Below the pieces are notes generated by a model that saw only the letters and a program-made list of their open reading frames with translations, was not told the DNA's origin and searched no databases. From Apostichopus japonicus (lineage: Eukaryota > Echinodermata > Holothuroidea > Aspidochirotida > Stichopodidae), in assembly GCF_037975245.1 (NCBI RefSeq), contig NC_092576.1, forward strand, positions 36,050,611 through 36,114,610: DNA of 64,000 bases. The letters run 5' to 3'. This document shows positions 1 to 64,000 of this stretch, piece after piece. Positions within the stretch are counted from its first letter, which is position 1. Every line of letters starts with the position of its first letter. The position numbers and the translations under genes are program-made.

Positions 1-1154
1 CTGATATCACAAAATGCCTACATAAAAACTATATGGATGTGCAATGAGGAAACAGAAGGCTCTGGAAGAAGTAGCATCAATATGGATGGACTTTATAAAA
101 GTGATTAGTTAACAAAAGCCCCAGAAGAGATCGATGACGGAAGGAAGGAAATGGAAAGTTTTATGTTACGTTTATTACTGCCATACTTGGTGAACGTACA
201 ATATTGGGAAGTGATTAGAGACTTTTGCATTGGGGACTAGGGTGGGGAATACAGGGTCATAATCAGGGCTGGATCACTGGCCATGAAACTAGTGCCCTTT
301 TCACTCATTTTTCTGGCTTGACCTTGGTACCCTTCTCAATAAGCCTACATGAAAACTTGTATCAATGTACACCTAGTTTTAGACCAAAGTGGCTTGCTCT
401 AAAAATATTGACATTTTATGCATGCGGGGTCATAATATGTATTAAATAGGGTCATGGGTATGCTATAAAAGCCCCTACGAGAGCTGTGGAAAAGTTCCAA
501 GCCAGCATACCGTATGGAGCAATGTAGACATGTTTTGGGTTGATTTACGGTAATAAAACTCGGTAGATAGCCTAGGCTATGTTAAATTTGATTGAAACTA
601 ACTGCATGATGTTTTTTTTTCTGTGCATGACTATGACCAGGACATTTAGCGGGTGGCACCAGCAATGAAAGGCGGGTCACACACGTGCATCATATATGAG
701 AAGCAACAACAAATCAGTTATAACTTTTATTTGCTACTGAGGGCAGTAGTCTGCACGAGGCAAGAACCCACCCCACACACACACCTGCCTCAGCCTCACT
801 TTGGGGGTCACAGACCTGCTTCCATGGGATGTATTTGTATGCTTTCACTAACTAAGAATTTAAGTATTGATAGCTACTATAATCATCAACAAAAGATAAG
901 AAATTGAATGGGGTTGCGCATATGGCAAAAATGTTGAGCCTACAGTTTGCTTGCCCATTATGCTTCATCATTGTTTCGAAGATTGTAGTATATTATCGAG
1001 GTATATGCATTGCTTTTCCTGAATCAGTTTTTCTTCTGGGCTCTCTGGCGAATCTAAGGAGGTCTCATACCAAACAGAAGATATTCGCCATCAGGATCAG
1101 CCAGTGAGTGAACTTTTTGAAGCCCCTTATCGGAAGTGGTAGCAAGTAATCCAA
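1..1154. other. Non-coding stretch, no gene seen
   Basis: I see no convincing coding exon here. The open frames are short, lack splice context and resemble nothing I recognise. A GGCGGGTCAC word near 670 also occurs at 56.2 kb and 63.4 kb, which hints at dispersed-repeat debris. Confidence 0.5.
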
Positions 1155-3271
1155 TGAGCGCTGAGGATGCTGCTATCTAGATGGTCGATGATGATGAGTC
1201 AAATTTTGAACTTACACTGGAGCAAAGTGTCATTGACTTAGATGTAGACTATCCTTCCGATCTAGCTTTATATCGTGGTTCAGCGATTTTAACACCAACA
1301 TTAACCCGTGTTCTTTAAAAAGTTGGGCCATGCCAACCTGGTCTAAAAGATGGATTTGATTATGTTAATGTTAACAAAGATCAAAGGCGCTTCCGTAAGG
1401 AGTGGTATGTTCAATCATCAGCCGGCAATTGTAAAGTGAACAGAAATTGGTTAATATTTTCGCCTCGTTTAAACAAGTGCTTTTGCTTTTTCGTGTTGGT
1501 TATTCGATGAAAAAAGCAATAAACATCATTCTAGGGTATAGGCAGAACCTAATTTTAGGTTTTCTAATTAAAAAAAAAAAAAAAGAGAAAATTGCCGATT
1601 ATGAACAAACTCATATTCATCGTTACGCTAGTGAAACATTGCTGCTAACAAATTATCGGCTGGCACAAGAACAAAACGTTATAACTTAGGTGCTGAGTTT
1701 TGACAGAAGAAAACGAAGCGATTACAAAAATCGCGATATCTTAAAAAGGCTTCTTGATTGTGTTAGTTTTCTCAGCAAACAGGGCCTTGCAATTCGGGGA
1801 CATACCAAATGTGCTAATGAAGGGACTTTTTAGAGCTGCTAAAATTATTAGCCAAGTATGATACTCTACTAGAGGAACATCTAAAATATTTAAAAAACAG
1901 TGAAAAGTATATATCACGAGATATTCGAAACGATCTAATTGACGCTATTGCTGAAGAGATATCATGCCAAATATCAGATGAGGTTGGAGCAGCAAAGTGT
2001 TTTACACTCATTATCGACTCAACTATAGAAATTTCTCGTGTGGACCAATTCTCATTGTCGCTGGGATATGTAACCAGTTCTGGTCATTCACTGGAATCTT
2101 TCATCGACTTCAAAGAGCTAGAGGATGGATCTGATGCAGGGTACTTTGATTTGCTGTTAGATATTTTGAAGTCATTAAATCTGGATTTAAATTGCTGTCG
2201 AAGGCAAGCTTACGACGGAGCCAGCACAATTTCTGGCATAGAAAATGGCCTTCAGCAACGTGTGAAGGACGTGTCACCGGAAATATACATCCACTGTTGG
2301 TCAAGTCGCAAAAGTGAGAAAGATGCTGTTTGCAATAACATCAAAGTAATTGAGTATGCCCTGTCAAGAATTAGTGATTGCGACGTCGGCAATTGTACTC
2401 ATAAGGTAGTAGCAGAAGCCAATGGACTATTACAGACCCTTGACACATTTGAGTTCAAAGTCATGTTGTGTTTTTGGTAGAAAGTAGTGACTGAAATCAA
2501 AATTATGTCATTTTACATGCAAAGCAACAGCATCGACCTCACCACAGCTGCAACATTCTTGAAAACCTGCTACGAAAATATTCAAACACTCCGAACCGAT
2601 GAAATGTTTGAACAAATAGAAATAACTGCAGTCAAGATGTCCCAAGAATGCAATACATCAGAATACTACAAAGTTCAATGAACTGTAGAACAAAAAGTCA
2701 GTTCGATGAGATGGCTACTGATACCATATCAAATGGTGGCAGATATAACTTTAAAACCAACACCTTCTTTCACATTTTGAATGTTTATTCTAGCAAGCTC
2801 TCAACACGCTTCAATGGCTTCAACAATATAGAGTGTAAGTTTGATGTTCTCGATCCTTGCAAATGTGTCCGTTCTGACGATACGCTGAAGATATTGACAT
2901 TAGTGAGGTGGTAGATGAATTCGTTTCTTTCCAAAGGGTTTATCGTAACGTTTTTATCCCAAGTAAGGAAGAACCACTGGAAACGAAGGATGTTCTCAGT
3001 TTCATTATTGTAAATGATATGTATTCAACGTTTCCGAATCGTTCGATATTGTATCAAATATTCCTCACTTTGCCAGTTAACAGTGTCTTTGCTGAAAGAA
3101 GTTTTAGTAGGATGAAACTAATTAAAAACTACTTTCGATCAACCACGGGTCAGACTATCTCTCCAATCTTGCTATTATAAGCATGGAGTGCAATAGAGCC
3201 GACCAACTTGATTTAGACAAGGTGATTGATCGATTCTCGAAATCAAAGGGGAGGAAAATGAAGCTCAGATA
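1155..3271 (+). pseudogene. Degenerate hAT-type transposase (ZMYM1/TTF-zinc-finger-like)
   Basis: This is a broken DNA-transposon transposase. Read across several frames, the order of a hAT transposase with a TTF-type zinc finger is preserved. First comes a PSDLALY segment and a KVNRNWL..SP..CFCFFC segment around 1250-1500 (the cysteine-containing finger). Next is a DUF4371-like stretch around 1830-2480, with an acidic IIDSTIE catalytic-type motif near 2010-2030. Last is the hAT dimerisation block around 3000-3270, with LTLPVNSVFAERSFSRMK and, after a frameshift, LSNLAIISME and a lysine-rich end at a TAA at 3271. At least four stops or frameshifts separate these parts (for example near 1316, 1687, 2478 and 3178), so it cannot encode a working enzyme. 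I did not find terminal inverted repeats or a target duplication, so the element limits are approximate. Confidence 0.85.
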
Positions 3272-6200
3272 ACACATGTTCGGCATGTCGGATATGAATG
3301 CTCCCATGTCTCGTGAATGATTGTTCGTTGAGGTATGCTTCTTTTTTTTAATTAGAGTAGTATATTTTAGGTATCATAATATCATAATATGACATATTTC
3401 TGCAAATATAAGTGTTGGCAAAATGTCGTTCCCCAGATGTGGTATTGTTGGCATTTACAGGTCCAGAATACCTAATAGGCACAACAGGCATTGTGTTAGG
3501 GCTATGAAAACATGTGCACTCACAAAGATACCACATGGATTGTTATAAACAGAGTGTACTTTAAACACCCATATAAACTTCCGAGTTGTCACAAATATCG
3601 ATGACATCTATTTATTCTTCGTTTATCTGCAAATTAGCAAGGCCCGGAAAGGGTCATTTCCGGCGATCTAGGTAGTATCTTTACTCAAACAATTCAAGTA
3701 CGCTGCGCGCCAACCTATGGTGGCGCTCCGTTGGATAGTGTCAAAAAGCACCCCTACAGACCATTCTCGCCGCCCCCTGACCAATACGCCTAGCTCCGCC
3801 ACTGAAGCCTGGCACTAGCATGCATTAACATTTTTTAAGGGTACACGTGTGTTCATTAACTCTTTATAGAGGTTAATATAATTTGATTCCAGACTTCTCC
3901 AGAAACAAAACACAAACCCCTATCCAGGATTTGGTTAAAAGTGTACCCTTTACACGGGTCCATGCGTCGTTTAGTGGTTATCGTCGAGCAAAGATGTATG
4001 TGGAACGTCCTGACTTGTGGGAACATATTCTGCCGTCCAGGATGTTTTCTAATAAGCGGCCCATTGAACAATATCGCAGCATTTTGTTTATTCCAACTAA
4101 AAGCAACTAACAATGGATTTACTGAATGGCCTAACGCAGAAACATGAGCGATTTATACTCCACATTGGCGGGTTATGTTGACTACAGATACCCTGACACA
4201 GGTTATAAATTGGGGACATGAAATAAGGGGTGCTTTCTTGGCTGAATCAGAACGTAATGCTGTAGAATTTGCTGCTTATAGCGATCTTTTCCGCCACGAG
4301 AGCCATTGCGCTCCCAACTCCACACCCCAAATCCCCGAAATCCTCCTATTGTTTGCGCAATCTGCTGTGAAATTCAAATTAACTTGGCGGAATAATATAA
4401 CAAGAAAATATAATATTCGGAACCTATGCTTACCTGACATCACCTTGCACAGTTTGAACAAGCCATATGTAACGTAGTAATGTAGTTCCAATTTCATGAT
4501 ATTCTAAGAAACAACGCCCTCACGTATGCATGTGGTCAGCTCAATGGGACACTTTACAGTAGCTGTGTGGGTCACAAGTCTAATTTTCACCAATCACGAA
4601 ACCATAATTCTAGAAAGTGACACACACATAATCTGCCTTAACGGTGATTTAAGCTGAGTATTGTCAATGTTCCGCTTTTTGCGAGTAGAGCGTTTGCCCA
4701 AACAGCAGTGGTGTAGTCAGAGAGAGGAGGGGGGGGGGGGGGATCACTGGGGCAAAGTGCCCGCAAAAAAATCTGAGAAAACATGGAACGGCCCAAAATT
4801 GGCAAAACTGAAAAATAAGCATTTATTATAATACCCACAGTTACTCGCTACTTGCTATTGTGGGCATGGAAACACATATGTGTGTTGCCCACTCACAACA
4901 CGAAGGCCGCCTACTCGGCCGGCAAACAGGTACTACAACATATCGTTGGCATACATATTTTTGTCAAAAGGTGATAACTAATTTCGCTACTTACTTTATT
5001 GATGGAATGTAAGCGACAGAAATGAATGAAATACTCACCGTTACTAAAGAGGGTGGCGTTCCTATCTACGCATTGTAATTATAACTAATTGAAAATTGAT
5101 CAAAATATGTATACAAGTAAACCCATTATAAAAACCGTAAACAGTGCCAAATTTACATCACGTTTCACCCCACGTTCTCTTATATAACATCACACGACAG
5201 CATTTTGACTCATCGTTCGTCGCATATTCTTGTTATTTTTTTTTTTTAAATTGGGTTGGGGTTGGGGGTGATTCGTTTGTGGAAAGGAGAAAATGTGGTT
5301 TGTGGTGGATGGGAATATTAGTCATAATGCAATTAGCGTTCAAATGATAACATATCTTCACTTTACTTCACACCGACTATAGTGTCAATACCACACAGTC
5401 CCGTACCAATATGATTTAGTGCCATCTAACAGTATGGAATATAGGCCCCCTTTAACTTATTATTTGACCTCCTTTTCAGTCCTTTAAGCCGACATCAAGA
5501 CAGTCCCCATATTGAATGCATATATGGGAGCATGTCTACTCGTCTGTTTCTACGAATAAAGTTACATTTTTTTTCATCTGACGTACATTTAATCCTGCTA
5601 GAACAATGAACATTCAAGATGCATGTGTTCACATCTAGACGGCATGTACTGATGCATACATGAAAATATGTTGACTGTATTTGAGATTGGCTCTTGAGAG
5701 TAACGTGTTAAGAAATGACAGGCATGGCATTGTTAGAGGTGTGTTATAATTCAACGAAAAGTCAACAATTTGGATAAAACATCAAATCCTAATAGTAGTT
5801 CGTTTTCGGTCAAGATGTCGCGCTCGGCAGAACTGTAAGCAATTTTCTTAGTAGCAAATTATGTATTGTCACTAAAAAAGGATTCCCATAACGCAACAGG
5901 CTGTCATTATTTCACTGATTCGATCAGTATCATTATTTTAAGTCTTAAAAGGAGGAAGCTTTGTAATTTTATCAGTAAGGAATATTGAATTAACTAAGGA
6001 AACATTAAAAATAATAAAAGTAACATATTTAATTATACTAAATTTTACTATAAACAGACCAATTGATCAAAATCCCTCCCCACCCAAAAAATAAATACAA
6101 ACGAGAACTGGAAATTTTAACTTTAAGCTAACTTAACAAGGCCACTGTTTAAAAATAACTCAAATAACACAATGTAAGTTTGGGTACCTGGACCTTAACC

Positions 6201-7990
6201 TTTAAATGCAATAAATCGCTTTAACTGTTACTTATCTCCATATACAAAGATGTGTAAATCAACGCAATCCAGATAAGGCAAACATGTTTGCTTTTGTGTT
6301 TGGTTTCGTAGATATAATAAGCTTTTGTTACACGACCAATGGGATAACAGTCATATGGCCTTTGTACTCATAACTCGCGCTCTTTTTCTGTTTCGATTTT
6401 AATTTATTACTTTTATTAATTCATACTAGATAAGCATTGTTTGTGAACTGCAAAAGATAGTTTCAAGTGCAGCAGTATTGTGTTTAAAATTGTTTCTGTT
6501 TCTAAACATAATCAATATCTTTACCCATTGTCTATCTGCCAAGGAGGGAAAAGGTCATGGATAAGTTGAAAAACTATCTTATCCAGTTTTTTTTTATGCT
6601 GATGTGCATGAGTATGCGTATGAAATCTGAATATTTTTATACAGAGCAATTAGGTTATTTAATCTCTTATATTTATTAGATTCGTTTTAAGAAGGCAGTT
6701 GTAGGCAAGTGTAATTCGGTAATTACCACCAGTAAACAATACTTAGTGAGGACATGGACTTTTGAGTAGTCAGAAATTACACTGCTTTCGCAATTGATTT
6801 CATTTTTTCTTGTTCCTTGATTGATATTCACCAGTATGCACTATTTTGATAGGGAATGGGAAGGCGGATGGGAGCAGAGGACATTTGGTCAACTAGAGAG
6901 TTCTTAAATGCAACGTTTGAAACAATGTAGAGCAATTCTGACTATGTATGTTGTAACACACTTCGTGCTACATATGCATGTACTGTACACGTGGCTGTAT
7001 TGTAATAATCGTCCTGTCAGTGAGAAAGGGGTAGGAGGAGATCCACTGATTTAATATAGAGCTGAGGGGAGCAGTACGTCTCTTTAGTAAACCAATAATA
7101 CATACATTTATAAAAAAAAATCTTCCTTTCTTGTCTGGGAATCTTCTGTCACCTGAACTGCAGCAATTCGGGAGATTTGTACTTCAAGTCTGTAAGTTAA
7201 CTGAGACATCTCTGACAAGTCTCAATGACACCTTAAGGTTGGCTAATATTTGTTATCGTCATGATAACACTATAACAGCTAATATCAGGAGTCTCTCATA
7301 AAAGATAAACTACAGTGATAACACCAGTACAAAGGTAAATACTAACGTGAATAAAGTTGTTAATAACGAATTCGAAAGAGTCTGTTTGAACAGAAATATC
7401 GATAAGTAGGTGTTGATATAATCATACCATACAATTCAATGGGCTGATGGGAAATTGTCTTTGTGGAAGGCCCCCATGAAACATAACCTATAGTTATATG
7501 TACATTGTACATAGTTAAGACATATTACACACAGCGTATGTACTGATATCGTAAAAGATGTGTTATAAAAGTTGTACACTTAAATTTCTGTATTAATACA
7601 TTAGATGCTGATAGGTTGGAGTTTATGACTAGTTATTGTTTGAAGTGAACTGTTCTCTTTAAAAGTGTGATATATCATGAGAGGAAAGCGTGGCTATGAT
7701 TAATTCAGAGATTCTGCATTTATTGTTGATTTTGAGAAACACTCCAGACATGTTTTAACTTGTTGAAACTTGACATGGCTTCTGAATATTCAGCATCATC
7801 TCCTGCAGTGTTGTAATCAAGAACTGACAATCCGCTACCGAAACGTGTTTATCTCATAGTCCGAGACCGTGACAGCGACAGACCCTCATGAATGAATTAC
7901 AGAATACAAGAGACAACGTTTTGTTATTGTATTACTATGTGTATACACTTTTATTCGTTATCGAATAGGAAGTTTACCTGGGTTAACAAA
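3272..7990. other. Gene-poor stretch with homopolymer tract
   Basis: No exon with good splice context is visible. A 14-bp poly-G run lies at 4729-4742, beside a GTGGTGTAGTCA-like word of the kind seen at dispersed-element edges. Open frames between 3.8 and 4.5 kb overlap on both strands and show no recognisable domain, so I treat them as chance. Confidence 0.45.
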
Positions 7991-10600
7991 TGAGCGTGCA
8001 AGGGTAAGCTGGAACACCACAACTGAAAACAAAAAAAAGTTGACATTAAATGGATGCCAATATGGTCTCTAACATGGAGCCAATTCACATTATTGAGCGT
8101 CATATTAATAGAAAGAAATCAAACTAAGAAAAAGGAAAATGTTCACTTTGTTTATCCTCTACATCTACATTTTCCAAATGTTGATAAATACTAAGCTCAA
8201 ACTGGTAAGACGATCTTTTGGTCTGGGGCTATGTAATAGATTCCGCTAAAAATAATGATTAGAAATGTACTTCTGCACCTAAAAAACGTTTTAAGGGAAT
8301 ATGAAATATATGCAGTTTCCTAAGAATGGGCTCCCACCGGGGCTTGAAATACATTACAGAGAAATGTGATTCTTCTATCTGATACGTTATCATGTTTAGC
8401 TCCCCTAAGAGAGAATCAGGAATATCACCAATTGATACATATTGCAAGGGCTTCTGGGGCTTTGAAAGACTTTCCAGTAAAAAATGAATTCCTCTCTTTC
8501 ACAATATATCTTCTTCTTGAAACTCACAAGGGACGAAATCAATATATCTTAAAACGACTCAGCTTTCGGTGTCATTGTGCTCCAATAGTGCTCTGAGATA
8601 CATTCCATTGGATGTTAAGGTAGTTGCTTTTCTCTTTAAATGTTGCCACTTATAGGGACTTTGCTCATTCCCTTTACTTCCGGCAAAAACAGTGTGCCCA
8701 TCTTGAAATCCCTCTACACCAAATGTATATCTTGTGAGTGTACGCTGTTGAGTTAAAACTTCCTCTCCTTCTTAAACTGCGTGAATGTCGAAACTTTAAA
8801 CTATTGATCAATGTGATTTCTTAGGTTCCATCAAACGACCCCCATCAAAATAGTTGATCACTTTATATTGAATATGGTTAATACAGGAAACCACTGCTTT
8901 ATTTAACAAACGTCTAAAGTAATATAGTTTAATTATGAAAGACTTCAGGATTTTATTGCTCTATAAGTTTGACTGTATTATCAGTTGAAGTTTTCAAGAA
9001 GTCATATTTCCCTATGTTTTGAAGTTTAAATATCAATAATTCGTTCATGTTTTAATAGTGAATTCTACAGTTACTGACAAGTGTTTATATTGGTAATCGG
9101 GTAGTACTCAATTTGTACTTGGTTTTTCTCCAAAAACTTGTTACTCGATTTCGGTGATAGTTCTTGCAACCCAGCATTAACTACTTGGACTCTCTTAACG
9201 TAAACGTACTTGTTATTGATTTACATATTTGATACTTAACCAGTACGAGCACTTAACGAGTACCTATATTGCAGTCACTAGTGATGTATAGCTGACGCCA
9301 CAACAGGAAACCGCATAATGTTTAGATCCTTTTGGTATTCTATTGTCCTATAAGTCTTACACAGTATCGTACATGTAACTATATATTACCACCTACGTAT
9401 GAAGATGAAGAATTTATCAAGATGAGGAATCATTATAATGTTTGTCACTTTGCTATGATACGGAACAATTAATGATTGCTTTCGTGTTATTAATGTAACA
9501 CTCATGTATACTTGTTAGAAAGTTACTGCCACCTCTCAGACAATTTCTTGTAATATTGGAATATTCTGAAATAAAAATCCGTGCAAAGTTGTCAAACCCA
9601 ACTATAAAATCATGTGCCAACTATGGTTATCATAACGCATTTATCTTTTTGATGCTTGCATGTTTAGTAAAGCGAATACGAAATGACTTGATCATTCAGG
9701 AAACCGGCAACAAAAAGAATCCATCACTTATTCATCATTCGGAAAAATTTAACCTAAGGGAAAATGGAAAGAGAAGCTTGATGTAAAATAAAGCTTTAAT
9801 GTAGAGTGAAACTTGCAAATATCTGTAAAACCTTTGGTATAATTATTAAATATTAGTTGTGGTCAATAATATTTATGCTGCGACAGGCATACCTTCGTGG
9901 AAGGTCTGCATGTTCACCCAGACCTACTGAATGACGATTGTTTGACTTGATATGAAGTTTACCGAATAACAGCAAATTAGTGAGCAGTTCTTGGAGTATT
10001 ATATATTTTAAGATTAGTCATCGAGCTTACCCAAAAATGTGTTTTGTGTTCTAGTTAGGAACCAATAACCCTGAAGCTCAAATAAATGACGACAATGAGA
10101 TTGATTTAAAATTAAACTTAATAAAGTGAATGACTATTCCAGTGTTTTTAGTCCAGTAGTATGTTTTGCTACAAGTGTACTATTCATTCTTTGACACGTT
10201 GTACTGAGTCTCAGCAAACCCACATTTGTTTGGAGAAGAGAATCGTATAGATCAAAGAGTACATTTACCACTTTCTTGTATTCCAGTTTGGTCAGTTCCG
10301 AAAAACTTGAACCTTTCTGTGAAAACGAATAATCAATATAAGGTCAAGCAATGCCGTTTGATAATATTTCATTTTTTAAAAGCAATGATTGTAAAGTCAT
10401 TTTTCTAAATGTTTTCAATCATGGAATACATTAAAATTTGTTTTTCTTCTTCAACGGCACTAATATGGCAGAGCATTAAAAAGGTTTATCCCCCCACCCC
10501 CCCCCCCCACAAAAAAATGACAGTATATTAGTTGAAATAAATTAGCCCAGTTTGGCATACAACTACATCACAACAAACTCCGTATTCTTCCAGTTGGAAT
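7991..10600 (-). other. Probable 3' region of the Ig-NACHT gene; terminal exon unresolved
   Basis: The minus-strand receptor gene must end in this stretch, because its last clear exon (10627-10685) finishes in phase 0 with a good donor. Two candidates are visible. A strong acceptor at 8405-8406 would add two codons and a stop at 8396-8404. An exon-like segment around 7977-8021 has a long pyrimidine tract and a GTAAAC donor. Neither resembles the LRR-like modules, and I could not find a further 120-bp module exon here. The end of the gene is therefore open. Confidence 0.3.
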
Positions 10601-10626
10601 AATACGAGAATAAAGATCCGATGTAC

Positions 10627-10841
10627 CTGCCATTTACCAGACGTTAAATCCAGGAAATATCTTTCCTCCGATAGATACCAGAGAACTGAAAGACAAAAGG
10701 AAAAATATATTGTTCTCGTTTGGTTGATATAAGCAGGAGGGGTTTAAAACATCTTAATAATTTTCATTTGTAAGCAAATACTATGAAGTAGACTTACAGC
10801 TCAATTCATTATGGAAGCCGATGTTTGTTGTATGGTTATAT
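10627..10841 (-). CDS. B-like and C-type LRR exons (Ig-NACHT gene)
   Basis: The exon at 10685-10627 (phase 1 to 0) has a CTTTTGTCTTTCAG acceptor and encodes LWYLSEERYFLDLTSGKWQ. This matches the C-type exons of the second gene (LDLSSGKW). Between it and the A exon, 10841-10798 (44 bp, phase 2 to 1, GTAAGT donor) fits the place of the B exon, but it is shorter than the usual 77 bp and only weakly similar. The C-type exon is firm; the B-like exon is a phase-based guess. Confidence 0.55.
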
Positions 10842-13800
10842 CTATAAAGTTGTATGGAGTGGTATGTTTGTGAGATGCATCATGATAAAAAGACGTGTGT
10901 TCTGATACCTTGTATGCCCTTTGTCTGCAACTGCTCTAAGAGTGTTCCTTGTGTGAAACTGAACGGTAGCAACGAGTATACAAAGCTATGAGAAAATACA
11001 AAATATATGATTATTTTATGTTAGTTATAAAATGTCAAATCTTACAAAGCGGTGATAAGATACGAAATATAGTATTATTACATGCTAGTTATGAGTTGTT
11101 ACAAATTACGAACGATAACATAAACATGAAACCATAGTACCAGTAAGGTGAGATATAGCTTGTACAGGGTAATATTTCAAGTATAATAAAGTCTAATAAG
11201 TTTTTAATCGTAGGGTTTTTATGCTAGTGATTTTGAAATTATGTTACTACGTGATTGCAAAATTGTAATTGACTTTTGTCTTTGCTCAGATGTTGTAGTT
11301 GTTGTTTCCACACTGAACGAGCGTTTACGTACTCTAATAAGAACTTCAAAATATGTGAGGTATGTTTGTGAAAAAGAATACCTGATCTCTTGTATGGTTC
11401 GACATTCTGTAATGAATTGGAATACATCGGCGATTTCATCTTGTCCTAGCTCGGTTCCTGTTTGTTCAATGGACAGTCGTTCGAAGTCAAATTGATGTGG
11501 TATGCGAACGTCAGATATCAACACAATTTCACGTGACGAAAGATTCACTGACTTGAAACATTCACTGAGGACTAGCTTTGGAATTCTTAACTGTAAATAA
11601 AGAAAACATAAATTATTTGAACCTTTATAAGTAACAACATAAAATACAGATGTAAGAACGTAAGAAATTAACTTTAATGTGCCTATGAGAAGTGATGTTC
11701 TTAAATATTAATTAAGCTCATGAAAATTACTTCTCGATAGCAAACATTGGACTTGGTAAGGGCGAGAAAATCAAGGGTTTATGTCTGGATATAACAGTTG
11801 GAAGGCTTCTAGCTTGTAATCCTGAGGTCACTGGTTCGAATCCCAAACTAATATAAATGCAAATAATTGGTTCGTATACGACAGATAAAGCCGACATGTT
11901 TCTATGAAGTGCTTATATTACTTTAATATTTAGTACATGAAACGTAAAAGAGCCTATAACAAACCCATTTAGTTGTTACCTTTTCACTGGCTGCAATTTC
12001 GAGAAGCTTTATAACAGATTTCTGTGTTATTCTGGTGTCGTGGTCCCTGATATGAATTGCTTCAGAGCAAAACTCTCTCACATGTTCCACTATTCCATCG
12101 ACGTTCTCACATTGCTCATACATACAAAGAAGGGCGAACTTCTTATTTCCAACGCCTTTCTTCAGATACTCTAGAATATGTTTCGCCGCCTTATGCTTTA
12201 AGCCACATGCAAATCTATAAACATACTGGAGCTGAGTGGGATCGATATCCTCCAGTATCTTAAGGCTGTCTTCCTTGTTATGTTCTTCAATTTTATCCAA
12301 AACGTTAGCAATATGATGGGCTGCGTACCACTCACAGAATAAACTGTGATAGAACCGAACATACGAAGCAGTTTTGACGTGTTCGGACGCCTGTATTTCA
12401 GGTTCGTTGGAAAACACAACTCTTTCCTCTTCTATGAGTATACCAATTTTCAAATATCGGTACAGGGCCAGTTTCCCGATTTTTTTGGTAAGGGAATCCT
12501 TTGTGGTATCAGGATTATATGAATGGTCGTTGAGGGATTCAAAACAAAATCGATCCAACTTGTGATGATTGTTTTCATCAAATGCAAACTTGTCTACCTT
12601 TTCATCACTGAACTTCAATGTCATATGGCTATGAAGGCACGTTATCATGTAGCGAAAGAAGCCTGTAACAGAAGTACAACTTTTTAGGGCATCACTCTCT
12701 AAACTAAGATGGGCGTACATGGCAAAAAAAAGTGGCACCTCGAACAGATCTTTAAGTATCGGATTACCTCGAAGCCACTCTTCAATGGTATTCTCAGTAG
12801 ACTTGAATCCGTTGACCTTTTGTAAATACCTTTTCTGCGCGTCGATGTTAAACCCTGTCAATCTTAGGCGGTTGGTCTGTGGTGCATAGTCTCTAGGAAG
12901 TAGTGACGATCTTGTGGTTAGTAAGACGTTGGCTTCAGGAAGCATCTTCCGTTCAATAACGTTGAAGATATCGGAGTGCCTGTCGGACTGCTCTCTGTCT
13001 GGATATTCATCGAATCCATCCAAAAGTATTAATACTAAAGAACTGTTATCGATATAGTCCCTAATTTCCTCAACAGAAAGTTTGGAGTCTTTTGGTAAAA
13101 TGAACAATTTTATTGCTTCGTAGATAGATGAAACTCCCTTCAACTGCCTTAATTTAAGTAATACGAATGTGTCGACACTACACATAAATGATCCTTCAAC
13201 TCTATTACACCATTCATAGGCAAGTTGTAGTGATAGGGTTGATTTACCGTACCCTGGGTCACCTTCAACGAACCACCGATTACTAGTTATTTCTTTGTGA
13301 GTGAAAATGTTTTTGTAAGAATCTAGTGACTTCCAACGGCCTTCCTTCCTTTTTCCTTTTGATAAATATTCAACGCCACCATCAACATACCATTCATTAA
13401 CTCCCCAACGTTCTCGCAAGAAAGGTATTGGTCTCAGTGAGTTGTATGCGTTTTGATAGGTTGATTTCAGTTGAGAAATAAAGTTCGAACCTTCACGAAT
13501 AGATAATAAATTTGATAAGTGGATATGGTAATGTGCAAGCAGAGAAGGATACAGTTCCAAATATAAATAAAACTGCACTCTATGAGCACATATAAGCAAA
13601 ATACATAGGTATTTTAGACAGTTGGATCAACGAACTTTGAATAGGTCAATATAAGCAAGTTAAATGGACTTAAAAGTGTTGGCATGAAAAATTAAGATAA
13701 GAAAATTAACGGTGCATATGGTTGGAAATGTTTTACCAAAAAGGTAAGGAGGAACCTTCCATTTTGTTTTAATTCACATAACAAAAGTAAAGAAGAGATA

Positions 13801-16800
13801 TTTAATTTGACACAAAGATATAACAACATATTTGTTATGTACTATACCTTTCATTTGTATCATGGGAACGTTCTATTGAGAAAGTAGAACAAGGAAAGAA
13901 AATGATCAAAAAATATGAAAATGTATTCTGAATTGCCAAACAAATTGTGTTCTTATGCAAATACATCTGCTAACCTAAAGTATTTTATATTGGGATACTG
14001 AAAAGTTGCATATTATAATGTTTAGTGTACATGTAAGTTTGTAGATTAGTATGTAGTTTACTGCACTTTTATCAACACTTAATTAGCTAGCATTGAGTAC
14101 AACGTTTATTACTCTTACCTCTTCATTAACTGTTGTCGATGTTCCTCTTTTATAAACTATAGAGCAAAGGCAAATCAGATAAGAAAACCGAAAAATAAAT
14201 GGTTGACTATTACATGAAGTTATGTATATACATGCATTTCTGTATTTGCAATAATCTAAAGCATGTTCCATCAACGCTTCTTTTAGTTGAAATTCGATCA
14301 GATTTACCTTTGTAGAAGGATACAGCTCCAATCACTGCGATAACCATGGCAATGACAATGACAACAACGACAGCAAGAGTTGTCTTATTAATAGTCGGTT
14401 TTATAGTGTTGTTAACTGGAGCAGCCTCCTTGGTGGTATGTTGTTCATCTGTAATCAGATATTAAAGGATGAAACGAAAGATATGCTTTGTTTTTTTGTT
14501 TTATGATTAATGATTTTTAGCTTCTAGACTTAGTAATCGACTAAAATATTTGTATGATCTGTACTGATCTGACCTACTAGGCTTCTGCGTTATTGTTTTA
14601 CTTTCAAGAGGGTAGGAAATAAAGTTAGAACTTGTAATATACTTATTCCCTACCCTCTACCCTTAACCATTACTTTGTCCCTGTACAGTTTATATCCTGC
14701 ATCTCCTCTTCCACTGTTAATTTCTTTCTTGTTTCCCTCTTCTCTCCACCTTTTTAAATGATCATCTTACAGCATCCTATTTTGTGTTCAACCTACTCAT
14801 TGACCTTTCTGTATTCTGTGTTGCGTTTGCCCCTTGTTGTTTTGTGTAACTTCCAGCCTCTGAACATGGTACTGCTAGTAACGAAACGTCAATACCACTT
14901 ACTTTTACACCAATATATTTCTGACAAAATACAATTACTATAAGGTTACAATAAAGCTGTACATGCAATTTCAACTTACTAAATTCTGGAAATAGTAAAT
15001 CAACCTTAGAAGACAGTGAAAAGTACTTGGAGTTAGGTCCCACAGCTCTACATTCCAGTGTTATCCTTCTACCAGCCGTTTCTTCTGCAATGTACTCTGT
15101 GGTAATCGATATATCTGATGTATCACCATTGGACCTAGTGTGCAATTGTTCATTCTGGAATGATATAGAAGAATCCTGGTGGTACGCTCTCCATCCTAGC
15201 TCTACCGCTGGTCGTATGCCCTTTACACTGCATGTCAGGATTCCATTGTAATTGGCCTCTAGTACACAATACCTTTCGTTGTTACACCCCTCAATAATAG
15301 GATATCCTGGAATTGGAGTCACTGCGTATCGAAAAGAAATGATAATAGGTGCAGTCATTTTGCTTAAAGGATCATTTTGAAATTTTGCCTAAGGTAATAC
15401 GACAACAACCAAACATGTTTAAGGCATTGCAATCATATTTCTTGGCATCCTTAAAGCTTAGTGAGCTTTATTCGTCATTTGAGCTGAACAAATGGCCCAT
15501 GCACAAGTGCACCGAATAGCTGTTGCTATGGTGTTGGTGAACATAAAACTGTAACTATTGTGTTTATGTGATGTACTCTCTATTGCTATGCGTACAGCTA
15601 TTCCTTACCAGTTATTACATTTGCACATCTTGATGTATTTACACATTTTGTTAGGGTTTTACATTTATATCAATCTAATCTAAATAATTTATCAAAACGT
15701 AAAGATCGAGCACCTCTTTGTTAAATTTGGCATGTTATTTGGGCATTGGAACAATATGAATTTCAAAGTCTTAAAACAACAAAGTTATATATGTTGAAGC
15801 CATTTAGACCAACTAATGTTAAAAGGCAGATAATGCGAAACCAAGTAACATCATAGTTGATCATTAACGTTAAAACCCGCGATAGCTGCACGTATGAATA
15901 CGAAAATGATATTCCAAATAAGTATATGTAAGAACAATGTAATACTAAGTAATGTTCCTATGGAAAGGGTGGTGAGGGTGAGAAGAGGGGAGAGAAATAG
16001 AAATATTGACCATAAGCATAACAGACAACAATCGAATAATTACTTTATTGTTACATTCACATCGGAATATGACACGCTTGGTTTGTTTCCTACTGAAAGA
16101 CAAGGCTAAACATACCATATATAACAAGATAGAACGATCTCACAGCCTCCGTCATGAAGTCACTGTATGTACAACTGTACAGGCCTTCCTGGTTTGACTT
16201 GGTATTATGTATGATCATGTTGCCCTCTTGTAGATCGTAGTTGCTTGATACAATGTAAGATTCTCCAGTTGAAAGAACATCAAAGATAATAACAGTGCTA
16301 GTATTGCCAACGGTCTGCTCCCAGACAAGTAGCTGATATTCACTGTCAGTACATGGAAGTACCACTCTGTTGTTTAGTTCAATGGATACTTCTTTCGTCT
16401 CAAGTGGAGGTATATAATTTTGTTTGTTATGGATCAATACTTTTGATTCACGTTTGGTCAGTAAATCAAAGGGATCGTTGGGTTTACAGAGAAGTAGTGC
16501 TATGTATGAGGAATATATGAACGGATCAGTAAGTGATAGAGAAGTTGACCACGTGTTTGTTTGGTTTGTATAAACTGTCATGTTTGTTAACTGAACATCT
16601 CCTTCGGGAGTCCTGACGACCCATGACAGTGGCATTCCAGGCCTGGCCTGCTTTATTCGACAGACTACTGCCATTTGTGGCCTCCATTGTATATAACACG
16701 TGTCGCGATTACCAACACAATCGTCAACAATGGCGTAAGGTGGCGCCGGACGCACTTGAAAGAGTAAAACAAATGCAAACATAAAGTTATATTTTTTTGA

Positions 16801-18053
16801 CATGGCATGGATAACTAGCACATCACAGCCTACTTTATAATAAAATCGATTAAAATGACAGTATAGTGACAACTATTGCTTTAACTAATAAATTGTAATA
16901 ATGGGATATCCAAAAACATTAAGTAAAAGTCATATTGAACCCAGTGAATGTACACATCAAATCTGCTAGATGAATGATCAAAATATAATAAATCCAGCAT
17001 AATTGACAACTACACTCAGCTAATACAAATTAAGGTCATTCACCTATATGGATTTTGAGGAACCATATTAATTAATAGAATGGTTAGAAAAGAGTGGGCA
17101 CTTATAAACTTAGTAATACAATGCAGACGGTTTGATGATTTTTACCTATTGTAATGATTTCTACATCATGTTTCTTGGGGAGTGTCTGTTCGGTTTCAAA
17201 TTCGTAAGCTGTAAACAACGTTTCATGCTGCACGGATACATTATTGATAATTAATGATCCGTCCATGTTGATGTTGAATTTTCCTGATTCGTAACCTTCT
17301 CCAGCAACTTGCTGACGTTCGTAGCTCAGGGTTGGAGGACCTTCTGTTACATCTAAGTTATAATACCAGTGAATACTGTAGAAGCCATCATTGAAAGAAC
17401 AGGAAATGTTCCCAGATTTTCCAATCTCAAGATATTGCGGGGAAATACATCCTTGTTTATCACCTGTAATGTAAGCAACGTAAACTTTTTTTACAACTTG
17501 TTCTAAGTTTAATACATCTTTTAATTGGATACATTTGTATGATTACTTGTCGTAGTATTTATCTAGGCTAGAGCAATATCTGAACAATGAAGTTATAACC
17601 AAGATGTTTATTGCAGATTCAATATATCAAATCATTCATGATATTCATGTACCAGTCATTTAATTTGGAAAGAAATCCAGATAGTATTGCGATTGGTTCT
17701 GCAGCAACTTCTTCGCTTAACTTCTGGTCCATTTGTCACTGTTAACGATAGGCAAAGTGCATGTCATTGCATATTTGTTTCCGTGTATAGTATATAAACA
17801 GCTGTAATCTAGCAAAAAGCCGGTTTAAGAAACTATTCATGTAAACCTTATAGAAATAAGAGAAATACAAAACAATGGTACATAATATAATGTGATCCAC
17901 AAATCAAACAATTACTTATGTTTAGTTGTTCACATATCACCTTTTGCCGTGATTTGTATGATATTTATAAGGATTTGGTAAAGACTTTTACTTACCAAAA
18001 GTAAATCTCCACATGAACATAGCCAAAACAGCAAACACGAGTTGTTGAGACAT
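10627..18053 (-). CDS. Ig(x4)-transmembrane-NACHT-LRR-like receptor (partial 3' end)
   Basis: This is a predicted type I membrane protein with an Ig ectodomain and an intracellular NACHT (NLR-type) ATPase. Coding exons in transcription order are 18053-17996, 17463-17146, 16754-16116, 15321-14980, 14448-14308, 14156-14119, 13872-13848, 13490-11980, 11590-11382, 10841-10798 (weak) and 10685-10627. They sum to 3,384 nt, exactly 1,128 codons, with every junction phase-compatible. Domain order: signal peptide 1-19, Ig1 about 20-125, Ig2 and Ig3 about 126-338, Ig4 about 339-452, Thr/Asn-rich stalk, membrane helix about 477-498, basic YKR juxtamembrane stretch, NACHT from about 520 with P-loop GDPGYGKST at about 597-605 and Walker B LILLDGFDEYPD, helical domains to about 1024, then one LRR-like module. 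There is no death, CARD or PYD domain. NACHT proteins are known cytosolic oligomerising sensors; a surface form is inferred from the signal peptide and helix. cDNA is needed to exclude two adjacent genes, but no stop or promoter separates the parts. Confidence 0.75.
11382..11590 (-). CDS. First LRR-like exon (Ig-NACHT gene)
   Basis: This 209-bp exon (phase 0 to 2) encodes LRIPKLVLSECF..., SSREIVLIS, FERLSIEQTG and a QFITECRTIQEIR end. It corresponds residue by residue to the A-type exons of the second NACHT gene (CF, EI.L.S, LE...I, EEI, EC..L.KI) and has the same phases. The acceptor is TTTATTTACAG. Confidence 0.75.
11980..13490 (-). CDS. NACHT ATPase exon (Ig-NACHT gene)
   Basis: This 1,511-bp exon (phase 1 in, phase 0 out) carries the whole NACHT module and helical domains. 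It has a LRPIPFL lead-in, Walker A GDPGYGKST, a LRQLKGVSSIYEAIK segment, Walker B LILLDGFDEYPD, sensor-1-like LLTTRSS, a winged-helix-like VPLFFAMYAH block, and the YHSLFCEWYAA and FRFACG helical region. It aligns by eye along its full length with the exon at 46610-48105. NACHT domains bind and hydrolyse ATP to drive oligomerisation; all visible nucleotide-binding residues are intact. Confidence 0.92.
13848..13872 (-). CDS. Juxtamembrane micro-exon 2 (Ig-NACHT gene)
   Basis: This 25-bp exon (phase 0 to 1) has a strong CTTTCTCAATAG acceptor and an AAAG|GTATAG donor. It is exactly what is needed to convert the phase-0 end of the 38-bp exon into the phase-1 start of the NACHT exon. It holds two in-frame ATGs, so a transcript starting here could make a cytosolic NACHT protein. 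Confidence 0.55.
14119..14156 (-). CDS. Juxtamembrane micro-exon 1 (Ig-NACHT gene)
   Basis: This 38-bp exon (phase 1 to 0) encodes VYKRGTSTTVNEE, the basic cytoplasmic flank of the membrane helix. It has a CTCTATAG acceptor and a GAG|GTAAGA donor. It is supported by its splice sites and by frame continuity only. Confidence 0.6.
14308..14448 (-). CDS. Stalk and transmembrane-helix exon (Ig-NACHT gene)
   Basis: This 141-bp phase 1-1 exon encodes a Thr/Asn/Pro-rich stalk, then a 22-residue hydrophobic run LAVVVVIVIAMVIAVIGAVS followed by a lysine. It is a clear single-pass helix with the stop-transfer charge on the cytoplasmic side. This exon joins the Ig ectodomain to the NACHT part and is the key evidence for the fused architecture. 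Confidence 0.8.
14980..15321 (-). CDS. Ig-like domain 4 exon (Ig-NACHT gene)
   Basis: This 342-bp phase 1-1 exon encodes a membrane-proximal Ig-like domain with GILTCSV, LGWRAYH and ITLECRA, the expected Cys-Trp-Cys pattern of a C2/I-like fold. Two extra cysteines (EGCNNERYC) at its start could form an additional bond. It ends at a GTAAGT donor. Confidence 0.75.
16116..16754 (-). CDS. Ig-like domains 2 and 3 exon (Ig-NACHT gene)
   Basis: This single 639-bp phase 1-1 exon encodes two Ig-like domains without an intron between them. The first has MAVVCRI, LSWVVR and IALLLCK, giving Cys-Trp-Cys spacing. The second has VVLPCTD, LLVWEQ and EGLYSCTY, a textbook Y-x-C strand. Several N-x-S/T sequons (for example NMT and NTS) fit an extracellular location. 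The upstream acceptor is a pyrimidine-rich CTCTTTCAAG and the donor is GTATGT. Confidence 0.8.
17146..17463 (-). CDS. Ig-like domain 1 exon (Ig-NACHT gene)
   Basis: This 318-bp exon is phase 1-1, between a TTACAG acceptor and a GTAAAA donor. It encodes one V-like Ig fold: a GNISCSF first-cysteine strand, IHWYY core tryptophan, then GSLIINNVS. The position where the second cysteine (Y-x-C) is expected reads LFTAYEF, so the canonical disulfide partner is missing. The symmetric 1-1 phase is the usual one for Ig exons. Confidence 0.75.
17996..18053 (-). CDS. Signal-peptide exon of the Ig-NACHT gene
   Basis: The exon encodes MSQQLVFAVLAMFMWRFTF, a short N-terminus and hydrophobic core typical of a secretory signal. 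It ends in phase 1 at a consensus GTAAGT donor. The ATG at 18053 is chosen because it opens the hydrophobic run and the TATA-like word lies just upstream. Confidence 0.75.
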
Positions 18054-18112
18054 TGCTGTGTAAGTTGAATGTACAAAAAGAGAATAGGGATAGTTTTTCT
18101 TTTGCAATGGTA

Positions 18113-18124
18113 GGTATATATATT
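18113..18124 (-). promoter_or_regulatory. Candidate TATA box of the Ig-NACHT gene
   Basis: On the minus strand an AATATATATACC stretch lies about 60-70 bp upstream of the signal-peptide ATG (18053). That is a plausible TATA position with a short 5' UTR. AT-rich words are common here, so this is only positional support. Confidence 0.35.
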
Positions 18125-20811
18125 GAGCACAGTGCCTTATACTATAGATATTAGTTCTGCCCTACAATACCTTACAGCAATGAATGCTACAACGCGATAT
18201 AGACTAGACTTTGGTATTTGTATAATGTATTAAGTCAACTTTCGGTTCGTGGTGGTATTAATACCAGAGTCCAAAGTATATTGAAATATCAGCTCCATAA
18301 ACAGTGATCATGATTACCATCAATGAGACAAATAATCATACGTCGAATAGCGCTATTAAATATTAACCTTAGCCAAATAGGCATAATCAGACATATTAAT
18401 GTGGACAATACAATAGCATATTCTACGGAAACGTACTCCCATTACATTTTGGTAAACGTCGATCCTCTTTGATGTTAAAATTGAAATGTACGTCACATAC
18501 ATGATTTCGGTAACAATGGTACATATAAAATCACACGTGCTTATAGAAAATTCGCCCAGTAGAGTGTCCTGCATGTGAATCTTTGGTATTTTGCTTGGGC
18601 AAGAATAACACGAAGTGGGAAGTACATGAGGTTTATTTAGCGAAAATATCTGCATGTATTTTCAACACTGGATATGGATACTTTCGGGATGATAAATGAA
18701 AACCAAAATAAATATATCATATTGTTTAATTATATATCAGTAATTGTCCGGTGTAAGAACTTACTAATACTCTGATTGTGTCTTAGCTAGTTGATCGACA
18801 CATAAATGTGACCTGTTCATTTGACTTTTGGGACAAGTAAGGCATGTTCGATTTATGTGTAACGAAACTCTACGGTAAAGAAAACAAAGTTAAGATTTGG
18901 TTATGTAAAGGAAACTATAATTGAAATTAAGATACTTAACAAAATTGTTTTTATTGTATTTGCGTTGTTCATAATGTATTTCTAGGTGATGTATTGTGAT
19001 CAGCATTTATATAGTATTTTGCATCACAACGACATGGATTTAACAAATTTATAACAAAATACCATGACATGCATTTAGCAACAGTAGAATAGATGACGTC
19101 ATCGGAACAACTCATACGTAAAGGATTTTTATTTCTTCCTTATTTTCACTAATTATCCACTGAGAAAATATTTTGTTTTAAACTTAGATACTTTGTGATG
19201 ACCGTTTAAATTTTGTGAAATTTGGGGTATGAAAACTATGTAAATGTATGTAAATGTTTAAGGAAACCAACCAGAATATTACCTTGGTCTAAGTCTAGCT
19301 TTGAAAAGCATGTGATGCGATGACATCAAATTACCCCTACTGTGATCAAACTTGGAGTAGCTTAATGTTACATTCAATCAACTCATACCATGAGTTAGGG
19401 AAAAGATATTGAGTTGGGGTGTTCAACTATCTCTGTAGAATTATTTCCTCTCCAATATAAATTCCACATTATTTGTCACCTGAGATGCTTCGAAGCATGT
19501 CACTGAACTAGATTAAAACAGACACTTCAACAAGTTGAATAGGGGATATCTGTTATATCATCATATACCAAATTACATGACACGTTTTAGGATTGGTACT
19601 TAACATAACTTATTCTTATCATTGTACGACCTATCCAGTGAATGGAAGAAAGTTTTAATCGATACATAAAGTCCCTACAATATCACAAGTATACTGGCTT
19701 TGAATGGCTACAGTGACCTACTTTAATATTGGTTTACTATGTAACATTCAATAAGCTTTACCACTCAATATTAAAAAATGCTTTGGCAAATGCAGTTTCC
19801 ATCGAAAGAACAACTCAATCGGATTGCAATTGCTTTCATGTGGTGTCTTGCTTTGATATAACTGAGGTACCAGCAAAGGCAATATTTTTTTGGCACTTCT
19901 TTAGACGCACTCAAAAAAAAATCAATAATTTCATTTATAAGATGTCAAAGATTATTGTTCTTTCACATACAAGCCAAATGACTTGATGACTCTAAATATG
20001 ACTTCATCAAGCAACACCTTTCAAGCCGATTTCTTACCTTCATCATTTATATATCTTTTGTAATAGAGATGGGTTTGAAGAATACCAAACCGAGCATATT
20101 AAATTTCTTGATATGACCTAAATTTGATATAAAAAGAAAAACAAAAAGAAAGTAAAAAGTTTCAGATCATAGTGGCACTATGACATTACAGACGTCATAG
20201 ATCACAAAATCGTACGATAGCTGCTTTGGGGCAATAGTCTTTACAAATATTTTTTGTAATAAAACCAAATATGAGGATTGGGCGTATGTCTACTTTCAGT
20301 ATTTGTATCGTTATGGTCGACATTAAAGCCAAGCTATTCATGACTTTGTTGATTCTTCTGACAGGGTAAATTACGTCATGCTATGGCTCTCTTGTGTGCA
20401 CACAATTAGTATAACTTCTGTTTCAGGCAATAGTTGCGTCTCTATGATCATTCTCTACTGAGGCTATTCCTGATCTTGAAACCACACGGCTACGACTTCA
20501 ACGTGAATGGTAAAAATGAAAGTATAAACCATTTTGTTCTTTCTAATTTGCCCCATATAGTTTCAGTGACTTTTTGTGTTTGACATTACGCCATAAACGC
20601 ATATATCATGCAATAGCTCCTTAAAGGCGTCCGTATGTTTGAGTTTATGTGGAAAGGAAACTTGTTTAAATTTAAGCCAGTGGACATTTGAAGCGTACTT
20701 ATATCGAATGGTATGTACATAGGAGAGAACCTGGTGATGTATGTGCTTACTAATGTTGCTTGGCAGTTAAAGCCTTCACCTGAACTAGCGGTTCTTGATC
20801 TGACATTCGTA
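18125..20811. other. Intergenic region between head-to-head Ig genes
   Basis: No exon is supported. This roughly 2.7 kb stretch separates the start of the Ig-NACHT gene (minus) from the Ig gene at 20912 (plus), so it may hold shared or separate promoters. Confidence 0.45.
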
Positions 20812-20825
20812 TATCGCCTAGCGAG

Positions 20826-20833
20826 ATTATATA
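20826..20833 (+). promoter_or_regulatory. Candidate TATA box of the single-Ig gene
   Basis: A TTATATAG word lies about 80 bp upstream of the ATG at 20912, a normal spacing for a TATA box plus a short 5' UTR. Confidence 0.4.
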
Positions 20834-20911
20834 GGGTCACTTGTTAGTCAGAATAAGAGGGATGTTTACTCTCCCTTCCTTTTCTACGACACGTGTAAAT
20901 ATTTCATCATT

Positions 20912-21230
20912 ATGACTCTATTTCTTGCTTTTTTCGTATTATCAACAAATTGTATAGTACATGCATCCGCAAACACTCAGATTGTGAAGAAATTGCCGGA
21001 TTCCGTTGTTTTTGAAACTTGCTGCGAAGGGAAACAAAATAAGGAGTGGAAATTTGAAGATGATTTTCTGTTTTTCAATTACATACCGATGGAAAGTCGT
21101 ATACGAGAGACTGTGTCACTCGACGCAAACAGTTCATTGTGCATCAGTGCTGTATCACTTCTGCATATAGGAATTTACCAATGTATCTGCGATAGTGTTC
21201 CTGTGAAAAACTTCTCTTTGGATGTTGAAG
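20912..21230 (+). CDS. Signal peptide plus Ig-like domain, 5' exon of a divergent gene
   Basis: This 319-bp exon starts with MTLFLAFFVLSTNCIVHAS, a clear secretory signal. It continues into a compact V-like Ig domain with FETCCEG, a KEWKFED core tryptophan, SLCISAVS and IGIYQCIC, the Y-x-C strand. It ends in phase 1 at GTTTGT, the same phase as the Ig exons of its minus-strand neighbour. The downstream structure is unresolved. An acceptor near 21779 would add about nine codons and a stop, giving a secreted single-Ig protein. Another near 21592 would give about 23 codons and a stop. A hydrophobic segment with a lysine-rich tail around 21900-22020 could be a membrane exon. It may also be a remnant of a larger receptor. 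Confidence 0.6.
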
Positions 21231-22488
21231 GTTTGTCAGTAAATTATTTTAAGACTTTGCAATTACCATTAATGTGTTGCTACTAGTTTTGTTTTATTTC
21301 TCATATAAGGGATGAAAAAGGTAAAGGAACATCATACGATGCCAATTCTATAAAACAAATGTGTTTACATAAATTCCTTAAATGGTCACCATCTGATTCT
21401 ATGTTGAGCTATTGCGATAAAAAAATGTTTTCCACTCCAACTCTTGTTACTGTGTAACGTACGTTGATCAATCACTGGGATCAGAGAAATTTTCTTTATT
21501 TACTTCACAAAAATCACTTAAAAATAACTGACGAGAAAAGACATTTCGGAACATTAAACATATCTATTTTTGGTTGTTCAGCTGCATATGAGATACGTAG
21601 TACAAACTTGGTACAATGGTGGTACAATATCATTTTATTCACGGCTTCTTAAGTAATCATACATGATTGTTTGTACAATTTTGTAGTATCTTATTTGAAG
21701 GTAAATGAATTGAATTAGAATAAAGCAAGTGCAATATACATTTCCCATTGCTTACATGTTCTCTCTTGTTTACGTTTAGAACTGTTAGATATTCTATCGG
21801 TTCACTGATCAATATAAATGTATAACTTATTCGTCATTCCCTCTTATGATGAAATATGGCTTTTAAAATGAATGAACCAGACAAATGTTTACTTTCGTAA
21901 AATCAAATCACTAGTTTATACTGCTGCGTATATTGTGATGTGCGCAGTTCTCATAACAACGGGGAAATATAAAATGAAAAAAAAAAGAGGGAAGAGCACA
22001 AAACTGAAGAAAGGAAAATTGGGACTTTTAATTAGTTCGAAGTCGATAACTGTATCTTTAGAAGGGGTGATTATTGTGTATTTTAATATTATATCATTTG
22101 CATAATATATAAAAACAACATACCTCAAATTCGAAATATCGCTCACATTGTCTTTCGTTCAACATCATATTAAAGTAACATACTGTATAACAATTACATC
22201 CGTTGTTATATCTTATACTTTAAGGAAGATTTGAATTCATAGAAACAAGTACTGTGTTATTTATGGGTTAATCGTGAAACCTCAAAAGTATTTTGTTAAA
22301 ATGAAATAACCAATGTGTATTTAATAGTGGTAAGTAAATTTTCAATACAGGGTATTTAAGATGAAACTTTTTGTATACGCTGTTTTACTTAGCCCAATTT
22401 AAATCACAATAATGCTTATACATCAAGGATAAAAATTTCATTATACAGAGGGAAGATATTTGTTAATTGTTTTCATAAAAATAATAAC
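21231..22488. other. Downstream of Ig exon, structure unresolved
   Basis: The stretch contains candidate terminal or membrane exons for the Ig gene (acceptors near 21592 and 21779, hydrophobic/basic frame 21872-22105). None is decisive on sequence alone. Confidence 0.3.
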
Positions 22489-22756
<268 letters not shown>

Positions 22757-24104
22757 TCCCTTTCCTACTAACCATCCATGTAACAGTTCATGTCATATAT
22801 TAACATGCCAATAATAATGTTAGGTGTCGAACATGAATTAAAAGGGCGTATAAACAGTTATAAGTAATTTTTTATTCATCTCGCAAACATTGTACAGCTG
22901 GATATTATAGTTGGTATAAATGGAGCAAGAAGCTAAGACACCGTGTATCTGGTACACTGTGTTATAGGGAATATGGAGAAACAATAGTATCTCGTATCAT
23001 AGGATCCATTCTAAAGTTCATTCGAATCGAGTGTCTAATCATCCGCGAGTCTCTAATTTGTTCCCTTTGTTAGTCAAATGTTCTGTTTCTTTAATCATCA
23101 GGTTTCATTCCTGTCTGCTGCCTCCTTATATACATGATTTACTTAACTCGATATCAACGAACGTTAAAGGTACAGTATCGGTAATTATTTATTGATTCTT
23201 AATTGATTGAAGACTACTACCTCTTGCCTTCTCCTGTCTAATTGCTGTTCCCTGTTCCTCTTATTATTTATGAAAATTTACGATACACTGTAATGCCAAT
23301 GCCTTTGTTCACTCCACCACGACAAAACGGTAAATATTCCATTGAATACAAGAACGTATCAAAACATATGCTGGTACTCATTTACACGGAAAATAGATTG
23401 AATAAATTGTTAAGAAACACTTACATTTTTAATTTTTAATGTCCTGTATAGCGTGCCAGAAGATATAATTGCTCAGCAACATTTAACATTGAACGTCTGG
23501 AAAGCTCGCAATCAACAGGTAATTCGAAATCACACGCAGTGGTTGGATCACGGTAAAACAAATATCTAGTTGTGTAAACTGTATATTATTAGCCAACGAA
23601 ATTATCTTATAACCCTTTATTAATCAATTGCGTTATTGCATCACTGATTCGTTGAAAGAATTGGGTTAACTTAAATGCGTTCATTGTTCGTGAGGTAATG
23701 TAGTTCAAAAGATACCTTTAAAAACTGTATTTCGTGATCCCATTACCGACACAAATGTAAAAGGAACGGAAAGTAGTTTACGCAGTTAAAACCAGAAAGT
23801 TGAAATATGTGGAAACATATTTTGATATTAATGGTTCTTATCTATACAAAACGAGAGAAATAAATGGGATACCAAGTTACAATACTGACACAGGAAGAAT
23901 TCGATATTTGATTTTTCTGTTTACAACCGTCTTTGCATTTTACAAGTTGGTGGTCAGTTTCCCCTTATTTCGTAGTAATGTGGTAAGTTTGAAACATAAC
24001 GTGATATCAGTCTCTGAGCAATTTCTACGTGCGAAGTATTTCTTGTTATGTGAAGTTCAACTTGCCATGGCTGCACATATCTTTTTAAGTCATCCAGTAT
24101 TGTT
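22757..24104. other. Non-coding; carries an old dispersed repeat
   Basis: No supported gene. About 23630-23910 resembles segments at about 25905-26065 and 39830-40180. They share an ATTGCGTTATTGCATC word, a GGAACGGAAAGTAGTT-like word and a TACTGACACAGGA-like word. This indicates ancient duplication of a non-coding block. Confidence 0.4.
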
Positions 24105-25083
24105 ACGCCCTGGGGTGTTCGGGCTGCGTGAACCTCGTATTTCGAACACGCCCAGGGCTACTCAGAATATGTTTCTTCGAGTTTTAAGAACAATTACCAT
24201 GCGAAATGTTGCCCTTTCAATTACCATTACACTTACATTTGTTCTTATATATAGGTCTCCCTCACTCTTCCCGTCGTCTGCAAAAACCAGCATTCCAGGC
24301 ATTCGCTCTTTTGCCTCACGAGTTGTTCTATTTAGCGTTTATCTTTTTTTCTATCACTTGCTCTCTATACCTTGTTTAATTTAGACAGTTTTGTTTGTTA
24401 TTTTTTTTTTAGTTTTTTTTTTAACTTGATTTATTTCGCCGAGGTTCGGGCAGAGAATTGGAGACTACTGGTGAGTAGCGCGGCTTTTGCAGTATAGCAT
24501 GCTTTAAAGGCAAGGTTGTTTTATTTATTTTAGGGAGCCGGTCAGGGAGTGAGGGCTGACTTCGGGGTGCCATAACTGATATTGTATTTTATAATTGACA
24601 ACTTCCCGTCCTGGTTGGCTTCGTTGCATGTCACAGACACTGAAGGTAGGGTCAAATTAGGACCCTCCCAGGAGTTGTTGTAGAAGTTAATCGCGTCGGG
24701 ACCACATTGCGCAACATTTTTCAGTATGCCGTTGTCGCCCCCTGTCGGGTTCACTCTCGTGATTTTTACGAGCCGTGCTGCCCACGCCCTGGTACGTAGT
24801 TTATTTGTTATTTAGTTAAATTGGACCTCTGCTCGTTGTTTGCTTTTATTTATGTACGGCACAAAGACTCTGCCTTATTTTAGTCAAGTGCTTTTTCTAA
24901 GTTAATTCATTAAAGTGGTGAATGAGACATACTTCTTTATACTGTATTCTTCTCTATGTTTGTGTCTTGGTTCAAGCCCTGCTGTCAGAAGTTTTCGCCT
25001 ACCATCTCCCTGCCCTGACTTCAGGTGGCATCCAGCTACCTGATAACCCACGCTACTGCTCGGCCGGGGTACAAGGGCGTTAC
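24105..25083. mobile_element. LTR-like insertion (possible solo LTR)
   Basis: The segment starts with TGTTACGCCCTGGGG and ends with AAGGGCGTTACA, so its termini form the short inverted TG...CA boundary of an LTR. It is more GC-rich than its flanks, has a TATATATAGG word near 24246 that could be an LTR TATA box, and has a late ATTAAA word near 24909. No second copy is present, so it would be a solo LTR. I could not confirm a target-site duplication. Confidence 0.45.
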
Positions 25084-25334
25084 AAAAAAATATTCGGTTA
25101 AAGAAATATGTGACACCCGATGAAGTTAATAAAATGACAGTTACACAGGAGCGCGCTACGGTAGAGCCTGCAAAGAATCTTGCCACTAACGAGCATTTAA
25201 CTGATATGGGCCGTCATGAAATTCTTGAAGAGGAATTGGAGGATGTCGTTGAGACTGAGGAGGAGCAGCTTCCAGAATTGTTGAAGTGGACGCTTCGACC
25301 ACCAGTGTGGATCCACTATTACGAACGACATTAG
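25084..25334 (+). pseudogene. Retroelement polyprotein C-terminal remnant
   Basis: An open stretch directly after the LTR-like block reads RLKKYVTPDEV, continues through a very acidic segment, and ends PPVWIHYY followed by a stop at 25334. A basic LKKY start with an acidic tail and a PPVW-like end resembles the C-terminus of Gypsy-type polyproteins, downstream of integrase. No reverse transcriptase or integrase core is present in the window, so it is a fragment. The match rests on short motifs only. Confidence 0.35.
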
Positions 25335-27113
25335 CTTTTTATTTGAGTTTCTTACATGCTGTACTTAACTTTGTGCATTATCGATGTAAATTGGAAACAT
25401 TACTATTCTCTGTTCAAGTATTGTAACATTATTCTGGGATGTATTGTTCATTTTGAATAATCAAACCAACGACAGCCGGCAGCTAACAAAAAAATAGTCA
25501 ACGGCAGTGTTCATATTAAGACGCTTATATTACATATAACAAGTGTGGAAATTGCTTAAAGTTTGAATATACAACGTCATGAACAGTGTGTCAGATATTC
25601 TACAATGTCAACACCATTGTTCTTTGAACGACCGACAATCACGCTAACAACACCTGATCCACAATCACACAGTGGGCGGAGCTTGGCACTGTGCAAACTA
25701 ATATATAACCCAGTAAATCGTACAGGACGAACTTTGAGATCAATCTGTGACCGCTTTTTAACACATTAAGTTATTGCAGCAATGATATGACTGTTGTTAC
25801 TACCGAAGTTGTCATTTTCCTTTCCATATTCTTCTTGCAAGTGATAAATGTATAAAGTCGTTATATAACTTAAAAGATTCCTTCGAATGCTGTGTTCAGT
25901 GATTTCTCAATGGAGGCGAATTTGAAGAGAACGGAAAGTAGTTGACACCCTAAAACCCAGGTAACGGAAACTTACGTAGAAAACGTATTGTAAAATTATT
26001 TGAAATCTGTACACAAAGGGAGAATAAAGTGGGATGAGAAGTAATAATACTGACACAGGATGACCTCGATGTTTATGATGCCTCTGTTACTCAGGTTGTG
26101 ATATTGTTCGGGTTTGTCTTGAATGGTAAGTTGTACGATTACCAGAATAACGTGCCTTGTCAACCCCTTTAACCGTTAGGCTCCCTTTTTTTTGACACCA
26201 TATATATCTTGATTCAGACGCTTTCACTTTAATACACAGGGTAACTAAAAAGTTGCCAAACTAAGCAGTACATAAGTTTGTTTAACATATTTTCGTACGG
26301 TAAACTGTATAGTGAATGTACATTACAGATGAGTGTAGTGTGTTAACTATATTATTAGAAAGTTCATACTTACTCAAAACTTTGTGAGGATATTCCTGTA
26401 CAAGGAGACTAGTTGTGGATTCCCTCGTGTGAATATTATATGACATGACTATATTTAAAAGACGTTGTATTGCTAACTTAAATACTGCACATTTTACAGT
26501 GTGTAAATTGGGATCAATAGACTGCAATAACCCAAATTGTAGCATCTATTTGGTCTCTCGCCTCATGTACAAAAATGGGATCACTTCCAAAAAATGTACC
26601 CAATGATTATAATGATTTTATTTGTCGTTCCAGAAAACTTACATTTGTCATACGTAATGATATGTCATAGGTTAGTTCAGTACTGTAACTGTGACATGAT
26701 AGTCACTGCTAATCAGGAGTACCATACATAAAACTAAATATTCATTCGAAACCAGGGCGAGTCAGACAGTAAAACAACGTTTTTGCCGATATTTATATAT
26801 TTATTTCTTCGCTGTAATGCCAAACTAGTCCAGGAAGCTGCTTACCCATAATGAACAATACCGTGGGTTGTCAGTTATGTTAATACGGTTCCAGACGATT
26901 ACATTTAGTGATCTTTCATCAGTTTTTTTTTTTCATTAAAATTGAAAAATAACACATGTTACCGTCCCAACAATATCCTATTCCCCGTGTTAAATGTTTT
27001 AACTAACTTTTTAATGAAAGACTGGGTGATTAATGTAAGTGATTTTAGTCAATTATCACCTTCAATTGGGGTGAATATTTTAGCACAGTAAGTAATGAGA
27101 CTTTGCTATCTGT
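25335..27113. other. Non-coding stretch
   Basis: No recognised exon. It includes one copy of the dispersed block (about 25905-26065). Open frames are short and without splice context. Confidence 0.4.
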
Positions 27114-27482
27114 TTGATACACATAGGACGCATACATAAGATAGTATTTGAAACAGAAGTCATAGCTGCTACACCCATCAAATGTAACTCACCCAGCTGC
27201 ACATTTAAAACACGCCTCATACACCTAACTGGATGGTTTGTTTCCATATCGGTGGACCTGCAAGCTACACGGTATGGAATCCTCAGAACTAAGCCTAATA
27301 TATATGGCAAGTACTTTGTGTTTGAAATATTTTGGGAATTAAACCAGCAAAAATTTGCGTTACGGAAACGGGATTCTCAAAATTGTGTCAATTTTTCATC
27401 AGTCATTGGTAGTTTAAAGAAAGCAAAACTTCATCCAGAATATTATGTGCAGTTTTTAAAAGATACGCAATATTTGGAATGA
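27114..27482 (+). CDS. Unrecognised 122-residue open frame
   Basis: An open frame with a possible upstream acceptor (CACATAG near 27126) encodes a mixed, fairly basic protein with a CNSPSC pair of cysteines and a C-terminus rich in Lys/Tyr. I recognise no family. It lies just outside the left terminus of the large transposon. A GCCCCTAC (27493-27500) / GTAGGGGC (27557-27564) inverted pair follows its stop within 90 bp. It could be a small gene, a terminal exon or chance. Confidence 0.25.
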   Translation: MIHIGRIHKIVFETEVIAATPIKCNSPSCTFKTRLIHLTGWFVSISVDLQATRYGILRTKPNIYGKYFVFEIFWELNQQKFALRKRDSQNCVNFSSVIGSLKKAKLHPEYYVQFLKDTQYLE

Positions 27483-27863
27483 TTTGGTATTTGCCCCTAC
27501 AACACAGTGTGTATTTTAGTTAAAGACTACTTGTTTTCAACTTCACACATAAGGTCGTAGGGGCTGAATATGCGGAATTAACAAATGTATATGTTTGAAT
27601 ATGTATGTGTATTGTTTATACACTCTTAGAAATACCGGTTCAAATAAATGATCCGATTTCCGTGTCATTTTAATTTGAACCGTTTCTGATCACTCTGAAC
27701 CGTTTACGCAATCACTTCGAACCTATTTTGCATGCATGGTGGGAAAGTCTTCAAACGCTTTTGAACCAGTTCCCTGATCAACAGCAATGCAGAATTCCCA
27801 TTGGTCGAGAGCAACCTATTGGTCACGTGCCTTCTGACGCTGAACCTATGACTCGAGTGAACG

Positions 27864-30800
27864 ATGGAATTTGTTGAAGAAAAGCATGTAGAATGGGGTC
27901 TTGGAACGTTTGTCGCATTCTTCAAAGGTAAAATGTTAATGAAAAGTTACCCGAGCAGCATTTTTCTGAATCCAGTTGCTCTATTAATTTAAACTTTCTT
28001 TCCAAAAATGCAATTTTTTGTACGTAATACTGTAGATTGTCGAATGGAGCCGTTGTGATGTAGGCTCGCCTTTTCTACGGTTACGTATATCGTGACCCAT
28101 TAGGTATACGTGCAGTATTCTAGGCCTCACTTAGGCAATCACGTTACTTACACCCACAGGCACTCGTAACGTTAAATATGTGTGTAGGCCGAGTATTATA
28201 AATGTTGCGTATATAAGCGCTGGTAGACTTAGCACTATTTTTCATTCACATGAAACAACTGTGAAAATACCATACATAGCTCTCGCTAAGCCCAATGGAC
28301 AGTCAGCAACCCAGCTAAACAAAACTAATAGTGATAATTATAGATTCAGTGTCACCTCTATTATTTGTCACTTAATTTAAAATTCAATATATCAGCAAAA
28401 CCGCATTGTCACAAAACAAAATTAGCAACAACATCCTTAGCCCATGCATGTTGGGTGTACTGCTCACTTGTATGAACATTCAGGTAGGGCTTGGGCGTCA
28501 TATTGTCACCGTACATACTCTGAGCAGAAGTAGGCAGCATGCAATATTTCAATGTGAATCTGTCGGTAGATTTTTAGTTAACTTCAACTTGGCTGTAGGT
28601 GTCCTGCCTCTGGTATACATACAAGCTCATTGTCATGCCCATGCATCATTGCGTTTTATGAGATAGTGTTTCGCGAATCTGTATATCTACCAAACACATC
28701 CATAGTGCATGAATTCGTGTTGTGCTCCTACCACTTCGTTGATTCGGGTTGACTTTGCAGTTTTAAGCACTAGCAGTACTGTACCCAGCATACTAACGTT
28801 TAAGCACTACTGCAATGTTAGCGAGTAGTTTGCTGTGTCGGTGAGTTAATTGTGCTCTTGGGTATTACTTTGCTTCGCAGAAGCACTGTTAAGGTCATTG
28901 ATGTGATTCTGTGAACGCACAGTATAGCCTACACTCTGAGTCTGTGACTTACTGTATGTAGTATTATGCTTTTTATTTTCCTTTGTACCAGTATCCTTTT
29001 TCCTTTGATTTATCTTTGTCAGTGTCAGGCATTCATCAATGGTCCAGATAAAAAAAATGAAGAGCAAATGTGGGCTTCCTTATCCTGGGTCCCCCTTTGG
29101 CTAGGGTTCTGGATATGGTGAACCTACATTTCCACGTGGCCTGACGCAACCAGCCAAAATACAACAGACCATTATTCTTTGGTATGAAATATGTTAAGTT
29201 AGCTGTAGTATATGTTGAACAGAAAGTTATATATCCAAGTTGCCCCCTTAGGTTTACTGTATTTATACTTCTTTTTACAGGATATTCGAGGAATACTTCA
29301 AAAGCTTCAAAAAAGAACAATAATTGAGGAAATGGAAGCAGGATTACTAAGCTACCACTCCAGGAAAAAGGTGGTGAATGCCCTAGTGTCTCACCTTATC
29401 ACAACGTATGGAAAATAGTAAGTGTAGTATTGCCTTCTCATTACAATAAGGGTAAGCCCAGATGCTTCTCGGTGCATTCAATGAATGTCGCAGTGGCATG
29501 GTCCCATTACAAACCATTTTGGACACCACTTTGTCCATGTTATGAATATGTTATGTTCATGATTTTGAACTCCTTGATGTTAAGAGCCTGTTTGGAAAAG
29601 TACCAAGGAAAGCGCTTACTTTCTTGCAGACTAATGCACTAAACAAGAGGACACTATTAATGAAACAGTAGGGAAACTCATTGATTGCTTCAATTGTCTG
29701 GTTTATCTTTTTACATTTACAGTCCGAAGTCTGACGTAAAATTGGCCATGGCCAAAGCCATAGTAAGAGATTTCAAGCAACTAGATAATGAAGATCGTGA
29801 CGGCTATGTAAGTTTAACTTTATATTTAATGTAAGTCCTGCTGCAATTTAAATATTATACAACTGCCTCATATTCTTTGAACACTTCTTAACTTCCTATG
29901 AAGAAATGATGGCACAGCATCAGGGTCCTAGATAAGAGCTCTGTAATTGCTTTACTTCTTGGCAGTGTAGAATTTTATGAACCAATGAAAGTTTTATCAT
30001 GATATGATGTATTTTATCCTTGTGTGTACTATTTACTTCTACAGATGATTTTAGTGAAGACCTTTCATCCATGGTGACATGGTTAAAGTGCCATATTGCC
30101 CCTGCAGACCAGGTTCTAGAGTTCATGGCAAAGACTGCAAAGGCCAGAGCTGCTGACATCAGGGACAATAAACAGAAGAAATTCTCAGATATCTTAAAAG
30201 AATATCCAAGACTTATAGATACTGATGGAATGGTACTAAATGGTACGTAATCTACAAACAGCACAGAGATGCACTTTAAGTACATGTGGTGACGACAAAA
30301 ACAAATACTAATCTTAAATTGAAGTAAGTGAACACCACATTGATTCTGGACTGCAGCTAGCAAGCTCTTTGTAATTTATTCAGCTGTGAAATCACAAGAC
30401 AGCTACTGGACCAATGGAGCCTGTTGCATTTCACTTTGGTTGGGTCCAGTATGTAACGCTGTTTGTTAAAGAAGTATCAAAGGGTGGGTAAATGTACGCA
30501 CAGTTTGGCAGAACCTCTAGAATAGTGTTCAAAATATCAGGAGTAGTCCTGTGTTGAAATATCACTCATTCAGAGATTAATTGTCATGTATTCCCAGTCA
30601 TTCTATGTAATGTGTTTATGTCATGGTTATTAACCATCATGTCAAAGATAAGAAAAAAAGCAGTAATTAAAGAATGTCATGCCATTGCAGTCCACATCCA
30701 AATAATTTGAAAGCAAGTCTTGAGCATAGATTGTGATCTCCACCTGGAATACAGGGCCTTACTGTTAGTGTACTTCTATTGACATTCTGACATTTGTTAT

Positions 30801-31941
30801 CGTAGGTAGAACAAGACTTCAAGATTTTGTTTCCTGAGGCATGTGATGCCCTATTCATGAAGTGGCCGAGCCTGGAAGAGAAGGTATTGGCCTATGCAAA
30901 CAAGCAGGTTGATTGGAAAGATATATTACATTTTCATGGAAACCTTTCCACTAGTAAGTGATTTTCTATTTTTTGTTAATCAATTGTTTTCATTTTGCAT
31001 TTCTGGCGAAGAAGGGCTTGGGTTTCTGCTAAAAAGGTAGTCCATTTCTAATACTTTTTTAACAAAAAAATACTTAATGTGACACTTCCTATTTCTTTTT
31101 AGTAACAATATTGAACTGTCTTGAAACAGGAATAAGAGCATTCCTTATTCCATTTACAGTTTGCTTAGGTGGTGCCATTTCTCATAGTGGAATGTCTCAG
31201 TCAGAAAAAAAATGCATATACAGTTACTGCATATTGTAAATCCTTACCTAATTTATTTAAATGGTGAACATGCTGTATGTCTGTTTTTCATTTAATTGGA
31301 CAATACATTGCGTCCATTCTAATACCAAAAAATATGCTGATGTATGCATAGCATAAACAATTGATAGGCCTTCCCAATCAATGTTGGAGAAGACATGCTT
31401 CATTTCACTAGATCAAGCATATCAATAATCAAACGTGGTGTGCCACAATGTTCTTTCCTGAACCTAGAAATAGGTAGATAGTGAAACAGAACAAGGTTAT
31501 ATTGAAGTGATACGAATTTATTACTTTGAGAGGCATTATTTTTAAAAATCACATATCAACATGGCCTCACTTGTAAGATAAGGACACCCCCTCCCCCCCC
31601 CCAAAAAAAACGGGATAATCAAATTCATGATGGGCGATGCTACACACTGTGGGTAACACCATCAGTCTACTCAACTCAATGTCTACTCAATGGAAAATGC
31701 TTTAAAAATCTGAGACCAATGTTTTTCACTCTGAACTTTATTACTTTTTTTCAGATGAGAAAAGGAGTAATATTGCCATCCAGGTGCTTCCTTTGCTCTT
31801 TCCTCCTGGTATATCAAGGACAGTTGGTAAGAAAGGCCCAAACAAGCATGCCACCATTCCTGAAGCTTTGTGCCGTTTCATTCAGTTTGAGGAGGTAAGA
31901 GTAACACAGTGAAAGAGAACAAGAACACACAAACAAATATA

Positions 31942-32001
<60 letters not shown>

Positions 32002-32236
32002 TATAGATATATATATATCTATCAAACAAGGCCCTGTTTCCACTTAAGAATGATACCCTGAGTTTGGAATCAAACTTCCTACCTTGTTGAATCTGTGATC
32101 ATTTATATTGATACACATAAGTTTACATGACAGCAGATGCAAAACAGCTACTTCTATTGGCCCGCAAAATAAATGTTTATGTATTACATAATACTTGTTA
32201 ATACAAAATATATTTGATATGAATATATATTTAATA

Positions 32237-32271
<35 letters not shown>

Positions 32272-32929
32272 TTATATTTATATAAATATTTATATTTATA
32301 TATATATACATACAAATATATAAATACATGCTCTGTTCAAGGGTACCAAAATGGGGTAAAATACCCATTCCAAGTGCAATTGATTCAACCAAAATGCTGT
32401 CTTTAAAACTTTGTTGTTTACCAAACATTAGATTAGAAAAAAAGGTAGTCATAGGATACTTTTTAAACCTGGTCATACAAAAGGGTTAAAACTAGCGAAG
32501 CTAGCTTAAACTCTTTTTAGGGTATAGTGCAATTTTCATAATTCCAGTTAAAAGTATTGGGGTGGGGCATATAATTGTCAAGCTCTAAATTTTAATGGAA
32601 AGTTTAATCTGAATACTGTTTCCCCTTATTCTCTTCTTTAGATTGGCACAAACATACCAGACTTTCTGGAAAACATGCAGCAGTTGCAGCCGTTTATGTT
32701 GGCCTTAGGGGAAAGGGAATGCGCAGAACAAGTCTTTGTTGTCGGGAAGAACATTTCATGTGGCAACAGCCTTCTGAAGGCCTTAGATATATGTCTTAAA
32801 GTTATATACGTTTGGACATGGACTACCCATGGGAGTGTCAAAACACCTGGGATTTTATTCAAAAATGTATTTATGGACTGGGTGAGGGAAAGGGTAAGAG
32901 CACCTCTGCCCCAAGTGTTACCCTGCTGA
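27864..32929 (+). CDS. Transposon-borne multi-exon protein of unknown function
   Basis: Visible coding exons are 27864-27927 (ATG; MEFVEEKHVEWGLGTFVAFF), 29281-29417, 29723-29807, 30045-30242, 30810-30953, 31755-31894 and 32642-32929 (stop TGA). Most junctions agree in phase: 2 to 2 at 29417/29723, 1 to 1 at 30242/30810 and at 30953/31755, 0 to 0 at 31894/32642. Exons are missing between 27927 and 29281 and probably one small exon between 29807 and 30045, where phases do not match. Motifs include a Lys/Arg-rich helical segment, KKFSDILKEYPRLID, NEQDFKILFPE and a QVLPLLFPPG block. These recall from memory the poorly characterised SAMD3-like proteins of fish and invertebrates, a weak match. No DDE or other transposase triad could be identified. 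Its place between the TIRs suggests it moves with, or drives, the element. Confidence 0.55.
31938..32022 (+). repeat. (AT)n microsatellite
   Basis: A near-pure TA dinucleotide run lies in an intron of the transposon gene. A second AT-rich tract lies at about 32226-32325. Confidence 0.9.
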
Positions 32930-34686
32930 AGAACTTTTTGGCCAAGGTGTAATATTCTTTATGGTAGATATTCATTCATTTACTTCAGTTGTTTTCTATC
33001 GATGTCGATGAGTCCTTAAGGTTAAATGGTCATACTGAAAACCTTGTAATAAGGCTAACACAACTGCAGCAACTTACGTTTTCTCGTTTCTTGTGCAAGG
33101 TTGTCTAAATTATTTATAGTAAATGTCAACATTTGTGGCTTACCAACATAAGCCTAACCTTCAAAAACTTTAACCAATCTAATAGGACTATCAGTTCCTT
33201 TGTGGCAAGAAATCACAAATCATTTTAGGCTATCTGGTCTACCTTTGCTTGTTAAATGAGACACTTATTCTTTTAATTGGTTTATTTTGTCCACTGAGCA
33301 TTACACTTCCTTGCAACGATTATAAAGTTTCAAGAGTTTTTAGAAGGGAGTCAGATCATCCTCTGTGGTGAGCCTGTAACATTTGCAATGTCTTATCAGT
33401 TATGGTATTTACCTTTTGTTATGCATTTCATAATTGTCATAGCTTCTTGCTGGAAACACACCTTGGTTTACTTTGGCTGCTGAATAGCATCTTGCAGTTT
33501 AGAAGTCCTCTTACTGAAAAAATCCTTTTAACTAGTTCTTGGAAATTTGTTTTCTCTTTTTCTTCTCTATTTTTGTTATCTGAAGTAAGGGTTTAACTAT
33601 TTATTCGTATGGTTTCGTATTATAAAATTTTAATCTCATCTTTAGAAGTGTTTAAATCCTTGCAATAGGCTGAAGTAATATATACAAAGATCTCTGTACA
33701 TGAAACCTGTGTGTTTACAGCATAATTAAAAAAAGTAAATATCACTTCAACTTCAATCATCTCCTTCTGTTGAGGAGATTATTGTTTTTGCTTAACATGG
33801 AAGTCAAAGGTCAGCAAAGGTCAAGGCATAGGTCAAGGCATAATAACACACATAATGACACCATGTTAACACTATCTCTAGAAGTCATAGGAAAATTGAA
33901 GTTAAATAGCAGTTTAGTCAGACATTTCAGTACCTAGCAATTTCTTTTAAATAGCATAACACTTCAAACTTCCATATAATGCTTGATATCCTAACATACA
34001 CTTCATCGAATTTAAGGCTATGCCTACAGTTTGGAACTCCAAAATTGTATTTTCCAAGAAACATCAGTTCTTGAGGTATAATTTGTGGCCAAAACTGAAC
34101 TAGTTGGAGAGTTGGTATATTTTTTGTGAAGGTATGTATGTTCAGGAAACGATATTTGGGGATCCCTTTGTGTGTAGATGATTTGTTGTTACTATAATTA
34201 TTAATTGGTTTTATATCCTGTAGTTATGTACTTTGCGTAATAAGTTATATATTGTAAAAATAAATATATGAAGACTTCATCCTGACCCTCATTTGAATCA
34301 TTGTGTTATCTTTGGATTATCAATTTGAACCAAGATAGAATCAGTGTGAACCAGAATTACATCAATGTGAACCGGAATGTAGTCATCCTATCAATAAACA
34401 GTTTGAACCGGAATCGGATCATTTTATTTGAACCAAGTCTTCGGATCATTTTGAACCGGCTTGGTTGGGTGCCCGATTGATCCAGTGTTTGGTTCATATT
34501 TGATCCGTTTCTGATCATATCTGAACCGGGAATTTTAAGAGTGTAGTCCCTGTTTTACATATGCTTGAGGTCCCGAACTTGCTTAACTCGGCCCTGGATG
34601 GTGTATTAATTGTCATTCATTCATACTTAGTAAAGATTCCTAAATCCTATTGGTCCATTCAGGTCAGCTGACCGTGGTTACTCCTG

Positions 34687-34933
34687 TGAGTAACGCACGG
34701 TAAAATTACGGGGCATCACTTTAATAAATCTTTGGTAATATGTAACCAAAAATGTTTTGGTTTTATGATTTTTCCCCCACACAAATGGTAGTGTACGAAT
34801 GAACGGGGTTAATCAACGGTCTAGCGTGCGTTACTCACATGATTAATGCACTCCAGGTGTTAATGCTATCGCTGGATGCGCTCGGGCTCCGCCCTCGTGC
34901 ATCGCTTGCATTATCCCCGATCGTGCATTAATC
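34687..34933. repeat. Fold-back (nested inverted repeat), MITE-like
   Basis: Three nested inverted pairs occur. TGAGTAACGCACG at 34687-34699 pairs with its complement at 34825-34837. GATTAATGCAC at 34841-34851 pairs with its complement at 34923-34933. A near-palindrome at 34875-34903 starts GATGC and ends GCATC around a GGGC/GCCC stem. It has much higher local GC than its surroundings. It probably derives from a miniature transposable element. Confidence 0.6.
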
Positions 34934-38585
<3,652 letters not shown>

Positions 38586-38952
38586 AGGAGATAAAACATA
38601 CATTGGGTTACTACTGACACAGATTGAACCCGATGTTTCTGACGTCTCTTATACAACGTTTCTCATAATTTGCGTGAGTTCGTGAAAAGAAAGAAATTTG
38701 AAATACAAGTTTCTACCATGCACGTCTCTGTACAATTTGTACACTTTGTATATCTGAAACAATTCGAAACTATTAGATATTCCAGTCATAGTTGCACATC
38801 TGCATTTGAAACAAATTATATGTTTGAAAGTATGAGTAATAAGGGTGCTCTTTCCATTCCTCAGTAGGAATTGCATTTTGGCAATGGTGTCATTGCTCCA
38901 ACTTACTTGCTGTTTAATGAATACTCCTAAACGGATAAATGAAAAAGAACAG

Positions 38953-39109
38953 CCAAAAACAAAGGAATTATGCCATATTTCTGTGTTATAATCGATTAAT
39001 GATGAAGTATACAGTTGTGTCTGTATTTTACCAAAACCAAAGGAATTATGCCTCATTTCTGTGTTATAATCGATTAATGATAAAGTATATAGTTGTGTCT
39101 GTATTTTAC
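38953..39109 (+). repeat. Two-copy 78-bp tandem duplication
   Basis: Two adjacent copies start CCAAAAACAAAGG (38953) and CCAAAACCAAAGG (39031), run through TGTGTTATAATCGATTAATG and end at TGTATTTTA. They differ at only a few positions, so the duplication is recent. Confidence 0.9.
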
Positions 39110-42100
39110 CGAAAACAAGATAATTAAATACATACACATTTTTATATTAACTTCAAAACCTATTTTCCTATTACTTTTGTACTTTTGTTTATCTTTTGTC
39201 AGAACCTCTAGACTTTCCGAGCGCATTTGAAACATAAACAAAACGGGGGTGGGGGTGGGAGTATATTGAGATAAGTCAATCATACTATTAGTTAATATGC
39301 CTTACACGACTCTGTCGTGAATAATTGAAAATGTCATTCCTTCTGTATTGTACGAAAATCGTTACTTAAGAAATAAACATTGCTCCAAACGGATGTTTTA
39401 TTATCTGTTTTCCTATCTCCTTGCTACGACGAGCTTAACGTTTAACGGTATTAGATTGACACCAAACACACGAGACTTCACGCTACTGCGTCGCATTTCT
39501 TTCTTACATGATGTATGTATCTTTCTTTTGAATCATTGTAACATCATTATTAAATGATATGTATTCGTGAAACCAGTATGACTGAGACCAAAGCCGAATC
39601 GTAGTGAATATTTTATGCGGTACACAAACACTAGACCCATATCTACTTCACTGATCATATAACGACGAATAAATGTACATCACCCGTGTAAAAACAGCCT
39701 AAAATTCAACACTATGTCAACACAATGTGGTTTTAACGTCTGGTGGGTAGAGCTCAGCATATATCGTATGTATAAACTGCACAACTCGAACTTTGATACC
39801 AAATTATGATTTTTTGTTTGTTTTTTGAATTGCGTTATTGCATCTTACTGATTCGAATCCTGCTATTGACAACGCCACCTTCTAATTGATCAGATCCTTT
39901 TTTTGCATTCATTGCACTTTCAACGATGTATTGATTGTTTTGTTTAAGTTCAAATAATTATTTATAATTATGTATTAGGTGATTTCACTAACGAATGGAG
40001 AATAAATATGAAGAGAACACAAACTAGTTAATGCGCCTTAACTTGGGAACTGACATATAATTATTAACATAACATTTTGTAATATATGTATCTGTGCGGG
40101 GACGAATAATGTGGAATAAGAAGTTATAACACTTACACACAATGACGTCGGTGAACGCGAGTTCGTAAGCAATAGTCAATATGGTTTGACTGGTAGGTAG
40201 TTGTAATCATTTACATAACGCACCTGTTAAGTTGGAGCGAAGTTTTTCGTGTTTTTTTTTTGTTTGTTTTATTTGAACTAACGTTAACACGCAGTAACTG
40301 CTTAAATGAACTCATGCCGTGATGAAATGTGGAAAACTGGGAGGATGGTAGGCCTTTATTCATTCCCACAGATAGACTGATTACACTCTTGAAAACTGCT
40401 AGTTTTCTCTTTTTATTATTTCATTCACACTTGACCCAATATGGTTCTTTTGTTGACTTTTCAAAAATGCGTAGCTTAGAGACACTAAATTTGGAATTTA
40501 CAACTTTTACATGGAGATAGAAAAATAATTTATATTGAACAGATGTTTTGTACCTGTTTTATTTATTAAATATAATCAATCGTTCTACAGTTACCTTGAT
40601 TCGATAGGCATTATCAAATCAATATTCTCCAATATCTCCAAATCGCATGGTTTCGCTTATGAAAAATGAATCTAGGAAACGTATTGTTAGATATGTTGTT
40701 TTATTTGCACAACTTTCTGCATCATAATGGTTATGTGTATGTAAACTACCGTAATGCACTGAGCGAAAAGATATAAGGAATATATTTCCCCATTCGTGAA
40801 TTGCATGATATAAATGTCAAAGCAAGTTAAAATACATCAGCACTGGTTCCAAAGTAAAGCGTGCTAACATTTACTAAACCATTTCAAAATACATGTCTGA
40901 AGAATCGCATTCCCAACATTTTATCCAGTCATTAATGATTATTCCAAAAAATTGTAAATAACAGTAATTAATCGGCATGTCAGCAAGGTGTGCTGACGTT
41001 TCGACAAAGTTTAACATTGTCTGAATGTATATCAAATTGTAGGAAATACCGATTACTGTTCGTGATATAACGTTTATACACAAACACAATATATATCAAA
41101 GGTGCAAAGGTGATGTTTGTACAATTCAAGTACATTATTAATGACAGATAAGGCCGACCTACTAATTTCATATCGATCACATATTAAGACAGTATTTTGC
41201 GAGATAAGAGTTTATATCGTAATATAAATAGCAGAAGCTCTTATCAATGTTTAATACAAATATTAAAGTAAATAATTTAAACGTTCTTCTTTTATCACGT
41301 AGACCAACATTTTATATTCCACACTTTTTTTATTTTATTTCCCGTGATACATTTATTTTTCATTTGCTCCTTGGCCATCAGCTCATGACATGATTAAAAA
41401 TATATCAATTAAGTAGACTAACTAACTGCAGAGAAAGCAAGCTTTCCACTGATGCCGGTTAACTAATTCGAATATGTAAAATTTAGTCTTTTGTTGTTTG
41501 AGCTTGTGCAAGGACAGTGCATTTAACTGCTGTAAGTAGTCTCTTTGTCAGGCTTTGCTGATATTCGGTAGTAATATGAATGTGAATCTATTTATAATCT
41601 ACATGGTTTTTTTTGCTAATTGTTATATTAAAATAGCATCATTAGTTGAATTGAACAAATATTACGTATAAAAAAGCTATCAAAAGAAGTTAACTTCTAG
41701 TATACATCGGTAGATGCTGGTGCCTTTTATCTTAATTGATTGACAACCGGTGCATATGCGGGAGATGTAATGCCACGGTATATCCATAACCGCATTATTA
41801 TGGATGCATATCTCTAAATATGTATGTCGATACCATTCAATATTTTGAAAGATTCGGGAGTCGGATTGAGCTCCAACACGTGTTATCGGGTAATTCATGA
41901 CAATTCATCGCGTGGTTCCCAGGAGATCCACTCCAGTTTACTGAGACTTACAACATACATAATGTTGCCCAATTTACACAAAATAAAATGAAGCATAACA
42001 AGTTTGTGAAGCTGTAACTCTAGCGGTCCTGACGAAATGGGACGATTAAAACTACCATCTTTAAACTGCAAAATAAGGTCACATTAATATCCATGATATC

Positions 42101-45100
42101 GAAAACTGCCAAAAAAGGTCACATTAATATTCATGATATTGAAAAACTGCAAAATAAGGTCACATTAATATTCATGATATTGAATGCTTATGGTTTTTTT
42201 ATGCATAAGTTACAAACCTCAGATCAAGTCTATGAACTGACTCCTGGAAACACTATGCCAAATCAGCAATTTCTGTAAGACTTTTGAAGCCAAAAAGATC
42301 TCATAATAGACAAGTCACTGACGGCGGCAGTAGTTTTTACTTTCTAATTTCAGAGTCCTTTGTACTTTGAGTCACGTAACTGTTGCCATTGGCACTATTA
42401 TTGGACTCCAACACATCGAAAAACAATTAACAAAACTAGTTGTACCAGTTACCAGTTACTGCTCAAAAGTACATTGTATATCAGGGATCTGAGTCAAGCT
42501 TCAAAGTATTTGAATGAAACAGACGAATCTTTAGATATAAATCTGGTATGGGAAACATAGTATGAGCTTATTTGGGAACGGACTATCAAATTATTTCTCC
42601 TACCTTACCTGAAAAATGTGCGCATATGAAACAGATGCCCAAAGTTTCATTTCTTTCAGTAACTAGCCACATGCCCTTAATAATGCTTACCAGTTTGGGA
42701 CAATTTTACAAACTGTAATACTGAAACAATTGTGAAGACCAATACTGCGGTACTGTACCATTGGGTTCAAGGTTGAACTTTTCATAAAATCATGATATTA
42801 TTCGGTTTTGGGGACAGCTTCTCGACATGAGTAATGTAATTAACAATAGAGGACGTTAAACGTTATAGCAACGCCATATTGTAATTTGTGAGATAAAAGT
42901 TTATATTCTTTTAACCTTTTAAAACGAGAAATTGTCCCATTTCCCTTCAAGAGTAACTATTTCTAAATGTCATGGCTTTGAAATATGAGCAATATTTTAT
43001 TAAAACATTTAACATAAAAATTCTTAATATCATCTGTTTGTTAGCCCGGTTAGCTTCTCAAATTAATCACTTTCTTGAAGTGTCGAACATTCAAGCTATG
43101 CGCAGAGAATACCTCAATGCTGGTTTGGTTTCGCTCCTAATGTTCAGCTTTGAAGTAAGACAAGAATAAGTGACCAATTAATCTATAAATATGCATGGCG
43201 ATTTCTTACAGTTTTTTTTCAAAATATGTTTTAAAGTCTAAGTACTTGTTTGTTAACATTTAAACTTCGACCTTTTCCAACTTACTGCCCTTAAAGCTCA
43301 GTAGAAATGACACCTTTGTATGAAATCTGTATATCAATATTAATCATTTTTATTGAATATCTGTCATAAAATATGTCGCTGTATGAAAACATTAATTAAT
43401 TACATCTCGAGCCTAAGGCCAGGCTGTAAATTGCCAACTTAATGATCCGATATAAATCAAAACTAATAGAAAGTCGTTAAGTGACACAGTTGAAATATAT
43501 GTAAATAAAAAGATTATATTATTGAAGTAAAATATTGCCTCTCTTATACTCTAATTGATTTAAAAATAGTAGTTTTGATCAATATTATTATATTCTAAAC
43601 TTGCCCTGGTGTAGAGATGAATACAATTTTATTAGAAGGTTGATACAGCTATAGTATCAATATTCATGAATAATGGAACTTGTGTTACAAAATGCATGTT
43701 ATTTGATTATGATGTAAAGTGAATACCGACATTGCACATGAATCTCTTTCACTTTAAAAATGTACAGGCCATTTTTTTCCTTTTCTGATAAAAATGAATT
43801 GATAAGTAACACCAATATATTGCATTAGTTTCCTACATTTGAAGGAGATCGACTCATTGTCATATATAGACTTTATATTTTGTCTTAGCATGTAAACAAA
43901 TTAAAACATTAGTAACTGGTACGACAAACAAAGCTAAGAAGTAATTTAACAAGTTGAAAAATAGAGCATTTAAACGGCACTGTTCGTTTCTATATTTTAT
44001 TCTGGTAAACGATAGTTCTGAGGACTTATATCACAGGTTTCAATGAGTCACAATTTGTGTTTAAAGCTCCAACTGACCTGATTTTCTTCACACTTGGTAA
44101 GACGGTGCCCCATGGTGGGAACTTGTGATTCGTATTATTTCAAAGCGGAAGGTGAAATGTGACAGGTTGTATTCAGTAAAGTGCCATAAATGCAAGGGAA
44201 ACTACTAAATTATCTAAGGTTGCAACCTTCTCAAGAACTACAAATCATGAGGCATTACGGTATATATTGAGTGCACGTTAGTGTTAAAAACAATATAAGT
44301 TAATATAGCTTTTGATTTATAGAAACATTTATCAATTGAAACTGTTGCAGATGATATGCCTAGCCTGTTGGGAGTCACAAAACCCCCAAACAAGATGTTC
44401 AATATGGTACGTTTAATTTGGTTTGTTGTGGGAAGTATTCAATTGATAACGAAACCAAATACAAAATGGGAATGTCAAGCTATAGCAATATACGTGGTTA
44501 CCCTGGCAAATGAGGGCAAAGGTCAATTTTGTGTCTAAAGCTCCAACTGACCCAAACCTGACCTGAAATATCAGAGGTCTTCTTCAGTAAAGTGCCATTG
44601 ATCTACTAGAGTATCTAAGGTTGCCACCTTCCCAAAAACTATTAAAACATCAGGCATTATGCTATATATTGAGTGTAATTTAGTGTTACAAAATCTACCT
44701 ACACGGCTGATCCGATTGCCTTCAAATTTGGTACGAAGGTTCTTCATGATAAAAGACCCTTAGAAAACAAACACTGCCTCATTTCAGAAGTTTAACTATC
44801 CAACATGCAACTTTTTACTTTAACTCAAACAGGGAGCGGTGAGTTGACTTGTCAAATTATATTAAAATATATAGTACTAACTAACCGGAACGAATGTGGG
44901 AGTAAACGTCAAAAGGTCACATGTTACACTTGTCAGAGAGCGGCCTTTCAATATCACTCTAATGGAAAATATTTGGTTGACTTGCAAACTTCACAAGTTT
45001 AATGGACATTTCAAGTAATATCAAAACATGTTTTACCATGATAACTTAAGTAAAAAACCAACGGTCTCGGTCAAAATACTTTTTTTCTATAACTCTAGGG

Positions 45101-45258
45101 CAAAATCATGGAATTGTCTTTCAGGTATAATATGTACGTCTCATTTTACAATTTTCCACAAACTCTTGCGTAGTTGGGGATGTTCAGCTGCATGATTTTA
45201 GTAAGTATAACGTAAAACAAATATATTATAGTTTACACTTCTTCATTTCTTTTCACCA
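39110..45258. other. Repeat-rich stretch without a supported gene
   Basis: Besides the 42.1-kb tandem repeat, a direct repeat pairs about 44150-44300 with about 44570-44700 (shared words TTCAGTAAAGTGCCAT, ATCTAAGGTTGC, ATATATTGAGTG). A shared word AAAGCTCCAACTGACC occurs at about 44062 and 44538. A copy of the old dispersed block lies at 39830-40180. Any 5' UTR exon of the second NACHT gene would lie here; none is identifiable. Confidence 0.45.
42063..42184 (+). repeat. Three-copy 40-41-bp tandem repeat
   Basis: Copies start at about 42063, 42103 and 42144, each reading AAACTGC...AGGTCACATTAATAT and then CATGATAT. The repeats are directly adjacent without spacers. Confidence 0.9.
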
Positions 45259-45275
45259 GATGATCATCTAAAATC

Positions 45276-45324
45276 ATGGGTAACCGCCGCTCACGCCCTA
45301 CAGAACAGGAACTTGATTTAAAAG
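45276..45324 (+). CDS. First coding exon with myristoylation-type N-terminus
   Basis: It encodes MGNRRSRPTEQELDLK and ends in phase 1 (AAAG|GTTCGT). A pyrimidine-rich CTTCATTTCTTTTCACCAG acceptor just upstream implies a spliced 5' UTR. The donor is not optimal, which is the main uncertainty. Confidence 0.6.
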
Positions 45325-48300
45325 GTTCGTCTTATTATCTTTGAATATTTTCAAATGTCTGCTTGAAAATATTTGTGTAAAAAGGTAGGGAGGGGAAACC
45401 GTTCATGTTGATCAGTCTACGTAGTTGAAGACTAAACGTATATATCTATGAAAAGCAGATGCCAAGTATCGTCTTAATCTCCATATTCCAACTGCCTCCT
45501 TCCTCCAACTTTCCTGTTCCGAAATATTTCGCCAATATAATAAATACGCATTGTTAAGGCAGGAAATAGTACACATTGTAATACTCTTTTATTGATTTAA
45601 TATTCAACATGAAAATGCTGTCTTTGTTCTTTAAATTTGGAAGAATAATCGCATGTCGATCACGGCAAATGACTAAGGCAAGGAGTAGCGAAAGGAGTGA
45701 AGTGCAACTTTCATAAAGTTATCGCTAGTTGTTCCTAGAAATGATTGACAAAATAAACAGCATGTACAACATATGTTCAATAGAAATCTTCTTGTAGGTA
45801 CCATGATGCCTCTAGATGAAATTTTGACTAAACAAGGCAATACATAATAGCACCATTGCACATTGAAAGATATCAGTCACTGTGGCGAATCTGATATAAT
45901 CCGATGAGCATCATCTACATACAGTTAACTTAATGTAGAATAATGAATATATTCACGTTAAAGGTATTCAATTGTGACCCTTTTTTATAAGGCCATTATT
46001 GTGCATAAGAAAGGATGAATTTCCTTTTTTAAATAATGAAAAAATAGGATACATATATACATCCCCTGTATTGGTAATTATATAAATTGCTCTGCAAATT
46101 TATTTTTATTTTTTTTGCAACAGCGCAGACCTAATTTTAGTACTTATCTTGATGTACATCATACCAAATGTTCGTAAACTAAATTGTCGCTTATTCTGAA
46201 TGTCATACTGCATCTTTGCATAACGTTTTGTTTCTACTGAATCATCCTTTAATCACGATGTTTTACAGAATTTGAACAAAAATGGCGGTTTGGTTAATTC
46301 CGATCCTTAAACTGCTAAAAAAGTGAATGTACTAACAATCTTTAATTGTTCAAGGAGCTACTTTTGCAGGCTGACTCAATATAACAAAAATGTTGCAACA
46401 CTGCAAAATACCAAGCTATTAATTAAGCTGAGATTAACAGACAAAGATGTCAGGCATAAAAGGTTTATTTAGCCACATGTATAATTACCATTTCCATCGA
46501 TCACCCTAATACACCCTCACACCCTATATCAGAAAACACAAATTACACTTTTAGTTGATATACAGCACGGTGTGTTAACAGGTCTAATATTTCTATCCTA
46601 ACTTAACAGTTAAAAAACAGAAATTCTTACAATCTCTGAAGAAGACGTACAAACTACAATATGACGCAGTCCAGCCAATACCATACATCAAAGACAGACT
46701 TTATCGCGTAGATAAGGTATTTATAGAGGGAGGTATAGAGATCTACATTACTGAAGACGATAAATGGGTAGGTATAGAGTCGTATAAAGATATATTCACT
46801 GACCTGCGGATAAAATCCACACGCCGAATCATAAAAGCAGAAGCCGGGTATGGCAAATCAACATCGACTCTACAACTCGCCTATGATTGGTGCAAAGGTG
46901 TAAAAGATTCACCATTAAAAGACGTAGATATACTTATTCTGCTGCGCCTGAGACAGCTTGGCGGCATTACATCTATCTACGAGGCGATTAAACGGCTCTT
47001 AGTACCTGACGACAAGCAAATAAAATCTACGGATATAAAAGATATTATAGAAAGTTGTACTTCTGTTGAGATACTTCTTGATGGATACGATGAGTACCCT
47101 GATCAAGATACAGAAACTGGAAGTGACGTGGAACGTATAATTACAGGAGAGATTTTCCCAGAGATCAATGTTTCTATAACAACGCGGTATAACCCGAAGG
47201 AGATTGACAAAGACATAACAAAGCATATTAAGTTTACTGGCTTTGACGATGAAGCTCGAGAGAAGTACATTCGTAAGGCAGTCACCGACAATAAATGGGA
47301 AGTCCGGAAAATTAGGGAAGCCTTACAAGCAAACCCAATCCTTGATGACTTATGCGTAGTGCCTCTGCTATTTGTCATGTTCGCTCATATGAGCCACGAG
47401 GAAAAAGAATTTCTTGACTGTAAATCAGTTACAGACTTTTTTCGTAACATGATGAAATGCTTTCATAGCCACATGAGGAACAAACGTCGGAATAATAATA
47501 CAGAACCATACAATAGTCAATTTGAAATCGAACACACTGAATTAGATGAAGTGGCATATGAAGGACTCGCTAACGAAAATCAACAACTTTCTTGGGAGAA
47601 GAAAATGTTGTGTGATCGACTTGGTCGAGGTTTATATAATCACTATCTTGCACTTGGTCTCTTGGTAGAAGAAATGGTTGTTGTCATGACCGAAACAAAT
47701 CGACAGGAGGAACATACAATAATTGAAGTACACTTCTACCATAAGCTATTTTGTGAATGGTTTGCAGCTTTTCGACTCGTTAAAATCGTAGCTGCTACAG
47801 AGGATGCAGCCAAAGTGAAAGAAGTTCTTGATAAATTCGATCCAAATGATCTACAGTACCTCTTCAGATTTAGCTGTGGAATTGACTCTAAAGTTAGCAG
47901 TAAAATAGTAACTTATTTGAAAAGAAGACAGGATTGTAGAAATTTCGCAATCCTCTGCATCATGGAACAAACCGGGGAATTGGATGAAGACATCAAGGGG
48001 ACCATAACAGAGGTCTGCTCTGAAGAGATTAAGCTCCAAACATCTGACAGCAAACTTCTGCAGAGATCCACTATACAGGTCTTAGATCTTGCATCCAGAA
48101 CTGAAGTAAGTAAACTACAACTAATTCAGTCATGAGGGTAGGGTCTTCGCCAATGTCATATGGAATGTTTTTTGTTTTTTTTCTGACATCAACACCAATA
48201 ACGCTAATTACGGACACAAGGTTAGTTAATATATTGGATATAGTTGTAACAATTTTCCTAATAGTTCCACCAGTCACGAGCTATTTAAGTACAGACATAT

Positions 48301-51300
48301 TCCAAAGTACACGTATTTTTCATGTAACCGTTTTGCTGAAGTTACCATGAATTCGTTTTGTGAAGATCGTTCACAAGTATTCAAATACGAGAAAGCAAAA
48401 TGTCATACCCTTATGTGTAGACCGTTAGCAGTAGTGGTTTCATGTTTTATAATAACTTATTCAATACTATTCTGTACGAAAATAAGGATATTTCATGAGC
48501 ATATTTCATTTGAAATATAAATAACAGGGTGATGAAATTGTATTTCAATTATGTGGAACATTAGAAACAGATACACATTGCTGACCGAAACAATGTTGTA
48601 ATGAAATACATTACGTCTTCTGCTTAAAATAAATATTTAACACAATTAGTATAACACAGGCATAGAGTCTAGCATTTATATATGTAGAAATTTGTTGTAA
48701 ATATCTTTCATAACAGGTCCTTCAGTCGAAGACGTCATCTATGATATACTTATTCATCATATAATTCAGTGAATATCTAGGGAAATTGTTTTCCTGTAAT
48801 ATATATTGTTGAACAAAAGTGTTTTAACATATAAGTATCATCCTGAAGCGAAATATTCTGATAAATTACCGGCAATTTATTAAATGATTACGGCTGTACT
48901 TCAGTATTCTATATTTTAGTCACAACAAACATGGCTGAATGGGAATGCCATAAACCCAAATTACCTCGTCATCATACTTGAAATATGGATCGTTCTTCTG
49001 ACGACATGTATATTCTTAAACCAAATAAACTATCAAATAACCCACATTATAATGTTCTCATTGTTAATTCATACTTTTTCTTTAGATTGCAGTATCTTGT
49101 CTTAGCCTGGACACATGTTTTACTAGTGCCGATCAAAGTGAAATAACCCTTGAATCTGGACTTCGTGTGCCCAATCTGTCATCACTCGAGCAAATGGAAA
49201 TCAAAGAACAGAAAGGGAAAATATTTACGGCAGAAGAGATATTAGGAGCAATACGATATGGAATTGAATGTCACAACTTAACAAAGATAACGTTAGTATT
49301 GAACTTATATCCATATTTGAATGTTGGTGATGTGATTTACCAAAAGTAACTGTAATTTTTTAGCGTGGTTTTCACGACCGTTGTATGTTCATAGTGTTAT
49401 GTATTTATCAGTTTTAAACACATTGTGTTAATGCATCAAGAGTGATTATGGTCAAACTGGTTGACACATCAGAGACATGAATGATTGTATGTTTCCTTCA
49501 CAAAAAGATCATTCTTATTTAACAAACAGGATGTAACTAGATGCTTCATACTATTAGTAGAATGACCATCTATTTACACTTTGTATGAACAGGTTCATTG
49601 ATTGTGTGCTGCCACTTTCCTTTAACTCCGAGTCTCTCATCCCAGCAATGAAGACCCATAAATTGACAGGTAAATATAGTTCAACTTATATAGCGATTGC
49701 GTTTCAGTGAGTGTGTAATCATTGGCGTAACCACGGAGAGTGGGATGGAAGGTGTCGAAATATCTGCCAGGCTTCACACAGGAATTGCCAGAACTATTTG
49801 TGTAGCAAATAAGTAAAGCCAGCCACCTAATGGAGCGTTTGGCAACCCCAAAACAGAAACCTATCTGCGATCCAGATTGTTCATTTGATGCTATGTGTAT
49901 TGTAAATTAAATAATAAATCATTTGCATATTTTTCTTTCAGTCTCGTGGAAACCATTGGATTGTGAATTTCATTTAGACCTTAGTAGTGGCAAATGGATT
50001 GACTTTCTACCTGCTTCAGTAAGTATATATGCCGATATTGGTCTTACATTTGTTTAACATTAAAACAAAATGTGTCACGTTGGAATATAGTCGACATTCT
50101 CCCAAAAATATATAACAATGTATTACATATGTGGTTTTTGTGCTTTACACATTGTTTGCATTCTGAAATTTACATCTAACGTTGCATCTAAACTGTGTAT
50201 TTTCTGCTTTTCGTGATTTCCAAAAATAATCAAATAATTAGTAATTGACACGGAATTGTAATGAAAAGTTCACTACTATGGTTTAGGCGTTTATTTTATT
50301 CACCCTTAGCCCTTATAATGGAACATTCGAATTTTGCTAAGAAGATATAATGAGTTCCTTAGACATAACAAAGAGTGACACATTTTTCTTTTCTAGAGGA
50401 ATCAAATTCTTGAAAGTTGCATTTCCAAATAGTTTAACTGTTGCTAACCTAAGCTTATTAAAGCATCAGGAAGTTCATATAAATTTTTTTTTAAATATGT
50501 TAATTTATATTAAAATCATGTTACTTGTCCTGATATTCTTAGTTTGATGATCGACTGAGTTTACAGCAAATGTGTTCGAAGCCAATTGTTCTACAGAGCA
50601 AAGAGGTGAATCAACATCAGCCTTCCTTGATGATGATCTTGAAAATTGCATCCAGGCATAACGTAAGTCAATGTAAAGATATAGCATTAATTTGTAAGGT
50701 TTAAAGAGTAGTTGAAATATTTAATTTTCAAGCTAAGAGCAACTTAATGATAAATTATGAACACAAATATTGTTTACTACATTATCAATAGAAAGAATAA
50801 TCTTTCTTATTGTCAGTAGTTCTAATTGTTAATACAAACATATATGAATGAACTTGCCATAACCCAAAATACTTCGTAATAGTCGCTGTAATATGGATCG
50901 TTGTTCTAACAAAAATGTATATTCTTGAATCTAATATATTGTGAAATAACCCAAATTTGAAGGATTTTTTTTTAATTTACTGTATTCATACTCTAACACT
51001 GTTGATTTTTTTTTTTCTATTTTAGATTGCAGTATCCTGTCTAAACCTAGACAAATGTTTTACTGGTGCAGATCAAAATGAAATAATCCTTGAATCTGGG
51101 ATTCGTGTGCCCAACCTGTCATCACTCGAGCAACTGGAAATCAAAGCAAAGAAAGGGAAAATATTTACGTCAGAAGAGATATTAGGAGCGATACGATATG
51201 GAATTGAATGTCACAACTTATCAAAGATATCGTAAGTATTGAACTCATATCCATATTTGAATGTTGGTGATGTGATTTACCAAAATTAACTTTATTTTTG

Positions 51301-54300
51301 TAGCATGGTTTTCACGACCGTTATATGTTCATAGTGTTATGTATTTATCAGCTTTAAACACATTGTGTTAATGCATCAAGAGTGATTATGGTCAAATTGG
51401 TTGACACATCAGAAACATGAAGGATCATATATTTCCTTCACAAAAAGCTCATTCTTATTTAATAAACAAGATGTAACTTGAATGTTTTATATTATTAGTA
51501 TAATGACCGTCTGTTTACACTTTGTATGAACAGGTTTATTGATTGTGTGCTGCCACTCTCCTTTGACTCCAAGTCTCTCATTCCTACAATGAAAACCCAA
51601 AAATTGACAGGTAAGTGTAGTTCAACATATATAGCGATTGCGTTTTAGTGAGTAATTAATCAGTGGCGTAACCACGGGGAGAGGGATGGGAGGTGTCGAA
51701 ATATCTGTCAGGCCTCACAACAGATTTATGAGAATTATTTGTTTAACAAATAGGTAATGCCTACCACCTAGTAAAGCGTTGAAAATCCAAAACCATAAAC
51801 CTTAGCGCGATCCAGATTGTTAATTTGATGCTATGTGTATTGTTAAGTAAATGATAAATCATTTGCATAATTTTCTTTCAGTCTCGTGGTCACCATTGGA
51901 TTGTGAATTTCATTTAGACCTTAGCAGTGGCAAATGGATTAACTTTCTACCTGCTCCAGTAAGTATATGTGTCGATATCGAACTTACTTCTCTTTTTTTA
52001 ATAGTAAATTTTTGTTAATGTCAAATGGAAAATAATCAACATTCTGTCACAGATATGTAAACATTTATAACATATGTGATTTGTGTGCTTTATATATTTT
52101 GAGGCATTCTGAAATTTACATTTAACGTTGCATCTAAAGTTTGTATTTTGTGTTAATCTCCAATTCCAATCATAATATATTAATTAGTAACTGACACGGA
52201 ATTGAAAGAAAAATGTTTACTAATATGGTTAGATGTTTATACCTGAATCTACTTTATAATGAAACATTCACATTTGTCAATAAGATATAATGAGTGTCTT
52301 AGACATAACGAAGAGTAATTTAATATATTTTTTAGAGGAATTAAAACTCTTTACGGCTGCATTTTAAAATTGTTTTAACTGTTGCTGACCTCTGCTTAGC
52401 AGAGCATCATTAACTTCGTAGTAATACTTTTTTTTAAATATGTTAATTCATGTTAAAATCATGTTACTTGTCCTGTAATTCATAGTTTGATGATCAACTG
52501 AGTTTACAGCAAATGTGTTCGAAGCCAATTGTTCTACAGAGCAAAGAGGTCAATCAACATCAGCCGTCCTTGATCATGATCTTGAAAATTGCATCCAGTC
52601 ATAGTGTAAGTCAATGAAAATATACAGCATTAATTTGTAATGTTTAAAGAGCAGTTGAAATATTTAACTTTCAAGCTAAGGGCAACTTATTGATATATTA
52701 TGAACACAAATATTGTTTACTACGTTATCAATATATAGAATAATCTTTCTTATTGTCAATAGTTCTAGTTGTCAATACAAACAGAGCTGAATGAACTTGC
52801 CATAACCCAAAATACTTCGTCATCGTCGCTGTAATATGGATCATTGTTCTAACAGAACTGTCTATTCTTGAACCCAATATATTGTGAAATAACCCAAATT
52901 TCAAGGAAAAAAGTTATTTACTATATCAATATTTTCTCAATGCTGTATTCGTTGTGTTCTCTTTTAGATGGCAGTATCCTGTCTAAACCTAGACAAATGT
53001 TTTGCTGGTGCAGATCAAAGTAGAATAATCCTTGAATCAGGACTTCGTGTGCCCAAACTGTCATCACTTGAGCAACTGGAAATCAAAGAAAAGAGAGGGA
53101 AAATATTTACGGCCAAAGAGATATTAGGAGCTATACGATATGGAATGAAGTGTAACAACTTAACAAAGATTTCGTTAGTATTGAACTCATTTCCATATTT
53201 GAATGTTGGTGATATGATTTACCAAAGTTAACTATACAATTGTTTAGCGTGGTTTTCACGAGTTTTATATCTCATTTTGTTATGTACTTATCAGTTTAAA
53301 CACATTGTGTTAATGTATCAAAAGGTATTATGGTCAAACTGGTTGACACATCAGAGACATGGATATTCGTAGAACACCTTTACAAGTGTTCGTTGAAATT
53401 TATCAAACAAGGTGTAACTTAAATGTTCTGAACTCTTAGAAGAATAACCGTCTATTTACACTTTGTATGAACAGATTCATTGATTGTGTGCTGCCACTTT
53501 CCTTTGACTCCAAGTCTCTCATTTCTACAATGAAGACCCAAACATTAACAGGTAAGTGTGTTTCAACTTATATAGCGATTGCGTTATATTTAGTATATAT
53601 ACTCAGTAGCGTAACCGTTGGTAGAGAGATGGGAGGTGGCGAACAATATGCCAGACCAGGTAAAAGAATTGTCAGAATTAATTGTTTAGCTAAGAGGTAA
53701 TGCCTGCCACCTAGTTAAGGGTTGGAAATCCAGAACCATAAACCTAACCGCGATCCAGATTGTTAATTTGATGCTATGTGTATTGTCAAGTGAATACGAA
53801 ATCGTTTGCATAATTTTCTTTCAGTCTTGTGGAAACCATTGGATTGTGAATTCCATTTAGACCTTAGCAGTGGCAAATGGAGAGGCTTTTTACCTGATTC
53901 AGTAAGTTTTCATGTTGGTATTGATCTTACATTTGTTTAATTAAAAAAAAATAAAAACTGTGTCAAGCTGGAACATACTCGACATTCTCCAACAGATATG
54001 TAATAACGTATAACGTGATTCTGAAGTTTAAGTTGAATTTTAGCCACCCTACCACCTTATTTGAAGTAATTCAACACAAGTAAGAAAGAAACTCAACATA
54101 AATGAAAAGAAAAGCATATAAAGACAAACATCATATAATTTTATGTTAGAGCACGTGTTTCCAGGATTTATGTATGTCCCTAACACACAAGGCCCAGCAA
54201 CCCATCTAGACAGTTTGCATTCCAGACGGACGGAACCTTTGATTATTTACACGGGGTGCTTCCAAATGAAGAACTGTCTGGAAACTAAGAATAGTTTGGT

Positions 54301-57300
54301 GAGGGTATCATTGTTTAAAAACAAGATTTTGTAGGGTTGCCTGTTTTTGTTGACTTGGTACACGATATTTCGCTGAACAAGTTCACTTTGATTTTCAGTA
54401 ATTGAAATTTCAATACTCAAATGTTATTGTCTTCTGTAATAAAAGCAGAACTTCTCCACCGGCATTACAATATACATACTATGCACCGGTGTATATCTAC
54501 CAACATGAACTTTTATGAATTCATATTTTTGTTTTGTTATATGGTTGATATACATAGACTTTAGCCGCAGGTAGAATGGGAACAATTATTTCGTTCTTCA
54601 AAGGTGTGTATAAAGACGAAGAGCAATGTCGTATTCCCACAAAACGAATGTTACCATAATTCATAGCCCCTTCCCTCTATCCATACCTAAAATCTTAACA
54701 AAGGGTAGAGCCTATAAGGTGTCAATAAGAGTCATACAATCATTAATTAAAAAAAGATCCGTGACTGATGTTAGCACAATTTTTAATATATACCCCTGAA
54801 CGAAAGTTTTCTCACGGGGATGGTATCTCCCTACCCTTAGACCCCTACCCAGAACGAATATGGCAAAATATTTGCCACCCCTTGCTAAAAATCAAATTCC
54901 TAACAGACAGCAGAGTCTTTATGGTGTTATGAAAAGCCAAATGTCAAACAGTTCATTTAACTTAATTTCCCTCAAGCATACAATTTAAGCGGGTTGGGGA
55001 GTTATAAGTTCCCCTCACAGCTTTCATCTACCGTTAATATTATGTGAAATGTTGATACTCAAGGGAGCAATTACAATATATTACAAGTTTACAACTTGAG
55101 GTTCGTTCTTTATTCATTTGAAGACGGTTCTCTTTTTTCAATTCCAGACTAAGGGTCCAACCAGTTTACGACGTCTGTGTTCGAGTATTGTGTCTGTAAG
55201 GAGAACTGATTCTAAACAACTCCAGATGTCTACGATGTTGCTTCTTGAAATTGCATCAAGTCACAACGTAAGTCACCTATATTTTAACACAGCCATAGGA
55301 ATATTTCAAGTTTATTAGATCATTGTAATGCATTTAGATTATTTATCAGTTCAACTGTTTGTCTCTTTAAATGAAAACATATATATATGTAAAGGCAACA
55401 CTAACCATTCTTATAACGGTACATTGCAGTACCATGTGTCCATTATGAGCAACGAATATTATACTTGATCTAATGCTACTAATCTGACCGAGATAATTAC
55501 ATGTTATTTATTAACCAAGTGTTAGTGTCTGATTAAAACAAATGTGACACGATCGCCCGTTATACGCAGCCGAGACTATCACTGTTTTCACTAGTTAAAT
55601 AGTATACACCTTGATATGACACAGTGACGTCACCATTTGTCTAAGAAATATTACCATTAACCTAAGTAATGACAATTTCAATAGTTTATTGTGGACTATG
55701 GAACAAACACGATAGGACCGTTCATTTATCTCCAAACGTTTCAAAAATAGCTATAATTAGAAAAAGAGTTGGAACCCTGCAGACTGAAAGGAAATACAAA
55801 TCTACCATCAAGGTACGTAGTCGTTCCTATATCCCTAGTCTTCACTCATCACCCTCGGCTTCCCTGTAACATTTGTTTAATAAGGGCGCCCTCTAGTCTG
55901 CAAAACCAGTCGGTATATTACAATTAGAATATGCATATATAATAAGGTGCCATTTTCCTTCTTTATTTTTGGATTAAAAAGTAAATATATTTGGTTTGTC
56001 CAACTAATATTGGCTTATTAATATTTTACAAAAGTTTCATGCAATTTGGTACAGTAGAAGGAACGTTTGGAAAAGAATAGCAAAAGCCTAAAAAGTTTAA
56101 AACATTTGAAAACTTTCTTTGACGTACTAGTACACTCAAACAACAAAACACCTCACCTGTTCTCAAATTAAACAAAGCCGCACAGTGAACGTTGATCATC
56201 TGCGCACGAAGACTTACGTATAGATCCCCGCATGGCGGGTCACGTAAAAAGTACATACACTCTATGTGGAGATTCAGTTCGTTACTACTATTTACACTAC
56301 TAGTTACAGTAAGTTACACTTACATATTATGACTGCTAATGGACGTACACCGCGTATGGTTTGCTGCTGTTAGTATATTGACTTACGGTAATTATAGGCC
56401 TATTTAAAGATTATAGGCCTAGGCCTAGGCATGCTTTAGAGATTTGGTCTTTTCTGTAAGACTTGTCGTTGCATGAATGTCAAAGGTAATACCTCTATAT
56501 GTCACCTTGCCAATATGAAATGACTATTTTAGTGGCCAGTATAAATGTCTACTCGTTTGCACCGACAGCGTTAATTCATTATTGGCGTTATACTAAGGCC
56601 TATTGGTTGACGTGGTCGCCTAATGTTAGTTGTAAAAACAAATGTAGGTATAACAAATAACGCTAGCTTTTTAGGGAAAATAAAAAGAAGCAAAAAGTTT
56701 GCGATCTAATACATATCACACGCGTAGGCCTAGGCTACGTCTTAAACACGTCACATGATACCGGACAGTGTCCGCGTTACATTCAGGGTGTCAAGTGTTT
56801 CATTATCAACGTTTTAGCCTTCGTAATGCAACGTTAGACTTTAAATTAACCGTTAGCTACGGCTAGCATAAGATTCTCTTACCGGGAAAAGTAAGAGCTT
56901 AGAATATAGCAATATATATGTATATCCTCCGCCAGCCTTTTTAAATTTGGATTTAATTATTGTCTCAGTCATAAAATTAGTTTCCAACTTTATTCTAAAT
57001 AAATTATCTACCATGGAGTGTGGGCCTAAATAGACAAATGAGGTAAAGTAGGTAGCAGTAAGGATGGATGTTTATAACTAATCTAGGCTAGATCTAGGCT
57101 TACAGTAGGTCAAAAGTGAGAGATCAAAAAATTACAGGTAAACGGTATCAAAATGGGGGGGGGGGGGGATGTAATGAATCTATAAAATTATAAATATTAC
57201 TTTATATTATTATATGACGGTGGCTTCGTTCAAACTGTGTAGGCTTAAGCTAGGCTAGGTTATTTTAAACCGGGCCGGAAATATACCTACGCTACTGGTT

Positions 57301-60300
57301 TGTCAATCGTTCGACTGGCGAATGGAAAGTCTTACATATGTACGCCACGTAATTAATATAGCCCTATATAATCTGTGCGTAATTATAATGATTGGAAATG
57401 ATTTTATTTTTATGATTACGATATTGATTGCAAGTAGGGTATAGGCCTTACGATAAACACACGTATCGAGATGCGTTGTATCTCCCGGAAAGGAAACTCG
57501 TTAGTTGTGGGTCACTCACGGCAAGAACGTTGTCGAGTCTCCGCTAGTGTGGCTGTAGGAAACAATAGCATAGATTATGAAAACTACAGAAATCCTTAAT
57601 ATTTGTGTTAAATATCATATTACAGACCAAATATAAATATTTCTAACACTGTTTTTACTTGTATCTGAATTTCGTCAGCTTACGAATTATATTTTAATCA
57701 AATCATTATTAAATCATGCTTTTTTTTTATTGGTACGTTTGGCAAGTAAGTTTGAATAAATCACCACTCGTCTTTCTTTTTATCATTAATAATTTAAATG
57801 CAATAATGTTCCTAATATTATGAATATTGAAAAAATAAGAAATCACAGACAATTCTTCGTTCAAATTAATGATTAATTGTATAGCTTTTTTATTCATTTT
57901 TGTGTTCTTTTTCATATACGTTGAATATTCATCAGGCGTATTTATTTATCATGGATGAACTATAAGATAAGTTAACTGTGATCTTTCTTTCCTATTCTTC
58001 AGATTCCAATATCTCATCTACGCCTAGAATGGTCCTTCAGTGGATTTGACGGTAAAGATATTAGACTTGAGTCCGGTCTTAGTTTATCAATCCTATTATC
58101 AGTAGAGAAGATATCCATCACTGCAAGAATAAAGAAACAGGAATTAACAGAGGAAGAAGTGATCGGATTAATAAAATATGGAATACAGTCATCAAGATTC
58201 AAGGAACTATGGTAAGGGGAAAACATTGTGACAGGCCTTGGTTGATATTATGTGGGTTAGAGGGGGAGGAGGGGTAGTCATAGGGTAAACGTATGGGGTA
58301 TATAGGAGGGTATAAGGTAATGGTATTGTGCAGTGAATTTTTTCTTTTGTTAATGTAGAATGATAGTGACAGAAAAAAAATCTCTCATTTTCATATATAA
58401 TGTAGTTTATATGTTACCAAGCAACATATTTTTTTAATTTTCCAAATAGCACACCGGAAAGTTATAAAAAAGGGAATTAAAACATCGTTTTTTCGTCTCC
58501 GTAATTTAGGAATTTGCAAACACTGCAACGACCTTGAACAGCCCTCAGGTCAGTGAATGACGTCACTGTGATGATCTTTTCTGTTGTGAACTGCTAAGTA
58601 CGGAGCTGTGCGTGCATTTCGTGTCAGCATAACTGTTTTTTTTTCCGGCGTAATGTTCAAGACATAAATAGATAATGAATATCATGGTGTTTCTTGATTT
58701 CTTCACCACGTGTTTACAAACAATTTTTACGAAATTTTGTATGAATGTGCTCACTTACCAGTCAAACTGGCGCAATAACAATAGTGATGATAGTCTCAAA
58801 CGTAGTTTAGTATAACATCCGAAAGAAAATCCAAAGTTCTAAACAAAGTAGATTCGCTTGTATGCACTAGGCCTACTGTAAAACATAAACGTTCCTTGTT
58901 CCGTGCGTCATTAAATCCAACAGAAAGGTTCATTGAGCTTGAAATACAACCGCATTTGAACTCATTCGAGTAGTTAGTCTAGCTCGAACAATTTTCTCAC
59001 TACATGCAATGCCTATTGGGTTTATTCACATACATGCCTCGTAGTTTGGGCTTCAGGAGGAATCGTATTCTAGCCCAACTTCACGTAGGTCCGCAAACGG
59101 TACTTTCACACTGTGCATAAGTGACAGTGTGCGCTATCGTAAGTAATACTTACACGATGTTTTGTTTCGCTCGAGCAAACACACATTTTTGCACGTGGAT
59201 TCTCTCCTCACATAGTCATTAGGTTGTTCACGTCTGACATGGCTTCCAGTTCCAACACTTACTGTTGCATTTATCGGGATATATATAAATAATGCGGCAT
59301 AAGAGCATCAATCTTTCAAACTTTTTTTACTTTACTGACCTTGCCACGCAAATTTCAATTGGGCCCGAGATGGCTCTATGACCGATTATTCCGTAATTTA
59401 CATTGGGGCAGTCGGCTTCACTAAAACGACAAGAAAAAGCAGGAACAATAACACCTTATTAAAATTAGACCGTTAAAAGTCTCACCAGGGAGTTGTTATG
59501 GAACTCCCTGGTCTCACGCAGTGTATCAAATCTCCTCTCTGGTTTAGGTTGTTTGTCGAGTCCAATATAGAGTAGGTTGCAACTAAACTTACACACTAAG
59601 TGCACACTGCTGAAGTACACTACGCCGAGCTCACTTTGTTATCATCATAATGACGTCACATGTCAATGTAGATCACGTGATCATCATATCGCTGTTCGCG
59701 AAAAGCCCAATTTTTGTTTAAAAAATCAACGAGCTTAGGATTTTTTTTTTAAGCCTTTCCCAACATCGCATTGACTTGAATTTTCACATGTGTAATATGG
59801 AAATCAACTAAAATACTCTTGAATAAAATCGTATTTTTTCGTCGATGCTGAAAAATCACTATCGTTCATCTTTAAATTTACAAATCTTGTGTTAAGACGT
59901 GCGGTTTAAAATGTTGCAATATTTGTAAGGATCTGTAAACTGGGAAATATGTTAACATTTTTCTTTCATTACTGATTGTATAGTGTAAAACACCTCGTAC
60001 GGGTTTTCCACAGAATAGGATATAACTGGGTGGGTTAGTGGGGGGTGGGTGCTTTTCAGTATAATAGGAACAACAAATAACATTAAAACTTATACACGAA
60101 TTAGAACTGCAATGAACAAATACATATAAATTGTTATGTAAAGCTTGACACAAAAGTATAGGGAGAAATTCAAGTACATGGAAACGAAAAAGTTTGCTGT
60201 TTATTTTAAATTAATTTATTGTTATTAAAATTAAGGATATTTTCAAGAGTTATGCAAATTTTATTAAAAATATAAATAGTTAAATTAACAAATCATCAAA

Positions 60301-63300
60301 TGATAATGGGAGTGGTGTAAGTAGGGGTGGTGGAGGGGTTGTTTGGCCATCATAACTAATGGCTGATACTTGTCAACAGGCAAATGCATTGACCTTCATG
60401 TTATTTATAACAATGATGACATCAGATATTCATTTAATTTATAAATATTAAATATTTACTTTCCCTGCTTTCTTTAACTTTGCAGGCTTAATAACTGTAA
60501 AGTGCCGTCGTCGATCAAGCCAGACATCATACCAGAAGAATCAAGATCAAGGAATATTAAAGGTACGGTATAACGTTATAAATTAAAATAATTTTTCATC
60601 AAGTTGATTGCTTTATTGCAACGTTTCACAGATTTGTGACAAGAGAGGGAAGTTTGGTAGAGGGGGTGGGAGCTGGGGGTGGGGTGGGTGGTGTGTGGAC
60701 TAGTATAATGAGATATCTGTTGGTAAGACTGAATCTAGAATGGGGATCCATGGGTATATCTTGCATTCAACAAACAGACTAGTCCTGTGTGGGGGTTGGT
60801 AGAATGGGGATGGGGGAATTCCTAAAAGTTCCTCCTTTTTTTGTGCTCCTGAGCTGATTTAAGTCAGCTTTCTATCAAGTCCCTATATATATTAAAATAA
60901 TAACAATGACTGTAAAGGAAGCCGGAAGTATTAGGTAACAAAGATAATATAATTATTAGTTTGATTACTATTGACTGTTAATTTGTAGTACTTAATTACT
61001 AATTAATTATTAGAGAGAACATTTCAATGGTTCAGTTTACTGATATTTGATGTCTCTAGTCCAGATACAATACCTCTGACTGTTAACATTATAAGTATGT
61101 CAAACAAATTCATATTTCATCTTATTTATTGTTTAAAATATGTCATTTATTTCTATGATGATTTATTGATTTTATTATTTCATCTATTTTTACAGTCATA
61201 TCGTCGAATGAAGCTCGTTACCTGGATCTGATATCTGGTCAATGGAGGAAGGTTTGTAATGTTTGGTATTTCTTAGTAATTTATAATCATTAATAATGTA
61301 AGTTTCTTTCACATTTCCCTGTGATACTGTTATTATTAGTAACATGCAGAACAGTGACGTGGTTGAGGGATCGATCATTTTCAAAGCATAATCAGAAAAA
61401 GCCAGCATCCTTAAAGATATATATTTTGTATGGAATAATCCGGTGACAGACGATATGATTCTTACAATATCTTCCTCTTAATTCTAGATACATTTATTTG
61501 GATCTGAATAATTATCATTTCAGGAAATGTATCTCGGTCAAAGTCCTGTAAAGACATCATGTCGCGTGTTCTTTAAAGTACTCCTTTGTTTTGTTGTTTC
61601 TTTTTCTTTTTATCTGATTAAATTAGAATAATCACTCAACTGTAATTGTTCTTTGAATTAAAGAGATTCTCCAAAAAAAAAAACAGTTTGTTAGTAAAAA
61701 TTTCCGTGGAAAATGTTGTTCATTATTTTGTCCAACATAATTAAGATTATGAGGTCACATAATGTTACCTTTCTAGATGCATTCATTAAATTTAACATAT
61801 TTAAAATGATATTCTTCAAACCAATTAAACCTAGTTTCAGAGCTTCTCTGTGCAGGAACTAATACATACACAATTAAACAGTCAACTTTTACTAATTTTA
61901 AACTTCATTTCAAGTATCTGCTGATTTAATTAAATGTATTAATCTACGCCACTAAAACCACATTACATTGTCTCCTTAACGCCTCAATTTTACACTAATG
62001 TAATTTTATTGATAATTACTATTTATTTATTTCAATAGCCCGATGACATCCAGACTATTACAGAGATGTGTTCAGGTGATTTGTCCATCCTCAGGTACAC
62101 CAGTGAGTCTGTACAGAGGTCAGTCATAGAGTTCCTGGTGGAAGCATCCAATCATGACGTAAGTAAAACATAAAGGCATATATTGAATAAATACATCAAT
62201 CAATACAAATTAAAATTAGATCAAACTGCTAAATGTCTTAAGAAGAGATAAGATCGCTTTAGTTATTAAATACTAAACTGTTTAAATTAGAACAAGGAAA
62301 TGCAGGTTCAAATTGGTTTTATATTTGTAAGCTCAAGATAGGATAGATATATTGTGTAGGATAATAAACAATATATAATCATTTTGAAATCCTTCTTCAA
62401 GGTTCTATTCAGCAAAATATTCCTGTTCATCTTACCTTAATTAATTTTATCTTTCAAACTCTTCTAAGGAAGTGCAGTATAAAATAATGATTTAAGACAA
62501 AAAGGGTCAATTAATTGTTTCCTGCTTTACGGAATCGGCCGAATACTTTCCTTTCATTTAAGTTTACATTTAAAATAAAACAGAAATACATGAAGTGATT
62601 GATAAACATACCTAAGAAGTAGAATACCTCAAACTGATACCTTAATATAAAATGTATAATAATTAACAGTTCACTGAAAAACTAACCCCAACTCAATCAG
62701 ATCTTCCCATCACAAATTACATAAATTAAATATGATCTAATTCATTTTGAACATATCAGTTCCGGCTCATCCCTTTAACAAACATCAATTACATGTCCTG
62801 TAAACAAATAGGAAATTATCTTTTTTTTAATTATTCAAACCGCTAATTATTAAAAAATTAACAAAACTAAATTCAAAATAAACAAATATGATTGTATTAA
62901 TATGAAATGAAGACAACATAAAGGTTAATATTCCTAAATTAATAATAATTCCATTATTTTCAAGTATTTATCCTGTAAACAAACATGATGATATAAATTC
63001 TATTTATTATTTTCCTTTCTTCAGATTCCCATATTCTGTGTGAAGCTGGTCTGGTCCTTTAGTAAGATTGATGAAGATGGAAACATTATCCTATCCTCTG
63101 GTCTCTCTCTACCAATCCTAAAATCAATGAAGAGGATGTCCATACAGTTAGAGAAAGGGAGAGAAATGAATAAACATGAAGTTAATGGAATATTTAACTA
63201 TGTACAACACTCTCAAAGATTCAAGAAACTGGAGTAAGTATAATTAATAAATGAGTAGATAATATTAGTAATTAATAAAATAAATAGTTAATATTATGAT

Positions 63301-63908
63301 TTTAACAAAATAGGAATTGTTAATTTAGTAATTATTTTTGGTTCCCGCGGGGCGGGTCACGTAAACATCACACACACACTGTAGAGTTTATAGAGATAAT
63401 ATAAGGGTTATTGGCCTTGTAGGTTTGGGAGGGAGGGTGGTAGGTTGGGGAAGGGGGGGGGGGGTTGTTTGCAAGGGACAGGAAAATACTGCAATGTTAG
63501 TAAGGATCTACATTAAAATCTTAGAGATTATTATTTAAACAGATGTACTGTGTTTGTTTCTATTAGTATATTCTGCAAACAATGGGAATTGAAGAGACAA
63601 AATATATAAATGTTATTTTGAGTGTTATTTACATATATAAAGCTACATTGTGTGTCCTAGTAATCCCTATTGAAAAATCTAACCTGTCATATATGCAGTA
63701 TACACCCAATACTGTACACATTTATATCATACATTTTTACGTTAAAAATTTCCTCTTTTCTACTCAGTACACATTTAGTTTTATCGCAAAAGTCTATTGA
63801 ACTTATTTCATCATTTTTTTTTCTTGCTAAGTATGAACGCTGACTGTACTGACACTTTCAATAGTTTAACATTTTCTTTTGTTCAACAGCTGTCAATCAA
63901 ATACTTGA
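45276..63908 (+). CDS. NACHT-LRR-like protein with putative N-myristoylation signal (complete model, 1,224 aa)
   Basis: Twenty coding exons, all phase-compatible, sum to 3,675 nt including the stop: 45276-45324, 46610-48105, 49086-49291, 49593-49669, 49942-50018, 50543-50662, 51026-51231, 51534-51610, 51882-51958, 52486-52605, 52968-53173, 53475-53551, 53825-53901, 55148-55267, 58003-58211, 60486-60562, 61196-61251, 62039-62158, 63025-63233 and 63890-63908. The start MGNRRS fits the myristoylation consensus (Gly2, Ser6). An in-frame TGA 15 bp upstream, just after an acceptor at 45258-45259, makes this ATG the first. P-loop AGYGKST lies at about 95-101 and Walker B ILLDGYDEYPD follows. There is no death-fold domain. 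The C-terminal half is repeated LRR-like modules (order A-B-C-D). The protein is a paralogue of the intracellular part of the Ig-NACHT gene. Likely role: membrane-tethered or cytosolic innate sensor (inference). Confidence 0.8.
46610..48105 (+). CDS. NACHT ATPase exon (second NACHT gene)
   Basis: This 1,496-bp exon (phase 1 in, phase 0 out) is the counterpart of 11980-13490. It reads VQPIPYI, IEGGIEIY, Walker A AEAGYGKST, LRQLGGITSIYEAIK, Walker B ILLDGYDEYPD, SITTRYN, VPLLFVMFAHMSH, FYHKLFCEWFAA and FRFSCGID. Its last 30 residues (starting CSEEIKLQ, ending LDLASRTE) match the D-type module exons downstream. All catalytic motifs look intact. Confidence 0.93.
48106..49085. other. Intron between NACHT and first LRR-like exon
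   Basis: It begins GTAAGT and ends CTTTTTCTTTAG. Its 3' part (from about 48915) is similar to the introns before the second and third A exons, marking the left edge of the tandem duplication. Confidence 0.7.
49086..50662 (+). CDS. LRR-like module 1 (exons A1-B1-C1-D1)
   Basis: A1 49086-49291 (206 bp, phase 0-2): VSCLSLDTCF, LESGLRVP, EEILGAIRYGIECHNLTKI. B1 49593-49669 (77 bp): FIDCVLPLSF. C1 49942-50018 (77 bp): CEFHLDLSSGKW. D1 50543-50662 (120 bp, phase 0-0): QQMCSKPIVLQ and LKIASRHN. The LTKI-FIDCVLP junction of A and B reads like one leucine-rich repeat. Together the four exons make 160 codons. Confidence 0.85.
51026..52605 (+). CDS. LRR-like module 2 (exons A2-B2-C2-D2)
   Basis: A2 51026-51231, B2 51534-51610, C2 51882-51958 and D2 52486-52605 have exactly the lengths of module 1 and nearly the same protein. 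The introns also align, so this is a recent copy. The period from A1 to A2 is 1,940 bp. Confidence 0.87.
52968..55267 (+). CDS. LRR-like module 3 (exons A3-B3-C3-D3)
   Basis: A3 52968-53173, B3 53475-53551 and C3 53825-53901 belong to the recent duplication (A2 to A3 is 1,942 bp). D3 55148-55267 is a diverged, older type (SLRRLCSSIVSV, LLLEIASSHN). The homology breaks in the C3-D3 intron near 53950. Confidence 0.85.
55268..58002. other. Long intron with palindromic TAGGCCTA words
   Basis: No exon is seen. Between about 56390 and 57450 there are repeated TAGGCCTA/CTAGGC words, a poly-G run near 57156, and a GGCGGGTCACGTAAA word at 56234-56248 that recurs at 63351-63365. Confidence 0.5.
58003..62158 (+). 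CDS. LRR-like module 4 (exons A4-B4-C4-D4)
   Basis: A4 58003-58211 (209 bp): LRLEWSFSGFDG, LESGLSL, EEEVIGLIKYG. B4 60486-60562 (77 bp): LNNCKVPSSI. C4 61196-61251 (56 bp, shorter than the others): ARYLDLISGQWRK. D4 62039-62158 (120 bp): TEMCSGDLSIL, FLVEASNHD. This is a diverged ancestral copy. The 209-bp A exon has the same length as that of the Ig-NACHT gene, suggesting it is closer to the ancestral form. Confidence 0.8.
63025..63908 (+). CDS. LRR-like exon A5 and terminal exon
   Basis: A5 63025-63233 (209 bp): VKLVWSFSKI, LSSGLSLPIL, NYVQHSQRFKKL, GTAAGT donor. It is followed by an acceptor TTTTGTTCAACAG at 63889 and a short last coding piece 63890-63908 (DCQSNT, then TGA). The fifth module is thus cut after exon A. 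No AATAAA is seen in the 92 bp left in the window, so the 3' UTR continues outside. Confidence 0.7.
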
Positions 63909-64000
63909 ACGATACAATGAAAAGAAGTTGTATTCAATGAAGTAGACGCGCGCGTCCTTTATTAATACACCTGGAATTTACTGACAAACAAGTCCCCGGA

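Follow-up and report, generated by a model that had tools for sequence, protein, structure and literature searches.

The 64,000-nucleotide stretch of Apostichopus japonicus DNA analysed here (the window) carries on its minus strand a real, well-formed predicted gene, the product of which combines Ig domains, a membrane helix and an NLR-type NACHT core in one chain. As judged from sequence, the gene is of an unusual but published kind; this member is new, the architecture is not. We consider it fairly probable (about 0.6) that the locus encodes a one-gene type I surface pattern receptor of the AjNLRC4-type Ig-TM-NACHT class, with a clustering-driven NACHT switch that operates as proposed below. 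NLRs are textbook cytosolic sensors; with the NLR switch placed immediately behind extracellular Ig domains, it can be tested whether NACHT assembly can be driven from outside the cell, and the Ig-TM-NACHT family also offers a handle on what replaces LRR sensing. The window serves mainly as a correction: the architecture exists and has been published before, and the sequence evidence favours one topology (Ig out, NACHT in) over a recent inverted claim. Beyond the published record, the comparison of predicted proteins adds the scale of the family, its type I topology signals, its invariant switch residues and two members with degenerate NACHTs.

Gene structure and exon organization

Nine minus-strand exons with GT/AG sites and agreeing phases formed a single frame of 1,093 residues, with no frame conflict. 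The join was picked by splice sites and phase, after the Pfam/PDB scans of single ORFs and before the homology search, which returned 367 proteins at E <= 1e-3 out of 7,142 candidates; 120 of these were listed. The best among the matches listed was P0001, an NCBI predicted protein of 1,164 aa named 'uncharacterized protein [Apostichopus japonicus]', which was 100% identical over the searched region and whose residues 1-1093 are identical to the nine-exon join. As P0001 was possibly predicted from the same DNA, this identity alone is no proof of a transcript.

The complete protein maps on the window to 13 exons, from 18053 to 9724, all on the minus strand. Exon 1 (17996..18053) encodes the signal peptide (MSQQLVFAVLAMFMWRFTF), with a hydrophobic N-terminus and a model helix at residues 3-17, and ends in phase 1. 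The ectodomain follows in three exons of phase 1-1: exon 2 (17146..17463) encodes Ig domain 1, with the V-set match at P0001 residues 33-102; exon 3 (16116..16754) encodes Ig domains 2 and 3, with model beta strands and an Ig_3 match (249-323) below cut-off; and exon 4 (14980..15321) encodes Ig domain 4, with model strands at 358-448 and a weak Pfam ig match of its ORF (14 bits, below cut-off). The stalk and the single membrane helix (474-504) are encoded by exon 5 (14308..14448, phase 1-1), which is linked to the 1,511-nt NACHT exon via two small juxtamembrane exons of 38 and 25 nt. These are exon 6 (14119..14156, phase 1-0, VYKRGTSTTVNEE), all 13 residues of which (13/13) agree with P0001, and exon 7 (13848..13872, phase 0-1, NVPMIQMK). 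Exon 8 (11980..13490) encodes the NBD-HD1-WHD-HD2 part of the NACHT core, with Walker A at P0001 residue 597 and Walker B at residue 674. The C-terminal alpha/beta domain begins in exon 9 (11382..11590), which gave no Pfam LRR match, and continues in exon 10 (10909..10985) and exon 11 (10627..10685, VLWYLSEERYFLDLTSGKWQ). The initial annotation ended with exon 11; its span (18053 to 10627) and its count of eleven exons agree with exons 1-11, but two 3' exons had been missed. They are exon 12 (10269..10316), the only splicing option over the range searched that yields P0001, and exon 13 (9724..9753), which encodes KFFRMMNK and the stop. Exons 1 to 5 are separated by phase 1 introns throughout, and the NACHT exon likewise starts in phase 1.

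Domain composition

P0001 consists of a signal peptide and four Ig domains, followed by a single membrane helix, a disordered linker, an NLR-type NACHT core and a C-terminal alpha/beta domain. Pfam matched NACHT at residues 594-745 (54.3 bits, cut-off 26.7), V-set (32.1, cut-off 26) and ig (26.3, cut-off 21.8); Ig_3 scored 26.2, under its cut-off of 30. In the predicted model, four all-beta Ig-like stretches lie ahead of one membrane helix at 474-504 and are followed by the NLR core, and the chain has one membrane-grade hydrophobic peak only. The signal peptide, four Ig domains, membrane helix and NACHT with intact Walker motifs that had been described initially were confirmed. Walker A (GDPGYGKST) and Walker B (LILLDGFDEYPD) are both intact, and the presence of these motifs together with the sensor, the GxP and the winged-helix histidine assigns the NACHT to the NLR-type STAND ATPases. 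The position of the Ig domains outside the membrane helix assigns the protein to the immunoglobulin-superfamily receptors.

The predicted fold of the NACHT core was closest to NLRC4/NOD2, and P0001 shares the NBD-HD1-WHD-HD2 fold and motifs with NLRC4, NOD2 and NLRP3. These vertebrate proteins are cytosolic, with an N-terminal CARD or PYD and a long C-terminal LRR. In contrast, P0001 has an N-terminal Ig-TM part and a C-terminal domain of about 140 residues. No Pfam CARD or PYD was matched in P0001 at E <= 0.1, the N-terminus being occupied by the signal peptide and Ig, and because an N-terminal CARD or PYD is absent, the protein does not belong to the NLRC or NLRP subfamily. The LRR-like start that had been noted behind the NACHT was not confirmed by Pfam, which matched no LRR in P0001 at E <= 0.1. 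The C-terminal domain (residues 1024-1164) is possibly an LRR-like stub according to the model, in which strands and helices alternate; NLRC4 and NLRP3 chains align into this region.

Integrity of the fused gene

The single gene proposed in the initial annotation, with Ig outside, a helix and NACHT inside, was borne out by the recurrence of the same order in relatives. Of the 124 retrieved relatives, 67, from at least two named species, kept the spacing of TM and NACHT after a long ectodomain, as counted by a Walker-A-like motif past residue 400 with a hydrophobic 19-mer 60-200 residues ahead of it. Twenty-three relatives were known solely from contigs, and the membrane helix and Walker A were in one frame in 16 of them. 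Seven of the 16 (P0018, P0050, P0059, P0095, P0098, P0107 and P0113; P0059 without part of the N-terminus) occupy 82-98% of their longest contig. Such filling leaves no room for about 4.8 kb of introns as in the P0001 gene, and the contigs are thus cDNA-like; the contig label 'lgn' was assumed to mean assembled sequencing reads. That an Ig-TM receptor gene and an adjacent NACHT gene were joined in error might be suspected from the two tiny bridging exons and from P0001 being itself a prediction. We regard such a join as highly improbable in view of the layout shared among the relatives and of the cDNA-like contigs that hold helix and Walker A together; parts of AjNLRC4 have moreover been cloned and antibodies raised (PMC8699970).

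The locus could instead give separate Ig-TM and cytosolic NACHT products, arising from alternative splicing or different start sites, either in addition to the fused form or in its place. This seems unlikely. P0121, an annotated Ig-TM protein that stops after the helix, and P0004, an annotated NACHT protein that begins in the juxtamembrane region, would fit it, as would the phase 1 introns flanking the TM exon, but such relatives may be gene-model fragments, and a NACHT tail (complete, partial or degenerate) was present in 13 of the 14 ectodomain relatives of about 640-2,037 aa.

The Ig-TM-NACHT family in sea cucumbers

At least two sea cucumbers have a large Ig-TM-NACHT family. Among the matches listed (120 of 367), those with species names were all from A. 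japonicus or Holothuria leucospilota. The NACHT region of P0001 was 62% identical to P0003 and 60% to P0005, the ectodomain 53% identical to P0005; the domain order and the homology of both ectodomain and NACHT to members assign P0001 to the holothurian Ig-TM-NACHT (AjNLRC4-type) proteins. With a slightly different motif, Walker A was located past residue 400 in 65 of the 120 relatives, of which 52 had a strongly hydrophobic N-terminus and a TM, 11 a TM only and two neither.

Fifty-eight of the 67 layout-keeping relatives were aligned, with two longer and seven shorter ones excluded. Walker A residues G600, G602 and K603, Walker B residues D678, D681 and E682, the sensor arginine 714, the GxP proline 773 and the winged-helix histidine 902 were invariant in all 58 (58/58), a set collected by NACHT search and hence biased to intact switches. 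The column entropy among the 58 members was 1.94-2.40 in the Ig domains versus 1.38 in NBD/HD1.

The ectodomain search yielded 14 proteins of matching length, 13 with a NACHT-family tail. Among these 13 tails, that of P0126 belongs to a broken model and those of P0128 (from a contig of 4,322 nt) and P0130 (H. leucospilota) are degenerate, with Pfam NACHT below cut-off and both Walker A and B degenerate; the Ig-TM part is kept, and the linker is long and charged. Their sequences suggest possible dead partners or decoys. Four shorter proteins (286-910 aa) had the ectodomain, two with Pfam NACHT, P0123 with tail pieces and P0121 ending after the helix. The ectodomain searches were word-based and overlooked known relatives such as P0003; for the proteins that they reached, the predicted ectodomain occurs almost exclusively with NACHT tails. 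In the fourteenth protein of matching length, P0132 (A. japonicus, 1,856 aa), a related Ig ectodomain and a TM are followed by another kind of long tail, in which no NACHT was matched.

Membrane topology

The 15 residues after the helix contained more K/R than the 15 before it in 67 of 67 relatives, and N-glycosylation motifs numbered 1.46 per 100 residues outside versus 0.42 inside. These signals favour a type I arrangement, with Ig out and NACHT in, over the inverted one. The latter, with NACHT outside and Ig inside, was recently proposed for AjNLR-new (PIK48001.1; PMC13133943, 2026), like P0001 an Ig/TM/NACHT protein, of 1,197 aa and from the same species; the signals of the retrieved family members point the opposite way to the claimed topology. 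Within the family, P0038 is a candidate for AjNLR-new itself, with the same length and a mass of 136.5 kDa versus 136, but its pI is 5.15 versus the reported 5.34. The inverted proposal draws on a TMHMM prediction, on recombinant NACHT that binds the coelomocyte surface, with blocking by antibody, and on TM-NACHT at the 293T membrane (PMC13133943). Adhesion of added recombinant NACHT to a surface gives no map of topology, however, and a signal-peptide-like N-terminus precedes the Ig domains in 52 of the 65 members. Together with the uniform positive-inside signal and the concentration of glycosylation motifs on the Ig side, this leaves the inverted topology with very little probability.

Comparison with published proteins

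The initial annotation knew of no vertebrate protein built in this way. The build is already known from AjNLRC4 of the same species, printed in 2021 and located at the coelomocyte membrane, with Ig outside, a TM and an intracellular NACHT (PMC8699970); its authors stated that, to their knowledge, proteins with both domains had been unreported before. AjNLRC4 (MN607598) is described with a TM at 483-503 and NACHT at 600-757, without CARD or LRR, comparable to the TM (474-504) and Pfam NACHT (594-745) of P0001. The P0001 gene is not AjNLRC4 itself, as the AjNLRC4 primers misfit the window (best 5-9 mismatches). The ectodomain primers encode GTPQYLEL and AFPVVSGC, each at most one residue from retrieved family members, and the peptides from the two intracellular primers gave no convincing match among family members. 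Architecture and Ig motifs, compared through these primer peptides, suggest that AjNLRC4 is likely kin of the P0001 family. A second TM was predicted in AjNLRC4 at 776-795 (PMC8699970), and the model of P0001 has a helix after GxP at 773-782; by position in this model alone, the 'second TM' is probably not a membrane helix.

The vertebrate framing of the initial claim is moot for a sea cucumber, and Ig V-set NLRs were reported in 2022 in another holothurian, the apodid Chiridota heheva, with six of 53 NLRs carrying other domains including Ig V-set (PMC8913654). That paper reports that Ig V-set NLRs were not identified in the sea urchin. The likeness of the C. heheva proteins to P0001 is one of description, the TM not being stated in the relevant passages of PMC8913654. 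In the A. japonicus genome, an expanded family has been annotated as NLR-CARD proteins (PMC13228809, 2026 preprint). NLRs of the sponge Dysidea avara are, like P0001, predicted to be membrane-bound; the passages of PMC12909245 pair Ig with TIR and contain no Ig-NACHT combination.

Proposed mechanism

In the main reading, microbial surface molecules would cross-link the four Ig domains, and the receptors would then dimerise or cluster. The NACHT tails, gathered at the membrane, would undergo nucleotide exchange and opening in the manner of NLRC4/NOD2, and the clustered tails would recruit the actin machinery for phagocytosis and, after internalisation, a caspase. The input would arrive from the N-terminus through the membrane, not from C-terminal LRRs, and the Ig-TM part would occupy the position that a CARD or death-fold domain has in other NLRs. 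The Ig part of AjNLRC4 binds microbes and, as a recombinant protein, forms oligomers; the receptor dimerises and internalises after Vibrio splendidus and drives phagocytosis, and its intracellular part binds beta-actin directly, with a Kd of 5.87 uM (PMC8699970). By analogy, we infer that the P0001 gene would work as AjNLRC4 does (surface location, microbe binding, phagocytosis), and ATP-driven NACHT assembly would be part of the mechanism. The coupling of extracellular recognition to NLR-type assembly that had been suggested initially is plausible for this putative receptor.

Several observations weigh against the proposal. The degenerate NACHTs of P0128 and P0130 imply that some members can do without the switch, and an inverse topology has been claimed for the related AjNLR-new (PMC13133943). 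In the lytic pathway of caspase-1 and MLKL described in 2025, caspase-1 is bound by the Ig part and not by the NACHT (PMC11932488), which is hard to square with an external Ig part and an output driven by NACHT; if Ig is outside, such binding requires an internalised or processed receptor. The NACHT could alternatively be a static docking scaffold for actin or adaptors, with ligand-driven Ig dimerisation providing the signal and nucleotide switching unused. The beta-actin binding and the recombinant Ig oligomers of AjNLRC4 (PMC8699970) would suit such a scaffold, as would the retention of Ig-TM in P0128 and P0130 after loss of Walker A and B. We nevertheless find it doubtful, given the invariant nucleotide-site residues (in a set that favours intact ones) and the higher column entropy in Ig than in NBD/HD1. 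Under the clustering-driven switch, a broader picture can be offered tentatively, at somewhat less than even odds: a large surface-NLR family in which a variable four-Ig input would feed an intact NACHT, the same chassis also bearing death-fold-like or myristoyl-type N-termini and including some dead partners, with receptor and 'inflammasome' being one molecule under the plasma membrane.

N-terminal variants and other elements of the window

When 126 NACHT cores were placed in a quick tree, proteins with Ig-TM, death-like and bare N-termini were intermixed, and 21 changes of the Ig-TM label were required, 12 of them forced by starred branches; 16 labels had been set by eye beforehand, and many of all the labels depend on partial gene models. 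The set was then reduced to 71 of the 126 rows, comprising 62 with at least 430 residues before the NACHT core and nine death-like ones; seven rows with long branches or pseudo-NACHTs were excluded by name. The label changes dropped to three, and a single clade of the death-like rows, a group defined once the first tree had been inspected, was not rejected (p-AU 0.161). We therefore make no claim that Ig-TM and death-like N-termini were swapped repeatedly. Pfam Death was matched in one of the nine death-like proteins, P0118, below cut-off (17.9 of 22.6 bits), and gave no match in the other eight. In two genes of the window, the Ig exons are flanked by phase-1 borders and the NACHT exon begins with one, which would ease exon shuffling.

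The second NACHT gene of the family lies on the plus strand (45276-45324 and 46610-48105), where a 49-nt first exon (MGNRRSRPTEQELDLK) joins the NACHT exon in phase 1. No family Ig exon was detected upstream of it on the plus strand by tblastn with 120 relatives. Its start is myristoylation-like, and the product may be anchored through a lipid and not a helix; the relative P0086 starts with MGNLQSAKKEE. Downstream of the second NACHT gene, three head-to-tail copies of a block of small C-terminal-domain exons occupy 49081-54011 (plus strand), with a period of about 1.94 kb and 82-85% identity. More family C-terminal-domain exons were located at 57982-63234 (plus strand; e.g., 60487-60561 and 63040-63231), and these match exons of P0079, P0081 and P0083 at 85-95% identity, which indicates more such genes in the stretch. 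A piece of a DUF4371 protein was matched at 1821-2477 on the plus strand (34.3 bits, cut-off 32.1); such pieces usually derive from hAT-type transposons. A long TA repeat was observed at about 38465-38582.
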